A stretch of 64,000 nucleotides of DNA from Burkholderiales bacterium (GTDB lineage Bacteria; Pseudomonadota; Gammaproteobacteria; Burkholderiales; Casimicrobiaceae): NCBI GenBank assembly GCA_020851235.1, contig JADZDD010000025.1:310001-374000 (forward strand), given 5' to 3'. The position numbers were made by a program, and so were the translations under genes. Under the pieces are notes generated by a model, which worked only from the letters and a program-made list of their open reading frames with translations, ran no database searches and had not been told where the DNA came from. Of this stretch, positions 1 to 64,000 are shown piece by piece. How positions within the stretch are numbered: the stretch's first letter is position 1; every line of letters starts with the position of its first letter.

Positions 1-198
1 GACAGCGAACGGGCCGCGGACCGGGCACGCGATCCGATCCGCGCCCAGCAGCAACGGTGCGAGGCGCGCGGTGAGGCCGACGCGGCACGGTGCGCCGCGT
101 GGGACGCGGAGGCTCGCGCCGCGGCTGCCGCCGCGTTGCGCGCCGCCGACGCGGCGCCGTATCCTCTGGCGGCGTCGGTGCTCGAGGACGTCCGGTGA
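1..198 (+). CDS. C-terminal end of a thiamine-diphosphate-dependent 2-oxoacid dehydrogenase E1 alpha subunit (truncated by window start)
   Basis: Frame 1 is open from base 1 (DSERAADRARDPIRAQQQRCEARGEAD...PYPLAASVLEDVR*) with stop TGA 196-198 overlapping the GTG start of an E1 beta gene; the RDPI motif and following helix resemble E1-alpha C-termini. Confidence 0.7.
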   Translation, partial: DSERAADRARDPIRAQQQRCEARGEADAARCAAWDAEARAAAAAALRAADAAPYPLAASVLEDVR

Positions 199-1181
199 GC
201 GCGGCTGCGCCGGCGCCGCGGGTGTTCTTTCGGGAGGCGATTGGCCGGGCGCTCGCCGAGGCGATGGGGAGCGATCCGACGCTCGTGCTCTTCGGCCAGG
301 ACATCGGCCGCTTCGGTGGTGCGTATCGCGAGTTCACCGGCCTCTTCGAGCGCTTCGGCGCGCAGCGGGTGCGCGACACGCCGGTCGCCGAGGCGGCGAT
401 GATCGGCATCGGCGTCGGTGCGGCAGCCGCGGGCCTGCGCGCGCTCGTGAGCATCACCTACATGGACTTCCTGATGCTCGGGCTCGATCCGCTCGTCAAC
501 TACGCGGCGAAGGCCTGCTACAAGACCGGTGGCCAGGTCCGCGTGCCGCTCGTCGTCAAGGCGACCGCCGGTGCGCGCGGGCAGGGCGTTGCGCACTCGC
601 AGTGCATCGAAGCGTGGCTCATGAGCGTTCCCGGGCTCACCGTGGTGGCGCCGGCCACGGTCGCGGACGCCTACGGGCTCCTCAAGTCGGCATTGCGCCA
701 CGACGGCCCCGTCGTCTTCGTCGATCACAAGCGCCTGTATCCGACCGCAGGGGAGTTGCCGACCGACGCCGCGGAGGTGCCGTTCGGTCAGGCACGTGTC
801 TGTCGTCGCGGCGACGCCGTGACGCTCGTCGCCCACGCGTACATGGTGCGCGTGGCCCTTGCCGCCGCCGACGAGCTCGCGCGCGAGGGCATCGCCTGCG
901 ACGTGGTCGACCTGCGCAGTCTCGCGCCGCTCGACGTGGCCACACTCGCGGCGTCGGTGGCGCGTACCGGCGCCCTCGTCACGGTCGAGGAAGGGCAGGC
1001 GACGTGCGGTGTGGGCGCGGAAGTCGCGGCGCGGGTGCGTGAGGCGCGCGGCGGCGAGCCGTTTCGCGTCGCGCGCGTCGCCGCCTTGCCGGCGCCGGTC
1101 TCGTCGAATCCGATCCTCGAGGCTGCGTGCCTGCCGGATGCCGCGCGCGTCACCACGGCGGTGCGCACGCTGCTATCCTGA
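195..1181 (+). CDS. alpha-ketoacid dehydrogenase E1 component, beta subunit (transketolase-like)
   Basis: FREAIGRALAEAMGSDPTLVLFGQDIGRFGGAYREFTGLFERFGAQRVRDTPVAEAAMIGIGVGAA... typical PdhB/BkdB-like E1 beta; GTG at 195 overlaps the upstream stop. Confidence 0.9.
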   Translation: MSAAAPAPRVFFREAIGRALAEAMGSDPTLVLFGQDIGRFGGAYREFTGLFERFGAQRVRDTPVAEAAMIGIGVGAAAAGLRALVSITYMDFLMLGLDPLVNYAAKACYKTGGQVRVPLVVKATAGARGQGVAHSQCIEAWLMSVPGLTVVAPATVADAYGLLKSALRHDGPVVFVDHKRLYPTAGELPTDAAEVPFGQARVCRRGDAVTLVAHAYMVRVALAAADELAREGIACDVVDLRSLAPLDVATLAASVARTGALVTVEEGQATCGVGAEVAARVREARGGEPFRVARVAALPAPVSSNPILEAACLPDAARVTTAVRTLLS

Positions 1182-1209
1182 CCGTCCACCTTCCTTCCCC
1201 CTGCTGCCG

Positions 1210-1515
1210 ATGCTCTACCAGCTCGCCGTACCGACCCCGATCGAGGATGTCGAGGAACTCCGCGTCCTCGAGTGGCACGTGGCGCCGGGCCACGCCTTCG
1301 CCCCGGGCGACCTCGTGGTCGAACTGGAGACGCACAAGGCGGTGGTCGAGGTGCGGGCGGCGCGTGCCGGCATCGTGCGCAGCATCCTCGCACCGGTCGG
1401 CGATTGGCAGCGACTGGGTCGGCCGCTCGCCGTCGTGAGCGACACCGTGGACGAGCCGCTGCCGGATGCGGCCGACACCCTCGCGGTCATGCACGTCGAC
1501 TTCGAGGTGACGTAG
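1210..1515 (+). CDS. Stand-alone lipoyl-attachment domain protein (E2-type lipoyl domain only)
   Basis: ELRVLEWHVAPGHAFAPGDLVVELETHKAVVEVRAARAGIVRSILAPVGDWQRLGRPLAVV; lipoyl-domain pattern with Lys in ETHKA; about 100 aa, no catalytic domain. Confidence 0.85.
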   Translation: MLYQLAVPTPIEDVEELRVLEWHVAPGHAFAPGDLVVELETHKAVVEVRAARAGIVRSILAPVGDWQRLGRPLAVVSDTVDEPLPDAADTLAVMHVDFEVT

Positions 1516-1519
1516 GACC

Positions 1520-2899
1520 TCATCGCGTGCCGGCGCGGTGCTCGCGCTGGCGCGGCACGAATCCCGGGACGTCGCCTTCGTGCAGGATGCGCACGATCTC
1601 GTCACGCGTGGCCTGCTGCAGCACGCCGCTCGAGTGGACGCGATCGGGAATGTGCTGTCGGGCGCCGAATTCCGCAGCCAACGCATCGCCATCGACGATG
1701 CGAATGCCGTGCGAGCGCGAAAGATCGTGCAGCATTGCGTTGGTTTCGCGCGCCCGCACGGTGCCGAGCGTCTTGCCGAGCGGACGCGGGAACGGCGCGT
1801 AGCACTGCACCTGCTCGGTCCCCAGCGTCGATACCGCGTTGAGCACGAGAACCTGCGTCGTGCCGCGTGCGCGCACGGCGTCGACCAGCATCCCGAGATC
1901 GCGCGCGACGTCGGTGAGCGAGCGGCGGACCTGCTCGAAATTGGCGCGCAGCCACGCATGGAACGCGGGACCCGTCTCGCCCAGGCGGTAGCCGTGAATC
2001 TGCATCCAGTAGCCGAGCCGCTTGTGGCGCAGGAGGAGCGACGACTCGGACAGGATCGACAGCAGGATCGCGTCGGGATGGTCGGCGGTCGTCACCGCCG
2101 TGGGCGCGGTCACGGCAAGCGACTCGGTGAGCGGCGAGCGGACGAGCGCGTTGACGAGCGCGCCCAGCATCATGAAGTCACGCCCGCCCGGTACCGCGGG
2201 TCCGGCACCGAAGCTGCGGGCGATGTCCTCCACGATCGCCTGCTGCTGCGCGGGCGTGCGCGCGATCTGGTCGAGGAGGATCGGTGCCGCCGGCACCAGC
2301 GCGTCGTCGGGATAGTGCACGACGTGGGCAGGGCCCTGCACCGCGGCGAAGAGCTCGAGGAAGGCGCCGGACTCACCCCGGATGATGTTGCGCTGCTCGC
2401 AGATCCCCAAGCACGCGAGCGTGCCGAACGGTGCACCGGTGCCACCCCACCAGGCGCGAGCGCGGTCGTGCCAGCCGGTGAACAGGCCCGTGCGAACCTC
2501 GGCGATGTCGAGTGCGCGATGGCCGGCAAAGATGAGAGGGTCGAAGGCCGCTGCCGGCACGACGGTCGCCGCGTCGAGTTCGAGCGTGCCGATCGCCTCG
2601 TCCTCGCGCCAGGTGTCGTAGTACTGCATCTGATCGAGGAAGCCGCCGCGTGACGCGCCGGCGCCGCGGCGCAGGACGCCGGGTACGGTGAGCGCGAGCG
2701 CGATCTGCCAGTCGCGTTGTTCACCGGCGAGCGAACTCTTGAGAAGCGCGTCGCCGCCGCGCACCCCGACGTTGCAGTAGGCCACGACGTCTCCGGCCCG
2801 ACAGTGCGCGCCATCGGGCACGAGCCAGCGCATTCCCGACCGCTGGAGCGTGGTCGGCGCGGGCAGTACGCGACCGAGCGTGAGAGGGAGGGTGTTCAC
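1520..2899 (-). CDS. SGNH/GDSL-like hydrolase family protein of uncertain function
   Basis: 459 aa; C-terminal half has TQVLVLNAVS, LHDLSRSHGIRIVDGDAL and a DxxH (DRVHSSGVLQ) block reminiscent of SGNH hydrolases; N-terminus has a lipoyl-like MRWLVPDGAHCRAGDVVAYCNV stretch. Confidence 0.55.
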   Translation of the reverse strand: MNTLPLTLGRVLPAPTTLQRSGMRWLVPDGAHCRAGDVVAYCNVGVRGGDALLKSSLAGEQRDWQIALALTVPGVLRRGAGASRGGFLDQMQYYDTWREDEAIGTLELDAATVVPAAAFDPLIFAGHRALDIAEVRTGLFTGWHDRARAWWGGTGAPFGTLACLGICEQRNIIRGESGAFLELFAAVQGPAHVVHYPDDALVPAAPILLDQIARTPAQQQAIVEDIARSFGAGPAVPGGRDFMMLGALVNALVRSPLTESLAVTAPTAVTTADHPDAILLSILSESSLLLRHKRLGYWMQIHGYRLGETGPAFHAWLRANFEQVRRSLTDVARDLGMLVDAVRARGTTQVLVLNAVSTLGTEQVQCYAPFPRPLGKTLGTVRARETNAMLHDLSRSHGIRIVDGDALAAEFGARQHIPDRVHSSGVLQQATRDEIVRILHEGDVPGFVPRQREHRAGTR

Positions 2900-2923
2900 G
2901 ATGCGTGCCGTGCCCGGGCGTGC

Positions 2924-3277
2924 CTACCACGCGGTGTCGGGCGGGAGGATGCCGGCGACCGTCAAGCGGGCCGCACGCATGGGTTCGCCCGTCGACGCCT
3001 CGTCGGGCGTCGTGGTGACGAGGCCGATCCGCGCGCCGGGCGCGAGCTCGCTGCCTTCGGCGGCGGTCAACGCGCGCAGCACGCCGTGCTCGCGACAGAC
3101 GAGGCGAAACCACGACACCGGCGGACAGTCCTGCGCCGCGGCCTCACTGAGGTCGACGCGGACGTCGATGAGCGGCGTGCCGGGCGCCAGTGCCGTGCCC
3201 GGCGCGGTGTGCACCGCGGTGACGACACCGGTGGTCATGAGTTCGTGGAAGCGTGGCAGCTCGATGGCAAGCAGCAA
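2924..3277 (-). CDS. Small lipoyl-like (hammerhead) domain protein lacking the modification lysine
   Basis: GVVTAVHTAPGTALAPGTPLIDVRVDLS...REHGVLRALTAAEGSELAPGARIGLV follows the lipoyl-domain pattern but the DKA hairpin is replaced by VDLSEAAAQDCPPVSW. Confidence 0.55.
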   Translation of the reverse strand: MLLAIELPRFHELMTTGVVTAVHTAPGTALAPGTPLIDVRVDLSEAAAQDCPPVSWFRLVCREHGVLRALTAAEGSELAPGARIGLVTTTPDEASTGEPMRAARLTVAGILPPDTAW

Positions 3278-3345
3278 GATGAACCTCGAAAGACGTGGAA
3301 ATGCAGGGGCGCCGACGCGCTGCGGGGCGAGGTTATCATGCGCGC

Positions 3346-4635
3346 ATGAATGCCCTGGGGCTCGCCTTCGTCACCACAGCGCGGCTGCGGACGGTGCCCG
3401 AGGAGCGCATCGTCGACGGCCTCGTGCTGCGGGGGTGGATGCGCGTGGATCGCGAGCGTGATCCCGAAGGCCCGCGTCGCGTGGTGCGCGACGCGCTGGC
3501 CCGCTGGCGCGGGCTCGGTCTGCCGTCGACGCGCGATGCCCAGGGACAGCATCGCTACGACCCCGGCGAGGTCGCCATCGTCATGCGCTACGCGGGATGG
3601 AAAGGACTCGATCCATTCTGGCGCGAGTACCAGCTTCCCACGCTGCGCGCGTACGTGCTTTCGCTGCATCCGCCGGGCACGCCGCGCGACCGTACCCCCG
3701 ACCCGCGCGCGTTGCCGCCGCGACGCGTCGCGGTGTCGATCACCCGCCGCTTCGAGCCGAGGTGGATCGGCCGCAATGCCCGACTGCGCATTCCGGCTCC
3801 GGTGCACGACGCCGCGCAACGCGATCTCACGATCGCCTTCGACCCGCCGCAGGGCGCCCCTGGCAGCATGCGCGGCGCCGAAGGGTACGTCGAACTGCCG
3901 CTCACCGAGGCGCCGGTGGCGCCGGTGACGCTTGGCGTGCAGTACGCGTATGTCGCCCGTCCGTCGCCGGCGCCGGGGGGGCCGCTCTCGCTCGCGCCGG
4001 CGGAGCGTGCGCAGCACCTGTCCACGCACGAGGAGGCGATACGGGTCACGCCGCAGGTCGTCGCCGCGGCGCAAGCGCTCACCCGCGGCAGAAGTGATCC
4101 GATCGAGCGCGTGCGTGCGCTGTACGATCACGTTGCCGGGCGTCGCTGCGGCGTGGCGTTTCCCTATGCGCTCTTCGACATGGCGCCGCCGGACGGCCCG
4201 CCGCAGATGGGCTGGTACGACTGCCGGATGGTCGCCGTGCATTTCACCGCGTTGTGCCGTGCCCTCGGGATGCCGACGCGACGCATTGCCGGGTATCTGC
4301 TCTCCCCGGATGCACCGGCGTTCCATCACTGGGTCGAGGTGTGGATCGACGGCCGGGGCTGGTTTCCCGTCGATGCGCTGAGCGGTGAGGGGTCGGCGGT
4401 CCTGAGCGAACCCGCCTGGATCCCACCCCTCGGCGCGATCGACTATCGCATGAAGATCGGCGTCGTGCCGCGCGTGTTCACCGGCTCACCGGGCGTGCGC
4501 ATGCCGGAGCACTGGACGCGGCTCGAGCGCGCTGAAGGGGAGGCGATCAGCACCGAACTCGTCGATGCGACGACGCTCGAGGTCGTGTGGACGGACACGA
4601 TGCGCGTGACGCTGGGCGAGACCGTGCCCGAGTAA
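3346..4635 (+). CDS. Transglutaminase-like (TGc) domain protein
   Basis: Cys-His-Asp triad context: GWYDCRMVAVHFTALCRALGMPTRRIAGYLL...FHHWVEVWIDGRGWFPVDAL; ATG 3346. Confidence 0.8.
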   Translation: MNALGLAFVTTARLRTVPEERIVDGLVLRGWMRVDRERDPEGPRRVVRDALARWRGLGLPSTRDAQGQHRYDPGEVAIVMRYAGWKGLDPFWREYQLPTLRAYVLSLHPPGTPRDRTPDPRALPPRRVAVSITRRFEPRWIGRNARLRIPAPVHDAAQRDLTIAFDPPQGAPGSMRGAEGYVELPLTEAPVAPVTLGVQYAYVARPSPAPGGPLSLAPAERAQHLSTHEEAIRVTPQVVAAAQALTRGRSDPIERVRALYDHVAGRRCGVAFPYALFDMAPPDGPPQMGWYDCRMVAVHFTALCRALGMPTRRIAGYLLSPDAPAFHHWVEVWIDGRGWFPVDALSGEGSAVLSEPAWIPPLGAIDYRMKIGVVPRVFTGSPGVRMPEHWTRLERAEGEAISTELVDATTLEVVWTDTMRVTLGETVPE

Positions 4636-4678
4636 TCCGCGCGCTCCGCCGACCGGCTGCCGAACGTCACCTCGCATC

Positions 4679-5959
4679 ATGCTTCCGTTCGCGACCGATG
4701 CGCGTCTGCGCAACGTGCCCGAGGCGCGCATCGTCGAACACCTGGTCTTCCACGGTTGGCGACGGGCGCAGCGCCGCGCCGATCCCGACGGCGCGCGCCG
4801 TGTCGTCATCGAGGCTCTCGCGCGCTGGCGGGGGCTCGGATTGCCGGCAGCGCGCGACGGCGACGGCACGTGGCGCTACGACCCGGCCGAGGCGTTCCTT
4901 TGCATGCGCTGGGCCGGCAGGCAATTCAACGATCCGTTCTGGCGCGAGCACCACGTCGCGATCGAACGTGCCCGGGTGCACTCGTTTCATGCGGGCGAAG
5001 GCGACCCGGAGGCGCCGCCCGTGATGGCGGCACTGCCACCGCGCCGCTTCACGGTCACGCTGCGCCGCTGCTTCGATCCCGCGTACCTTGCGACGCCCGC
5101 GCGCGTGCGACTGCCGCTGCCATACCGCGTCGCGGGGCTGCGCGATGTCGAGGTCACGGTGGAAGCGCTCGACGCGGCGGGGCAGGCGCGCATCGCGCCC
5201 GGCTACGGCGAGCTTCGCCTCGTCGCGGCGCCGACAGGGCCCGTGACGCTCGTCGCGCGATCCTCGTTCGTCGCCTCGGCGTATGCGCGGCCTGGCGACG
5301 TCGTGGCGCCCAGCGCGGGCGAGCGGGCGCTCTATCTCAACCCCAGCGAGGAACTCATCCGCGTGACCCCGGCGGTGCGCACGCTCGCGGCCGGCCTCGG
5401 TGGTGGCGCGACGTCGCCGCGCGAGCGGGTGGCCCGCTTCGTCGACTACCTGATGGATGGCCTCGCGGCCGGGCCTTTTCCCTATGAATGGCTCGACGCG
5501 AAGGCGCCGCTCGACCTGCCGCGCGAGGGCGGCTGGTTCGATTGCCGACTCGGCAGCGCGCTCGTCACCGCGCTGTGCCGCGCCTGCGGCATGCCCGCAC
5601 GGCGGATGAGCGGCTATCTCCTGTATCCGGAGTCCGCCGGATATCACTGGTGGGCCGAAGTGTGGCTCGACGACGCCGGCTGGATGCCGATCGACACGTG
5701 GGTCACCGACCTGTCGGCCAATGGGGCCGATGTTGCATGGCGTCGCGTCTTCTTCGGCGAGCTCGACTATCGCCTGACGTCGGAAGTCATGCCGCAGGTC
5801 TTCAACCGCTCGCCGGGCGTTCGCGTGCCGCCGGCGTGGCGCATCCTCGAACGCGAGGTCGAAGACGGCGCCACCGAGATCGCCCTCGTCGATGCCGCGA
5901 CGGGTCGCAACGTGTGGGTGGACACGATTCGCACCGAGATGGGCGCCGTGGTCGGGTGA
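4679..5959 (+). CDS. Transglutaminase-like (TGc) domain protein, tandem paralog of the preceding gene
   Basis: GWFDCRLGSALVTALCRACGMPARRMSGYLL...YHWWAEVWLDDAGWMPIDTW; parallels the upstream gene over its full length. Confidence 0.8.
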   Translation: MLPFATDARLRNVPEARIVEHLVFHGWRRAQRRADPDGARRVVIEALARWRGLGLPAARDGDGTWRYDPAEAFLCMRWAGRQFNDPFWREHHVAIERARVHSFHAGEGDPEAPPVMAALPPRRFTVTLRRCFDPAYLATPARVRLPLPYRVAGLRDVEVTVEALDAAGQARIAPGYGELRLVAAPTGPVTLVARSSFVASAYARPGDVVAPSAGERALYLNPSEELIRVTPAVRTLAAGLGGGATSPRERVARFVDYLMDGLAAGPFPYEWLDAKAPLDLPREGGWFDCRLGSALVTALCRACGMPARRMSGYLLYPESAGYHWWAEVWLDDAGWMPIDTWVTDLSANGADVAWRRVFFGELDYRLTSEVMPQVFNRSPGVRVPPAWRILEREVEDGATEIALVDAATGRNVWVDTIRTEMGAVVG

Positions 5960-5993
5960 TCGGACGACTCGCGGCGGGATCCCCGGTGCGAGC

Positions 5994-6746
5994 TCACGGC
6001 GCGAGCCACGCCACGAGCGCCATGCGCCCGATGCCGTGCTCGCGGCGCCACGAGTGGACGCGCGCAGGATTCGTGTACGTGCACCACAGGCCGCCCGCGA
6101 CGGTGACGCCCAGGCGCGCGAGGCGGCGGCGGGCGAGTGCGGGAAGGTCGGCGTGCCACTTGCCGTCGCGATGGGGCGCGAAGTGCGCGGCGGCGCCGGC
6201 ATCGCGGTCGCAGTACGCGTGGTAGACGTCGGCGCCGACTTCGAAGGCGGTCGGGCCGATCGCCGGACCGAGCCAGGCGACGAGCGTGTGTGGCGCCACA
6301 TCCATCGCGGTGAGGGTCGCCTCGACAACGCCCGCGGCGAGGCCGCGCCAGCCAGCGTGCGCGACGCCGAGCACGCTGCCCATGCGATCGGCAAGCAGCA
6401 CCGGCAGGCAGTCGGCGGTACGTACCGTGAGCACGACGCCACGCTCGCGTGTGATCGCGGCGTCGGCCTGCGGTGGCGCGGCGCGCAGCGCGTCGACGTT
6501 GGCCGGCGTCACGATGACGACGTCGCATCCGTGCACCTGAGACAGCCACACGGGGTCGGCGGGCAGGTGCGCGCGCAGGAAGCGCCGATTGCGCCCGAGC
6601 GCCCCGGCAAGATCGTCGGACGTCGGTTGCGCGCGACCCACGTCCATCGCGGCGGTACCGTCGCCGCTGCGCGTCGTGAAGAAGGCGCGCACCGACGCGG
6701 GTCCGTCCCATTGCGGGACGATCCAGTCGGCAGGCAGGGCGGTCAC
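5994..6746 (-). CDS. pgeF: Peptidoglycan editing factor / YfiH-family polyphenol oxidase
   Basis: WLSQVHGCDVVIVT...RTADCLPVLLADRMGSVLGVAHAGWRGLAAGVV; adjacent to rluD as in many proteobacteria. Confidence 0.9.
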   Translation of the reverse strand: MTALPADWIVPQWDGPASVRAFFTTRSGDGTAAMDVGRAQPTSDDLAGALGRNRRFLRAHLPADPVWLSQVHGCDVVIVTPANVDALRAAPPQADAAITRERGVVLTVRTADCLPVLLADRMGSVLGVAHAGWRGLAAGVVEATLTAMDVAPHTLVAWLGPAIGPTAFEVGADVYHAYCDRDAGAAAHFAPHRDGKWHADLPALARRRLARLGVTVAGGLWCTYTNPARVHSWRREHGIGRMALVAWLAP

Positions 6747-7735
6747 GGCCGCTTCCGCAGCGCGGCCAGGAGCGCCGCGAAATCGGGCGGCAGCGGCGCC
6801 ACGAAGCGGCTCGGTTCGTGGTGCAGCGGATGCACGAGTTCGAGCCGCTGCGCATGCAGCGCCTGCCGATGGAAGCTGCGCAGGGCGGGCAACGCATCGA
6901 GCGCCTGCCGCCGTCGACTGCCGTACGTGGGATCGCCCAGGAGGGCGTGCCCGATCGCGGCGAGGTGGACGCGGATCTGATGCGTGCGACCGGTCTCGAG
7001 CCGGCAGTGCACGAGCGTCGCGTCGCCGAAGCGCTCGACCGGCTCGACGTGCGTGCGTGCCTCCTTGCCACGTGCGACGACGGCCATCGTCGTCCGTTGC
7101 GTGGGGTGGCGCCCGATCGGCGCGTCGATCGTCGTGGGTCGCGCGAGGTCGCCGTGCACGAGAGCCGCGTACTCGCGCTTCACCGTGCGGGCAGCGAGTT
7201 GCCGCACGAGGCTCGTCTGTGCCTCCGGGGTCTTCGCGACGACGAGGAGGCCGCTCGTGCCCTTGTCGAGGCGATGCACGATCCCCGCCCGCGGCAGCGC
7301 GGCGAGTTGGGGCGCGTGATGCAGGAGCGCATTTTGCAGCGTGCCGTCACGATTGCCGCTGCCCGGATGCACGACGAGCCCGGCGGGCTTGTCCACGACC
7401 AGGAGTGCGGCGTCCTCGTGCACGATCGCCAGTGCGATCGCTTGCGCCGCGACCGCCGCATCGGTGCTCGCTTCGCCCTCGGTCACGACGAGCGTCTCGC
7501 CTCCGGTCAGGCGGTGCCGCGCCGCGACGACGATCGTGCCGTCGACACGCACGAGCCCGGCCTCGATCCATGGCTTCATCCGGCTGCGCGAGTGCTGCGG
7601 CAGGAGGCTCGCGAGCACCTGATCGAGACGCGCTCCGGCGGCGTCGCGCGGCACTGTGAACGCATGCACGCGCCCCTCCGACACCGGCACGGACGCCAGG
7701 GGGTCGAGGGTATAATTTGGCGCGGAGGTAGGCAC
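6743..7735 (-). CDS. rluD: 23S rRNA pseudouridine synthase RluD
   Basis: S4-like N-terminus plus GIVHRLDKGTSGLLVVAKT and RTHQIRVHLAAIGHALLGDPTYG; start taken as GTG at 7735. Confidence 0.88.
   Translation of the reverse strand: MPTSAPNYTLDPLASVPVSEGRVHAFTVPRDAAGARLDQVLASLLPQHSRSRMKPWIEAGLVRVDGTIVVAARHRLTGGETLVVTEGEASTDAAVAAQAIALAIVHEDAALLVVDKPAGLVVHPGSGNRDGTLQNALLHHAPQLAALPRAGIVHRLDKGTSGLLVVAKTPEAQTSLVRQLAARTVKREYAALVHGDLARPTTIDAPIGRHPTQRTTMAVVARGKEARTHVEPVERFGDATLVHCRLETGRTHQIRVHLAAIGHALLGDPTYGSRRRQALDALPALRSFHRQALHAQRLELVHPLHHEPSRFVAPLPPDFAALLAALRKRP
7711..7716 (+). promoter_or_regulatory. Candidate sigma70 -10 element (TATAAT) upstream of bamD
   Basis: Perfect TATAAT in GC-rich context 22 bp before the bamD ATG; no convincing -35. 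Confidence 0.35.
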
Positions 7736-7737
7736 GC

Positions 7738-8646
7738 ATGGTCCGTTTCGATTCGACGCCGTGGCGCGCGGTGCGCACGCGGTTCCACGTCGCCGCACGG
7801 CTCGCCGTGGCGACGCTGCTCGCGTTCGCCGTCGCGGGCTGCAGCCTGTTCCCCGAGGTCAAGGACGAGACGGCGGGTTGGTCGGCGGATCGACTCTACC
7901 AGACCGCGCACGACGCGATGCTGCAGGGCAACTACCAGCGCGCGATCAAGCTCTTCGACCAGCTCGAGGCACGCTATCCCTACGGCCGGTACGCGCAGCA
8001 GGCGATCCTCGAGTCGGCGTATTCGAACTGGCGCGGCAACGAGACCGAGGCTGCCGTCGCCGCGGCCGATCGGTTCATTCGCACGTATCCGAATCATCCC
8101 AACGTCGATTACGCGTACTACCTCAAGGGCCTCGTGTACTTCCGCGAGGATCAGGGGCTCATCGGCTACGTCTACGAACTCGACCTGTCGGAGCGCGATC
8201 CGAAGGAGATGCGCAGCTCGTTTGCCGCCTTCAAGGAGCTTTCGACCAAGTTTCCCGACAGCCAGTACACGCAGGACGCGCTCGCACGCATGCGCTACCT
8301 CAACAATGCGATGGCGACCTACGAGTACAAGGTGGCCCGTTACTACTTCAATCGCGGTGCGTACGTGGCCGCAGCCAATCGTGCGCAGGGCGTGCTCGTC
8401 AACTTTCCCCAGACTCCGGCGAACGACAAGGCGCTCGATCTGCTGTATCGCAGCTACGCCCGGCTCGATCTCACGCAGCTTGCCGACGACTCGAAGGCGA
8501 TTCTCGTCAAGACGTTCCCGGAGAGCCCCTACGTCACCGGCGTCAAGGACCGCGAGTGGTGGGAGTTCTGGAAGAAGGACGAGGCGAGCTTCGGCGTCGA
8601 GCCGACGGGGCAATGGGCCGAGCGCCCGTGGTGGCAGTTCTGGTAG
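7738..8646 (+). CDS. bamD: Outer membrane protein assembly factor BamD
   Basis: Lipobox VAGCS, TPR repeats: YQTAHDAMLQGNYQRAIKLFDQLEARYPYGRYAQQA...YYLKGLVYF; divergent from rluD. Confidence 0.93.
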   Translation: MVRFDSTPWRAVRTRFHVAARLAVATLLAFAVAGCSLFPEVKDETAGWSADRLYQTAHDAMLQGNYQRAIKLFDQLEARYPYGRYAQQAILESAYSNWRGNETEAAVAAADRFIRTYPNHPNVDYAYYLKGLVYFREDQGLIGYVYELDLSERDPKEMRSSFAAFKELSTKFPDSQYTQDALARMRYLNNAMATYEYKVARYYFNRGAYVAAANRAQGVLVNFPQTPANDKALDLLYRSYARLDLTQLADDSKAILVKTFPESPYVTGVKDREWWEFWKKDEASFGVEPTGQWAERPWWQFW

Positions 8647-8671
8647 TCGGCGCGGCGTAAGCGCGCCGCGA

Positions 8672-10741
8672 TCAACCGCGTTCCCGCACCACGCCGCGCA
8701 TTCCCTCGAGGAACGCGACCGCGACCGCCGCATCGCGCGTGCGCGCCATGGGCGGCAAGGCTTGCCAGACGCGCCGTCCGTAGGGCTTGTCGATGAGGCG
8801 CGGATCGCAGATTGCAAGCACGCCGCGATCGGTCTCCGAGCGGATGAGGCGTCCCGCACCTTGCTTCAAGCTGATCACGGCCTGCGGCAATTGCCAGTCC
8901 ATGAAGGGATTGCCGCCTTGCTCGCGCATGCGTGCGAGGCGTGCCGCGAGCAGCGGATCGTCGGGGGGCGCGAACGGCAGCTTGTCGATGACGACGAGCG
9001 AGAGTGCGTCACCCGGCACGTCGACCCCCTCCCAGAAGCTCGCGCTGCCCAGGAGCACGGCATTGGGGAGCGTGCGAAACCGGGCGAGGAGTTCGCTGCG
9101 CGAGCCTTCGCCCTGGACGAGGAGCGGATAGTCGAGCCCGCATCCGGTGAGCGCCGCGGCCAGGCGCTCGCGGGCGCGGGACAGCGCACGCAGCGTGGTG
9201 AACAGCAGGAACGCATGCCCCGCGCTCGCGGTGATGAGCGGCACGGCGGCGTCGACCACGGCGTCGGTATGTTCGGACGAGTTGGGCGCCGGCAGGGCGC
9301 GCGGCACGTAGAGGAGCGCTTGCGTGCCGTAGTCGAACGGGCTCGTCCACGCCTGCGTGGTGGCAGCCTCGAGGCCGAGTTGCGCGGTGTAGTGCGAGAA
9401 ATCGCCACCGACGGCGAGCGTCGCCGACGTGAAGATCCACGTCCGGGCGCTGCCTTCGACGTGCCGGCGCATGAGCGGTGCCACCGACAGCGGCGACGCC
9501 GCGAGCGCGAAGCCGTGCGGCGTCACGTCGATCCAGCGAATCCACTCGCCCTCGTCATCGTCTGCCGCGTGCACCGCGTCGGTGGCGTCGCGCCAGCGCG
9601 CCACGCGGCGTTGCACGTCGCGGGCGCGCGCGGCGAGCACGGCGATTTCCTCGCCGCGCTCGGCGAACTGGTCGAGTGCGCTCGCGAGGCGTTCGAGCCG
9701 CGTGGCGAGATCATCGATCGCGCCGGCGAAGTCGGGCCGCGCGAGCACCGCATCGCGGGCGAACCGGCCGATCGTCTCCCCCGCGGCGAGGCGCAGCTTG
9801 CGTAGCGCCGGAACCACGTCGGCGGCGATCTCGGGCAACGCCGCGACGTCGCGCACGGCGGTGCGCGCGGTGATCTCGGCGTCGCGCGCAAGGTCGCCGA
9901 GCGCGCCCGCCGTGACCTCGTCGCCGAAGAAGAGCGTCGCCGTTTCGGGCAGCTGGTGTGCCTCGTCGAGGATCACCGTATTGCAGTTCGGCAGAAGTTC
10001 GGCCACACCCTCGTCGCGCAGCATCACGTCGGCGAAGAACAGGTGATGGTTCACGACGACGACGTCGGCCTCGAGAGCCTCCCTGCGCGCCTTCAGCACG
10101 AAACAGTCGGCATGGTGCGGGCAGTTCTGGCCGAGGCAGTTGTCGCGCGTGGACGTGACGAGCGGCCAGATCGCGGCGTGCTCGGGCACGTCGGCGAGTT
10201 CGGCGCGGTCGCCGCGTTCGGCGATGCGGGCGAAGGCCACGATCTTCGCGAGATGTCGCGCATCGTCGCGCGACGGCAGGCGGTTCTCGCGCACCGCGCG
10301 CTCCAGGTGGTAGTGACACACGTAGTTCGCGCGGCCCTTGAGCAGCGCCGTCGTGACCGGCGCGGCGAGGGCATCGCGCACGAGCGGCAGATCCCGTTCG
10401 AAGAGTTGATCCTGGAGCGTCTTGGTGCCGGTCGAGACGATCACCTTGCCGCCGAAGAGGAGCGCGGGAACGAGGTAGGCAAAGGTCTTGCCGGTACCGG
10501 TGCCCGCTTCGACGACGAGTGCGGCACGTGCCGCGATGGCGCGAGCGATCGCCTGCGCCATGGCGATCTGCTGTTCGCGAGGTCGAAATCCGGGGAGGGC
10601 GCGCTCGAGTACGCCGCCGGCGCCGAGCACGGCAGCAATCTCGGCGTCACGCCGGCGAGCGTCGGGCGATTCGTCGTCGCGCGCCGCGTCCGCGCGAGGA
10701 GCATCGGCGCTGGCGTCGACCGTGGCCTGATCGCGCGCCAC
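8672..10741 (-). CDS. dinG: ATP-dependent DNA helicase, DinG/YoaA family (XPD-like, Fe-S)
   Basis: VEAGTGTGKTFAYLVPALL, ILDEAHQLPETA, Fe-S cysteines YVCHY...DNCLGQNCPHHADCF, QGAGRLIRSETDRGVLAICDPR. Confidence 0.88.
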   Translation of the reverse strand: MARDQATVDASADAPRADAARDDESPDARRRDAEIAAVLGAGGVLERALPGFRPREQQIAMAQAIARAIAARAALVVEAGTGTGKTFAYLVPALLFGGKVIVSTGTKTLQDQLFERDLPLVRDALAAPVTTALLKGRANYVCHYHLERAVRENRLPSRDDARHLAKIVAFARIAERGDRAELADVPEHAAIWPLVTSTRDNCLGQNCPHHADCFVLKARREALEADVVVVNHHLFFADVMLRDEGVAELLPNCNTVILDEAHQLPETATLFFGDEVTAGALGDLARDAEITARTAVRDVAALPEIAADVVPALRKLRLAAGETIGRFARDAVLARPDFAGAIDDLATRLERLASALDQFAERGEEIAVLAARARDVQRRVARWRDATDAVHAADDDEGEWIRWIDVTPHGFALAASPLSVAPLMRRHVEGSARTWIFTSATLAVGGDFSHYTAQLGLEAATTQAWTSPFDYGTQALLYVPRALPAPNSSEHTDAVVDAAVPLITASAGHAFLLFTTLRALSRARERLAAALTGCGLDYPLLVQGEGSRSELLARFRTLPNAVLLGSASFWEGVDVPGDALSLVVIDKLPFAPPDDPLLAARLARMREQGGNPFMDWQLPQAVISLKQGAGRLIRSETDRGVLAICDPRLIDKPYGRRVWQALPPMARTRDAAVAVAFLEGMRGVVRERG

Positions 10742-10773
10742 GCCGTCCTAGCGCCGTCGCGCGGCGCGGCCCA

Positions 10774-11355
10774 CTACCGGCCCTTTCGCGCCGCGGTCTT
10801 GCCCTTCGGCGCGGCCTTGTGCACGGGCCTCACCGGTGCGGCCGGCTTGCCTGCGGCATCGGGTGGAGTGGTGAAGGCGACCCGGACGTCGTCGACCTTG
10901 TACGAAAGCTCCTCGAAGACCTTGTCGACGCGGTATTCGTAGTCGCCGCCATCCTCGCCATCGTGCCAGCGCAGGTTGGCCATCGAGTCGAGCCAGTACG
11001 CCTGCAGCGAGCGCAGGTGATCGACGACCTCACCCCAAGGCGTCGCATCGCGCAGCGCTGCCTGGTACGGGCGAACGATGTTGATCTTCTGCTTGTCGAC
11101 GCAGTACTCGCTCTTGGCGCCGTTGACGCCCTTTTGCGAGTCGGCGTAGCCGAACTCGAGAATCTCGATGCTCTTCACGTGCCGGCACATGCGGTACAGG
11201 TGCACGACCGCGTCGAGGTAGCAATCGAGCGCCGAGTCCTCGCTGTTTGGACAGATGTACGGGCTGCCGGGCTGGAATTTCTGCGCGTGCGCGGGCGCCG
11301 GCACGAGGAGGGTCGCGGCGAGCGCGATGAAGGCGAGACGGGCGATCATGGGCAT
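10774..11355 (-). CDS. Hypothetical exported protein
   Basis: Signal peptide MPMIARLAFIALAATLLVPAPAHAQ; four Cys in the mature part; no family recognised. Confidence 0.7.
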   Translation of the reverse strand: MPMIARLAFIALAATLLVPAPAHAQKFQPGSPYICPNSEDSALDCYLDAVVHLYRMCRHVKSIEILEFGYADSQKGVNGAKSEYCVDKQKINIVRPYQAALRDATPWGEVVDHLRSLQAYWLDSMANLRWHDGEDGGDYEYRVDKVFEELSYKVDDVRVAFTTPPDAAGKPAAPVRPVHKAAPKGKTAARKGR

Positions 11356-11477
11356 CGGGCGGTGGGACGGGAGCGAGAGCGTGATGCTACCGCGTCGGGC
11401 GGCAGCGCAAAAGTCGGCGGTAACGTGCGGCTTGCATGCCGCGCGGGTGGCGCGACCGGTGGCCAGAGGCGACCCGC

Positions 11478-11517
11478 AAAAACGACAACGCCCGCCAGGC
11501 TTGCGACCCGCGGGCGT
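11478..11517 (-). terminator. Rho-independent terminator downstream of the SDR gene
   Basis: Minus-strand reading: ACGCCCGC-loop-GCGGGCGT followed by TGTCGTTTTT. Confidence 0.75.
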
Positions 11518-11535
11518 CGGCGTGTGAAGGCAGCG

Positions 11536-12276
11536 TCAGATCGTGACGCCGCCTGAGACCTCGATGACCGCCCCGTTGATGTACGAGGCTTCGTCCGACG
11601 CGAGCCACGCGTAGGTGTTGGCGATTTCTTCCGGGCGCGCGAGGCGGCCCATCGGGACGCGATCCTCCATCATGCGCACGACCTTCTCGGGCATCGTGGC
11701 GAGGATCGGCGTTTCGACGAAGCCCGGACAGATCGCATTGGCGCGGATGCCCTTGCGGCCGAGTTCGCGTGCCCACGTCTTGACCATGCCGATCACGCCG
11801 AACTTCGTCGCGGCGTAGTTGGTCTGGCCGAAGTTGCCGTAGATGCCGACGATCGATGAGGCGTTGAGGATCACGCCGGAGTTCTGCTGCAGCATGATGT
11901 CCACGACCGCCTTGGTGCAGTTGTAGACGCCCTTCAGGTTGACGTCGATGACCCGGTCGAACTGGTCCTCGCTCATCTTCTTGAACTGCGCGTCCTGGAC
12001 GATGCCGGCGTTGTTGACCAGCGTGTCGATGCGTCCCCACTTGGCCATCACGCCCTCGACCATGGCGCCGATGCTGTCCTTGTCGGTGACGTCGACCTTG
12101 AACCCCATGGCCTCGCCGCCCATTTCCCGGACGAGACGGACGGTCTCGGCGACCTTGTCCATGTTGATGTCGCACGCGGCGACCTTGGCGCCTTCCTTGG
12201 CGAACTTGAGCGCCGTCGCCTGGCCGATGCCCTGGCCGGCCCCCGTGATGATCGAAACCTTGCTTTCAAGACGCAT
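11536..12276 (-). CDS. SDR family oxidoreductase, 3-oxoacyl-ACP reductase (FabG)-like
   Basis: TGAGQGIG cofactor motif, NNAG, ASSIVGIYGNFGQTNYAATKFG catalytic Ser-Tyr-Lys, SGGVTI end. Confidence 0.88.
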   Translation of the reverse strand: MRLESKVSIITGAGQGIGQATALKFAKEGAKVAACDINMDKVAETVRLVREMGGEAMGFKVDVTDKDSIGAMVEGVMAKWGRIDTLVNNAGIVQDAQFKKMSEDQFDRVIDVNLKGVYNCTKAVVDIMLQQNSGVILNASSIVGIYGNFGQTNYAATKFGVIGMVKTWARELGRKGIRANAICPGFVETPILATMPEKVVRMMEDRVPMGRLARPEEIANTYAWLASDEASYINGAVIEVSGGVTI

Positions 12277-12541
12277 TTGCAGACGGTCCCCGCGGTCGGA
12301 ATGGCGCCGCACGGACCTCGAAAGAGGCTGATCGCGGCAACGAGTCATTTCAATATAGCCGCATTTGATGCGTTGCACAAGGCATTGTTGCGCCGCAAGT
12401 CAGGCGGGGCGCCGGTCTGTGGCATAAATGCTAGATGTTGATTATTAAAGGATAATTGACGAGAAACCCGGGTCTCGACCACGTGTGGGCCCTCTCCGGG
12501 GGTGTCGCAGCGGTCCGGGGTGGTGCGCCGCGACGATGCCG

Positions 12542-14236
12542 TCAGGGTGCGGGCCACCAGTGCTCGATGGCGAGTTCGAGCGCCTCGCTGCCTTGCCAGG
12601 TGTTGACCTCGGGGCGGTACGCCGCGTGCAGCCGTTCGGGCAGCGGCGCGGCGTGCCGGAAGACGATGGCTGCAAAGCGCTCGCCGCCGCGTTCGAGCAC
12701 GAGCCGGGTATGCGCGCCGCCGACGATGCGGGCCGAGCGCACGGCAAAGACATCGTCGAACGTCGGCGCCGGCAGGCCCTGGCCCCAGACCCGTTCGCGC
12801 AGATCGCGGGCCAGCGCGAGGTCGAGCTCACCGGGGGCGAGCACGCCGTCGCTTTCGACCGTGCGGGCAAGCTCGGCCGCGGTGAGCGCCTCGCGCGCCA
12901 CCGCCTCGAAGGCGTCGCGGAAGGCGGGCAGGCCGTCGGCGGCCAGCGAGAGCCCGGCGGCGAAGGCGTGGCCGCCGAAGCGGAGGATGATCCCCGGGGC
13001 GCGCTTGCTCACGAGATCGACGGCGTCGCGCAGGTGGAACCCCGGAATCGAGCGCCCCGAGCCGCGCAACTCGCCGTCGGCGCCGCGGGCGAAGACGAAG
13101 GTGGGGCGGTGGAAGCGGTCCTTGAGCCGCGCCGCGACGATCCCGACGACGCCCTGATGCCAGGTGTCGCGGTGCAGGCACAGCGTGTACCGATCCGCCG
13201 CGGCGGTGACGTCGCCCAGGTCGGCGAGCGCGTCGTCTTGCATGTTCGCCTCGACCTCGCGGCGCTCGCGGTTGAGCGCATCCAGACGCTGCGCGCACTG
13301 CATCGCCTCGGCGTCGTCGTCGGTGACGAGGCAGCGGATGCCGAGCGTCATGTCGGCGAGTCGCCCGGCGGCGTTCAGGCGGGGGCCGGCGACGAAGCCC
13401 AGGTCGAAGGCTGTCGCGCGGCGCACGTCGCGACCGGCCACCGCGAAGAGCGCGCGCACACCCGGATGCGCGGCGCCCGCGCGCATCCGCGCGAGTCCCT
13501 GGGTCACGAGGATCCGGTTGACCTGATCGAGGCGCACGACGTCGGCGACGGTCCCGAGCGCGACGAGGTCGAGGAGGTGGGCGAGATTGGGCTCGTCGCG
13601 AGCGGCAAACGCGCCGGCGGCACGCAGGTGCGCGCGCGTGGCGAGGAGCACGTAGAAGAGGACGCCGACACCGGCGACGTGCTTGCTCGGGAAGGTGCAG
13701 CCGGGCTGGTTCGGATCGACGATGATCGCGGGCGTCGGCAGCACCGGCCCGGGCAGGTGGTGGTCGGTGACGAGCACGTCGATGCCGCGCGAGGCCGCCG
13801 CGGCGACACCGTCGACACTCGCGATGCCGTTGTCGACGGTGACGATGAGCGCGGGGGCATCCCGCGCCGCCAGCGCCACGATCTGCGGGGTCAGCCCATA
13901 GCCGAACTCGAATCGATTGGGGACGAGGAAGTCGACCACCGCGCCGAGCGCGCGCAGGCCGCGCAATCCCACGGCGCAGGCGGTGGCGCCATCGGCGTCG
14001 TAGTCGGCGACGATGACGATGCGCTCGCGCTGCGTGATGGCGCGGGCGAGCCGATCGGCCGCCGCGTCGATCCCGCGCAGCGAGGCGTAGGTCGGCAATG
14101 CGGCAAGCGAGTGGTCGAGTTCGCGGGGCTCGCGGATGCCGCGCGCCGCGTAGATCCGCGCCAGCACCGGCGAGAGCCCGGCCGCCCCGAGGGCCACGCT
14201 CGCCGCAGGCACCGGCCGGCGCACGAGAGTGGTCAT
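12542..14236 (-). CDS. recJ: Single-stranded-DNA-specific exonuclease RecJ
   Basis: ERIVIVADYDADGATACAVGLRGLR, VTDHHLPG, FGGHAFAAGLSL. Confidence 0.92.
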   Translation of the reverse strand: MTTLVRRPVPAASVALGAAGLSPVLARIYAARGIREPRELDHSLAALPTYASLRGIDAAADRLARAITQRERIVIVADYDADGATACAVGLRGLRALGAVVDFLVPNRFEFGYGLTPQIVALAARDAPALIVTVDNGIASVDGVAAAASRGIDVLVTDHHLPGPVLPTPAIIVDPNQPGCTFPSKHVAGVGVLFYVLLATRAHLRAAGAFAARDEPNLAHLLDLVALGTVADVVRLDQVNRILVTQGLARMRAGAAHPGVRALFAVAGRDVRRATAFDLGFVAGPRLNAAGRLADMTLGIRCLVTDDDAEAMQCAQRLDALNRERREVEANMQDDALADLGDVTAAADRYTLCLHRDTWHQGVVGIVAARLKDRFHRPTFVFARGADGELRGSGRSIPGFHLRDAVDLVSKRAPGIILRFGGHAFAAGLSLAADGLPAFRDAFEAVAREALTAAELARTVESDGVLAPGELDLALARDLRERVWGQGLPAPTFDDVFAVRSARIVGGAHTRLVLERGGERFAAIVFRHAAPLPERLHAAYRPEVNTWQGSEALELAIEHWWPAP

Positions 14237-15210
14237 GGCGTCCGCGTGCGGCGTCGCAGCCGGGCCCGCACCCGCGTGGCGAGCGACGGCCGTCGCGCCG
14301 ACCAGCGTTGCACGTCACCGGCGCCGTCGCCCAGCACCACGAGCTCGTCGAGCGCCCCGCGCTCGACGGCCGCCACCGCCGGGTCGAGCCACGCCTGCAC
14401 GAAACGTGCGAGCGTCTCCCCGGAAGCAACCGGGTCGAGCACGACGAGCGTGTCGCCCGCGCGTCGATCGACGAAGGTTGCGGGAAGGGCGTGCACCGGC
14501 ACGTGCGCGAGACGCGCGAGCCCGCGCACGAGGTCACCCGCGGCGTGCGGTGTGGTGTGGAGCGATGCGGTCAACACGGGTGCGGCTGTGTCGGCGGTTG
14601 CCGGCAGCACGCCGCCGTCGGCGATCCAGATCCCGGTGACGGGTTGGCGGCCGGCGGCCTCGCGCGCGGCATTGACCGGATGCTCGTGCAACAGCATCTG
14701 CATCTCGGAGAGCCAGCGTCGCCACGTGTTGCCGTTGCCGCCGTGCGGCAGGTACGGATGCAGCGGCCCGGCGATCGCGGCAAGCGGCGTAGTCTCCACC
14801 GGGACGCTCGCCGTCGCCGTGACGAACCAGGCGTCGGGGCGCGGCGTGTGGAAGGAGAGCCCGTCGGTGGCGAAATGCGCCGCGAGCGTGCGGCACAAGG
14901 CCCCCGCCTCGGCATGATCGAGGTCGTCGACGCGGCCGGCGACGAGCACGTCGTCGCGTCCCGCGATCAGCGTGACGGGATCGGCGCGCAACACGTGTTG
15001 CGTTTCGGGGTCGAAGCCCGCACCGAGGGCTGCAATCGGCGCCGGCGCCGACGATGCGGGCAGCCCGGCGGCGGCCATCAGGATGCGGTCGAGCGAAGGC
15101 GCGTGCCGCTGCACGCGACCGAGGGCGGCAAGGCGGGTGAGCGCGCCAAGCTCCTGCGCGTGCCGCGTGAGCGTGGCGGCCAAGCCCGGGACGACGAGGG
15201 TGCAATGCAT
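14233..15210 (-). CDS. Phosphoglycerate mutase-like conserved protein
   Basis: Starts MHCTLVVPGLAATL...; GNGNTWRRWLSEMQMLLHEHPVNAAREAAGRQPVTGIWIADGG; adjacent to recJ with 4-bp overlap. Confidence 0.65.
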   Translation of the reverse strand: MHCTLVVPGLAATLTRHAQELGALTRLAALGRVQRHAPSLDRILMAAAGLPASSAPAPIAALGAGFDPETQHVLRADPVTLIAGRDDVLVAGRVDDLDHAEAGALCRTLAAHFATDGLSFHTPRPDAWFVTATASVPVETTPLAAIAGPLHPYLPHGGNGNTWRRWLSEMQMLLHEHPVNAAREAAGRQPVTGIWIADGGVLPATADTAAPVLTASLHTTPHAAGDLVRGLARLAHVPVHALPATFVDRRAGDTLVVLDPVASGETLARFVQAWLDPAVAAVERGALDELVVLGDGAGDVQRWSARRPSLATRVRARLRRRTRTP

Positions 15211-15323
15211 CGATGACAGGCGATGGGGCGCGACGCCGGCGCCCGAAGGCAGGGCGCAGGCGCGCCACCGGCGAGCCTGCGTGCGGTGAACGTGGAGACG
15301 ACCAGTGTAGCAGCCGGGTGCCG

Positions 15324-15332
15324 TGCGATAAT
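15324..15332 (+). promoter_or_regulatory. Candidate extended -10 promoter (TGC-GATAAT) for lolCD
   Basis: TGCGATAAT in the divergent intergenic region upstream of lolC. Confidence 0.35.
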
Positions 15333-15396
15333 CCCCGTCGTTCCTCATCGGCACTTCGCCGTCGACACCGCGTCGTCGGCCTTCGCCTTCGCGTCC

Positions 15397-16644
15397 TTGT
15401 TGCCCTACGAACTGGCCGTCGGCCTGCGCTACACGCGCGCCCGCAAGGGCTCCGGGCGCAATACGTTCATCTCGTTCATCTCGCTCATCTCGATGGCCGG
15501 GATCGCGCTCGGCGTGGCGGCACTCATCGTGGTCCTCTCCGTGATGAACGGCTTCCAGGAGGAGCTGCGCAACCGCATCCTCTCGGTCGCCTCGCACATC
15601 GAGATCCGCGGGATGCCCGAGATCACCGACTGGCCGCGCCTTGCGACCTTCGCGCTCGGCGAGCCGCACGTGAAGGCCGCCGCACCGTACGTCCTCGGCC
15701 AGGCGATGCTGGCGGCGGGTGACGTCACGCGCGGCGCGCTGGTGCGCGGGATCGATCCCGCGCGCGAGGAGGCGGTGGCCGACATCGGCAGGCACATGAA
15801 GGCCGGGTCCCTCGCCGATCTCGTGCCCGGCGCGTTCGGCATCGTGCTGGGCGGCGATCTCGCGCGCGCGCTCGGCGTCGTGCCCGGCGATGCCGTCGTC
15901 GTGATCACGCCGCAGGGAACGATCACTCCGGCGGGAACGCTGCCGCGCCTGAAGAGCTTCAAGGTCGTCGGCATCTTCGAGGTCGGGATGTACGAGTTCG
16001 ACAGCGGCCTCGCGCTCATCGACATCGAGGACGCGCAGAAGCTCTACCGCATGAACGGGGTGTCGGGAGTGCGCCTCAAGCTCGACGATCTCTTCGTCGC
16101 GCCGCAGGTGGCGCGCGAGCTCTGGCAGAACCTGCCGGTGCAGGCCGAGGTCCGCGACTGGACGCGCAGCCACGCCAACTTCTTCCGCGCGGTACAGATC
16201 GAGAAGCGGATGATGTTCATCATCCTGACGCTCATCGTCGCGGTCGCCGCGTTCAACATCGTCTCCGCGCAGGTGATGGTGGTGACCGACAAGCAGGCCG
16301 ACATCGCGATCCTGCGCACGCTGGGCGCGTCGCCGCTGTCGATCATGGCGATCTTCATCGTGCAGGGTGCACTCATCGGCGTCATCGGCACGCTCCTCGG
16401 GGTCGTCGGCGGCGTTGCGCTCGCGCTCAACATCGACGTCGTCGTGCCGTTCATCGAGCGCGTCTTCAACGTCCAGTTCCTCGACAAGTCGGTCTACTAC
16501 ATCAGCGACCTGCCGTCGCAGGTGCAGCGTGGCGACGTCGTGACGATCGCGCTGATCGCGCTCGTGCTGGCACTCGCCGCGACGCTGTACCCGGCGTGGA
16601 AGGCGGCACGCGTGAATCCGGCCGAAGCGCTGCGCTATGAGTGA
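15397..16644 (+). CDS. lolC: Lipoprotein-releasing ABC transporter permease (LolC/LolE family)
   Basis: [59 protein letters not shown]; MacB/FtsX C-terminal region; start (TTG 15397) uncertain. Confidence 0.88.
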
Positions 16645-17317
16645 GGTCACCCCCGTGCTCGCTTGCCGGAGCCTCGCCAAGACGTACACCGGAGGGCCGG
16701 CGCCGGTGCCCGTGCTGAACGGGATCGACCTCGACGTCGCGCCCGGGGAGCGGGTGGCCATCGTCGGGGCCTCGGGCGCCGGCACGAGCACGCTGCTGCA
16801 CCTCTTGGGTGGGCTCGACACGCCCACGGCCGGCGAGGTGCGTGTCGAAGGTCACGCACTCGCGGCGCTGTCGGAGGCGGCACGCGGCGCGCTGCGCAAT
16901 CGCACGCTCGGCTTCATCTACCAGTTCCATCACCTGCTGCCCGAGTTCAGCGCGGTGGAGAACGCCGCCATGCCGCTTCTCATCCGTCGCCTGCCGCCCG
17001 TGCAGGCGCGTGCACGCGCGGCGGCCACGCTCGAGCGCGTCGGCCTCGGCCATCGCCTGCGGCACCGGCCGGGCGAGCTCTCCGGCGGCGAACGCCAGCG
17101 CGTCGCGCTCGCGCGCGCGCTCGTCACCGAGCCGCGCTGCGTGCTCGCCGACGAGCCGACCGGCAATCTCGACCGGCGAACCGCCGGCCAGGTCTTCGAC
17201 CTCATGCTCGAACTCAACGCGGCGATCGGCACCGCGCTCGTGATCGTCACGCACGATCCGGAGCTTGCGGCGCGCACCGATCGCAGCCTGTCGCTGATCG
17301 ACGGCCGGCTCGGCTGA
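16637..17317 (+). CDS. lolD: Lipoprotein-releasing ABC transporter ATP-binding protein LolD (atypical Walker A)
   Basis: [60 protein letters not shown]; Walker A reads GASGAGTST instead of GxxGxGKST. Confidence 0.9.
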
Positions 17318-17417
17318 CGCGGCGCGATCGGCGCTCGTGCCGCCCCCGCGGCGGAGCCGCCCGCGGCGTTGAGGATTCCCGCGCGGACGACGGCACGTCT
17401 CGGCTACACTCGGGCCG

Positions 17418-20393
17418 ATGGAACTCCCGCTCCTCATCCTGTTGCCGTTCGTGGGGAGCGTCATCGCTTCGCTGTTCCCCACGCACGCGCGCAATGCGGC
17501 ATCGGGGTTCGCCGGCATCGTCGCGCTCGCCGTCACGATCCTGGTCGCGCGCCTGTACCCCGAGGTGCAGGCGCAAGGCGTCGTCCAGTGGCGGCTTGCG
17601 TGGCTGCCGACGTTGGGTCTCGACTTCGTCGTGCGCCTCGATGGCCTCGCCTGGATGTTCGCGCTCCTCGCCGCAGGCATCGGCTGCCTCGTCACCTTCT
17701 ACGCGCGGTACTACATGTCACCGGAGGACCCGGTGCCGCGCTTCTTCGCATTCCTGCTCGCCTTCATGGGCGCGATGCTCGGGGTGGTCACCGCCGGCAA
17801 TCTCGTCCAGCTCGTCTTCTTCTGGGAAGTCACGAGCATCTACTCGTTCCTGCTCATCGGTTACTGGCACCATCGGCGTGACGCCCGCCGCGGCGCGTAC
17901 ATGTCGCTGGCCGTCACGGGAACCGGAGGTTTCTTGCTCCTGGCCGGAGTCCTCCTCCTCGGGCGCGTCGTCGGGAGCTACGATCTGGACGCCGTGCTGG
18001 GGCAGGGTGCGGCGATTCGCGAGCACGCGCTGTACCCGCTGATCCTCGCACTGGTGCTGGCCGGCGCCTTCACCAAGAGCGCACAGTTTCCTTTCCACTT
18101 CTGGCTGCCACATGCGATGGCGGCGCCGACCCCGGTCTCCGCGTACCTGCACTCGGCGGCGATGGTGAAGGTCGGCGTCTTCCTCCTGATGCGCCTGTGG
18201 TCCGCGCTCGCGGGGACCGAGGCGTGGTTCATCGCGGTCAGTGGGGCGGGCGCGGTGACGCTGCTGCTCGGCGCGTGGTGCGCGATGTTCCAGCGCGACC
18301 TCAAGGGGCTCCTCGCCTACTCGACGATGAGCCACCTGGGCCTCATCACGCTGTTGCTCGGACTCGGCAGTCCGCTCGCCGCGGTCGCCGCCGTGTTCCA
18401 TGCGATGAATCACGCGACGTTCAAGTCGTCGCTGTTCATGGCCGCGGGGATCATCGATCACGAGACCGGGACGCGCGACATGCGCCGGCTGCACGGACTC
18501 TTCCGCGCGATGCCCATCACCGGCACGCTCGCCATCGTCGCGAGTGCCGCGATGGCCGGGGTGCCGCTGTTGAATGGCTTCCTGTCGAAGGAGATGTTCT
18601 TTGCGGAGACGTTCTATCTCGTCGCGCATCCGGCGATCCAGTATGCATTGCCGCTCGTCGCCACGCTCGCCGGAACGTTCGCCGTCGTGTACGCGCTGCG
18701 CGTGGCGCACGGCATCTTCTTCGGCGAGCCGCCGGATCGCCTGCCGCATCCGCCGCACGAGCCGGTGCGCTGGATGCGCGTGCCGATCGAACTGCTCGTG
18801 CTTGCATGCATCGCGGTGGGCGTCGCGCCGGCGCTCGTCATCGGCGACGTCCTCGCCACCGCGGCGCGACCCGTGGTGGGCGGCACGCTGCCGCACTACG
18901 ATCTCGCGCTGTGGCACGGCTTCAACGCGCCGCTGCTCATGAGCCTGCTCGCGACGGTGGGGGGTCTTCTCCTCTACCGTGCGCTCGGAGGTCGCCTGGG
19001 CAGCGCCCGCTTCGACGTTCCGCCGTTCGTTCCGATCGATGGCCAGCGCCTGTTCGAGCGCACGCTTGCGTGGGGCGATCGGATGGCGCGCGCGCTCGCC
19101 CGTCGCATCGTCGTGCGGCGCCTGCAGCCGCAGATCGCGTGGATGATCGTGCTCGCCACCATCGGGGCCGCACTCGCGGTGCGCGAGACCGGGTTGCAGT
19201 GGGGCGATCGGCAGCGCGTGGCCGGGACGTTCGCCGTCGCCGCGCTGTGGACCGTCGGCGTGGCGAGCGCGGTGGCGGCGGCGTGGCTCGCGAAACTCCA
19301 TCGCTTCGCGGCACTCACGATGCTCGGAGTGACCGGGCTCATGGTGTGCATCACCTTCGTGCTCTTCTCGGCGCCCGACCTCGCGCTGACGCAACTCGTC
19401 GTCGAATCCGTCACCGTCGTGCTGTTCCTGCTCGGCCTGCGCTGGCTGCCCAAGCGCCAGCCCGGACTCGCACCCGAGGCGTCGCCGCGCCAGCGGCTGC
19501 GGCGCGCCCGCGACCTCGTCCTCGCCGTGGCCGCCGGCGCCGGCCTCGCGACGCTTTCCTACGCGCTCCTGACCCGCCCGGCGCCGCAGAGCATCTCGCC
19601 GTTCTTCCTCGATCGTGCGCTGCCCGAAGGAGGCGGGACCAACGTCATCAACGTGATGCTGGTCGACTTTCGCAGCTTCGATACGCTGGGCGAGATCACC
19701 GTCCTCGGTGCCGCCGCACTCACCGTGTACGCGCTCCTGCGCCGGTTCCGGCCGCCACGCGAGGCGATCGCAATGCCCGCGCAACAGCGCGTCGTGCTCG
19801 AGGTCGCTGCCACCGATCTCGTGGCGCCGCAAACGGATGCCGCGGCGCTCACCGGATACCTCAAGGTGCCGGCGGTCCTCGCCCGTCTCATGCTCCCCCT
19901 GGCCGTCCTGGTGGCGCTGCACCTGTTCCTGCGCGGGCACAACCTCCCCGGAGGCGGCTTCGTCGCCGGGCTCGTCGTGGCGATCGCCTTCATCATGCAG
20001 TACCTCGTCGCGGGCGCGTCGTGGATCGAGGCGCGCCTGACGCTCAACCCTGCACGCTGGATCGCGGTGGGATTGCTCACCGCCACCCTGACCGGTGCCG
20101 GCGCGTGGGCCGTCGGCTATCCGTTCCTCACCACGCACACCGCGCACGTCGACCTGCCGCTCGTGGGGGAAATGCATATCCCGAGCGCGCTCTTTTTCGA
20201 CGTCGGGGTGTTTGCGGTGGTGACCGGTTCGACCTTGCTCGTCCTGCTCGCGCTGGCGCACCAGTCGATTCGCGCCCGGCGCGCGCAGGCCGCGGCGCGC
20301 GCCGACGCGCTTGCCGCCGCCGGCACGGCGGCGATCGCAACGACCGCAGCGGGTGCGCCCGTGGCGACGACGCTGCGTCCGGTCGAGGGCTGA
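17418..20393 (+). CDS. Monovalent cation/H+ antiporter, fused A/B subunit (MrpA/PhaAB type)
   Basis: NuoL-like core (SAAMVKVGVFLLMRL, STMSHLGLITLLLGLGS) with C-terminal MrpB-type domain (LFLRGHNLPGGGFVAGLV); first gene of an A(B)CDEFG cluster. Confidence 0.92.
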   Translation: MELPLLILLPFVGSVIASLFPTHARNAASGFAGIVALAVTILVARLYPEVQAQGVVQWRLAWLPTLGLDFVVRLDGLAWMFALLAAGIGCLVTFYARYYMSPEDPVPRFFAFLLAFMGAMLGVVTAGNLVQLVFFWEVTSIYSFLLIGYWHHRRDARRGAYMSLAVTGTGGFLLLAGVLLLGRVVGSYDLDAVLGQGAAIREHALYPLILALVLAGAFTKSAQFPFHFWLPHAMAAPTPVSAYLHSAAMVKVGVFLLMRLWSALAGTEAWFIAVSGAGAVTLLLGAWCAMFQRDLKGLLAYSTMSHLGLITLLLGLGSPLAAVAAVFHAMNHATFKSSLFMAAGIIDHETGTRDMRRLHGLFRAMPITGTLAIVASAAMAGVPLLNGFLSKEMFFAETFYLVAHPAIQYALPLVATLAGTFAVVYALRVAHGIFFGEPPDRLPHPPHEPVRWMRVPIELLVLACIAVGVAPALVIGDVLATAARPVVGGTLPHYDLALWHGFNAPLLMSLLATVGGLLLYRALGGRLGSARFDVPPFVPIDGQRLFERTLAWGDRMARALARRIVVRRLQPQIAWMIVLATIGAALAVRETGLQWGDRQRVAGTFAVAALWTVGVASAVAAAWLAKLHRFAALTMLGVTGLMVCITFVLFSAPDLALTQLVVESVTVVLFLLGLRWLPKRQPGLAPEASPRQRLRRARDLVLAVAAGAGLATLSYALLTRPAPQSISPFFLDRALPEGGGTNVINVMLVDFRSFDTLGEITVLGAAALTVYALLRRFRPPREAIAMPAQQRVVLEVAATDLVAPQTDAAALTGYLKVPAVLARLMLPLAVLVALHLFLRGHNLPGGGFVAGLVVAIAFIMQYLVAGASWIEARLTLNPARWIAVGLLTATLTGAGAWAVGYPFLTTHTAHVDLPLVGEMHIPSALFFDVGVFAVVTGSTLLVLLALAHQSIRARRAQAAARADALAAAGTAAIATTAAGAPVATTLRPVEG

Positions 20394-20396
20394 CGC

Positions 20397-20741
20397 GTGG
20401 AAATCCTGCTCTCGATCGCGATCGGCGTCCTGGGCGCGTGCGGCGTGTGGCTCGTGCTGCGACCGCGGACCTTCCAGGTCCTCATGGGACTGTCGCTCCT
20501 GAGTTACGCGGTGAACCTCTTTCTCTTCAGCATGGGGAGCCTGTCGATCGGCCACGAGCCGATCGTGGCGCCGGGCCGCACCGCCGATCTTGCGCACTAC
20601 ACCGATCCGATGGTGCAGGCGCTGGTGCTCACGGCGATCGTGATCGGGTTTGCCACGACCGCGCTCTTCCTCGTCGTGCTGCTCGCGCTGCGCGGCCTGA
20701 GCGACAGCGATCACGTCGACGGTGAGGCCGATCCCTCATGA
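20397..20741 (+). CDS. Na+/H+ antiporter subunit C (MrpC type)
   Basis: NuoK-like VLRPRTFQVLMGLSLLSYAVNLFLFSMG...DPMVQALVLTAIVIGFATTALFLVVLLAL; GTG start. Confidence 0.9.
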   Translation: MEILLSIAIGVLGACGVWLVLRPRTFQVLMGLSLLSYAVNLFLFSMGSLSIGHEPIVAPGRTADLAHYTDPMVQALVLTAIVIGFATTALFLVVLLALRGLSDSDHVDGEADPS

Positions 20742-22453
20742 TGTCGGCATTCCTTGCCACGATCGCCGCGGCCGTCGCGCCGTGGATGCCGCATCTCGTG
20801 GTCGTCCCGGTCGTGCTGCCGCTCGTCGCGGCCGCGCTGTTGCTCGTCATCGGCGAGGGTCGTCGCGGCTGGCTCGTCGCTGGCAGCCTCACTGCCACTG
20901 CCACCACCTTGGCCGTCGCGATCGCGCTCGTCGCCTGGGTCGACGCCAAGGGCGCGACGCCGGCCATTGCGGTCTACCTCCCCGCCAACTGGGACGTCCC
21001 CTTCGGCATCGTGCTCGTCGCCGATCGGCTGTCGGCTCTCATGCTCGCCGTCACGGCGGGGGTCGCCGTCTGCGCGCTCGTTTTCGCCGTGGCGCGCTGG
21101 CAGCGCGCGGGCGTGTATTTCCACCCGCTCTTCCAGCTCCAGGTGATGGGCATCAACGGCGCGTTCCTGACCGCGGACCTGTTCAACCTCTTCGTCTTCG
21201 TCGAGGTCATGCTCACCGCCTCGTATGCGCTGCTCCTGCACGGGTCGGGGCGCTCGCGCGTGCAGGCGAGCCTGCATTACATCGCGATCAACCTGGTCGC
21301 CTCGGCGCTGTTCCTGCTGGGCGTGGCGATGATCTACGGGATCTCGGGGACGCTCGGCATGGCCGACGTGGCGCAAAAGCTTCCGGCGATTCCGGCGCAC
21401 GACCGCGGCCTCCTGTACGCGGGCGCGGCGCTCCTGGGCATCGCGCTCCTCACCAAGGCGGCCGTGTGGCCGCTCAACTTCTGGCTCGTCCCGGCGTACT
21501 CCGTCGCGGCCGCGCCCGTGGCGGCGATCTTCGTGCTGCTCACCAAGGTCGGCTTCTACGCGATCCTGCGGTTGTGGACGCTCTTCCTCGCACCGCACGG
21601 CGACTCCGCCGCGCGCTTCGGCGCCGACGCGCTGGTGCTGGGAGGGCTTGCGACCATCGCCATTGCCGCGGTCGTCATGATCGTGTCGCGCAACGTCCGC
21701 CGGCTCGCTGCCCTCGCGGCAATGATGTCCACGGGGACGCTCGTGGCGGTGCTGGGCTTCGGCAGCGCCGAACTCCTGGGAGGCGCGCTCTACTATCTTC
21801 TCGGGTCGACACTCGCGGTGGCGACGCTCTTCCTGCTCGCCGATCTCGTCGAGCGCGCGCGCGAGCGGGGCACCGATGCCACTGCCGACGAGGACATTGC
21901 CGAGCCGCCGCCGTTTTCCTTCGACGGCCGTGGCGTCACCGGGCACGTCAACCTCGACGACGAGGAAGCAGCCCTCATCGGTCGTCCCATTCCCATCGCG
22001 CTCGCGTTCCTGGGTCTTACCTTCATCGTTTGCGTGCTCCTCATCGCCGGCGTGCCGCCGCTCGCGGGCTTCCTCGCCAAGTTCACGATGCTGGCCGCGC
22101 TCGTGGGACGCGACGGCGATGCCGTGTCGCTGCTGCGATGGGCCGTGGTCGTCGTCATGATCGCCTCGAGCCTCGTCGCGCTGCTCGTGCTCGTGCGCAC
22201 CGGCGCCCGCTATTTCTGGGCGCCGCAGGGGCGTGCCGCACCCCGCCTTGCGGTCATCGAGTGCCTGCCCATCGGCGGGCTCGTCGCCGCCGTCGTGTGG
22301 ATTACGGTGGCTGCCGGCCCGATGCTGCGCTACACCACCGTGGCAGCCGAACACGTGCTCGATGCCTCGGAATACGTGCAGGCCGTCGCGAGAACCCGGG
22401 CCGTGCCGAGCCCGACCCACGACTCGCGCCCCGGCGGCGGGGCCGTCCGATGA
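20738..22453 (+). CDS. Na+/H+ antiporter subunit D (MrpD type)
   Basis: NuoN/M-like; VMGINGAFLTADLFNLFVFVEVMLTASYALLLHG; overlaps subunit C. Confidence 0.92.
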   Translation: MMSAFLATIAAAVAPWMPHLVVVPVVLPLVAAALLLVIGEGRRGWLVAGSLTATATTLAVAIALVAWVDAKGATPAIAVYLPANWDVPFGIVLVADRLSALMLAVTAGVAVCALVFAVARWQRAGVYFHPLFQLQVMGINGAFLTADLFNLFVFVEVMLTASYALLLHGSGRSRVQASLHYIAINLVASALFLLGVAMIYGISGTLGMADVAQKLPAIPAHDRGLLYAGAALLGIALLTKAAVWPLNFWLVPAYSVAAAPVAAIFVLLTKVGFYAILRLWTLFLAPHGDSAARFGADALVLGGLATIAIAAVVMIVSRNVRRLAALAAMMSTGTLVAVLGFGSAELLGGALYYLLGSTLAVATLFLLADLVERARERGTDATADEDIAEPPPFSFDGRGVTGHVNLDDEEAALIGRPIPIALAFLGLTFIVCVLLIAGVPPLAGFLAKFTMLAALVGRDGDAVSLLRWAVVVVMIASSLVALLVLVRTGARYFWAPQGRAAPRLAVIECLPIGGLVAAVVWITVAAGPMLRYTTVAAEHVLDASEYVQAVARTRAVPSPTHDSRPGGGAVR

Positions 22454-22935
22454 AGCGCGTCTTTCCGGCACCCCTCGTCTCGGTGTCCCTGTTCGCGATG
22501 TGGCTCGTGCTGCAGGGCTCGCTCGCGGCGGGCGATCTCCTCCTCGCCGCGGCATGCGCGATCGCGATCCCCGTCGCCTGCGCGCCGTTGCGACCGCTGC
22601 CGGTGCGCATCCGGCATCCGATCGTCATCGCCCGCTTGATCCTCGTGGTCGGCTACGACGTCCTGCGCTCGAACCTCGCCGTCGCGTTCGGCGTGCTGCG
22701 CAGCCCATGGCGCGCCCCGCGCAGCGCCTTCGTGCGCATTCCCCTCGACATCACCGATCCCAACGCGCTCGCCTCGCTGTGCATGATCACGACCGTGATC
22801 CCGGGCACGGTGTGGACCGAATACGTCGACGGGCATGGCCTCCTCCTGCACGTGTTCGAGGTCGACGACCCGGCGAGCTTCATCGCCGAATTCAAGGCAC
22901 GCTACGAGCGGCCCTTGCAGGAGATCTTCGAATGA
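22450..22935 (+). CDS. Na+/H+ antiporter subunit E (MrpE type)
   Basis: DVLRSNLAVAFGVL...VRIPLDITDPNALASLCMITTVIPGTVWTE. Confidence 0.9.
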   Translation: MKRVFPAPLVSVSLFAMWLVLQGSLAAGDLLLAAACAIAIPVACAPLRPLPVRIRHPIVIARLILVVGYDVLRSNLAVAFGVLRSPWRAPRSAFVRIPLDITDPNALASLCMITTVIPGTVWTEYVDGHGLLLHVFEVDDPASFIAEFKARYERPLQEIFE

Positions 22936-23210
22936 CCGCTCTCGTCACTGCGGCCGTTGCCGTCGCGCTGTCGTGCTATGCCGTCGCGATCGCGCTCGCC
23001 TTCGTGCGGCTCGTGCGCGGGCCGGCAGCACAGGACCGCGTGCTCGCGCTCGACTTCATCTACATCAACGGCATGCTGATCGTCCTCGTCCTCGGGGTGC
23101 GCTATGGCAGCAGCATGTACTTCGAGTCGGCGCTCCTGATCGCGCTCGTCGGCTTCGTGAGCTCGGCCGCGCTCGCCAAGTTCCTGCTTCGCGGCGAGGT
23201 CATCGAATGA
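22932..23210 (+). CDS. Na+/H+ antiporter subunit F (MrpF type)
   Basis: LVRGPAAQDRVLALDFIYINGMLIVLVLGV; 4-bp overlap with subunit E. Confidence 0.9.
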   Translation: MTALVTAAVAVALSCYAVAIALAFVRLVRGPAAQDRVLALDFIYINGMLIVLVLGVRYGSSMYFESALLIALVGFVSSAALAKFLLRGEVIE

Positions 23211-23554
23211 CGTTCGCCGCGTCGCTTGCCGAGGTCGCGATCGCGCTCCTGCTCGTGGCAGGCGGCCTCTTCGCGTTGATCGCCGCGATCGGCCTCGTGC
23301 GCCTGCCGACGTTCTTCATCCGCATGCACCCGCCGGCGATCGCCAACACGCTCGCCGTGTGGTGCACCGCACTCGCGGTGATCGTTCACTTCCTCGTGCT
23401 CGAGGGACGCCTCGCGCTGTACGTGTGGCTCATCCCGATCCTGCTGTCGATCACGGCGCCGATCACCACCGCGTTCCTGTCACGGGCGGCGCTGTTTCGT
23501 GAGCGGCAGCGCGGCGGCGACGTGCCGCCACCGCCGGGAGGCGGGCCGCTCTAG
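23207..23554 (+). CDS. Na+/H+ antiporter subunit G (MrpG type)
   Basis: LVAGGLFALIAAIGLVRLPTFFIRMHPPAIANTLAVWC; 4-bp overlap with subunit F. Confidence 0.9.
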   Translation: MTFAASLAEVAIALLLVAGGLFALIAAIGLVRLPTFFIRMHPPAIANTLAVWCTALAVIVHFLVLEGRLALYVWLIPILLSITAPITTAFLSRAALFRERQRGGDVPPPPGGGPL

Positions 23555-23576
23555 ACGGTTGCCGCGGGGTGGGCGG

Positions 23577-24524
23577 CTACGTCGCCGCCCGCAGCGTCTC
23601 GCCGTCGAGCAAGCCCGCGAACTGCGCGAGACGGCGCAGTTCGGCGCGCTCGGCGTCGTCGATCCCCAGTTGCGGTGCGCGCACCGTCGGGTGCGCGATG
23701 AGACCCTGCATCGTGAGCACCTCCTTCATGCGCGGCCGGTAGTCGCGGATCGGATTGCGCCAGGCGAAGCGGGCAAGGGGTCCCAGCCGATCCCAGATCG
23801 CGAAGGCGCGGGTGAAGTCGTGCGCGGCGGCCGCCCGCTGCATCTCGACCAGTTCGCGCGTGGCCGTGGCCGCGAAGCCGATGAGTGCACCGTCGCAGCC
23901 CATGACCATCGCCTCGCAGATGAAGGTGTCGCTGCCGGTGAGGATGCCGAGCTTGCGCGGCAGGCCGCGCGCCGCGGCGATCGTCTCGACCGTCTTCGTC
24001 GTATCGAACGAGGCCTCCTTGAGACCGATCACCTGCGGGATCGCGCACAGTTCGCCGAGCGTCTCCGGCGGGAAGTCGGGACCGAACGCCTTCGGGAACT
24101 GGAACGCGATCATCGGCAGGCCGACCCCGTCGGCGATCGCACGGTGATAGGCGGTGATCATCGCGGTCGGCACGGGGTTGCCGAGAAACGTCGGGAAGGG
24201 CGGGAAGATGGCAAGTCCCTGCGCCCCCGCCGCCTTGAGTTCGTTGCCCCAATGCACGGCCGAACGCGTCGACCCCGCGATGAGGCCCGACAGGAGGGGC
24301 ACCGCGCCGGCGATGACCTCGCCACAGACGTGCAACACCTGCAGTTGCTCGTCGTGATCGAGCGTCGGACCCTCGCTCGCGTCCATGTTCATCGCGATCG
24401 CGGCCGGCTTCTGGAGCGCAATCCACCGGATGTAGCGGCGCAGCGAATCCCAATCGATCGACTCGTCGGGCAGCATCGGCAGGACGGGGGCGGCGACGAT
24501 GCCCTTTAGCGGGATGAGCGACAT
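23577..24524 (-). CDS. DapA/dihydrodipicolinate synthase-superfamily protein, atypical active site
   Basis: TIM-barrel aldolase family with Schiff-base Lys context GLKEASFD; NMDASEGPTL in place of GTTGE and IAFQFPKAFG in place of LYNxPxRTG. Confidence 0.82.
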   Translation of the reverse strand: MSLIPLKGIVAAPVLPMLPDESIDWDSLRRYIRWIALQKPAAIAMNMDASEGPTLDHDEQLQVLHVCGEVIAGAVPLLSGLIAGSTRSAVHWGNELKAAGAQGLAIFPPFPTFLGNPVPTAMITAYHRAIADGVGLPMIAFQFPKAFGPDFPPETLGELCAIPQVIGLKEASFDTTKTVETIAAARGLPRKLGILTGSDTFICEAMVMGCDGALIGFAATATRELVEMQRAAAAHDFTRAFAIWDRLGPLARFAWRNPIRDYRPRMKEVLTMQGLIAHPTVRAPQLGIDDAERAELRRLAQFAGLLDGETLRAAT

Positions 24525-24528
24525 GGCG

Positions 24529-25386
24529 TTACTCCTGGCCGATGGGGCGCGCCGCGCCGTGCAACACGCCGCGCGCGAGGAAGATCTCGGTGATGGCCTC
24601 CGTGGCTCGCGTGAACTCGGGCGCGCGACGCGCGTCGAGCCCGCGGGGGCGCGGCAGGCCGACGTCGAGGATACGCTCGATGCGTCCCGGGCGCGGCGAC
24701 ATCACGACGACGCGGTCGGCGAGCAGCACCGCCTCGTCGATCGAATGCGTGATGAAGAGCACCGTCTTGCGCGTGGCGAGCCACAGCGCCTCGAGATCGA
24801 GGCGGATCTGCTCGCGCGTGAGCGCATCGAGTGCGCCGAACGGCTCGTCCATGAGCAGCAGCGGCGCATCGTGGATGAGCGCCCGCGCGATGGCCACCCG
24901 CTTGCGCATCCCGCCGGAGAGTTCGTGCGGGTAGCGATCGCCGAAATCGGCAAGCCCCACCTGCGTGAGAAGCCGCCGTGCCCGGTCGCGGTAGGCGGCA
25001 GGGTCGAGCCCGCGCAGCTCGACCTGCACGAGCACGTTGGCAAGCGCGGTGCGCCAATCGAGGAGCACCGGGCTCTGGAACACGATGCCGAGGTTGGTCT
25101 GCGGCCGGTCGACGACGCGGCCGTCGACGCGCACCTCGCCGGTGCTCGCGAGGTGCAGGCCGGCGACGAGGCGCAGCAGCGTGCTCTTGCCGCAGCCCGA
25201 AGGTCCCACGATCGCGAGGAACTCGCCCTCGCGGATCGTGAGGTCCACGCGATCGAGCGCGCGCGTCTCCTCGCGGCCGGCGCGCCGATAGACCTTGGTG
25301 ACGCCGGTGAGCGCGACGTACGGTGGCGACGCATCCGTCGCCGCGACGATGCGGGTGGCCGCGGTGGCGACCGACGGTGCCGTCAC
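24529..25386 (-). CDS. ABC transporter ATP-binding protein (SsuB/TauB-like)
   Basis: VGPSGCGKSTLLRLVAGL, YPHELSGGMRKRVAIARALIHDAPLLLMDEPFGALDALTRE; GTG start overlapping the upstream stop. Confidence 0.9.
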   Translation of the reverse strand: MTAPSVATAATRIVAATDASPPYVALTGVTKVYRRAGREETRALDRVDLTIREGEFLAIVGPSGCGKSTLLRLVAGLHLASTGEVRVDGRVVDRPQTNLGIVFQSPVLLDWRTALANVLVQVELRGLDPAAYRDRARRLLTQVGLADFGDRYPHELSGGMRKRVAIARALIHDAPLLLMDEPFGALDALTREQIRLDLEALWLATRKTVLFITHSIDEAVLLADRVVVMSPRPGRIERILDVGLPRPRGLDARRAPEFTRATEAITEIFLARGVLHGAARPIGQE

Positions 25387-26369
25387 TTCGGCAGGAACTC
25401 GTTGGTGTGGAAGAACGTCCACGGCTTGTCGGTCGCGATGTCGCGGTAGTTCTTCAGGATGGAGAGCGTCTGCTCCCAGTCGGCCTGCGCGCCCCAGCCG
25501 ATGCGGCCCTTCGAGTTCTTCGACTCGAGCAATCCCAGGTCGACCATGAGCTGGTCGAGCGTCGACTGTCGATTGAGATCGGGCTTCGCCTTCATTGCGG
25601 CGTCGACGGCGGCGCCGGGATTCTTCTTCGCCTCCTCCCACGACTTGACCGACGCCTTGACGAAGCGCCGCACCAGGTCCGGATTCTTCCTGATGGTGTC
25701 GCCCGTGGTCATGATCGTCATGCCGACCGTATTGACGCCGAAGTCGGCGTAGGGCATCGCGACCGGATTGCCGCCCTTGTACTTGATGAGAAAGTACTGG
25801 TCGTCGACGCCGCCCAGCAAGGCGTCGGTCTTCTTTTCCAGGACCGCGACGATCTTCGCCGTCGGGTCGACCTGGACCAGCGTGATCTTGCCGCAGTCGA
25901 CGTTGTTCACCTTGCACACCGCCTGCAGGAGCTGGCCGAGCGGGTCGCCCGGCGTGACCGCGACCTTCTTGCCGGGAAGGTCCTGGGGCTTCCTGATCGG
26001 GACGTCGGCGAGCGAGATCACGGCGTACGACGAGGTGTTGAGCAGCGACATCACGCTCTTGATGTCCGCACCCTTGGTCGCGGTGGTGATGACCGAGGAC
26101 GAATCGGCCATGCCGAACGTGTCCGATCCCGCGGCGACGACCTGCACCGTGTTCCCCGAGCCGCGTCCCTCGTTGATCGTGAGGTCGATGCCCTCGTCGG
26201 CGAAGTAGCCCTTGTCCTTGCCGTAGTAGAACGGCACGTGCAGCCCGCCCAGGTACCAGTTGAGGCGCAGCGAGACCTTGTCGGGCGTCTTCGTTTGCGC
26301 CTGCGCGAGCGGCACGGCGGCAAGCGTGACGGCGGCAGCGGCGAGCACTGCAATGCGAGTCCATTTCAT
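25383..26369 (-). CDS. ABC transporter substrate-binding protein, NMT1/SsuA-like
   Basis: Signal peptide then KVSLRLNWYLGGLHVPFYYGKDKGYFADEGIDLTINEGRGSGNTVQVVAAGSDTFGMAD. Confidence 0.9.
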   Translation of the reverse strand: MKWTRIAVLAAAAVTLAAVPLAQAQTKTPDKVSLRLNWYLGGLHVPFYYGKDKGYFADEGIDLTINEGRGSGNTVQVVAAGSDTFGMADSSSVITTATKGADIKSVMSLLNTSSYAVISLADVPIRKPQDLPGKKVAVTPGDPLGQLLQAVCKVNNVDCGKITLVQVDPTAKIVAVLEKKTDALLGGVDDQYFLIKYKGGNPVAMPYADFGVNTVGMTIMTTGDTIRKNPDLVRRFVKASVKSWEEAKKNPGAAVDAAMKAKPDLNRQSTLDQLMVDLGLLESKNSKGRIGWGAQADWEQTLSILKNYRDIATDKPWTFFHTNEFLPK

Positions 26370-26460
26370 GGCGTCTTCCTTCGGGTGAGTCCCGCAAATC
26401 GCGGTGGTGGGGAGGTCTCGGGGCCACTGCGCGCAAGGCTCGCCGGCCCGGCGCGTGCCG

Positions 26461-27273
26461 TCAAAGCGTGGCGTCCTTCGCGGTGGCCTGCTGCGACACG
26501 TGCCAGGGAATGGCGAGGCGTTCGACGACTTCCACGGCGTAGTACACGACGAGCCCGATGAGCGACAGGATGACGATCGTGGCGAAGACCATCGGCGTGT
26601 CGAGCTGCCCGTTGTACTGGAGCAGGAGGTAACCCAACCCGCGGTCGGAGGCGACGAACTCGGCGACGACCGCAGCGGTGGCAGCGAGCGCCGCGCCGAC
26701 CTTGAGTCCGGTGAAGATGTGCGGCAGCGCCTGCGGCAGGCGGATCTTGCGAAACAGCGTCCAGCCGGAGGCGCCGGTGGTGCGCGCGAAGTCCATGATG
26801 TCGGCGTCGGCGCTCTTGAATCCGGCGATGCTCGACACGACGATCGGGAAGAACGAAAGGAGGAAGACGAGCAGGAGTTTCGGCGTGAAGCCGAACCCGA
26901 ACCAGATGATGAACAGCGGCGCGATCGCGATCTTGGGAATGATCTGCAGGAAGACGATCACCGGATAGACCGCCTCCTCCATGAAGCGCGAATACGCGAC
27001 GGCGAGCGCCAGGGGAACGCTCACCACCACGGCGAGCGCGTAGCCGGCAAGGATCTCCTGCGTCGTCACCCACGCACCCAGTGCCACGGTGTCGTGACGC
27101 TTCCAGAACTCGGTCCAGATCGTCGATGGTGGCGGCAGCAGGTACTCCTTGATCCCCGTGACGCGCACCGCGACCTCCCAGACGACGAAGAGCGCCACGA
27201 AGATGAGGAGCGCGGCGCCGCGCGTGCGCACCCAGGCGACGAAGCTCCTCGCCGCACCCTGCTCGCCCGGCAT
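26461..27273 (-). CDS. ABC transporter permease (SsuC/TauC-like)
   Basis: LPPPSTIWTEFWK...FIIWFGFGFTPKLLLVFLLSFFPIVVSSIAGFKSADADIMDFART, BPD-type membrane domain. Confidence 0.9.
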   Translation of the reverse strand: MPGEQGAARSFVAWVRTRGAALLIFVALFVVWEVAVRVTGIKEYLLPPPSTIWTEFWKRHDTVALGAWVTTQEILAGYALAVVVSVPLALAVAYSRFMEEAVYPVIVFLQIIPKIAIAPLFIIWFGFGFTPKLLLVFLLSFFPIVVSSIAGFKSADADIMDFARTTGASGWTLFRKIRLPQALPHIFTGLKVGAALAATAAVVAEFVASDRGLGYLLLQYNGQLDTPMVFATIVILSLIGLVVYYAVEVVERLAIPWHVSQQATAKDATL

Positions 27274-27722
27274 CACTGCCACGGGGCCGGGGGCTGCGCC
27301 AGATCCCACGTGCCGTACGCGGCGGGCTCGTTGATCTCGATGACCTCGAGATCGTCGGCGCGAGCGATCACGTTGTGCGGCACGCCGGCGGGCTGCGACA
27401 GGCCGTCGCCGGCCTGCAACGTCACGTCGCCCTCGATCCCGGCGAAGCGAAACGTGAGCCAGCCGCGCAGGACGTAGACGTAGTGCGCCGTCATGTCGTG
27501 CCAGTGCCAGCCGAGCGGCTCGCGCAGTGGCGCGAGCGTGCGGATGTGCTTCGCGCCGATGCGCCCCCCGGTGGCCGCGGCGAGACCGAGATCGCGATAC
27601 TCGGTGTCGCCGCGCAGGCCTTCGCGGTCCCACCGCGCGTCGGCGGCGGCGTTGCGGGCGAACGCCGACAGCGCCTGCGCGAGCGCGCGTGGGCCGTCGT
27701 AGCGAGGGGGTGTTGCGCTCAT
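27273..27722 (-). CDS. Cupin-domain protein
   Basis: GWHWHDMTAHYVYVLRGWLTFRFAGIEGDVTLQAGDGLSQPAGVPHNVIA; abuts the ABC permease. Confidence 0.82.
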   Translation of the reverse strand: MSATPPRYDGPRALAQALSAFARNAAADARWDREGLRGDTEYRDLGLAAATGGRIGAKHIRTLAPLREPLGWHWHDMTAHYVYVLRGWLTFRFAGIEGDVTLQAGDGLSQPAGVPHNVIARADDLEVIEINEPAAYGTWDLAQPPAPWQ

Positions 27723-27880
27723 GCGTCGGAACTCCGGGTGCGAATCGTTGCAGCTTCGGCGCGCGCGATGCCTTCGCGCTGCCGATGGAAACCGCGAACA
27801 TTACGTGGCGCGCGACCTCGTGGTCAAGGTCGAATGAGGGTGCCGGCGGGAACGCGGTCGACGCAGCGACCGGCGTGCGA

Positions 27881-28519
27881 TCAGTACTCGACCGGAATCG
27901 GATCGAGCGAGCGCCACAGGTACCACGTGGCGACGCTGCGCCAGGGCGCCCAGCGCGCGCCGAATGCACGCAACTCGGTCGCATTCATCCGTGCGCCGTC
28001 GCCGTAGTGGAGCGCGACGGCACGGATGAGGCCGATGTCGTCGACTGGCAGAACGTCCGGTCGCAACTCGTGGAAGATGAGGAACATCTCCGCGGTCCAG
28101 CGACCGATGCCCTTGACGTCGACCAGGCGCGCGATGAGCGCTTCGTCGTCGAGCGCCGGCCACTCGCGCGGGTCGAGCATGCCGCTCGTGAAGTGCTGCG
28201 CGAGGTCGCGCAGGTACGTGGCCTTGCGCTCGGACAGTCCGGCGCGGCGCAACGTCGTCATCCGGGTGCGGCGTACGCGTCCCGGATCGAGCGTCACCAC
28301 GGTGCCGGTCGCGCCCGTTGCCACCGCCACACGATCCCAGATCGATTGCGCGGCCTTGACCGAGATCTGCTGGCCGACGATGGCGCGGGCGAGCACGGTG
28401 AACGGTTCGCCGCGCCGGGCGAGATGCGTCTCGTGGCAGGAGGCGACGAGCCGGCGCAGGACGGGGTCGCGCGCCGCGAGGTCGCGTGAGGCTCGATCCC
28501 AGTAGGCGGGCTTGACCAC
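27881..28519 (-). CDS. DNA-3-methyladenine glycosylase II family (AlkA-like, HhH-GPD)
   Basis: AIVGQQISVKAAQSIWDRV, LVDVKGIGRWTAEMFLIFHELRPDVLPVDDIGL; GTG start 28519. Confidence 0.88.
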   Translation of the reverse strand: MVKPAYWDRASRDLAARDPVLRRLVASCHETHLARRGEPFTVLARAIVGQQISVKAAQSIWDRVAVATGATGTVVTLDPGRVRRTRMTTLRRAGLSERKATYLRDLAQHFTSGMLDPREWPALDDEALIARLVDVKGIGRWTAEMFLIFHELRPDVLPVDDIGLIRAVALHYGDGARMNATELRAFGARWAPWRSVATWYLWRSLDPIPVEY

Positions 28520-28650
28520 GGGGGATGGGATGGAAAACGGCGACGGCGAACGCGGAAGGCGGCGGTGAAAGCGCCGCGCACTCGAATGGTACATTAGCGC
28601 GATTTTTTGGGCAGGCTCCGGCGTCGGGGCCCGCCGTCTCCGCGACGAAA

Positions 28651-30537
28651 ATGCCACGCGCAGGTTGCATCGCACTTCCCCGGCGGGGGTCCAGCGCCGG
28701 GGCCTTCCGTCGTCTTGCCGTCCCGTGGGCGCGTGGCGAGCGGCGTCGTGGTGCCGCCGCCCGGGTCGCGGCCGGCACGCTGGCCGCCATCGTCGCCTGC
28801 CTCGTCTTCACTCTCGTGCACGCGGCCACGCCGCCCAAGGTCATTCGCGACGTGTTCCCGGTGGCGGAGAGCGGCTTCGATCCCCCGGCCGCCAACGACT
28901 TGTACTCCGCGGGCGTGGTGCACGCGATCTTCGACACGCTTTATACCTACGACTACCTCGCGCGACCGGCGAAGCTCGTGCCCGGCGTGGCGGCGGCGCT
29001 GCCCGAGGTCGCCGACGAGGGCCGCGTCTACACGATACGGCTCGCGCCCGGGGTGTACTTCCAGGCCGATCCCGTCTTCGGAAACGCGAAGCGCGAGTTG
29101 ACCGCCGAGGACGTCGTCTACTCGTACAAGCGTGTCCTCGATCCGAAGCTGCGCTCGCCGTGGAGCTTCCTGGTCGACGGCAAGTTCGTCGGCATGGACG
29201 AGGTGGTGGAAGCCGCGAAGAAGACGGGAAAGTTCGACTACGCGCGCAAGGTGCCCGGCCTCGAGGCGGTCGACCGTTACACGGTGCGCCTGCGCCTGAC
29301 TGCCACCGACTACAACCTGCCGTACATCCTTGCGCACGACGCGCTCGCGCTCGTGGCACGCGAGGTGATCGAGAAGTACGGCGAGTCGGACGGGCGCACG
29401 ATGAGTCATCCGGTGGGCACCGGGCCGTTCCGTCTCGGCGAATGGATCCGCAGCAACAAGATCGTGCTCGAGCGCAATCCCGACTATCGCGATGTCGTCT
29501 GGAACTTCGCTCCCGGCGCGCCGGGTGACGAGAAGCTCGTCGCGCAGATGCGGGGCAAGCGCGTGCCGGCGGTCGATCGCGTCGAGATCTACGTCCAGGA
29601 GGAGGATCAGACCCGCTGGCTCGCGTTCCAGCAGGGTGAGCTCGACTTCCTCAACATGGAGGGTCCGCTCGCGCCGAATGCGATCGGCCCCGATGGCACG
29701 TTGAAGCCCGAACTCGCCGCACGCGGGATTCGCCTCGATCGCTTCGTCGAAGCCGAGATCCGCTACGTGTACTGGAACTGGCTCGATCCGCGCATCGGCG
29801 GCACGGGCAAGGCGCAGATCGCGCTGCGCCGGGCGCTCGCGATGTCGTACGACGCCGCGGCCGAGGCGCGGGTGATCCTGAACGGCCAGGCGGTCGAGAC
29901 GGCATACCCGATTCCCCCCGGTGTCGTCGGCCATGTGCCGGGTTGGAAGAGCACGCTCACCTACGATCCGGCGCTTGCCAACCAGCTCCTCGATCGCTTC
30001 GGTTACAAGCGCGGCGCCGACGGCTGGCGCACCTGGCCCGACGGCTCGCCGCTGGTTATCACGTATGCATCGCGCCCCGATACGCTGGGGCGCCAACTCG
30101 AGGAGCTCACCAAGAAGGGCTACGACGCGATCGGCGTGCGCATGGCGAGCCAGCGCGATCGCTTCCCCGAGCTCCTCAAGCTCGAGAAGCAGTGCAAGCT
30201 CGCAAGCCGCGAGGCGGCGTGGATCGCGGACTACCCGGATGGTGACAACTTCATGCAGCTCTTCTACGGCCCCAACGCGCGCCAGAGCAACACCGGATGC
30301 ACGGCGATCCCCGAGTACGACGCGCTGTACCGGCAAACGACACGCATGCCTGCCGGCCCCGAGCGCGATCGCCTGTTCATGAAGATGGCGCGGCTGCTCG
30401 AGTACTACGCGCCGCACCGCCTCACCGTGGGCCGCTACCGCAACCAGCTCGTGCAGTCGCGCATCGAGGGTTACCGGCGGCATCCGATCCTGCCGTCGAC
30501 CTGGCAGTACGTCGACGTCGCGCCCGCGGGCAAGTAG
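28651..30537 (+). CDS. Peptide ABC transporter substrate-binding protein (SBP family 5)
   Basis: KVIRDVFPVAESGFDPPAANDLYSAGVVHAIFDTLYTYDYL...LAPGVYFQADPVFG, ELTAEDVVYSYKR. Confidence 0.88.
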   Translation: MPRAGCIALPRRGSSAGAFRRLAVPWARGERRRGAAARVAAGTLAAIVACLVFTLVHAATPPKVIRDVFPVAESGFDPPAANDLYSAGVVHAIFDTLYTYDYLARPAKLVPGVAAALPEVADEGRVYTIRLAPGVYFQADPVFGNAKRELTAEDVVYSYKRVLDPKLRSPWSFLVDGKFVGMDEVVEAAKKTGKFDYARKVPGLEAVDRYTVRLRLTATDYNLPYILAHDALALVAREVIEKYGESDGRTMSHPVGTGPFRLGEWIRSNKIVLERNPDYRDVVWNFAPGAPGDEKLVAQMRGKRVPAVDRVEIYVQEEDQTRWLAFQQGELDFLNMEGPLAPNAIGPDGTLKPELAARGIRLDRFVEAEIRYVYWNWLDPRIGGTGKAQIALRRALAMSYDAAAEARVILNGQAVETAYPIPPGVVGHVPGWKSTLTYDPALANQLLDRFGYKRGADGWRTWPDGSPLVITYASRPDTLGRQLEELTKKGYDAIGVRMASQRDRFPELLKLEKQCKLASREAAWIADYPDGDNFMQLFYGPNARQSNTGCTAIPEYDALYRQTTRMPAGPERDRLFMKMARLLEYYAPHRLTVGRYRNQLVQSRIEGYRRHPILPSTWQYVDVAPAGK

Positions 30538-30573
30538 CCGGCGCCTGCCAAGAGCGACGACCGGGAGCGAGCC

Positions 30574-31512
30574 ATGTGGGCCTACGTCGTGCGGCGCCTT
30601 TGGCAGATGATTCCGACGCTGCTCGGCGTCGTGCTGCTCGTCTTCGTGCTCTTCAATCTCTTCGGCGGCGACCCGGCGTACGTGCTCGCGGGCAAGATCA
30701 GCAATCCCGAACAGATCGACAACATCCGTCGCCAGCTGGGCGTCGACCAGCCGTACTGGGTGCAGCTCGGCATTTTCCTCAAGCAGATCGTGACCGCCGA
30801 CTTCGGCGCATCGTGGAGCACGAACGAGCCCGTCTCGCACATCCTCGCGACGCGGCTCGGGCCGTCGCTCACGCTGCTCGTGCCGCTGCTCATCATCGAG
30901 ACGCTCGTCGCGGTGGGCCTGGCGCTCGCCGTCGCGTACGTGCGTGGGTCGCTCACCGACCGCGCGGTGATGGTGGTGTGCACCGTGGGACTGTCGATCT
31001 CGATCCTCGTCTACATCATCGTCTTCCAGTACGTCTTCGCCTACAAGCTCGGCTGGTTCCCGGTCCAGGGCTGGGGCGACTCGTTCTGGACCAACCTCGT
31101 GCGCTACGCGTCGTTGCCGATCCTGATCGGCCTCGTCGTGAGCATCGCGCCGAACCTGCGCCTGTTTCGCACGTTCGTGCTCGACGAGATCAACCAGGAT
31201 TACGTGCGCACCGCGCGGGCCAAGGGCGTGTCCGAGAACCGCATCATGTGGGTCCACGTGCTGCGCAACGCGTCGATCCCGATCATCACGCACGTGATGG
31301 CCGCGCTCCCGGGCTTGCTCATCGGCGCCTTCCTGCTCGAGCGCTTCTTCTCGATTCCCGGCATCGGCCGCGAGGTCATCCTCGCGGTCGAGCGCTCCGA
31401 CTTTCCGGTGATCAAGGCGCTCACCGTCTACGTCGCCGTGGCGACGATGGTCGTCAACCTGTTGGCCGACCTCATGTACAAGGCGGTCGATCCGCGGGTG
31501 CAGCTCGAATGA
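30574..31512 (+). CDS. Peptide ABC transporter permease (DppB/OppB-like)
   Basis: FNLFGGDPAYVLAGKIS...DYVRTARAKGVSENRIMWVHVLRNASIPIITHVMAALPGLLIGAFLLERFFSIPGIG. Confidence 0.92.
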   Translation: MWAYVVRRLWQMIPTLLGVVLLVFVLFNLFGGDPAYVLAGKISNPEQIDNIRRQLGVDQPYWVQLGIFLKQIVTADFGASWSTNEPVSHILATRLGPSLTLLVPLLIIETLVAVGLALAVAYVRGSLTDRAVMVVCTVGLSISILVYIIVFQYVFAYKLGWFPVQGWGDSFWTNLVRYASLPILIGLVVSIAPNLRLFRTFVLDEINQDYVRTARAKGVSENRIMWVHVLRNASIPIITHVMAALPGLLIGAFLLERFFSIPGIGREVILAVERSDFPVIKALTVYVAVATMVVNLLADLMYKAVDPRVQLE

Positions 31513-32840
31513 ACGACACCGGCACGCACTCGCTTATCCGCCCGGCGCTCGCGCCGCGCGCGGTCGCGCACACGGTGTCGCCCGGTCTTTGGGTGCTCGC
31601 CTGGCGCAGGCTGCGGCGCGATCGCCTGGCGATGGTCTCGCTTGCCATCGTCCTCGCGTTCATCGCGATGATGATCCTCTCGGGCCTGGGCCTCATCGCG
31701 CGCGACTGGACGCGCGAGGTCGGGGTGAACTACGCGCCGCCGACGTTCGTGGGGCCGGACGCGACCGAAGCCGCCCCGGCGCCCGCGGCCACGGCGCCGG
31801 GCCCGGCCGCCGCGGCACCGCCGCCGGTGACGGGCGACTGGGAGGCCGAGGTCGTCGATCCCATCGGCGACGTGATCGCCGAACTGCGCGGTGCGCCGAA
31901 GCCGGATTCCGGCAACACCGCCACGCCACCGGCGGCTGCCGCGGCGCCCGGACAGGACGACACGGGCTTCGTCGACCCCTTGGCCGACGTCATGCGCGAG
32001 ATCGAGGCCGCCCGGCGCGGCGCCAAGTCGCCTCCACCCCCACCCGGCGGGACCGGTGCGGCGGCGGTCGATCCATTGGCCGACGTCATGCGCGACATCG
32101 AGGCCGAGCGTGGCGCGGCGGCGGCGGAACATGGCAGCACCCGCCGGGCGACGCTTCCCTTCGGTGCCGACAAGTGGGGCCGCGACGTCATCGCCAAGAC
32201 GATCAAGGGCTCGGAGACGTCGATCTTCGTGGGCATCGCCGCCGCGTTCGTCGCCACGCTCATCGGGACGGTGCTGGGCGCATTTGCCGGCTACTACGGA
32301 CGTTGGGTCGACGATGCACTCAACTGGTTCTACAGCATCTTCAGCTCGATTCCCTACCTCTTGCTCATCCTCGCCGTGGCTGCGGTCCTGCAGCACAAGG
32401 GCACCATGACGATCGTGCTGATCCTGGGTCTCACCGGATGGACGGGCGTGTTCCGTCTCATCCGCGCCGAGTATCTGAAGCACAAGGGCCGCGAGTACGT
32501 GCAGGCCGCCGATGCGATCGGCGCGTCGAATGCCCGTCGCATGTACCGGCACATCTTCCCCAACGTCTCGCACGTCGTCCTCGTGCAACTGTCGATCCTC
32601 GTCGTCGCCTTCATCAAGTCCGAGGTCATCCTCTCGTTCCTGGGCTTCGGCGTCCCGGTCGACGTGGTGTCGTGGGGATCGATGCTCAACGAGGCGCAAA
32701 ACGAGCTCCTGCTCGGCAAGTGGTGGCAACTCGTCGCCGCCGGGGTGTCGATGGCGCTCCTCGTCACCGCGTTCTCGCTGTTCACCGACGCGCTGCGCGA
32801 TGCGCTCGATCCCAAGCTGCGCGGCAGCGAGGGGAGCTGA
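31509..32840 (+). CDS. Peptide ABC transporter permease (DppC/OppC-like) with long Ala/Pro-rich insertion after TM1
   Basis: PFGADKWGRDVIAKTIKGSETSIFVGIAAAF, YVQAADAIGASNARRMYRHIFPN; insertion roughly residues 75-213. Confidence 0.9.
   Translation: MNDTGTHSLIRPALAPRAVAHTVSPGLWVLAWRRLRRDRLAMVSLAIVLAFIAMMILSGLGLIARDWTREVGVNYAPPTFVGPDATEAAPAPAATAPGPAAAAPPPVTGDWEAEVVDPIGDVIAELRGAPKPDSGNTATPPAAAAAPGQDDTGFVDPLADVMREIEAARRGAKSPPPPPGGTGAAAVDPLADVMRDIEAERGAAAAEHGSTRRATLPFGADKWGRDVIAKTIKGSETSIFVGIAAAFVATLIGTVLGAFAGYYGRWVDDALNWFYSIFSSIPYLLLILAVAAVLQHKGTMTIVLILGLTGWTGVFRLIRAEYLKHKGREYVQAADAIGASNARRMYRHIFPNVSHVVLVQLSILVVAFIKSEVILSFLGFGVPVDVVSWGSMLNEAQNELLLGKWWQLVAAGVSMALLVTAFSLFTDALRDALDPKLRGSEGS
31854..32115 (+). 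repeat. Three copies of a VDP[IL][GA]DV[IM]xE/DIxA motif inside the DppC-like gene
   Basis: VDPIGDVIAELRGAP (31854), VDPLADVMREIEAARRGA (31971), VDPLADVMRDIEAERGAA (32067); the last two nearly identical at DNA level. Confidence 0.85.
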
Positions 32841-32841
32841 C

Positions 32842-34605
32842 GTGGCGCACGATCTGCCCGAACGCGACTTGGCCGCCGCCGCCGCGGCGAGCGATCCCCT
32901 GGTGCAGGTGCGCCACCTGGGTGTGGGCTTCCGCCTCGATCGCGACACGGTGTTCGAGGCCGTCAAGGACGTCTCCTTCGACATCCCGCGCAACGCGACC
33001 GTCGCCCTCGTCGGCGAGTCGGGGTCGGGCAAGTCGGTGACGTCGCTTGCGATCCTGGGCCTGCTGCCGCCCGAGAACGCGCGCATCGATCCCCGGAGCG
33101 AGATTGTCTACGCCGGTCGCGATCTCACGCGGCTGCCGCGCAAGGCGCTCGCGCAGTTGCGCGGGGCCGACATCTCGATGATCTTCCAGGAGCCGATGAC
33201 GTCGTTGAACCCCGTGTTCACCGTCGGCTTCCAGATCGAGGAGGTGTTAAAGCTCCATCGCGACATGACCGGTCGGGCGGCACGCAAGCGCGCCATCGAA
33301 GTGCTCGCCGAGGTCGGCATCCCCGAGCCCGAGCGGCGCATCGATTACTTTCCCTCGCAGATGTCGGGGGGCCAGCAGCAGCGCGTGATGATCGCGATGG
33401 CGATCGCCTGCGAGCCCAAGCTCCTCATCGCCGACGAGCCGACCACCGCACTCGACGTCACGATCCAGAAGCAGATCCTCGACCTCATCGCCGCGCTGCA
33501 GAAGAAGCACGCGATGTCGGTGCTCTTCATCACCCACGACCTCGCGGTGGTGGGCGAGATCGCCGACCACGTCATCGTCATGCGCAACGGCGAGATCCGC
33601 GAGGCGGGCAGCGCCGCTGCGGTCTTCGGCGCGCCGCGCGACGCGTACACGCGTGCGCTGTTGCAGTGCCGGCCGTCGCTCGACTGCCGCCCCGAGCGCT
33701 TACCCGTCATCGACGATTTCCTGGGCAGGGAGGGACCGGCGAGCGTCGACATCCCGGAGCGCGCGCGGGGCGTGGCACCCGACGATGCGATCGTGCTGTC
33801 GGTGCGCAACCTCTCGAAGAGCTTCCACTCGCGGCAGGGGCTCTTCGGCCGGCGCGAGTTCCAGGCGGTGCGCAACGTCTCCTTCGATCTGCGCCGCGGC
33901 AAGACGCTCGGCCTCGTCGGCGAGTCGGGATCCGGCAAGACGACCGTGGGCATGACGCTCATGCGGCTGCACGAGGCCACGTCCGGGCAGGCGCTCTTCG
34001 ATGGCCACGACATCCTGGCCCTGTCGCCGAAGGCGTTCCTGCCGTACAAGCGGCGCATCCAGATCGTCTTCCAGAATCCGTACGCCTCGCTCAATCCGCG
34101 CTTCATCGTCGGCCAGATCCTCACCGAGCCGATGGACATCCACGGCATCGGCGCCTCGGCACAGGAACGCGCCGACATGGCCTTCGAACTCCTCGCCAAG
34201 GTCGGCCTGCCCGAGGCGTCGTTCTACAAATATCCGCACGAATTCTCGGGCGGGCAGCGCCAGCGCATCGCGATCGCGCGTTGCCTGACGCTCAAGCCCG
34301 ACATCCTCATCTGCGACGAATCGGTGTCGGCGCTGGACGTCTCGGTGCAGGCGCAGGTGCTCAATCTCCTGCAGGACTTGCAGGCGGAGTTCGATCTTTC
34401 CTACATCTTCATCTCGCACGATCTCGCGGTGGTGAAGTACATCGCCGACGAGGTGATGGTCATGAGCGAGGGGGAGATCGTCGAGATCGCAAGCTCCGAC
34501 GAGATCTACCGCGCGCCGCGCGAGGCGTACACGCAGCGCCTGCTCGCCTCGATCCCCCGGGGCTGGCAGGCGACGCGCCGGACGAAGCCGGCGCCGGACG
34601 AGTAG
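32842..34605 (+). CDS. Peptide ABC transporter ATP-binding protein, two fused nucleotide-binding domains (DppD-DppF type)
   Basis: Two Walker A motifs GESGSGKSVTS and GESGSGKTTVG, two signature motifs MSGGQQQRVMIA and FSGGQRQRIAIA; GTG start. Confidence 0.92.
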   Translation: MAHDLPERDLAAAAAASDPLVQVRHLGVGFRLDRDTVFEAVKDVSFDIPRNATVALVGESGSGKSVTSLAILGLLPPENARIDPRSEIVYAGRDLTRLPRKALAQLRGADISMIFQEPMTSLNPVFTVGFQIEEVLKLHRDMTGRAARKRAIEVLAEVGIPEPERRIDYFPSQMSGGQQQRVMIAMAIACEPKLLIADEPTTALDVTIQKQILDLIAALQKKHAMSVLFITHDLAVVGEIADHVIVMRNGEIREAGSAAAVFGAPRDAYTRALLQCRPSLDCRPERLPVIDDFLGREGPASVDIPERARGVAPDDAIVLSVRNLSKSFHSRQGLFGRREFQAVRNVSFDLRRGKTLGLVGESGSGKTTVGMTLMRLHEATSGQALFDGHDILALSPKAFLPYKRRIQIVFQNPYASLNPRFIVGQILTEPMDIHGIGASAQERADMAFELLAKVGLPEASFYKYPHEFSGGQRQRIAIARCLTLKPDILICDESVSALDVSVQAQVLNLLQDLQAEFDLSYIFISHDLAVVKYIADEVMVMSEGEIVEIASSDEIYRAPREAYTQRLLASIPRGWQATRRTKPAPDE

Positions 34606-34672
34606 GTCGCGGCCGGGCGCAGCGGCGCTGTCGCACGGCGGCGGGCGCGCCCCTTCGCGTGGCGCGTCGGAC

Positions 34673-35998
34673 CTACAGCGTGAACGCGAGCTCCTTCACC
34701 AGCATGCCTGGCAGACGGACGCTGCCGAGTGCGCGCGCGCCGTACGTCGACGACTCCAGCATGAGCTCGGTCTCGCGGGTCAGGGCTTCGAGATTCGACC
34801 CGAGCATGCGGTAGAGCGTGTCGTCGAAGCGCAGGACGTTGACCGGGGCCACCACCCGACCGTGCTCGACCCAGAAGGTCGCAAAGCGCGTCATTCCGGT
34901 GATGCGGCCGGCCGGCCGGTCCGAATAGTTGAGGTACCACAGGTTGCCGATCGCAAGCCCCGTATCGAGCGCGGTGAGCGCGTCGGCGGCGGGCAGGTCG
35001 CCGCCTTCCAGCACGAGCGATTCGGGCGACTCGGCATCGTTGGCGCCGTTGGCGACGAGGCCGAACTCGCGCGCGGTGCGCGGACTGACGAGCGATCCGG
35101 CGAGGCGGCCGTGCTCGACGAGCGGGACCCGCGGCGGCCGCACGAAGCCGTCGTTCTGGAATGCGGGCGCCACGCCGCCTTGCGTATCCTCGACAAAGGT
35201 CACGCGCGGATCGAACGCCGCACCTTCCTGCAGGCGATCGAGCGCGCTCTGGTGCGTTTGCAGCGCGCGTCCGGAGAACGCGTCCCAGCACAGCAGGGCG
35301 GTGAGTTCCTCGAGCGCACCTGGCGCAAGATAGGCGCGGTAGCGCCCCGGCGCGAGCGTGCGCGGCGCGCGGGCGACGAGGGCGAGGCGCTCGCGTGCCT
35401 GCTGCATGCGCGCGCCGAGCTGCGCCGCGTCCCAATGGAATCCCGCGTAGGCGCTGCGCACGGCCTTGTCGGCGCCGTGATACAGGCTCCACTGCAGGTT
35501 GAAGGTTGTCGCCGTGTACGCGTTGTGCTGGCCTTCCGAATTGGCGAAGCCGCGCCACACCGGCCCCGCTGCGTAGAAGCCGACGAGATCGAGTCCGTCG
35601 GCCGCGGCGAGGATCGCATCGACAGCATCTTCGGCCGCCGGCACCGCACCGTCACGGACTTCGCGACTCGACCGCACGCCATCGGGCAGGAGCAGGAGCG
35701 CATCCTCGGCGAGGTCGGGGAGGACGGCGCGCAAGTCGGCCATCGCCGTGCGCACGGTGGCGACATCGCGTGCCACGTCTCCGGTGAGCGAGAGCGTGTG
35801 CGTCGCGTGCCGCGCGCCGTGGATGAGGCGCAGCGTGAGCGTGCGCTGCACGACACTGCCGGACTGGCGCACCCGGCCGCGATTGAAGCGGACGAAATCG
35901 GTGTCTTCGGCGGCGAAGGCGACGGTGAAGCGCTCGCCGGCCGCCCGCGCCCCGGCCACCGCCGCGACGAGCGCCGAGAAATCGTCTTCGATGCTCAC
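34673..35998 (-). CDS. TldD/PmbA family protein, PmbA/TldE-like
   Basis: DLVGFYAAGPVWRGFANSEGQHN...TGMTRFATFWVEHGRVVAPVNVLRFDDTLYRML; GTG start overlapping tldD stop. Confidence 0.82.
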   Translation of the reverse strand: MSIEDDFSALVAAVAGARAAGERFTVAFAAEDTDFVRFNRGRVRQSGSVVQRTLTLRLIHGARHATHTLSLTGDVARDVATVRTAMADLRAVLPDLAEDALLLLPDGVRSSREVRDGAVPAAEDAVDAILAAADGLDLVGFYAAGPVWRGFANSEGQHNAYTATTFNLQWSLYHGADKAVRSAYAGFHWDAAQLGARMQQARERLALVARAPRTLAPGRYRAYLAPGALEELTALLCWDAFSGRALQTHQSALDRLQEGAAFDPRVTFVEDTQGGVAPAFQNDGFVRPPRVPLVEHGRLAGSLVSPRTAREFGLVANGANDAESPESLVLEGGDLPAADALTALDTGLAIGNLWYLNYSDRPAGRITGMTRFATFWVEHGRVVAPVNVLRFDDTLYRMLGSNLEALTRETELMLESSTYGARALGSVRLPGMLVKELAFTL

Positions 35999-37425
35999 GA
36001 CTCGCCGCCGAAGACGTCGACGCCGGCGAACACGCAGGCCGGCGACGCGTGCCCGACGCGAATGATCTGCGACGGCTCGCCCTTGCCGCAGTGCGGCGTG
36101 CCGAGCACCTGCACCGTCGTCGCGTCGCCCACGCGCGCGAGGCTGCGCCAGAAGCTCGCCGAGACGCCGCGGTAGTTGGGGTTCTTCACGACGTGCCGGA
36201 TCACCCCGTGTTCGATGACGCGCGCACGCTCGCAGCCGAACTGGAACTTGTTGCGTGAGTCGTCGATCGACCAGCTGCGGTTGGTCTCCATGAGCACGCC
36301 GCGGTCGATCCCGGCGACGAGGTCGGCAAGCGAGGCGTCCTTCGGCTCGAGGTTGAGGTTCGCCATGCGGTCGATCGGCGGCCGGTTCCAGCTGTCGGCG
36401 CGACTCGCGGCGACCCCCGGCAGCCTGGCGCGCATCTGCGACGTGGCGCCGCCGAGCGGGCGGACGAGGATGCCGTCGCGGATCAGGTACGCCTTCTCGG
36501 CCGGCGTGCCTTCGTCGTCGAACGCGTAGGTCGCAAGCTCCTCGCCGCGCGTGGGGTCGAAGCTCACGTCGAGCAGCGGCGAACCGTACCGGTAACTGCC
36601 GAACATGTCGAGGGTCACGAAGCTCGTCCCGGCAAAGTTGCGCTCGTCGCCCAGGATGCGGTCGAGTTCGAGCGGGTGGCCGATCGACTCGTGGATCTGC
36701 AGGATCATCTGGTCGGGCATGAGCAGCACGTCCATCGATCCTCGCGGGCACTCGGGCGCGGTGAGGAGTTCGATCGCTTCGGCCGCGATCCGCGTCCCGG
36801 CGCCGACGAAGCCGAAGCGCGCGAGGATCTCGGCTCCGCCCTGTTGGCAGATGCCGCGGAAGCCGTCGAGCGAGCGCGACTGCGTCACCCCGCCGGCGTG
36901 CGCGGTGACGGTGAGGCGCGGCAGCAGGAAGCGGTAACGCTGCACGACGTCGCCGCCCGTGCTCGTGACGAGGCGGTGCGTGGCGGTGCGGACCTCGACG
37001 CCGGCCTCGCTGTCGACGATGCGCGGATCGCGCGTCGCGGCGGCGCACTCGGCGGCGAGGAGGTCGTACCACTCGCGGGGTGTCGGCCCGGCCACGGCGA
37101 GCGCGGGGGAAGCGTACTCGCCGCGGGCGGCGGGCCGCGGCAGCCTGCGGCTGTCGATGAGTCCCGTGTGCGCGGTGACGCGGGCCCGGGCCGCCGCGCG
37201 CTGCAACGCGGCACGGACGCCTTGCGCGCTCGTGTCGCCCGTCGCGGCGTACCCGTAGCCACCGTCGGCGTGGACGCTGGCCATGACCCCGCGGTCGGTG
37301 GTCACCGCCAACGGCAGCGGGACGTTGTGGCGGACGGCGTACTGCGAGGCCTGCTCTTCGACGAAGCGCAGCGACCAGTAGTCGGCGCGCAGGTCGACGT
37401 CGGGCAGGGGGGCGTCGAGCGGCAT
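35995..37425 (-). CDS. tldD: TldD family metallopeptidase
   Basis: HESIGHPLELDRILGDERNFAGTSF (HExxxH), LNLEPKDASLADLVAGIDRGVLMETN, PHCGKGEPSQIIRVGHASPACVF. Confidence 0.88.
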   Translation of the reverse strand: MPLDAPLPDVDLRADYWSLRFVEEQASQYAVRHNVPLPLAVTTDRGVMASVHADGGYGYAATGDTSAQGVRAALQRAAARARVTAHTGLIDSRRLPRPAARGEYASPALAVAGPTPREWYDLLAAECAAATRDPRIVDSEAGVEVRTATHRLVTSTGGDVVQRYRFLLPRLTVTAHAGGVTQSRSLDGFRGICQQGGAEILARFGFVGAGTRIAAEAIELLTAPECPRGSMDVLLMPDQMILQIHESIGHPLELDRILGDERNFAGTSFVTLDMFGSYRYGSPLLDVSFDPTRGEELATYAFDDEGTPAEKAYLIRDGILVRPLGGATSQMRARLPGVAASRADSWNRPPIDRMANLNLEPKDASLADLVAGIDRGVLMETNRSWSIDDSRNKFQFGCERARVIEHGVIRHVVKNPNYRGVSASFWRSLARVGDATTVQVLGTPHCGKGEPSQIIRVGHASPACVFAGVDVFGGES

Positions 37426-37518
37426 GGCGGGGTCTCGGGCGGGCGGTGACGATCGGTCAGGGTGCGGGCCGCCGGTGGCGTGTCGCGGCGGCTGCGGCGT
37501 CTGGCAGCGTCGCCCGGA

Positions 37519-38025
37519 TCATGGCGTGTCCTGCCCGTCCCGGGTTCCGAACGTGCGCAGCGCGGCTCCGGTCACGCGGGCGATCCGCCACTCGGGCATC
37601 ACCGTCGCCCCCATCCCTTCGTAGAAGGCGATGGCCGGGTGGTTCCAGTCGAGGACGGCCCACTCGAGGCGTCCGCAGTCGCGGGCGCGGGCGATGGCGG
37701 CAACCTCGGCCAGGAGCGTGCGCCCGACCCCCCGGCCACGATGCTGCGGGTAGACGAAGATGTCCTCGAGCCAGAGTCCGGCACGGGCGAGGAAGGTCGA
37801 GAAATTCGGAAAAAACAAGGCAAAACCGAGCGCTTCCCGCGACGCACCGCCTTCCCAGGCGATGAGCGCCTCGGCGAGGGGCCGCTCCCCGAAGAGCGCG
37901 CGGGCGAGCGCGTCTTCGCTGGCCGACACGAGATGCGTCAGCCGCTCGTACTCCGCCAGGGCCCGGATCATGGCAAGAAGCGGCCCGGTATCGGATATCC
38001 GCGCTGGAAGGATGGAAAAAGGCAT
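37519..38025 (-). CDS. GNAT family N-acetyltransferase
   Basis: ALFFPNFSTFLARAGLWLEDIFVYPQHRGRGVGRTLLAEVAAIARARDCGRLEWAVLDWNHPAIAFYEGMGA. Confidence 0.9.
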   Translation of the reverse strand: MPFSILPARISDTGPLLAMIRALAEYERLTHLVSASEDALARALFGERPLAEALIAWEGGASREALGFALFFPNFSTFLARAGLWLEDIFVYPQHRGRGVGRTLLAEVAAIARARDCGRLEWAVLDWNHPAIAFYEGMGATVMPEWRIARVTGAALRTFGTRDGQDTP

Positions 38026-38299
38026 CGAAAGGGTGGATTCGACGTGCCGTCACGCCACGGAGGCGACCGCCGCACCCCGGGCGCCGTGGAAGCGCCGAGG
38101 AGGGACTTCGTCACTAATCCGCCGCCGCGGGCAGTGGGGGCCGATATTGGCGAAATTGCAACAGAATGTACCCGTCGATTGTAGCAATCGGCCCGGCGGA
38201 TTGCTCGCAAATTGCCGGGCGTTGTACCTTCCACCTGTGTGCCGGAGGGCGGGCGCTGTCCCGCGTACAGGCATCCATCATTTCTGGGGGGATTCAACG

Positions 38300-41062
38300 A
38301 TGAGATTTCAGCGCAACAAGGTCGCGCTTGCCCTTGGCGTAGGTGGTGTGGCGCTGGTTGCCGGTGGCATGGCAACCGCGCAGGACATCCGCGTCAACGT
38401 GACGGGCTCCAACATCAAGCGGACCGACACCGAGACCGCGGCGCCGATCCAGACGATCACCCGCGAGGACATCCAGCAGACGGGCCTGCAGACGATCCAG
38501 GAGGTGGTGCGGCAGATCACCGCGAGCAACAACGGCGGGATCGCGCCGTCGTTCACCAACGGCTTCTCCGCCTCCGGCAGCGCGGTCTCGCTGCGCGGCC
38601 TCGGCCCCAACAACACGCTGGTCCTCGTCAACGGGCGGCGTCTTGCCAATTTCGGCCTGGCCGACGACGGGCACGCCTCGTATCCCGACCTCTCGCAGAT
38701 CCCGTTCGACGCCGTCGAGCGCATCGAGGTCCTGAAGGACGGCGCCTCGGCGATCTACGGCTCGGATGCCGTGGCGGGCGTGGTCAACGTGATCCTGCGC
38801 CAGCAGTTCACCGGCGTCACGGTCATGGGCTCGGGTGGCACCAATTACAACGGCGAAGGCAACCAGTGGCGCGCCGCGATCACCGGCGGCATCGGCGATC
38901 TCACCCGGGACCGCTACAACGCCTTCATCTCGTTCGACTACCAGAAGCAGGACCCCATCGCGATGAACACCCTGCGCGATTACATGGGGACCAACAACTT
39001 CACCAGCATGGGCGGCTACGACCAGCGCCCCGGCAACCCGTACAGCGGCTTTGGCACCACGAGCATGCTGGGCAACGTGCGTCCGGTCGCCGCCGCCAAC
39101 CCGAATGGAAGTCCCGGGGCCTACCAGACGCTACCCGGCACGTGCACCTCGGGTCCGGTCAGCGTCGGCCCCGCCGGCCAGCCCTTCTGCATCTGGGAGG
39201 TCAAGGACTGGGTGGACTTGCAGCCCAAGATCGAGCGCGCCAACGTCTACGCGCGCGGCGCGTACAACTTCACCGACTCGATCCAGGGCTACACCGAACT
39301 CGCGTACTTCTCGGTCAAGACCGATACGCGCAACACGCCGACCGGGACCCGCGCCAACTGGTTCGATCCGTCGACGGTGTCGATCAAGTCGTCGGTCAAC
39401 GTCTACCTGCCGGTGGGCCACCCCGACAATCCGTTCTCGGCCAACAACCAGGTCGCACGCCTGTACTACGTCGACGGCGCGCTGGGCGGTCGCAACACCG
39501 AGTACAAGACCGATACGCAGCGCTACCTCGCCGGGGTCAAGGGCAGCAACGCGGGGTGGGACTGGGACTTGGCCGGCCTGTACATCCGCAGCGACACCGA
39601 CGTCACGCGCCAGAATTTCTACAGCTACGATCGGCTGCAGCAAGGCCTGGCCGGCACGGGCCCGTTCGGCTACTACCGGATTGGCGCCGCAGCGGGGGCG
39701 AACAATCCCGGCATCTACGACTGGATCGCGCCGGACCGCTCGTGGAGCATCAAGTCCGAGAACACGAACTTCGACGCCAAGGCGTCACGCGACCTCATGA
39801 AGCTCTCCGGCGGGCAGTTGGCGCTGGCGCTGGGCTACGAGTTCCGTCGCGAGGAGCTGTCGAATCCGGGGGCACCCGGCACCGACACCGGCAACGTCGT
39901 CGGCCTGGGTTATTCGGCGGCGTTCGGCTCGCGCAACGTCAACGCGCTCTTCGCCGAGTTGTACGCGCCGGTCCTGAAGAACCTCGAACTCACCGCCGCG
40001 GTGCGCTTCGACGATTATTCGGACGTCGGCAACACGACCAACCCGAAGATCGGCGCCAAGTGGACGGTGATCCCGCAGGTGGTGCTGCGCGGCACGTACG
40101 CGACCGCGTTCCGGGCCCCGGGCCTGTACGAGACGTCGACGGCGAACGCATCGGCCGGCTATACCGTGGCGCGTGACCCCATCCGCTGTCCGGTCACCGG
40201 CCTTGCCGCCGACTGCTCGAACCAGGTGCTCGGCATCAACACCGGCAACCCGTACATCAAGCCCGAGAAGTCGGACACGTGGACCGTCGGCGTCATCGTC
40301 GAGCCGATGCCGGGCTTGTCGGGGACCCTGGACTACTGGAACATCGACACCAAGGACCAGATCACGATCGGCAGCGTCCAGGGCGTGCTGAACAACCCGG
40401 GGAACTTCCCGGCGGCGACCGTCGGCCGCGATACCAACAACCTGCCGGGCATCCCCAACTCCGGCACGGTGCTGTACGTGTCGACGCCGTACCAGAATGC
40501 CAATACGGTGAAGACCGACGGTATCGACCTCGACATCCTCGGTCGTTACAACGCGCCCAACAACTGGGGCACGTTCAGCGCCGAGTTCCAGTGGACGCAC
40601 ATCTTCAAGTTCAGCCAGACGTTGGGCGGCATCGAGTACGAGTACCAGGGCACCAACGGCAACTACGACGTCTCGTCGGCGCAGGGCACGCCAAAGGATC
40701 GCTGGAACCTGATCCTCGGCTGGGCCCGTGGCCCGTGGAACGTGACGGGAACGGTGCGCTACGTCGCGGGCTACGACGAGATCCCATGGCGCGACCTCGC
40801 GGTTCCGGAGAACTGCCTGTACATCTGGCGGGACGACCAGACGAGCTGCTCGGTCGATTCGTTCACGACGTTCGACCTTTCGGCCTCGTACAAGGGGTTC
40901 AAGAACTGGGAGATCTTCGGGTCGATCGTCAATCTCTTCAACGAGAAGGCGCCGTTCGCGCCGGCCGCGGCGTACGGTAACGTCAACTTCAACTACAACT
41001 ACTCGTTCACCGGCGCCACCGGTACGCAGTTCAACGCGGGCGTGCGCTACACGTTCAAGTAG
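38300..41062 (+). CDS. TonB-dependent receptor
   Basis: Signal peptide; PIQTITREDIQQTG, VSLRGLGPNNTLVLVNGRR, IPFDAVERIEVLKDGASAIYGSDAVAGVVNVIL plug; terminal aromatic-ending beta strand GVRYTFK. Confidence 0.94.
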   Translation: MRFQRNKVALALGVGGVALVAGGMATAQDIRVNVTGSNIKRTDTETAAPIQTITREDIQQTGLQTIQEVVRQITASNNGGIAPSFTNGFSASGSAVSLRGLGPNNTLVLVNGRRLANFGLADDGHASYPDLSQIPFDAVERIEVLKDGASAIYGSDAVAGVVNVILRQQFTGVTVMGSGGTNYNGEGNQWRAAITGGIGDLTRDRYNAFISFDYQKQDPIAMNTLRDYMGTNNFTSMGGYDQRPGNPYSGFGTTSMLGNVRPVAAANPNGSPGAYQTLPGTCTSGPVSVGPAGQPFCIWEVKDWVDLQPKIERANVYARGAYNFTDSIQGYTELAYFSVKTDTRNTPTGTRANWFDPSTVSIKSSVNVYLPVGHPDNPFSANNQVARLYYVDGALGGRNTEYKTDTQRYLAGVKGSNAGWDWDLAGLYIRSDTDVTRQNFYSYDRLQQGLAGTGPFGYYRIGAAAGANNPGIYDWIAPDRSWSIKSENTNFDAKASRDLMKLSGGQLALALGYEFRREELSNPGAPGTDTGNVVGLGYSAAFGSRNVNALFAELYAPVLKNLELTAAVRFDDYSDVGNTTNPKIGAKWTVIPQVVLRGTYATAFRAPGLYETSTANASAGYTVARDPIRCPVTGLAADCSNQVLGINTGNPYIKPEKSDTWTVGVIVEPMPGLSGTLDYWNIDTKDQITIGSVQGVLNNPGNFPAATVGRDTNNLPGIPNSGTVLYVSTPYQNANTVKTDGIDLDILGRYNAPNNWGTFSAEFQWTHIFKFSQTLGGIEYEYQGTNGNYDVSSAQGTPKDRWNLILGWARGPWNVTGTVRYVAGYDEIPWRDLAVPENCLYIWRDDQTSCSVDSFTTFDLSASYKGFKNWEIFGSIVNLFNEKAPFAPAAAYGNVNFNYNYSFTGATGTQFNAGVRYTFK

Positions 41063-41119
41063 TCCGGCAGCGACGTTGCAGCAGCAGGGCATCGGCGCCA
41101 TGCCGATGTGATTGGCGGG

Positions 41120-41162
41120 CCCCGGCCGGTACACCGTACCGCGCCGGGGTTTTCGTTTTTTT
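41120..41162 (+). terminator. Rho-independent terminator between the two TonB-dependent receptor genes
   Basis: CCCCGGC...GCCGGGG hairpin followed by TTTTCGTTTTTTT. Confidence 0.85.
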
Positions 41163-41198
41163 GGGCGGCAGTCTTTCATCACGATCGGGGGAGGCAGC

Positions 41199-43934
41199 AT
41201 GCGTTTCACACGGACGAGGGTTGCGGCAACGTTGGGGGTGGCAGGATTCGCGCTCCTCGGCGTGGGGACCGCCGCGGCGCAGGACATTCGCGTCAACGTC
41301 ACCGGCACCAACATCAAGCGGACCGATACCGAAACCGCGGCGCCGATCGAGGTCATCACCCGCGAGGACATCCAGCAGACCGGCTTCAATACGATCTCCG
41401 ACGTGGTGCGCGCGATCACCGCCAACAACAATGGCACCATCGCCAACCAGTGGAGCTACGGCTTTCCTTCGGGCGGGGCCGGGGTTTCGCTGCGCGGGTT
41501 GGGCTCGAACAACACGCTGCTGCTCCTCAACGGCCGGCGCCTTGCGCAGTACGGCCTCGCCGACGACGGGCACTATTCGTTCACCGACTTGAACCAGATT
41601 CCGTTCGATGCGGTCGAGCGCATCGAGATCCTGAAGGACGGCGCCTCGGCGATCTACGGCTCCGACGCCGTCGCCGGTGTCGTCAACATCATCCTGCGCC
41701 AGCAGTTCACCGGGTTCACCGCCAACGGCACCTTCGGCACCTCGTACAAGGGTGACGGCGACACCTTTCGCGCCGGCCTGACCGGGGGCATCGGCGATCT
41801 CACCCGGGATCGCTACAACGCCTACCTCACGCTCGATTACCAGAAGCAAAAGGCGATGCCGTCGACCAACCGGCGCGACTACATCGCCACCACCAACCTC
41901 GAGTTCATGGGGCTGCCCGATACGCGTCCCGGCAATCCGCCGCTCGGCTGGGGCACGACGAGCCCGCTTGGCAACGTGCGGCCGATCTCGCCGTCGGGCG
42001 CGCTCGGCGCGTACCAGTCGCTGCCCGGCGCCTGCCCGCCGGGTAGCGAGTCCGACGGCTTTTGCAAGTGGGAGCCCAAGGATTACACCGACATCCAGCC
42101 CGAGACCGAGAAGATCAATGTCTTCGCGCGGGGGTCGTACAACTTCACCGATTCGATCACGGGCTACGCCGAGCTCTCCTGGTTCCAGTCGAAGGTCGAC
42201 ACCACGATCTCGCCCAATCCGCTGCGCTCGACCTGGGCCAAGGTCTCGGATTACTCGATCGTGAGTTCATTGAGCACGATCAATCTGCCCGCCACGCACC
42301 CGGACAATCCGTTCGGCGCGCAGGGGCTCGCCGCCCGGCTGTACTACGTTCCCACCGACATCGGCGGGCGCACGACGAACACGACGAGCGATACGCAGCG
42401 CTACCTCGCCGGCGTCAAGGGCACCACCGCGGGCTGGGACTGGGATATCGGTGCGATGTACATCCGCTCCGACCTCGAGTATCGGCTCGGCAACTACGTC
42501 AACTATGCGAACGTCCTCTCGGCGCTGAACGGCCAGGGCGGCTTCGGCTACTACCGGATCGGCGCCAGTGCGAATCTCAACAATCCGGGCATCTACGGTT
42601 TCATCGCGCCGTCGGTGGTGTCCGACATCCGGACCGAGAACACGCAGATCGACGCCAAGGCGAGCCGCGATCTCATGAAGCTCGACGGTGGCCAGCTGGC
42701 GTTGGCCGTCGGCTACGAGTTCCGGCGCGAGGAGGTGAACAATCCCGGCGTTCCGGGCACCTTCAACGGCGAGATCATCGGCCTGGGTTACGCGGGGGGT
42801 GTCGGCTCGCGTAACGTCAATGCGGTGTACGCCGAGCTCTATGCGCCGGTGCTGAAGAACCTCGAGCTCACCGCCGCGGTCCGTTACGACCACTATTCCG
42901 ACTACGGCTCGAACACCGTGCCGAAGCTCGGCGTGAAGTGGACGGTCGTCCCGCAACTCGTCCTGCGCGGGACGTATGCGGAGGGCTTCCGTGCGCCCGG
43001 CTTGTACGAGAACGGCAACAGTTCCGTGGCAGCCTACACCTCGTACGTGGATCCGGTTCGCTGCCCGGTCACCGACTCGCCGGCCGACTGCGGCGCGGGC
43101 AACGTGGTGGCGATCACGTCGGGCAATCCCCTCATCGAATCGGAGAAGTCGACCAACTGGACGGTGGGTCTCGTCTTCGAGCCGGTGCCGGCGTTCAACA
43201 TGACGCTCGACTACTGGAACGTGGAGACGAAGAACCAGATCACCGGCGGCGACCCGCAGCTCATCATCGACAATCCGGGCGCCTTCCCGTCCGCGGTCGT
43301 GATCCGCGACCAGACCGACGCCCTGCCCGGCATCCCGAATTCGGGAACGATCGTCGCGGTGACCGTGCCGTTCGAGAACGCCGACAAGACGAAGACCGAC
43401 GGCATCGACGTGTCCGCACGCTATCGCTGGGTGAACGCGAACTACGGCAATTTCACCGCGTCGATCGACTACACGCACATCCGCAGCTTCGAGCGCACGT
43501 TCCAGAACGGAATCTCTGCCGAGTACGCCGGCACGCACGGGCCGACGTCGCTGTCGAGCGCCGCCGGGATGCCGAAGGACAAGTTCAACGTGACGCTCGC
43601 CTGGGAGAAGGGGCCGTGGAACGTCGCCGGCATCGTCCGCTACGTGGGGCCGATGGACGACGTCGAATCGAAGGAGGACCCGACCTGTCTCACCTCGTCG
43701 TCCCTGGGCGTCGATGGCTACTGCACGGTCGCGTCGTTCACGACCCTCGACCTGTCGGCTTCCTATAAAGGCTTCAAGAACTGGGAGATCTTCGGGTCGG
43801 TGATCAACGTGTTCAACCGCATCGCGCCGTTCGACTACACGGCGGGCTACGGCATCTACAACTACAATTTCAACTACGCGCTGCCCGGGGCGACCGGCAC
43901 CATGTTCAACCTGGGAGCACGCTACACGTTCTGA
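41199..43934 (+). CDS. TonB-dependent receptor, tandem paralog
   Basis: Plug and barrel closely parallel the upstream receptor (DIRVNVTGTNIKRTDTETAAPIEVITREDIQQTG...; ends GARYTF). Confidence 0.94.
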   Translation: MRFTRTRVAATLGVAGFALLGVGTAAAQDIRVNVTGTNIKRTDTETAAPIEVITREDIQQTGFNTISDVVRAITANNNGTIANQWSYGFPSGGAGVSLRGLGSNNTLLLLNGRRLAQYGLADDGHYSFTDLNQIPFDAVERIEILKDGASAIYGSDAVAGVVNIILRQQFTGFTANGTFGTSYKGDGDTFRAGLTGGIGDLTRDRYNAYLTLDYQKQKAMPSTNRRDYIATTNLEFMGLPDTRPGNPPLGWGTTSPLGNVRPISPSGALGAYQSLPGACPPGSESDGFCKWEPKDYTDIQPETEKINVFARGSYNFTDSITGYAELSWFQSKVDTTISPNPLRSTWAKVSDYSIVSSLSTINLPATHPDNPFGAQGLAARLYYVPTDIGGRTTNTTSDTQRYLAGVKGTTAGWDWDIGAMYIRSDLEYRLGNYVNYANVLSALNGQGGFGYYRIGASANLNNPGIYGFIAPSVVSDIRTENTQIDAKASRDLMKLDGGQLALAVGYEFRREEVNNPGVPGTFNGEIIGLGYAGGVGSRNVNAVYAELYAPVLKNLELTAAVRYDHYSDYGSNTVPKLGVKWTVVPQLVLRGTYAEGFRAPGLYENGNSSVAAYTSYVDPVRCPVTDSPADCGAGNVVAITSGNPLIESEKSTNWTVGLVFEPVPAFNMTLDYWNVETKNQITGGDPQLIIDNPGAFPSAVVIRDQTDALPGIPNSGTIVAVTVPFENADKTKTDGIDVSARYRWVNANYGNFTASIDYTHIRSFERTFQNGISAEYAGTHGPTSLSSAAGMPKDKFNVTLAWEKGPWNVAGIVRYVGPMDDVESKEDPTCLTSSSLGVDGYCTVASFTTLDLSASYKGFKNWEIFGSVINVFNRIAPFDYTAGYGIYNYNFNYALPGATGTMFNLGARYTF

Positions 43935-43971
43935 TCGCGCGTGTTGGAACCCGCGGCGCGGGATGCGCCGC

Positions 43972-44005
43972 CGCGCCGGGACGGGCAGCCTGCGGTCCCG
44001 GCGCG
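43972..44005 (+). repeat. 11-bp inverted repeat, candidate intercistronic hairpin
   Basis: CGCGCCGGGAC / GTCCCGGCGCG with 12-nt loop, no T-tract. Confidence 0.6.
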
Positions 44006-44028
44006 GGCGTTCGACAAGAGGAGGCACC

Positions 44029-44502
44029 ATGAGGAAGATCGTGGCGGCGCTCGCCGCCGCGTGCATGCTCGTATCGGTCGCGGCGGTCGCGCAGGAGCCG
44101 GCCGCCGGAGCGGCCGAGCTCGCCGCGCTGCAGAAGGCGGCGCGGGCCGACAAGCGCGGGCTCGTCGCCGAGAAGCTCGCACTCACGCCGGCCGAGGCGA
44201 CGAAGTTCTGGCCCGCGTACGACGGCTGCCAGCGCGACCTCGCGCAGGTGACGCGCCGGCGGACGGTGGCCATCGAGGGCCTCGTCGGGCGCGATGGCCC
44301 GCTCACCGATGCGTATGCGCGCAAGGTCGTCGACGAGCTCGTCGCCATCGAGGATGCCGAGATGCGCGCGCTGCGCAAGTGCGCGCAGGCGATGCTGCGC
44401 GCGCTCCCGCCGCGCAAGGCCGCACGCTACCTGCAGCTCGAGAACAAGCTGCGCACCGCGCAGGATTACGAGATTGCGGTCGCCTTCCCGCTCGGGCAGT
44501 AG
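44029..44502 (+). CDS. Small exported protein, possibly Spy/CpxP-like
   Basis: Signal peptide MRKIVAALAAACMLVSVAAVAQ; LALTPAEATKFWPAYDGCQRDLAQVTRRR helical pattern. Confidence 0.65.
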   Translation: MRKIVAALAAACMLVSVAAVAQEPAAGAAELAALQKAARADKRGLVAEKLALTPAEATKFWPAYDGCQRDLAQVTRRRTVAIEGLVGRDGPLTDAYARKVVDELVAIEDAEMRALRKCAQAMLRALPPRKAARYLQLENKLRTAQDYEIAVAFPLGQ

Positions 44503-44580
44503 TCGCGCCCGTCGCGGCGACCGGGCACACTCACGTCACGCCGCACCACGCCATGCGATCGCGGGGCCGACGACGGGTCA

Positions 44581-44608
44581 TGGACATTTCGCCGCTTTTG
44601 TGTAAAAT
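44581..44608 (+). promoter_or_regulatory. Candidate sigma70 promoter for the exbB operon
   Basis: TGGACA - 16 bp - TAAAAT, about 290 bp upstream of exbB. Confidence 0.5.
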
Positions 44609-44631
44609 CCCGCGGGTTTTTGCGAACGGCC

Positions 44632-44809
44632 TTGGCCCTGCCGCTGGCGGGGCCAATGCTTTTGGATAGGCATTTCGCGCATGTGCGCAGCGGGTTTTGC
44701 AGCACCCCGGAGGGGAGGCGGTGGAGGTTCGCCGCTTCGTGGGGTGTCCTGCGGGCCTGCTGCAACCGGTATCCTTCCGCTGCGTCCGGTAACCTGTCCG
44801 GCCCGCAGG
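44632..44809 (+). ncRNA. Candidate structured 5' leader of exbB, no known family recognised
   Basis: Successive hairpins: TTGGCCC/GGGCCAA, CACCCC/GGGGTG with inner GGCG/CGCC, and CCTGCGGGCC/GGCCCGCAGG with inner ACCGG/CCGGT. Confidence 0.4.
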
Positions 44810-44894
44810 CGGATCGCCGGCACGCCGTTGGCCGTGTCCATACCCTGGACCGACCGCCAATCATCTGACTGAATCACCCCTGTCTGGAGACCAC

Positions 44895-45740
44895 ATGTTG
44901 AAGAATATTCGCCGGGCTGCCATGGCCGCGGTCCTGCTCGGCGTCGCCGTCGCCCTGCCGTTCGCACCCGCCGCCATCGCGCAAACGCCACCCCCCGCTC
45001 CGGCCGCGGCGCCGGCACCGGCGGCAGCGCTTCCCGCGCCTGCCGTCGCTCCGCCCGCGGCGCCCGAGATGATCGAGAATCCGTACGGGCTCGAGGCGAT
45101 GTGGAAGGGGGGCGACCTCGTCTCGCGCATCACGCTCGGCATCCTCGTGCTGATGTCGATGGGAAGCTGGTACATCATCGTGACCAAGCTCTACGAGCAG
45201 TACAAGATGGGTCGCCAGGCAAAGGACGCGACCAAGAAGTTCTGGAAGGCGCCGACGGTGCGCCAGGGTGCGGACGTGCTGAAGAAGAGCAGCCCCTACC
45301 GCTTCATCGCCGAGTCGGGGATCGACGCGACGCAAAAGCACGACGGGCTCCTGGGCACCGTCGACCTGAACGACTGGATCGCGATGTCGATCCAGCGCGC
45401 CGTCGACAACATCCAGGCCCGCACGCAGGATGGTCTCGCCTTCCTCGCCACCGTCGGCTCCACCGCGCCGTTCATCGGCCTCTTCGGGACGGTGTGGGGC
45501 ATCTATCACGCGCTGACCGCGATCGGCATCGCCGGCCAGGCATCGATCGACAAGGTCGCCGGCCCGGTGGGCGAGGCGCTCATCATGACCGCCATCGGTC
45601 TTGCGGTCGCGGTTCCCGCGGTGCTGGGGTACAACTGGCTCGTTCGTCGCAACAAGGTGGCGATGGATCAGGTGCGCAGCTTCGGCGCCGACGTCCACGC
45701 GATCCTGCTCTCCAACGCGCGCAGCCCGGCCAAGGCGTGA
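44895..45740 (+). CDS. exbB: MotA/TolQ/ExbB proton channel family protein
   Basis: FLATVGSTAPFIGLFGTVWGIYHALTAIG...GPVGEALIMTAIGLAVAVPAVLGYN. Confidence 0.93.
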   Translation: MLKNIRRAAMAAVLLGVAVALPFAPAAIAQTPPPAPAAAPAPAAALPAPAVAPPAAPEMIENPYGLEAMWKGGDLVSRITLGILVLMSMGSWYIIVTKLYEQYKMGRQAKDATKKFWKAPTVRQGADVLKKSSPYRFIAESGIDATQKHDGLLGTVDLNDWIAMSIQRAVDNIQARTQDGLAFLATVGSTAPFIGLFGTVWGIYHALTAIGIAGQASIDKVAGPVGEALIMTAIGLAVAVPAVLGYNWLVRRNKVAMDQVRSFGADVHAILLSNARSPAKA

Positions 45741-45744
45741 TGCC

Positions 45745-46173
45745 ATGGCGATGAACGTCGGCTCCGGCGAAGACGAGGAAGAAGCGATCTCCGCCATCAA
45801 CACCACGCCGCTCGTCGACGTGATGCTGGTGCTGCTCATCATCTTCCTCATCACGATTCCGGTCGTCACCACGTCGATCCAGGTGCAGCTCCCCAAGGAG
45901 CGCAACGAGATCCGCGAGACGAAGCCGGAGAACATCATCCTGTCGGTGGACCGTGCCGGCAGCATCTACTGGAACGACCTCAAGATGCCGACGACCGCGG
46001 CGCTGCTCGAGCGGTTGAAGAAGATCGCCGTGCTCGATCCGCAGCCCGAAGTGCAGATTCGCGGTGACGGTGGCGCCGACTACAACTCGGTGGGCAAGAT
46101 CATCTACACCGTGCAGCGGGCAGGCATCGCCAAGGTGGGCTTCATCATGGAGCCTCCCGCGCGCGGCGGCTGA
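45745..46173 (+). CDS. exbD: Biopolymer transport protein ExbD (copy 1)
   Basis: AINTTPLVDVMLVLLIIFLITIPVVTTSIQVQLPKE. Confidence 0.92.
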   Translation: MAMNVGSGEDEEEAISAINTTPLVDVMLVLLIIFLITIPVVTTSIQVQLPKERNEIRETKPENIILSVDRAGSIYWNDLKMPTTAALLERLKKIAVLDPQPEVQIRGDGGADYNSVGKIIYTVQRAGIAKVGFIMEPPARGG

Positions 46174-46190
46174 GGCGAGAGGAACCCGAC

Positions 46191-46619
46191 ATGTCCATGT
46201 CCATAGCCAAGCCGACCGCCGATCCCGAGGTGATGGTGGAGATGAACACCACGCCGCTCATCGACGTGATGCTCGTGCTGCTCGTGATGCTCATCATCAC
46301 GCTGCCGATCCAGCTCCACTCGGTGAACCTCAACATGCCGATCGGCAATCCGCCGCCGCCGCTCATCAAGCCCGAGGTCGTCAAGCTCGACATCGACGCC
46401 ACCGGTACGATCTACTGGAACGGCGAGGCGGTGCCGGATCGGCAGGCGCTCGAGGAGCACATCCTCCGGGCGGCCAACACGTCGGTGCAGCCGGAAGTGC
46501 ACCTGCGTCCGGACAAGAGTGCGAAGTACGCTGTCGTCGCCGGGGTCATGGCCACGGCGCAAAGGCTCGGTCTCACCAAGATCGGGATCGTCGGCAGCGA
46601 GCAGTTCATCAACGACTAG
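46191..46619 (+). CDS. exbD: Biopolymer transport protein ExbD (copy 2)
   Basis: EMNTTPLIDVMLVLLVMLIITLPIQLHSVNLNMP. Confidence 0.92.
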   Translation: MSMSIAKPTADPEVMVEMNTTPLIDVMLVLLVMLIITLPIQLHSVNLNMPIGNPPPPLIKPEVVKLDIDATGTIYWNGEAVPDRQALEEHILRAANTSVQPEVHLRPDKSAKYAVVAGVMATAQRLGLTKIGIVGSEQFIND

Positions 46620-46669
46620 CGTCGCGACGGCGCGCGATCCGCGCCACGCGCCGCTACTGCGGAGCTCAC

Positions 46670-47338
46670 ATGGATTACGCGAGACAGCAGCGCGACCCGG
46701 GGCGACACCTGCTTGGGATCGGTTTCGTCATCCTCGTCCACGTTCTCGTCATCTGGGCGCTGCTTTCGGGCCTGGGCCAGGGCGTGATCCAGATCATCAA
46801 GAAGCCGCTCAACGCGACGATCATCGAGGAGATCAAGCTCCCGCCGCCGCCGCCGCCGCCCCCGCCGCCGCCGCCGAAGAAGATCATCGAGCCGCCGAAG
46901 GTGCAGCCGCCCATCGAGACCTACGTTCCGCCGCCCGACGTTCCCGTGCCGGCCCCGGTCGAGGCGCCGCCGATCTCCGTGGTGACGCCGGTCGCGCCGA
47001 CGCAGCCGCACGTGATCGCGCCGCCACCGCCGGTGGCAGCACCGCCGGCACCGCCGGCGCCACCGAAGCCGGCGATTCGCCGTGGCATCGTCAAGATCGC
47101 CGGTGACGATCCGACGTATCCGCGCGAGGCGATCCGCAGCGGCGTCGACAAGGGGCGCGTGGTCGCCCGGCTGCAGATCGACGAGAGCGGCAACGTGACC
47201 GAGGTCAAGATCATCGTCTCCGAGCCGCCGCGGGTCTTCGACAAGGCCGTTCGCGCTGCGCTCGAGACGTGGAAGTTCAAGCCCGAGAACGAAAAATACG
47301 TGGGCGAGGTGGAGATCAACTTCAATCTGAAGGATTAG
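46670..47338 (+). CDS. tonB: Energy transducer TonB
   Basis: N-terminal TM, Pro-rich linker, C-terminal TYPREAIRSGVDKGRVVARLQIDESGNVTEVKIIVSEPPRVFDKAVRAALETWKFKP. Confidence 0.92.
   Translation: MDYARQQRDPGRHLLGIGFVILVHVLVIWALLSGLGQGVIQIIKKPLNATIIEEIKLPPPPPPPPPPPPKKIIEPPKVQPPIETYVPPPDVPVPAPVEAPPISVVTPVAPTQPHVIAPPPPVAAPPAPPAPPKPAIRRGIVKIAGDDPTYPREAIRSGVDKGRVVARLQIDESGNVTEVKIIVSEPPRVFDKAVRAALETWKFKPENEKYVGEVEINFNLKD
46841..46876 (+). repeat. (CCG)n-type microsatellite encoding 12 consecutive prolines in TonB
   Basis: ccgccgccgccgccgccgcccccgccgccgccgccg. Confidence 0.9.
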
Positions 47339-49416
47339 TGGACGGCATCGTCGACCTCGCGCGGCGCGCCGCCGTTCACCATCGCGCCGGCGAGCTTGCG
47401 CAGGCGATCGCGCTCTACGACGCGATCCTCGCGCGCGCGCCGCACGACGCGCACGCGCTGCACCATTCGGGTGTGGCGTTCTTCCAGCAGGGCGACTACG
47501 CGAAGGCGCTCGACCGGCTGCGTGCCTCGGTCAACACCGACGGGTCGAATGCCGACGCGTGGGCGAACCTGGGCCTCCTCCTGACGACGATCGGGCATCA
47601 TCGCGCTGCGGTCGAGACCTACGAGCGCGCCGTCGCGCTCGATCCCGCGCCGGAGATCCTCGTCAACATGGCGGCGGCACAGCTCGCCTGGGCGCAGCCG
47701 ATCGCAGCGGAGGCAACGGCGCGGCGCGTCCTCGCGCAGGACGCCACCCACGCGAAGGCCTGGTTCACGCTGGCGCTCGCCTTGCAGCCGCAAGGCCGGA
47801 TGCTCGAAGCGCTCGATGCCGCGACCCGGGCCACGGCGCTCGCACCCGGCGAAGAAGGCTACGCCGGGCTCAAGGCGCAACTCGAAACCGGGATCGGCGC
47901 CCCGGAGAAAGCGCGGGCCACACTCGACAAGGCGCTCCTGCGCGCGCCGATGTCGCGCGCCTTGCGCTTCGAACTCGCGAGCCTCCTCGAGTACAGGCTC
48001 GGCGCGCCCGAAGCGGCGCTCGCCCACTACGAGCAGGTCGTCGCGCTCGAGCCGCGCCACGGCCCGGCGCTGTCGCAACTCATCTTCCTGCGCGGACGGC
48101 TCGCCGACTGGCGCGATCGCGACGCGTGGGTGCGCCGCTACCGCGAGGCGGTGGCGGCGGGTGCGAGTGCGTTGTCGCCCTTCGCGTTGCTCGCGCTGCC
48201 GTCGACGCGGGCCGAGCAGCGCGCCTGCGCGCGCCACTGGACCGCCGCGCTCGCGGGCGAGCGCGCCCGGCCTTCGCTCGCCTCACGCGCGCGCCTGCGG
48301 ATCGGCTACCTGTCGGCCGACCTGCATACGCATGCGACGGCGTACCTCGCCGCCGGCCTCTTCGAGCAGCACGATCGGCGACACTTCGAGGTCATCGCCT
48401 ACTCGACCGGCCCCGACGACCGCTCGCCGATGCGCTCGCGGCTCGCGCGGGCGTTCGATCGCTTCGTCGACCTGTCCCACGCGCCGCCGGCCGCGGTGGC
48501 GCAGGCGATTCGCGACGATGGCGTGGACGTGCTCGTCGATCTCAAGGGACACACGCAGGACGCCACGCCGATCGTGCTCGCGCATCGACCGGCGCCGATC
48601 CAGGTGCACTACCTCGGTTATCCCGGCACGCTCGAGGGCGGCCTTTGCGACTACCTCATCGGCGATGCGATCGTCACGCCGCCGGAGCACGCCGCCGATT
48701 ACGCCGAAGCGATCGTCACGCTGCCCGGGTCGTACCAGGTCAACGACCGCACGCGACCGATCGCCGACACGCCGTCGCGCGACGCGGTCGGACTGCCGCC
48801 CTTCGGGCTGGTCTTTGCCTGCTTCAACCAGACGTACAAGATCAATCCCCAGGTCTTCGACGCGTGGGCAGGCATCCTGCGCGCGATCGATGGCTCGGTG
48901 CTGTGGCTGCTCGCCCGGCGTGCCGACGAGCCGGCGGTCGCGCACCTGCGGCGTGAGGCGACGGCCCGTGGCGTCGATCCGGCACGGCTCGTCTTCGCCT
49001 TGCATCGTCCCAACGCCGACTACCTCGCGCTGTACCGCCATGCCGATCTCTTCCTCGACACCTGGCCGTACAACGCGCATACCACCGCCAGCGACGCGTT
49101 GTGGGCGGGCTGTCCCGTGCTCACGATGCGGGGCGAGACCTTCGCGGGCCGTGTCGCCGCGAGCCTCGTCACCGCGGTGGGCCTGCCCGAACTCGTCACG
49201 GGATCGGTCGCCGAATACGTCGCGCGCGCGGTCTCGCTCGCGCGCGATCCCGGCGAACGGGAGCGCCTGCGCACGCAGCTCGCGGGTCCCGGGCGCGCGT
49301 CGCCGCTCTTCGACACGACGGCGACCACACGTGCGCTCGAGCGCGCGTACCGCGTGATGGTCGAGCAGCATCGCCGCGGCGTGCGCGAGGCCTTTACCGT
49401 CCCGCCGACGCCGTGA
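47338..49416 (+). CDS. TPR-repeat protein with O-GlcNAc transferase/SPINDLY-type (GT41-like) domain
   Basis: N-terminal TPRs (ALYDAILARAPHDAHALHHSGVAFFQQGDYAKALDRL); C-terminal RLRIGYLSADLHTHATAYLAAGLFEQHDRRHFEVIAYS...GHTQDATPIVLAHRPAPIQVHYLGYPGTLEG...LFLDTWPYNAHTTASDALWAGCPVLTMRGETFAGRVAASL. Confidence 0.9.
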   Translation: MDGIVDLARRAAVHHRAGELAQAIALYDAILARAPHDAHALHHSGVAFFQQGDYAKALDRLRASVNTDGSNADAWANLGLLLTTIGHHRAAVETYERAVALDPAPEILVNMAAAQLAWAQPIAAEATARRVLAQDATHAKAWFTLALALQPQGRMLEALDAATRATALAPGEEGYAGLKAQLETGIGAPEKARATLDKALLRAPMSRALRFELASLLEYRLGAPEAALAHYEQVVALEPRHGPALSQLIFLRGRLADWRDRDAWVRRYREAVAAGASALSPFALLALPSTRAEQRACARHWTAALAGERARPSLASRARLRIGYLSADLHTHATAYLAAGLFEQHDRRHFEVIAYSTGPDDRSPMRSRLARAFDRFVDLSHAPPAAVAQAIRDDGVDVLVDLKGHTQDATPIVLAHRPAPIQVHYLGYPGTLEGGLCDYLIGDAIVTPPEHAADYAEAIVTLPGSYQVNDRTRPIADTPSRDAVGLPPFGLVFACFNQTYKINPQVFDAWAGILRAIDGSVLWLLARRADEPAVAHLRREATARGVDPARLVFALHRPNADYLALYRHADLFLDTWPYNAHTTASDALWAGCPVLTMRGETFAGRVAASLVTAVGLPELVTGSVAEYVARAVSLARDPGERERLRTQLAGPGRASPLFDTTATTRALERAYRVMVEQHRRGVREAFTVPPTP

Positions 49417-49498
49417 ACGGGCGCGGCGCCGGCGGCGCAGCAGCCGGAGAGACGTCCGGTGTCGAGGGGTGCCGCACGCCCGGCGCGCGCGCCGGGGT

Positions 49499-49867
49499 CT
49501 AGTCGCCGTCGCGCAGGCCGTAGACGGCGGCCGCACCGGTGAGCGCGAGCAGGGCCGCGGCCGCACCGGCGAGACTCGTCAGGGACATCGGCTGGCTCGC
49601 GACGAAGCGGTACGCCTCGCGCACGGCATCGAGCATCGTCCCGGGGGCTGCCACCGCCAATCCCACCGCGGCGACCGCCCACATCGCGCCCACGATCGGC
49701 GCGCGCCACGCGGGTCGCTGCGGCGCCAGCGGCAACGCGGCGACGACACGCGCCGTGAAGCCGTCGTCGGCGACGTACGCGGACTGCGTCGCATGAGCGT
49801 CGGCCGCGAGGATCGCGTCGAGCCAGTCGTGGCGATCGGGGGGCGGATGGCGTTCGATCGACGTCAT
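49499..49867 (-). CDS. Small membrane protein, possible anti-sigma/accessory factor of the upstream ECF sigma
   Basis: Cytosolic ADDGFTARVVAALP segment followed by two predicted TM helices; overlaps sigma factor stop by 4 bp. Confidence 0.6.
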   Translation of the reverse strand: MTSIERHPPPDRHDWLDAILAADAHATQSAYVADDGFTARVVAALPLAPQRPAWRAPIVGAMWAVAAVGLAVAAPGTMLDAVREAYRFVASQPMSLTSLAGAAAALLALTGAAAVYGLRDGD

Positions 49868-50442
49868 GATGCGTAGGCCGAAAGCGCTGCCTTCAGGCGT
49901 TCCTTGCCGCGCAGCACGTGGGTCTTGACCGTGCCGACCGGACATCCGAGCACGTAGGCAGCTTCCTCGTGAGTGAGGTCATTATGGTAGCACTGCACGA
50001 TCGCCGCCCGCTCGGCGGGAGGCAGTGCGGCGAGTGCACGCTCGACATCGAGCTTGAGCACTGCCGCGCGAGCGTGGTCGCCCTGCGTGGCGTCGCCATC
50101 GGTGATCGCCTCGTCGTCTTCACTGGCCACGTCGTCCACGTGATCGCCCAGGAGTTCCGCCTTGCGCTTGCGCGCGTCGGCGAGCCAGCAGTTGGTCGCG
50201 ATGCGATACAGCCATGTCGAGAAGCGCGCTTCCTGGCGGAACGTGGCGAGCTTGCGCCAGGCGAGCACGAACGTTTCCTGCGCGAGATCGTCGGCAAGCG
50301 CGTGATTGCCCGCCGTGAGCTTGCGCAGGCACGCGCGCACGGTCGACTGGTGGCGCCGCACGAGTTCCGCGAAGGCATGCTGATCCTGCGCCACGAGCGC
50401 GCGCGCGATGAGCTGCGCATCGGTGAGCGCGGGACTGGGCAT
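49864..50442 (-). CDS. RNA polymerase ECF sigma factor
   Basis: LVRRHQSTVRACLRKLTAGNHALADDLAQETFVLAWRKLATFRQEARFSTWLYRIATNCWLADARKRK; region 4 LPPAERAAIVQCYHNDLTHEEAAYVLGCPVGTVKTHVLRGKERL. Confidence 0.93.
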   Translation of the reverse strand: MPSPALTDAQLIARALVAQDQHAFAELVRRHQSTVRACLRKLTAGNHALADDLAQETFVLAWRKLATFRQEARFSTWLYRIATNCWLADARKRKAELLGDHVDDVASEDDEAITDGDATQGDHARAAVLKLDVERALAALPPAERAAIVQCYHNDLTHEEAAYVLGCPVGTVKTHVLRGKERLKAALSAYAS

Positions 50443-50519
50443 GGACTAGATGCGGGCCGGCGACACGAAAAGGCACGGACATGGCGTGATCACCCGGCGG
50501 CGCGCGTCATCCGCGGCGA

Positions 50520-51407
50520 TCACTCGGGGTTGCGCTCGGACGTCGTTGCCGGCGTGCGCAGCACGTCGACGGCCTGCGCGGTCTGCCGCTCCTCGAAGTA
50601 CCAGAGCGCGACGTAACCCGCGCCGACGAAGAGCAGGACGAGTCCGATCCAGCCGGGGCGACCGTCGTCGATGATGGCGTGCAGCGAAAGGGCGAGGCCC
50701 ACGGCGCCCATGACCACGCCCTTGCGCAGATCCGACCACGCCGCACGCTTGGCCAGGACCTGGACCTGCTCGGCCGGGGGCAACGCGCTCGCGGCACGCG
50801 CGAGCGTCGTGTCGGGGCGTCCGCCGGCCAAGGTCTGCAACGCCGCTGCGGGTGGCACGACGCCTTTCTCGGCGAGCTTCAGCATCGTCTCGTTGTGCAT
50901 GCGCGTGCGGCGAATCTTGTACCAGATGACGAGCGCGATGATGAGGATGGGCGTGAGGAAGACGATGAAGACGACGCCGGCGACGAACGACGACAGTCCC
51001 GGCACGTGGTCGTCGAACGTATCGCCGCGGGTGCGGTCGGGGTCACGGTCGGCGACATCGGCTTCCTCGTCGGCGGGAGGCGGCACCGCGGCGCCGCGCG
51101 CTTCCCGCGCGATCTCGCGGCGCGCCTCACGTGCCGCCTCGCGGATCGCGTCGGCGATCTCGCGGGTGGCGGCCCTGGACTCGGTGGACGAGGCGTCCGG
51201 GGCAGGCGCGGCCGGCGGGGTGGGCAACGAGGGCGGCGCCGGGACCGCCGGGGGCGGCGGGATCGCGGGCGATGCGTCGGGCGCCGGTGGCGTTTGCGGT
51301 GCGGCATGCGCCGGGGTCGCGTGCGGCAGCGCGGCGAGGACCACGGCCGCGAGCAGCGCGCCGCACAGGGTGAGGCGGCGGACGGAAGGCGGCAGCGCGT
51401 GCGTCAT
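50520..51407 (-). CDS. Predicted exported/membrane protein with DUF6249-like region
   Basis: Signal peptide, Pro/Ala-rich segment, TM helix FVAGVVFIVFLTPILIIALVIWYKIRRTRMHNETMLKLAEKGVVPP, two further TM helices. Confidence 0.65.
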   Translation of the reverse strand: MTHALPPSVRRLTLCGALLAAVVLAALPHATPAHAAPQTPPAPDASPAIPPPPAVPAPPSLPTPPAAPAPDASSTESRAATREIADAIREAAREARREIAREARGAAVPPPADEEADVADRDPDRTRGDTFDDHVPGLSSFVAGVVFIVFLTPILIIALVIWYKIRRTRMHNETMLKLAEKGVVPPAAALQTLAGGRPDTTLARAASALPPAEQVQVLAKRAAWSDLRKGVVMGAVGLALSLHAIIDDGRPGWIGLVLLFVGAGYVALWYFEERQTAQAVDVLRTPATTSERNPE

Positions 51408-51689
51408 GGGATCTCCATCGATCGGGATGAGCATTGGATGCACGAGCCGCCCCTTCCGGATTCGCGATGCCGTCGTCGCGACGTGACCGGCGCATGCGTC
51501 GGTGCCGTTGGCGCCCGGCTGGACCCCTCCGGATACGGCGCGCCGCAAGGGGAGTCGCGGGGCGTCACCCGCGGGGACGCATGCTACTATCGCCGGCGCG
51601 TTCCGTCATGCGGCGATCCGGGGCGCGGCGCGCGGCCCGCCGAAGTCGCCCTCGCTGGTCGCCGCGATTCTCGTCGGTTCCATCGCCCT

Positions 51690-54125
51690 TTGCGCCGCTC
51701 CATCGTCCTGACTTCCGCCCTCGGGGCAGCGTTGGCTGCTGTCGCGTCGTGGGCGCGTCGAAGCGTTGCGTGGAGTGTCGTCGTCGGCTGCGTCGTGCTC
51801 GCGCTGCCGGTCGCGGCGCAGGACGACACGGTGACGCTCAATTTCGTCAACGCCGACATCGAGTCGGTCGTGAAGGCGGTCTCCGAGATCACCGGCCGCA
51901 ACTTCATCCTCGACCCCAAGATCAAGGGCACGGTCAACATCATCTCGGCGCGCCCGGTGCCGAAGAGCCTCGTCTATCCGACGCTCCTTTCGGCGCTGCG
52001 CCTGCAGGGCGTGGCTGCGGTCGAGGGCAACGGCGTCACCAAGCTCGTGCTCGAGGTCGATGCGAAGATGCACGGCTCGGACGTCGGGCGGGGTGGCGTC
52101 GGCGGCGGCGATCGTCTCACCACGCAGGTCATCACGCTGCGCCACGAATCCGCGACACAGATGGTCGCCGTGCTGCGCCCGCTCATCACGCCGAACAACA
52201 CGATCGCGGCGTTTCCCGCGACCAACGCGATCGTCATCACCGACTACGCGGAGAACCTGCGCCGGCTCGAAAAGGTCATCGCCTCGCTCGACCAGCCGCC
52301 CGCGGGCGAGCCCATCGTGGTGAGGCTCAGGTACGCGTCGGCGCTCGATCTCGTGCCGCTCGTGCAGCGCCTGCTCGGTGCCGAGGCGAGCACGGGGGCG
52401 GGCGCCGCGCCGGGTGCGCCGGGTGAGGCCGCGCAGCAGCGCGTCACCATCGTGGCCGATCCGCGCAGCAACAGCGTCATGTTGCGCTCGGAGAATTCGG
52501 CACGCGCGGCGCGCGTGAAGGCGCTGTTCGAGGAACTCGACACACCAGGGCGCCCCGGCGGCAACATGTTCATCGTGTACCTCAAGAACGCCGAGGCGGC
52601 CAAGGTCGCGCAGACGCTGCGTGCGCTCATGAGCGGCGGCGCCGACATCGCGCCGGCACCGACGACGCCGTCGGCGATCGGCAATCAGTTGGGCGCTGCC
52701 ACGACCGGCGGCTCGGGTTCGGGCCTGGGTGGCGCTGCGGCGCCGGCGGCGCCGCCGACCTCGTCGAATCCGTTCGTGGCCGCGGCCGGCGGCGGCGCGC
52801 TGTCCGGGGGACTCACGATCCAGGCCGATACCGCGACCAACGCGCTCGTCATCATGGGCCCCGAGCCGCTGTACAACAATCTGCGCACGATCATCGAGCG
52901 ACTCGACGTGCGGCGTGCGCAGGTCTTCGTCGAGGCGCTGATCGTCGAGGTCGCCGCCGACAAGGCGGCCGAGTTCGGCATCCAGTGGCAGTTCCTGCAA
53001 GGGCTCGGTCGCGACGGCGTGCAAGGTTTCGGCGGCACCAACTTCGGCGCGCGCGACAGCGGCAACAACATCATTGCAGGCTCGGTCGACATCACGAGCC
53101 TGGGTCAGGGGCTGAACGCCGGCATCGTCAACGGGACGATCTCGCTGCCGGGGATCGGCACGCTCTACAACCTCGCCTTCCTCGCCCGCGCGCTGGAGCA
53201 GACGACCGGCGCCAACATCCTGTCCACACCGACGCTGCTCACGCTGGACAACGAGGAGGCGCGCATCATCGTCGGGCAGAACGTCCCCTTCGTGACCGGG
53301 CAGTACGCGACGACCGGATCGGCCTCGACGGTACAGCCGTTCCAGACGATCGAGCGACGCGACATCGGCGTGATGCTGCGCGTGAAGCCGCAGATTACCG
53401 AGGGGGGGACGATTCGCCTCGTCGTCTACCAGGAGGTTTCGCGCGTCGAGTCGTTCTCGACCACGACGGGGCTCGTGCTGTCGAAGCGCGCGCTCGAGTC
53501 GTCGGTGATCGTCGACGACAAGCAGGTGGCGGTGCTGGGCGGCCTCATCCAGGACAGCTTTTCCGACGGCTCGGATCGCGTGCCGGTCCTGGGCGACTTG
53601 CCGGTGCTGGGGTCGCTCTTCCGCTACGACCAGCGCAAGCGGCAGAAGGTGAACCTGCTCATCTTTCTCAAGCCCACCGTGGTGCGTACCGACTGGCAGG
53701 GCAAGGCGATCACCTCCGAGCGCTACGACTACATCATGAACGAGCAGCAGCGGAGCCGCCCGGAGTTCCGCTATTTCTGGCAGGACCAGAGCGTGCCATC
53801 GTTGCCCACCGAAGGTGCGATGCCGGGCACGCGCGCCGGCGAGACGCCGAGCACGGTGTCGCCGTTGCCGCCCGCGGATACGCCACTGCTGCCCGGACCG
53901 ATAACGGCGGGCAAGCCCACGCCGTCACCGACGGCACCGGGGGCGGCGATCCCCGGATTGGCGCCGGTCCAGCCATCGCCGGGTGCTCCGGCACCGGTGC
54001 AGGTCCCTCCGTCGCCGACAACGGGGCCTGTCGTCGCGCCACCCGCTTCGGCGCCGATCCAGGAATCGTCGCCCGCGCCGGCGAGGGGTTCGACCGGTCC
54101 CGGCGGGTGGACACCGGGGCAATAG
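51690..54125 (+). CDS. gspD: Type II secretion system secretin GspD
   Basis: VTLNFVNADIESVVKAVSEITGRNFILDPKIKGTVNIISARPVPKSLVYPTLLSALRLQG; secretin domain VPVLGDLPVLGSLFRYDQRKRQKVNLLIFLKPTVVR; TTG start (51690) inferred. Confidence 0.92.
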   Translation: MRRSIVLTSALGAALAAVASWARRSVAWSVVVGCVVLALPVAAQDDTVTLNFVNADIESVVKAVSEITGRNFILDPKIKGTVNIISARPVPKSLVYPTLLSALRLQGVAAVEGNGVTKLVLEVDAKMHGSDVGRGGVGGGDRLTTQVITLRHESATQMVAVLRPLITPNNTIAAFPATNAIVITDYAENLRRLEKVIASLDQPPAGEPIVVRLRYASALDLVPLVQRLLGAEASTGAGAAPGAPGEAAQQRVTIVADPRSNSVMLRSENSARAARVKALFEELDTPGRPGGNMFIVYLKNAEAAKVAQTLRALMSGGADIAPAPTTPSAIGNQLGAATTGGSGSGLGGAAAPAAPPTSSNPFVAAAGGGALSGGLTIQADTATNALVIMGPEPLYNNLRTIIERLDVRRAQVFVEALIVEVAADKAAEFGIQWQFLQGLGRDGVQGFGGTNFGARDSGNNIIAGSVDITSLGQGLNAGIVNGTISLPGIGTLYNLAFLARALEQTTGANILSTPTLLTLDNEEARIIVGQNVPFVTGQYATTGSASTVQPFQTIERRDIGVMLRVKPQITEGGTIRLVVYQEVSRVESFSTTTGLVLSKRALESSVIVDDKQVAVLGGLIQDSFSDGSDRVPVLGDLPVLGSLFRYDQRKRQKVNLLIFLKPTVVRTDWQGKAITSERYDYIMNEQQRSRPEFRYFWQDQSVPSLPTEGAMPGTRAGETPSTVSPLPPADTPLLPGPITAGKPTPSPTAPGAAIPGLAPVQPSPGAPAPVQVPPSPTTGPVVAPPASAPIQESSPAPARGSTGPGGWTPGQ

Positions 54126-54147
54126 CGCGCCCCGCGCGGTCCCGCCC

Positions 54148-55662
54148 ATGAGCGCAAGGTCGGACGCCACCGCCACCACGGCGCTCGTCGCGCAGATTCC
54201 CTACGCCTTCGCCCGCCTGCACGGCGTGCTCGTCGCGGGTCTCGACGGCGACGCCGTCGTCGTGCTGCTGCGTCCCGATGCCACCGCCGAGGGACTCGCC
54301 GAGATCAGGCGCGTGTTGCAGCGCGACCTCGTCACGCGCGCGATCGACGCCGAGACGTTTGCCCAGGAGCTTGCGCATCGCTACAACCAGGGCGCGCCGG
54401 CGAGCGCGGCGCAGGTGGCGAGCGACCTCGCGCGCGAAGGCGACCTCGCGCGTCTCATGCAGGAGCTGCCGGTCACCGAGGACCTGCTCGACGACAGCGC
54501 GCAGGCGCCGGTCATCCGGATGATCAATGCGCTCCTCCTGCAGGCGCTGCGCGAACGGGCGTCGGACCTGCATTTCGAGCCCTACGAGACGCGATCGGTC
54601 GTGCGCTTTCGCATCGACGGCGTCCTGCGCGATGCGCTCGAGCCGCCGCGGGCGTTGCACGCGGCACTCGTGTCGCGCCTGAAGATCATGGCGAGCCTCG
54701 ACATCGCCGAGCGCCGGCTGCCGCAGGATGGTCGCATCTCGCTCAAGCTGGGTGACAAGCAGGTCGACGTGCGCGTATCGACGTTGCCGACCGGACCGGG
54801 CGAGCGCGTCGTGCTGCGCCTGCTCGACAAGGAAGCCGCACGGCTCGACCTCGCCGCACTCGGGATGAGCGACGCGACGCGCGACGGCGTCGATCGCCTC
54901 ATCCGCGAGCCGCACGGCATCGTGCTCGTCACGGGTCCGACCGGATCGGGCAAGACGACGACGCTGTACGCCGCGCTGTCGCGGCTGCCGCGCGGTGCGG
55001 TCAATACGATGACCGTCGAGGATCCGATCGAGTACGCGCTCGACGGCGTCGCGCAGACGCAAGTCAATCCGCGCATCGAACTCGACTTCGCGCGCGCGCT
55101 GCGCGCGATCCTGCGCCAGGATCCCGATGTCATCATGATTGGCGAGATCCGCGACCTCGAGACGGCGCAGATCGCGGTGCAGGCCTCGCTCACCGGCCAC
55201 CTCGTGCTTGCCACGCTGCACACCAACGATGCGGCGAGCGCCGTGACGCGCCTCGCGGACATGGGGGTCGAGCCCTACCTCCTCGCGTCGAGCCTGCAGG
55301 GCGTGCTCGCGCAGCGCCTGGTGCGCACGCTGTGCCCCGCGTGCCGGATCCAGGCGGCGCCCACGCCGGGCGAGGTCCGGCTCGTCACCGCACTCGGCCT
55401 TCCGGCGACGACGCAGGTGGCGAGCGCGTCCGGGTGCGAGCGGTGCAATCACAGTGGATTTCGCGGCCGCACGGGCGTCTACGAACTCCTCGTCGTCGAC
55501 GACGCCGTGCGACGCGCCATCCACGATGGTGCCGACGAGGCGGCGATTCGTCTCGCCGCGGAGCGCGCCGGCATGCAGGGACTTCACCGCGACGGCGCGC
55601 GCTGGATCGCGAGCGGGGCCACCTCGCTCGCCGAGCTCTTGCGCGTGACGCGCGCGCACTGA
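54148..55662 (+). CDS. gspE: Type II secretion system ATPase GspE
   Basis: VTGPTGSGKTTTLYAALSRL, DPDVIMIGEIRDLETAQIAVQASLTGHLVLATLHTNDA, CPAC...CERC zinc motif. Confidence 0.95.
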   Translation: MSARSDATATTALVAQIPYAFARLHGVLVAGLDGDAVVVLLRPDATAEGLAEIRRVLQRDLVTRAIDAETFAQELAHRYNQGAPASAAQVASDLAREGDLARLMQELPVTEDLLDDSAQAPVIRMINALLLQALRERASDLHFEPYETRSVVRFRIDGVLRDALEPPRALHAALVSRLKIMASLDIAERRLPQDGRISLKLGDKQVDVRVSTLPTGPGERVVLRLLDKEAARLDLAALGMSDATRDGVDRLIREPHGIVLVTGPTGSGKTTTLYAALSRLPRGAVNTMTVEDPIEYALDGVAQTQVNPRIELDFARALRAILRQDPDVIMIGEIRDLETAQIAVQASLTGHLVLATLHTNDAASAVTRLADMGVEPYLLASSLQGVLAQRLVRTLCPACRIQAAPTPGEVRLVTALGLPATTQVASASGCERCNHSGFRGRTGVYELLVVDDAVRRAIHDGADEAAIRLAAERAGMQGLHRDGARWIASGATSLAELLRVTRAH

Positions 55663-55675
55663 TCGGGCGCGCGGC

Positions 55676-56875
55676 GTGGGCGGCTTTCGCTGGGAGGCGG
55701 TCGACGCGGCGGGCCGCCTGCGCGAGGGGGTGCTGGAGGCCGACAGCGCGCGCACCGTGCGCGACCGGCTGCGCGCCGACGGCCTCACGCCGACCGCAGT
55801 CGACGTCGCCGCGACGCCAGGCGACACGGCGACGTTCGTACGCCTGCCGGCGCCGCTCCTGGCGTTGACCACGCGCCAGCTCGCGACGCTCGTGGCATCC
55901 GGACTGCCGGTCGACCAGGCGCTCGCCGCGGTGGCCGAGCAGGCCGACGATGCGCGCGCCGCACGCATCGCGACGCGCCTGCGCACGCACGTGGCATCCG
56001 GCGAGGCGCTTACCGCGGCGCTCGCGCGCTATCCCCGCACGTTCTCGCCGCTGTACCGCGGCCTCGTCGGCGCCGGCGCCGAGACCGGGCGCCTGCCCGA
56101 CGTGCTGGCGCGGCTGGCCGACTATCTCGAAGCGCGCGAGGCGATGCGCCAGAAGGTGGTGCTCGCGCTCATCTATCCGGCGGTGGTCACGGTGATCGCG
56201 TTCGCCGTGATCGCCGTGCTCCTCGTCTACGTCGTACCGCAGGTCGTCGCGGTCTACCAGCAGAGCCGGCAGACGTTGCCGTGGCTGACGCAGGCGCTGA
56301 TCGCCACCAGCGCATTCTTCCGCGCGACGGGGGGATTGTGGGTCGCGGCGATCGTCGTCGGACTCGTCGGTTTCGCCCTCGCGCTGCGGCATGCGCCGCT
56401 GCGGGCGCGCTGGCACGCCTTGCTGCTGCGCCTGCCCGTCGCCGGGCGCCTCCTGCGCAGCCTCGACACGGCGCGTTTCGCGAGCACGCTCGCGATCCTC
56501 ACCGGCAGCGGCACGCCCCTCTTGCGCGCGCTCGATGCGGCAGCCGAGGTCGTCCGGCACCTGCCGTTACGCGCCGCCGCGGGCCGCGCCGCGGTCCTGG
56601 TGCGCGAGGGGGTTGCGCTGTCGCGTGCGCTGCGCGAGCAGGCGGTATTTCCGCCGGTGCTCGTGCATCTCGTCGCCAACGGCGAGCACAGCGGACGCCT
56701 CGCCGCGATGCTCGAGCGCGCGGCTGCCCTGCTGGAGAGCGACGCCGAGCGGCGCCTCGCGTGGCTCGCTGCACTGCTACAACCTGCGCTCATCGTCATC
56801 ATGGGCGCGATCGTGCTCGTCCTCGTGCTGGCGGTGATGCTGCCCATCGTCTCGATGAACCAGCTCATCCGCTGA
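55676..56875 (+). CDS. gspF: Type II secretion system inner membrane protein GspF
   Basis: LLALTTRQLATLVASGLPVDQALAAVAEQADD, VHLVANGEHSGRLAAMLERAA, IMGAIVLVLVLAVMLPIVSMNQLI; GTG start. Confidence 0.93.
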   Translation: MGGFRWEAVDAAGRLREGVLEADSARTVRDRLRADGLTPTAVDVAATPGDTATFVRLPAPLLALTTRQLATLVASGLPVDQALAAVAEQADDARAARIATRLRTHVASGEALTAALARYPRTFSPLYRGLVGAGAETGRLPDVLARLADYLEAREAMRQKVVLALIYPAVVTVIAFAVIAVLLVYVVPQVVAVYQQSRQTLPWLTQALIATSAFFRATGGLWVAAIVVGLVGFALALRHAPLRARWHALLLRLPVAGRLLRSLDTARFASTLAILTGSGTPLLRALDAAAEVVRHLPLRAAAGRAAVLVREGVALSRALREQAVFPPVLVHLVANGEHSGRLAAMLERAAALLESDAERRLAWLAALLQPALIVIMGAIVLVLVLAVMLPIVSMNQLIR

Positions 56876-58580
56876 GGCGACGCGCGACGACGATGCGCCG
56901 CCGATCCTGGGCGAGCGGACGCATCGGCAATCCGGCCGCGGCGAGCTCCGCATAGGTCGGCAGCGTCATGATCGCAAACGCACGATCCTGCCGGCTCCAC
57001 GTCGCCTCGAAGTCCGCGACGCTGGCGATGTAGCGGTCGGGGGCGCGCTCGAGGCCCCAGGCGAGTTCGCCGCGCTCCTTGACGAGAATGACGGTCCGCC
57101 CGAGATAGAAGGGTACCGACTGGTCGAACAGATCGACGCTGTAGAAGGGAACGCCCGGTTCGAACGGTCGTCGTGCTTCGCCGCCGGAGATCGTCTCGAT
57201 CAGGCGCTCGGCGGAAAAATAGGCATCGATGCGCGCGGCGGTGACCATGGCGAGTTGGCAGCCGAGCATCCCGCCGACGACCACCGTCATCAGCGCAGCG
57301 ACCGGACGTCGGCGGCCGATCGCGCGCGCGAGCACGGCGGTGATGACCAGGACGAGCCCTCCCGCGACGATCCAGTGCGCCGAGGCGAGGTAGGCCTCGC
57401 GCAGCGTGTCGACCTTGAGCGCGCGCGCGGCGGGGTAGGCGAGCGCCATCATGACGAGCGCGCACGGCACGAGCGTGCGCGTCGTGAGGCGCAGGCTGCG
57501 CCGCCAGGCTCGCGCCAGACGCGGCGCCGCGCCGAGCGCGACGCCGGGCAGCGCGGGCAGGATGTACGCCGGCAGCTTCGAGGAGGAGAGGCTGAAGAAC
57601 AGCAATATCGCACCGGCCCAGCACCAGGCAAAGACGGCGGGATCGAAGCGCGGGGCGGGTCGGGCCGGTCCCACCTGCCGCCCGAACCCGGCGACGATCG
57701 CGGGCAGCCATGGCATGAGGAAGGCAGCACCGATCGGAAGGAAGTACCACCACGCGCCGGTGCGCTGGTGCGAAGGCTGCAGGAAGCGCTCCCAGTGTTC
57801 GACCACGAAGAAGAAGTGCAGGAAGCCGGGATGGCGCCGCTCGACCGCGACGAGCCACGGGACGATCACCACGGACATGAGCACGATGCCGATGCCGACG
57901 TGCAGGCGCCGCGCCAGGGTGGCGTCACGGCGTGCCACGGCGTACGTCACCACGGCGACGCCGGGCAGCACGATGGCGATGGCCCCCTTGGTGAGGAAGG
58001 CGAGTGCGCACAGGAGCCATGCCGCGGCCATCCAGACCCGGGTTTGCTGCGGCGTTGCGCCATCGTGCTGCGCCAGGAGGAACGCGCACAGCGCACCGGT
58101 GAGGAGCGCCGTGAGCATCACGTCGAGCGTCACGAACTGGCTTGCGCCGAAATAACCGGCGCTCGACGCCAGCACCGCGGCCGCAAGCCAGCCCACGCGT
58201 CGTGAATAGAGCTTGCGCGCTGTCGCCAGCACGGCGAGGAGCGCGACGAAGCCGGCGAGCGCCGGGGCGAGACGCGCCGTCCACTCGTCCTCGCCAAAGG
58301 CACGAAACACCAGCGCCGTGGCCCAATACTGGAGCGGTGGTTTCTCGAAGTACACGATGCCGTTGAGCGTGGGGGTGACCCAGTCGCCGCTTGCGACCAT
58401 CTCGCGCGGGATCTCGGCGTAGCGGCCCTCGTCGGGAAAGTACAGGCCGCGCAATTCGAGGAAGCCGAACCACAGCACGAGCACGGCGACGGTGAAGACG
58501 AACACGCGCCACGATCGCCGCAGCGCGGGCACCGAAGCCGTGGCGGTCGGCGCGGAAAGCGCCGGTACCGAAGTGAGCAT
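56865..58580 (-). CDS. Glycosyltransferase family 39 / ArnT-like membrane glycosyltransferase
   Basis: LYFPDEGRYAEIPREMVASGDWVTPTLNGIVYFEKPPLQYWATALVFRAFGEDEWTARLAPAL. Confidence 0.9.
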   Translation of the reverse strand: MLTSVPALSAPTATASVPALRRSWRVFVFTVAVLVLWFGFLELRGLYFPDEGRYAEIPREMVASGDWVTPTLNGIVYFEKPPLQYWATALVFRAFGEDEWTARLAPALAGFVALLAVLATARKLYSRRVGWLAAAVLASSAGYFGASQFVTLDVMLTALLTGALCAFLLAQHDGATPQQTRVWMAAAWLLCALAFLTKGAIAIVLPGVAVVTYAVARRDATLARRLHVGIGIVLMSVVIVPWLVAVERRHPGFLHFFFVVEHWERFLQPSHQRTGAWWYFLPIGAAFLMPWLPAIVAGFGRQVGPARPAPRFDPAVFAWCWAGAILLFFSLSSSKLPAYILPALPGVALGAAPRLARAWRRSLRLTTRTLVPCALVMMALAYPAARALKVDTLREAYLASAHWIVAGGLVLVITAVLARAIGRRRPVAALMTVVVGGMLGCQLAMVTAARIDAYFSAERLIETISGGEARRPFEPGVPFYSVDLFDQSVPFYLGRTVILVKERGELAWGLERAPDRYIASVADFEATWSRQDRAFAIMTLPTYAELAAAGLPMRPLAQDRRRIVVARRLSG

Positions 58581-58615
58581 GGGAGAGTGGAAGGGGAGGC
58601 AGGCCCGCGGGCGAA

Positions 58616-59050
58616 TCACCGGCGCAGCGCAAGAACCACGACGCCGGCGGCGACGAGCGCGATGCCCGCCCATTCGCGCGCACCGGGTCGCTCGCCCAGG
58701 AAGGCGAAGGCGAAGAGCGCGACGAGGATCACGCTCGCCTTGTCCACCGGTGCGACCTGCGAGGCGTCGCCGACCTTGAGCGCGCGAAAATAGCACACCC
58801 ACGACGCCCCGGTTGCCAACGCCGAGAGCGTGAGGAACAGCCACGACCGGCGCGGGATCGCGGCCGGATCGGTCCACTTGCCGGTGGCGAGCACGAAGAC
58901 GAGCAGCAGCACCGTGATGATCACGGTGCGAAACAGCGTCGCGTAGTCGGAGTCGATCCCCTCGAGGCCGATCTTGGCGAAGATCGCGGTGAGGGCCGCG
59001 AATACCGCCGACAGGAGCGCCCAGACGAGCCAGGCGGGATACGTCGTCAC
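58616..59050 (-). CDS. Half-size EamA-domain (DMT superfamily) transporter
   Basis: AWLVWALLSAVFAALTAIFAKIGLEGIDSDYATLFRTVIIT...KVGDASQVAPVDKASVILVALFAFAFLGERPGAREWAGIALVAAGVVVLAL. Confidence 0.85.
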   Translation of the reverse strand: MTTYPAWLVWALLSAVFAALTAIFAKIGLEGIDSDYATLFRTVIITVLLLVFVLATGKWTDPAAIPRRSWLFLTLSALATGASWVCYFRALKVGDASQVAPVDKASVILVALFAFAFLGERPGAREWAGIALVAAGVVVLALRR

Positions 59051-59075
59051 CGGAGACCCCGGTGCGGCTCGCGCA

Positions 59076-60173
59076 TCACGGCTCCACCGCGGAGCGTGCC
59101 GCATGTTGCGCAAGCGCCCAGCGGACGTGCTCGCGCACGAGCGGTGAGGCGTCGTCGGCGCGAGCGGCGAGCGCGGCGATCACCTCCGGTGTGGACGGCG
59201 CGTTGCCCAATCCCACCGCGAGGTTACGCAGCCAGCGCTCGTGGCCGATGCGGCGGATCGCGCTGCCGGCCAAGCGCGTGTCGAATTCCTCCCGCGTCCA
59301 GGCGAAGAGTTCGACGAGCGTGGCCCGGTCGAGGCCGTGGCGCACGGCGCGAAAGTCATCCTCGGTGGTGAGCGGCGCGTAGCGGTTCCATGGGCAGACG
59401 AGCTGGCAATCGTCGCAGCCGTAGACGCGATTGCCGATGAGCGGGCGCAGCGACTCCGGGATCGGGCCGTGCAACTCGATCGTGAGATACGAGATGCACC
59501 GCCGCGCATCGACCTCGTACGGCGCGACGATGGCGCCCGTGGGGCACGCGTCGAGACAGGCGCGGCACGATCCGCAGTGCGCGCTCACCGGCGCGCTTGG
59601 CGGCAACGGCAGGTCGGTGTAGATCTCGCCCAGGAAGAAGTACGAGCCCGCCTCGCGCGTCAAGAGGAGCGTGTGCTTGCCGCGCCAACCCAGTCCCGAT
59701 TTTGCCGCCAGCGCCGCTTCGAGCACGGGTGCGCTGTCGCTGAAGACGCGATGGCCGTAGGGGCCGACCTCGTCGGCGATGCGCGCGGCCAGGCGTGCGA
59801 GGCGTGTCCGCATCACCTTGTGGTAGTCGCGGCCCAAGGCGTAGCGCGCGATGTAGCCGCGCGTCGGGTCGGCCACGATCGATCGCGCGGCGGCGAGCGG
59901 CTCGGGCCGGTAGTCCATGCGCGCGGTGATCACCGAGACGGTGCCGGGGACGAGCTCGGCCGGGCGCGAGCGCGCCGTGCCATGGCGTGCCATGTACTCC
60001 ATCTCGCCGTGGTAGCCGGCGGCGAGCCAGCGCGCGAGCCCCGCCTCGGCGACGTCGAGGTCGGTGTCGGCGATGCCGATCTGCGCAAAGCCGAGCTCGC
60101 GCCCCCATTGCGCAATCCGTGCCGCGAGTTCGGGCCACGCCGGCTCGATGCGCGAGGTGACGTTGGCATCCAT
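59076..60173 (-). CDS. queG: Epoxyqueuosine reductase QueG
   Basis: GEMEYMARHG, SGLGWRGKHTLLLTREAGSYFFLGEIYTDLPL, CGSCRACLDACPTGAI, GCDDCQLVCPWNRYA. Confidence 0.94.
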   Translation of the reverse strand: MDANVTSRIEPAWPELAARIAQWGRELGFAQIGIADTDLDVAEAGLARWLAAGYHGEMEYMARHGTARSRPAELVPGTVSVITARMDYRPEPLAAARSIVADPTRGYIARYALGRDYHKVMRTRLARLAARIADEVGPYGHRVFSDSAPVLEAALAAKSGLGWRGKHTLLLTREAGSYFFLGEIYTDLPLPPSAPVSAHCGSCRACLDACPTGAIVAPYEVDARRCISYLTIELHGPIPESLRPLIGNRVYGCDDCQLVCPWNRYAPLTTEDDFRAVRHGLDRATLVELFAWTREEFDTRLAGSAIRRIGHERWLRNLAVGLGNAPSTPEVIAALAARADDASPLVREHVRWALAQHAARSAVEP

Positions 60174-60215
60174 CCCGGTTAGCCTACCGCACGATGCTTC
60201 CCGTGCGCACACCCG

Positions 60216-60707
60216 ATGCATAGGCCCCAACGCTGGTATCTGCCCACCGCCGCCGCCACCGAGCGCGTCGGCGCCGCCCTCGCGGGCGCGCTCACCGGGG
60301 GCCTCGTCGTCACGCTCGCCGGTGACCTCGGCGCCGGCAAGACGACGCTGGTGCGTGGGCTCTTGCGTGCCTGCGGTTGGACGGGGGCGGTGAAGAGTCC
60401 GACGTACAGCCTGGTTGAGTATTATCCATTTTCGAGCTTATACTTATATCACTTTGATTTTTATCGGTTCGCCGATCCAAGCGAATGGGAAACGGCGGGA
60501 TTGGCCGATTGCTTCCGCGACGACAGCGTGTGTCTCGTGGAGTGGCCGGAGCGGGTGGCGACGTGGCTGCCGACCCCGGACCTCGCGATCGAACTCGCGC
60601 ACGTCGACGCGCAGCCCGGGCGGCACCTGACCGTGCGCGCGGCTTCGCCGAAGGGTGAGCGGTGCGCGACCGAAATCGACCGCCTTTCGCTGCCTGCCGG
60701 ACCCTGA
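60216..60707 (+). CDS. tsaE: tRNA threonylcarbamoyladenosine biosynthesis ATPase TsaE
   Basis: LAGDLGAGKTTLVRGLLRACGW, KSPTYSLVEYYPF..LYHFDFYRFADPSEWE, VCLVEWPER. Confidence 0.93.
   Translation: MHRPQRWYLPTAAATERVGAALAGALTGGLVVTLAGDLGAGKTTLVRGLLRACGWTGAVKSPTYSLVEYYPFSSLYLYHFDFYRFADPSEWETAGLADCFRDDSVCLVEWPERVATWLPTPDLAIELAHVDAQPGRHLTVRAASPKGERCATEIDRLSLPAGP
60415..60444 (+). promoter_or_regulatory. Candidate internal promoter within tsaE reading towards amiC
   Basis: TTGAGT - 18 bp - TATACT inside an AT-rich patch of an otherwise GC-rich gene. Confidence 0.35.
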
Positions 60708-62059
60708 TCGACATCAGCCTGCCGCGCCGGCGGCTGTGGCAGTGGCTGCTGTTGCCCGGATCGTCGCTGCTCGCGCCGGCGACGTGGGCCGACGCCGTCC
60801 GGGTCGCGTCGGCGCGGCTGTGGCCGTCGCCCGATTACTCGCGGCTCATCATCGAAACCAGCGCGCCGCTCGTGCACCAGTGGCAGACGCTGCGTCATCC
60901 CGATCGGCTGGTCCTCGACCTCGAGGGCATCGACGCATCGAGCGAGCTCGCCGCGCTGCCGCGGCGCGTGCAGCCCGCCGACCCCTACGTCGCCGCGATC
61001 CGCCTCGGTCGGCACGGTGCGAGCGCGATGCGCGTGGTGCTCGACCTGCGCAGCGAGGTCCGCCCCGACGTCTTCGCGGTCGCGCCAGTGGGCGAATACG
61101 GTTACCGCCTGGTGGTCGACGTCTATCCGCTGGTGCCGCTCGATCCCTTGATGGCGCTGCTCGAAAGCGAGCGGCAGAAGGAAGTTCGCGCCGCGTTGCA
61201 GCCCCCCGCGGCCGGCACGCCGGCGGCGCCGGGCAACGCGACCACCGGGGCGGCGCAGGATCCGCGCTCCGCTCCCGCGGCCAACATGGATGTCGCGAAC
61301 TCGTCCGCCGCGCCGCCACGCGACGTTGCAGCGGCGGCCGACCCCGCGCGCAGCGCGGCGCGCAAGCTCACCATCGCCATCGACCCGGGGCACGGGGGCG
61401 AGGACCCGGGTGCGATCGGTCACAAGGGCACCTACGAGAAGAACGTCGTGCTCGCCATCGCCCGCAAGCTCAAGGCGCGCGTCGACGGCGATCGGCAGAT
61501 GCGCGCGATGCTCACGCGCGACGGCGACTATTTCGTTCCGCTGGCCGAGCGCGTGCGCAAGGCGCGCCGCGTGCAGGCGGATCTTTTCATCTCGATTCAC
61601 GCCGACGCCTTTCGCGAGTCCGCCGCCCGCGGCTCGTCGGTCTTTGCGCTGTCCGAGCGCGGTGCCACCAGTGCTGCCGCCAAGTGGCTCGCGCAACGCG
61701 AGAACGCGGCCGATCTCATCGGCGGTGTCGACCTCGATCGTCGCGATCCCGTCCTCGCGCGCACGCTCCTCGACCTGTCGCAGACGGCGCAGATCAGCGA
61801 CAGCCTCAAGGTCGGCCAGCACGTCCTGGACGGCATCGCCGTGCACAACGCGCTGCACAAGGCGAGTGTCGAGCAGGCGGGATTCGCGGTGCTGAAGGCG
61901 CCCGACATTCCATCGATCCTCGTCGAGACCGCGTTCATCAGCAATCCGGAGGAGGAACAGAAGCTGCGCAGCGACCGGCACCAGCGCAAGTTCGCGGACT
62001 CGATGTACGAAGGCATCAGCCGCTACTTCGCGCGCAATCCGCCGCTCGCCCGAGCGTAA
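60662..62059 (+). CDS. amiC: N-acetylmuramoyl-L-alanine amidase with N-terminal AMIN domain
   Basis: TIAIDPGHGGEDPGAIGHKGTYEKNVVLAIARKL, LFISIHADAF, PSILVETAFISNPEEEQKL. Confidence 0.93.
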   Translation: MRDRNRPPFAACRTLIDISLPRRRLWQWLLLPGSSLLAPATWADAVRVASARLWPSPDYSRLIIETSAPLVHQWQTLRHPDRLVLDLEGIDASSELAALPRRVQPADPYVAAIRLGRHGASAMRVVLDLRSEVRPDVFAVAPVGEYGYRLVVDVYPLVPLDPLMALLESERQKEVRAALQPPAAGTPAAPGNATTGAAQDPRSAPAANMDVANSSAAPPRDVAAAADPARSAARKLTIAIDPGHGGEDPGAIGHKGTYEKNVVLAIARKLKARVDGDRQMRAMLTRDGDYFVPLAERVRKARRVQADLFISIHADAFRESAARGSSVFALSERGATSAAAKWLAQRENAADLIGGVDLDRRDPVLARTLLDLSQTAQISDSLKVGQHVLDGIAVHNALHKASVEQAGFAVLKAPDIPSILVETAFISNPEEEQKLRSDRHQRKFADSMYEGISRYFARNPPLARA

Positions 62060-62068
62060 AATCGGCGG

Positions 62069-62599
62069 ATGCTTCGCTTCTTCGTCGTCTTCCTGCTCTT
62101 GCTCGCGGCGCTCTTCGCGATCGAGCTGACGCCGTGGGCGCAGACCTACGTCGTGGTTCCGTGGACCGACGCGCTCGCCCGCATGTCGACGGCGATCGTC
62201 ACGCTCTTCGATCCCAACGTGGTTGCCTCGGGCAAGGTGATCCGCAGCACGACGAGCGACTTCGCCGTCTCGATCGAGGCCGGCTGCAACGGCGTCGAGG
62301 CGACGATCGTCCTCATCGCGGCGATGCTCGCGTTTCCCGCGCCGTGGCGCCACCGCATCGTCGGGCTTGGCATCGGGTTCGTCGCGGTGCAGGCGCTCAA
62401 CGTCGTGCGCATCATCAGCCTCTTCTACCTGGGCCAGTGGAGCTACGCCGTCTTCGAATGGGCGCATCTCTACGTGTGGCAGGCGCTCATCATGCTCGAC
62501 GTGCTCGTGGTGTGGCTGCTTTGGGTGCGTCGCGTGCCGCGTCCGGAAGGCGGCGCGATGCCACCGCCGGCGTCACCGCCCGCACTCGCCCCGGGCTGA
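62069..62599 (+). CDS. xrtH: Exosortase H
   Basis: Membrane protein with exosortase Cys/Arg/His signature: SIEAGCNGVEATIVLIAAMLAFP...NVVRIISLFYLGQWSYAVFEWAHLYVWQALIML. Confidence 0.88.
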   Translation: MLRFFVVFLLLLAALFAIELTPWAQTYVVVPWTDALARMSTAIVTLFDPNVVASGKVIRSTTSDFAVSIEAGCNGVEATIVLIAAMLAFPAPWRHRIVGLGIGFVAVQALNVVRIISLFYLGQWSYAVFEWAHLYVWQALIMLDVLVVWLLWVRRVPRPEGGAMPPPASPPALAPG

Positions 62600-62600
62600 C

Positions 62601-63200
62601 GTGACACGGGATCGACCCGCGGCGCGGCCGCTCCTGCGCTTCGTGGTCGTGACCCTCGCCTGGCTGCCGGTGGCATTTGCGGTCTGGTACATCCTGGCGC
62701 CGGTGATCCTGCTTCCCGCCGAGTTCATCGTTCGTGGGGTCGCTGCCGCCTTCATGGGTGACCTCGTCCGCGGCATCGAGGCGCAAGGTGGCAGCATGGC
62801 GTTCATCACCACGCTGCGTCCCGGTGCCGTCGAAGCCGGCGGCGAGCTCACCGTCGACGTCAACATGCTGCTGTATGCGTTCGGCTTGCCGCTGTTCGTT
62901 GCGCTCGCACTCGCCGCGCACCAGCGCCCGCTGTGGTGGACGCTCGTCATCGGCTACGTGGTCCTGATGCCGTTCATCGCCTGGGGCGTGCTGGCCGATT
63001 TCCTGAAGAACGTCGCCATCACCGCGCCGCCGCTGGTCGCCTCGCAGACGGGGTTCGGCCCGCAGGCGCGCGTTATGATCGCGTTTGCCTACCAGTTCGG
63101 ATCGCTGATCCTCCCTGCGGTCGTCCCGGCGGTCGTCTGGGTACTCACGCACCGCGCCTTTCTCGACCGGCTGCGAACCTCGCAGGCGACGCCGGCCTGA
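62601..63200 (+). CDS. Exosortase H-associated membrane protein
   Basis: Multi-TM protein (LLYAFGLPLFVALALAAHQ; QFGSLILPAVVPAVVWVLTHRAFLDRL) directly downstream of xrtH; GTG start. Confidence 0.7.
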   Translation: MTRDRPAARPLLRFVVVTLAWLPVAFAVWYILAPVILLPAEFIVRGVAAAFMGDLVRGIEAQGGSMAFITTLRPGAVEAGGELTVDVNMLLYAFGLPLFVALALAAHQRPLWWTLVIGYVVLMPFIAWGVLADFLKNVAITAPPLVASQTGFGPQARVMIAFAYQFGSLILPAVVPAVVWVLTHRAFLDRLRTSQATPA

Positions 63201-63230
63201 TCGCAGCACCTCGTTTCGGAGTCGTTCCCC

Positions 63231-64000
63231 GTGTGGAAGAAAAACCTTCTCCTGATCGTTTTCGTGACCGTCGCGTATCTCGCGCTCGCGTGGCTGTCGG
63301 CGGTGGTCGCGTATTCGCCCAACGATGCGTGGACGGTGTGGCTCGCGAGCGGCATCGTGGTGGGGCTTCTCCTCGCCTTGCGCCGCGGGTGGTGGCCGGC
63401 GGTCTTTGCCGGCGGGTTCATCGGCGCGACGCTGTTCTCGCTCCACCTCGGCACGTCGTTCGTCGTGGCGCTGGGCTACGGCGCGATCGAAGTGATCGCC
63501 GCCGGCGCCGCGATCGCGCTGGCCGCGCGCCTCGTGCCGCTGCCGCTGCGCCTGGATCGCGGCCGTGACCTTGCCGCGCTCATCTTTGCCGGCGCGCTAC
63601 CGCTCGCGCTCGTCGGTGCCTTCCTCGCGGCGCTGTGGCACCTCGCCGACGCCGACGGCGGCGCCCTGGCGGTCTTCCGCGTCTGGTTCGTCTCCAACGT
63701 GCTCGGAACGCTGCTCGTTGCGCCCGTCGTCATCGCCTGGGCGCAGATCCGCATTCGACGCTCCGGCGGCATGCCGATGTCGACGTTCCTGGGCGGCGCG
63801 CTCGCCTGCGTCCTCTTCATCCTCACCGTCTGGCTTCTCTTCGACGCCGCACCCGGCACCCGCTTCGAGGGTGCCCGCGGCCAGACGCTCACCTACGTTC
63901 CGATCCTGTTCGTCGCGGTCGTCGCCTTGCTGTGGGGTGCCCCGGGCGCGACGCTCGCGGCGTTTGCCGGTGCCGTGATCGCGTTGCTCAATACCGCGCA
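63231..64000 (+). CDS. MASE1-domain sensor protein (truncated at window end)
   Basis: LAWLSAVVAYSPNDAWTVWLASGIVVGLLLALRRGWWPAVFAGGFIGATLFSLHLG...FVSNVLGTLLVAPVVIAW; open to base 64000. Confidence 0.78.
   Translation, partial: MWKKNLLLIVFVTVAYLALAWLSAVVAYSPNDAWTVWLASGIVVGLLLALRRGWWPAVFAGGFIGATLFSLHLGTSFVVALGYGAIEVIAAGAAIALAARLVPLPLRLDRGRDLAALIFAGALPLALVGAFLAALWHLADADGGALAVFRVWFVSNVLGTLLVAPVVIAWAQIRIRRSGGMPMSTFLGGALACVLFILTVWLLFDAAPGTRFEGARGQTLTYVPILFVAVVALLWGAPGATLAAFAGAVIALLNTA

Follow-up and report, generated by a model that had tools for sequence, protein, structure and literature searches.

A conserved bacterial gene module with E1 subunits and a lipoyl carrier, without E2 or E3, points to an undescribed biosynthetic pathway

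We describe a bacterial set of 8 to 10 genes, rare but strictly conserved, in which 2-oxoacid dehydrogenase E1 subunits and a stand-alone lipoyl carrier protein are encoded beside SGNH-like proteins, transglutaminase-like proteins and glycosyltransferases, and in which no copy holds an E2 core or an E3 motif. The gene system points to an undescribed biosynthetic pathway, the function of which we infer from its proteins. In our tentative main reading, to which we give a probability of roughly 0.4, a carrier fed by E1 operates without an E2, its acyl group being relayed via the cysteine-type SGNH protein S459 and a Cys-Pro-Pro lipoyl-like protein to a glycosylated acceptor, with a transglutaminase-type bond formed last. 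The gene module itself is well established; the chemistry, acyl transfer included, is predicted from sequence and structure models.

Gene content of the module

The window, which is the whole stretch of 64,000 nucleotides analysed from a Burkholderiales bacterium, holds the genes listed in Table 1, all of them located as a preliminary description of this DNA had placed them. That description had seen no E2 or E3 gene after the E1 and lipoyl genes, which holds in the window as it does across all loci, and it had allowed that an E2/E3 pair immediately upstream would make this an ordinary dehydrogenase operon. The E1-alpha, E1-beta and carrier genes (window 1-1515) are the 3' end of a longer operon that begins upstream of the window, and what was found there instead is a series of genes with overlapping start and stop codons. 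They encode the SGNH-fold protein S1, a GT2 glycosyltransferase and a small SGNH-like protein; a ZIP-type transporter and phaC lie beyond these on the upstream side. The S459 and 117-aa genes are on the strand opposite to the E1 operon, and the two transglutaminase-like genes come next. Half of the module, namely the glycosyltransferases and two more SGNH-like proteins, had lain outside the view of the preliminary description.

Table 1 Module features in and reaching into the window.
Feature	Coordinates	Strand	Basis and remarks
E1-alpha, C-terminus	1..198	+	PF00676 E1_dh in family; complete gene begins upstream of the window
E1-alpha, complete gene	L003:13272-14198 (G000:C25)		reaches into the window as 1-198
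E1-beta	195..1181	+	Pfam Transket_pyr and Transketolase_C
Stand-alone lipoyl carrier protein, 101 aa	1210..1515	+	Biotin_lipoyl, E 3e-13; predicted lipoyl lysine K43 (ETHKA)
S459, 459 aa	1520..2899	-	SGNH-like by family homologues and model
Lipoyl-like protein, 117 aa	2924..3277	-	profile comparison (98% probability) and model
Transglutaminase-like protein 1	3346..4635	+	Transglut_core
Transglutaminase-like protein 2	4679..5959	+	Transglut_core

Conservation and distribution

The co-occurrence of these genes in other genomes, on which the preliminary description had made its proposal depend, is strong: synteny of all parts extends over 23 loci in three phyla, which are the window locus and 22 others. 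The set is syntenic in about 20 other genomes, and the gene grouping is therefore not due to chance. Carriers of the module are found among Alpha-, Beta- and Gammaproteobacteria, Verrucomicrobiota and Acidobacteriota, and they include the cultured species Novosphingobium lentum and Gluconacetobacter tumulisoli. Distances between the module families correlate (r 0.62-0.99), and in one genome the module is divided between two sites 0.2 Mb apart with all core genes retained. The two glycosyltransferases of the module family are both GT2 by Pfam; the second is usually present in other copies of the module, and it was not found near the window's locus. Membrane segments are absent from most module members, and a self-contained, cytosolic, biosynthetic unit is the best reading of the whole.

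Other origins and roles were considered. A viral or plasmid origin was set aside as S459 has no relatives in IMG/VR or PLSDB, and an anti-phage defence island as none of ten module proteins matched a PADLOC model. Among module-locus genes of 60 aa or more, no extra conserved small gene family was found as a candidate for a RiPP precursor, which may be a shorter peptide. Three weak matches were rejected as module copies: the locus in G005 (L020) lacks module genes, the lipoyl domain in G394 belongs to an ordinary complex, and G926 has a sialic-acid-type cluster in which the SGNH match is partial.

Lipoyl carrier and cysteine proteins

K43 of the 101-aa carrier is invariant (23/23) and is the predicted modifiable lipoyl lysine. 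The 117-aa protein has a lipoyl barrel fold by both profile comparison and structure model, and in it an invariant Cys51-Pro52-Pro53 loop (CPP in 22/22) replaces the lysine hairpin. Complete loci always hold the lipoyl protein and both cysteine proteins, S459 and the 117-aa protein, together. This inseparability would suit a redox or thiol-transfer module, in which the lipoyl protein serves as a dithiol carrier and either reduces Cys51 (117-aa protein) and Cys167 (S459) or undergoes exchange with them. E1 or a housekeeping E3 would then give only reducing equivalents, with the acyl group formed as a by-product. The same explanation draws on four alphaproteobacterial genomes in which E1-alpha and E1-beta are missing from the module and all other genes are kept, the lipoyl lysine and both cysteines still being invariant; acyl loading by E1 may thus not be the carrier's main role. 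We nevertheless consider a redox or thiol-transfer function unlikely. Where E1 is present, it has its catalytic residues intact and forms a dedicated orthologous clade; S459 has the SGNH Asp-x-x-His beside its Cys position, which is typical of acyl chemistry, and the transglutaminase triad suggests acyl chemistry as well.

E1 subunits without E2 and E3

The E1 subunits of the module are PDH-like. E1-alpha retains the GDG...N-N ThDP/Mg motif and the "HS" phosphorylation-loop histidine, and E1-beta retains the catalytic Glu (PVAE) and His (AHSQ). Module E1-beta forms its own clade, with 65-69% identity among carriers and about 40% to housekeeping paralogs, and nearly all module copies read SITYMDF where PDH has EFMTFNF. 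In genome G061, the module of which is without E1, the sole alpha2-beta2 E1 found is the housekeeping PDH.

No E2 core and no E3 motif was found in any of the 23 loci, and the four E2 cores (PF00198) of the window genome all sit on other contigs. Free lipoyl domains are known substrates of E2, so these distant cores could in principle serve an auxiliary 2-oxoacid dehydrogenase branch, in which E1 and the carrier feed housekeeping E2 and E3 in trans to yield acyl-CoA and the neighbouring genes belong to a separate glycan pathway. That arrangement appears rather improbable, as the lipoyl gene remains with the glycosyltransferase, SGNH and transglutaminase genes even where the module E1 is absent, and S459 and the 117-aa protein are lipoyl-like themselves.

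S459, other SGNH-like proteins and transglutaminase-like proteins

The structure model of S459 (pLDDT 86) matches SGNH and lipoyl-domain folds and suggests an N-terminal, lysine-less lipoyl-like barrel followed by an SGNH-fold domain. S459 itself has no Pfam match, and one of its homologues has a weak match to Lipase_GDSL_2; neither S459 nor S1 has meaningful sequence relatives in the PDB. Homology of the N-terminal barrel to lipoyl domains was not significant by profile comparison, and its probable lipoyl-like identity is read from the fold match. In the SGNH domain, the GDS serine is replaced (GxC) by C167, and this residue, D419 and H422 (D419xxH422) are each invariant in 23/23. Motif order and secondary structure suggest that Cys-Asp-His occupies the SGNH active-site positions as a spatial triad. 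S1 and the small SGNH-like protein are without the canonical nucleophile. Both transglutaminase-like proteins in the window retain the Transglut_core Cys-His-Asp, as do 20/20 across the family; the second is a tandem duplicate of the first in this lineage (45% identity), and all copies examined occur in the context of this module.

By fold, S459 comes closest to SGNH esterases and thioesterases, TesA among them, which would agree with S459 being a thioesterase that hydrolyses acyl-lipoyl thioesters to a free acid or clears a toxic 2-oxoacid or aldehyde. We judge this distinctly improbable: the change from Ser to Cys would favour transfer over hydrolysis, and it would be left unexplained why the conserved unit also holds two glycosyltransferases, transglutaminase-like proteins and two SGNH proteins that lack the nucleophile. 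A degraded or ordinary PDH, BCKDH or acetoin dehydrogenase locus beside unrelated genes, for which the PDH-like E1 subunits might speak, is refuted for practical purposes by intact genes, the module-specific E1 clade, the long-range conserved synteny and the lack of E2 and E3 upstream or in any of the 23 loci.

Proposed pathway

In the E2-less acyl relay that we favour, K43 of the carrier would be lipoylated by LipA/LipB or LplA. E1-alpha/beta would decarboxylate pyruvate or a small related 2-oxoacid and acylate the lipoyl group of the carrier reductively, a loading step that housekeeping PDH E1 may perform in genomes without a module E1. S459 could dock via its lipoyl-like domain and accept the acyl group on Cys167, thereby replacing E2, with the Cys-Pro-Pro protein as its partner or as a second thiol carrier. 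One or more glycosyltransferases would build a sugar-containing acceptor, to which the acyl group is passed; S1 and the small SGNH protein may be acceptor-binding or repurposed subunits. The transglutaminase-like Cys-His-Asp enzyme would then form or exchange an amide or ester bond, and housekeeping E3 would re-oxidise the dihydrolipoyl group. Two kinds of product may result, a modified protein or a small glycoconjugate bearing the acyl group.

The preliminary description had already suggested an SGNH- or transglutaminase-fold enzyme in place of E2. The lipoyl-like domain and invariant Cys-Asp-His of S459, together with the transglutaminase Cys-His-Asp, add weight to this suggestion, the acyl transfer itself remaining a prediction. 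Its view of a dedicated module rather than a PDH complex gains from the conserved E2/E3-less synteny and has to be narrowed in one respect, since the E1-less modules imply that the system can do without a dedicated E1.

To our knowledge, lipoyl groups have hardly been described outside the complexes of central metabolism, in which acyl transfer requires E2. If a conserved module retains E1 and a lipoyl carrier, replaces E2 by cysteine-type SGNH and transglutaminase-like enzymes and has glycosyltransferases beside them, lipoyl chemistry would reach into specialised biosynthesis, and the module would point to a new glycoconjugate or protein modification. C167, the CPP cysteine, K43 and the transglutaminase Cys are concrete residues that make the proposal directly testable.

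Comparison with known systems

We found no published description of this gene combination in the open-access literature, to which the search was confined; in a flagellin-glycan paper that uses the word "lipoyl", rejected as a precedent, it means fatty acyl groups. The module resembles the PDH, BCKDH and acetoin dehydrogenase complexes in its two E1 subunits and its lipoyl domain, the catalytic residues of which are conserved, but it is without an E2 catalytic core and E3 in or around any copy. Glycine cleavage H-like proteins and biotinyl/lipoyl carriers share a barrel-sandwich fold with the 101-aa and 117-aa proteins, whereas the 117-aa hairpin is 11 residues longer and carries Cys-Pro-Pro and no modifiable lysine. 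The fold of SGNH/GDSL hydrolases (TesA, 4rw0) is common to S459, S1 and probably the small protein, and their Asp-x-x-His of block V is also present in S459; in contrast to these hydrolases, S459 has an invariant Cys for the Ser of GDS (block I) and an extra lipoyl-like domain, and neither S1 nor the small protein conserves the nucleophile. Bacterial transglutaminase-like proteins (PDB relatives 6g49 and 3isr) share Transglut_core with Cys-His-Asp, these matches being limited to the core domain of the module proteins, whose N-terminal part has no family assignment. In the glycolicacyl-unit pathway (QncN/QncL/QncM, and SclQ1-4 of scleric acid; PMC6335953), a split E1-type ThDP enzyme and a lipoyl domain are diverted from central metabolism to a biosynthetic acyl unit, as proposed for the module. 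The lipoyl protein there bears an E2-type acyltransferase domain and delivers to an acyl carrier protein, whereas the 101-aa lipoyl protein lacks such a domain and none of the genes called in the module was recognised as encoding an acyl carrier protein; in their place the module has S459, the Cys-Pro-Pro lipoyl-like protein, glycosyltransferases and transglutaminase-like proteins.

Gene content and conservation of the module

On re-checking the window, which is G000:C25:310001-374000, we found every gene of the preliminary description in its place. That description had also held that no acyltransferase (E2) or E3 follows the E1 and lipoyl genes; the upstream sequence was read, and neither gene occurs at the locus, upstream flank included, the four E2 cores of this genome all lying elsewhere (contigs C6, C33, C10 and C22). 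A reading of the module as a 2-oxoacid dehydrogenase complex fails. Start and stop codons overlap along the S1, GT2 and small SGNH-like genes ahead of E1-alpha, and farther upstream than S1 are genes for a ZIP-type transporter and for a PHA synthase (both named from sequence).

Genes of the module and other features of the window (L003 is the stretch that includes the upstream flank; other positions are those of the window)
Feature	Position	Strand	Remark
S1, SGNH-fold protein	L003:10767-11576		upstream of E1-alpha
GT2 glycosyltransferase	L003:11573-12646		upstream of E1-alpha
Small SGNH-like protein	L003:12643-13275		precedes E1-alpha
E1-alpha	L003:13272-14198		complete once the upstream flank is included
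E1-beta	195-1181		Pfam
Lipoyl carrier	1210-1515		Pfam
S459, 459 aa	1520-2899	minus	no Pfam match of its own
117-aa protein	2924-3277	minus	no Pfam match of its own
Transglutaminase-like proteins, two	3346-4635, 4679-5959		Pfam
TldD/PmbA-type metallopeptidase pair	34673-37425		second by Pfam, first by adjacency
Tandem TonB-dependent receptors, two	38348-41062, 41232-43934		60% identical full-length
TPR protein with GT41 (bacterial O-GlcNAc-transferase-like) domain	47338-49416		directly follows two ExbD-like proteins and a TonB-like protein
Exosortase_EpsH-type protein	62069-62599		just 176 aa; only profile positions 104-252 matched

Searching 84,980 species genomes for the S459 family turned up 17 loci, and whole-genome searches supplied more. 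Profile searches of these loci repeatedly found the same layout, bearing out co-occurrence across genomes: S1, a first GT2 (GT2a), small SGNH, E1-alpha, E1-beta and lipoyl carrier form a row, faced by S459 and the 117-aa protein, with a transglutaminase-like gene adjoining and, often, a second GT2 (GT2b) as well. Hosts include Novosphingobium lentum, Gluconacetobacter tumulisoli, Methylocella silvestris, Caulobacter sp., Falsiroseomonas selenitidurans, and Verrucomicrobia and Acidobacteriaceae bins. The Acidobacteriaceae copy and the one in a gammaproteobacterial bin from similar peat share 84-95% identity, so mis-binning or recent transfer may account for one of them. Occurrence of the module is rare and patchy, consistent with horizontal transfer: of 61 relatives (own genome counted), 4 have full-length S459, as do 10 of 300 genomes of Gluconacetobacter's family; among 301 genomes around Novosphingobium, 2 have a convincing 117-aa protein, and S1 is convincing only in the own genome among 399 of the phylum.

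Between-genome distances of the module families correlate (r 0.62-0.99). Genome G462 carries the module at two sites, with S459 and the 117-aa protein at 2.97 Mb and the lipoyl carrier, small SGNH, GT2a, S1, GT2b and transglutaminase-like genes at 3.17 Mb; that this split set retains all core genes points to a functional unit, not to hitch-hiking. In one module copy, that of genome G035, the lipoyl carrier gene is present twice (L018:2038-2343 and L018:7087-7392). Gluconacetobacter-type genomes have a UbiA-HAD protein and a large membrane protein beside the module (L036:4575-8114, L054:6581-9930, L056:2-2006; in L036, also an SMR-like protein), a neighbourhood resembling polyprenyl-phosphate sugar export cassettes.

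Predicted structures and conserved residues

The S459 model (pLDDT 86) matched SGNH esterases/thioesterases over most of the protein in Foldseek and, over 116 columns, an E2 protein's lipoyl domain. Block I has G-x-C in place of the SGNH motif GDS, its Cys167 opening the helix that follows strand 159-164; this residue and block-V Asp419 and His422 are invariant (23/23). On these grounds, S459 is best described as an SGNH-fold protein that has cysteine as its nucleophile-position residue and carries a lipoyl-like domain devoid of the lysine, this domain being so called by fold alone because profile comparison of it did not detect a lipoyl relationship. The SGNH part of S459 has homologues in S1 and the small SGNH protein; the nucleophile is not conserved in either, but other polar residues are, which suggests repurposing rather than decay. 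In some lineages the small protein bears an Arg-rich C-terminal tail of ~80 aa (280-300 versus 210 aa; L034:6637-7539, L033:13605-14471, L036:1051-1911). A sugar cluster of the sialic/legionaminic-acid type contains a TPR-like protein (L069:9456-10424), part of which weakly resembles the SGNH sequence of S1.

The 117-aa family and the module's lipoyl carrier are homologues (hhalign 98.2%, E 3e-14); the model of the 117-aa protein (pLDDT 91) matches lipoyl and biotinyl domains. Between strands 35-42 and 54-61, a Cys51-Pro52-Pro53 (CPP) loop, invariant in 22/22, occupies the place of the lipoyl lysine, K43, which the true carrier keeps (23/23). Cys-His-Asp is present in 20/20 transglutaminase-like proteins, and most members of all module families lack membrane segments.

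Together, the E1 subunits retain the ThDP motif and the catalytic Glu and His. Because a conserved SITYMDF (AITYMDF in two) replaces PDH's EFMTFNF in E1-beta, substrate preference may differ from that of PDH. This E1-beta forms a module-specific clade (65-69% identity between its carriers).

Proposed scheme and comparison with known systems

The module probably works by a scheme leading from E1 through the carrier and S459 to a glycosylated acceptor. What is observed is the gene set, how it is conserved and which residues it keeps; the sequence of the steps, the substrate and the product are inferred. The carrier would receive a lipoyl group and be acylated by an E1, the module's own or a housekeeping one. 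S459 would dock via its lipoyl-like domain and take the acyl group onto Cys167, replacing E2, with the CPP protein as partner or second thiol carrier. Glycosyltransferases would make the acceptor, and the transglutaminase-like enzyme the final bond.

E1-alpha and E1-beta are missing from loci L031, L032 and L035 and from G462; the other module genes are there, with the lipoyl gene directly after the small SGNH gene (whose reading frame is interrupted in L035). That E1 can be lost gives the scheme its main rival, in which the lipoyl protein serves in redox or as a thiol relay. In the three genomes tested, G061-G063, the module-specific E1-beta did not turn up anywhere else, nor did it in G064 (locus L030, where the contig ends after S459); all have only paralogs of ~40% identity. 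The sole alpha2-beta2 E1 found in G061, a draft bin, is the housekeeping PDH, adjoining its E2; the carrier there, if acylated, would likeliest bear acetyl from pyruvate.

We found no account of this gene combination in the open-access literature. The nearest described logic is that of the glycolicacyl pathway in the Qnc and Scl clusters, where a C2 unit is made by E1-type subunits together with an ACP and a lipoyl domain that bears an acyltransferase domain (PMC6335953). Membership in this pathway was rejected, because the module lacks the acyltransferase of E2 type and none of its genes was recognised as an ACP.
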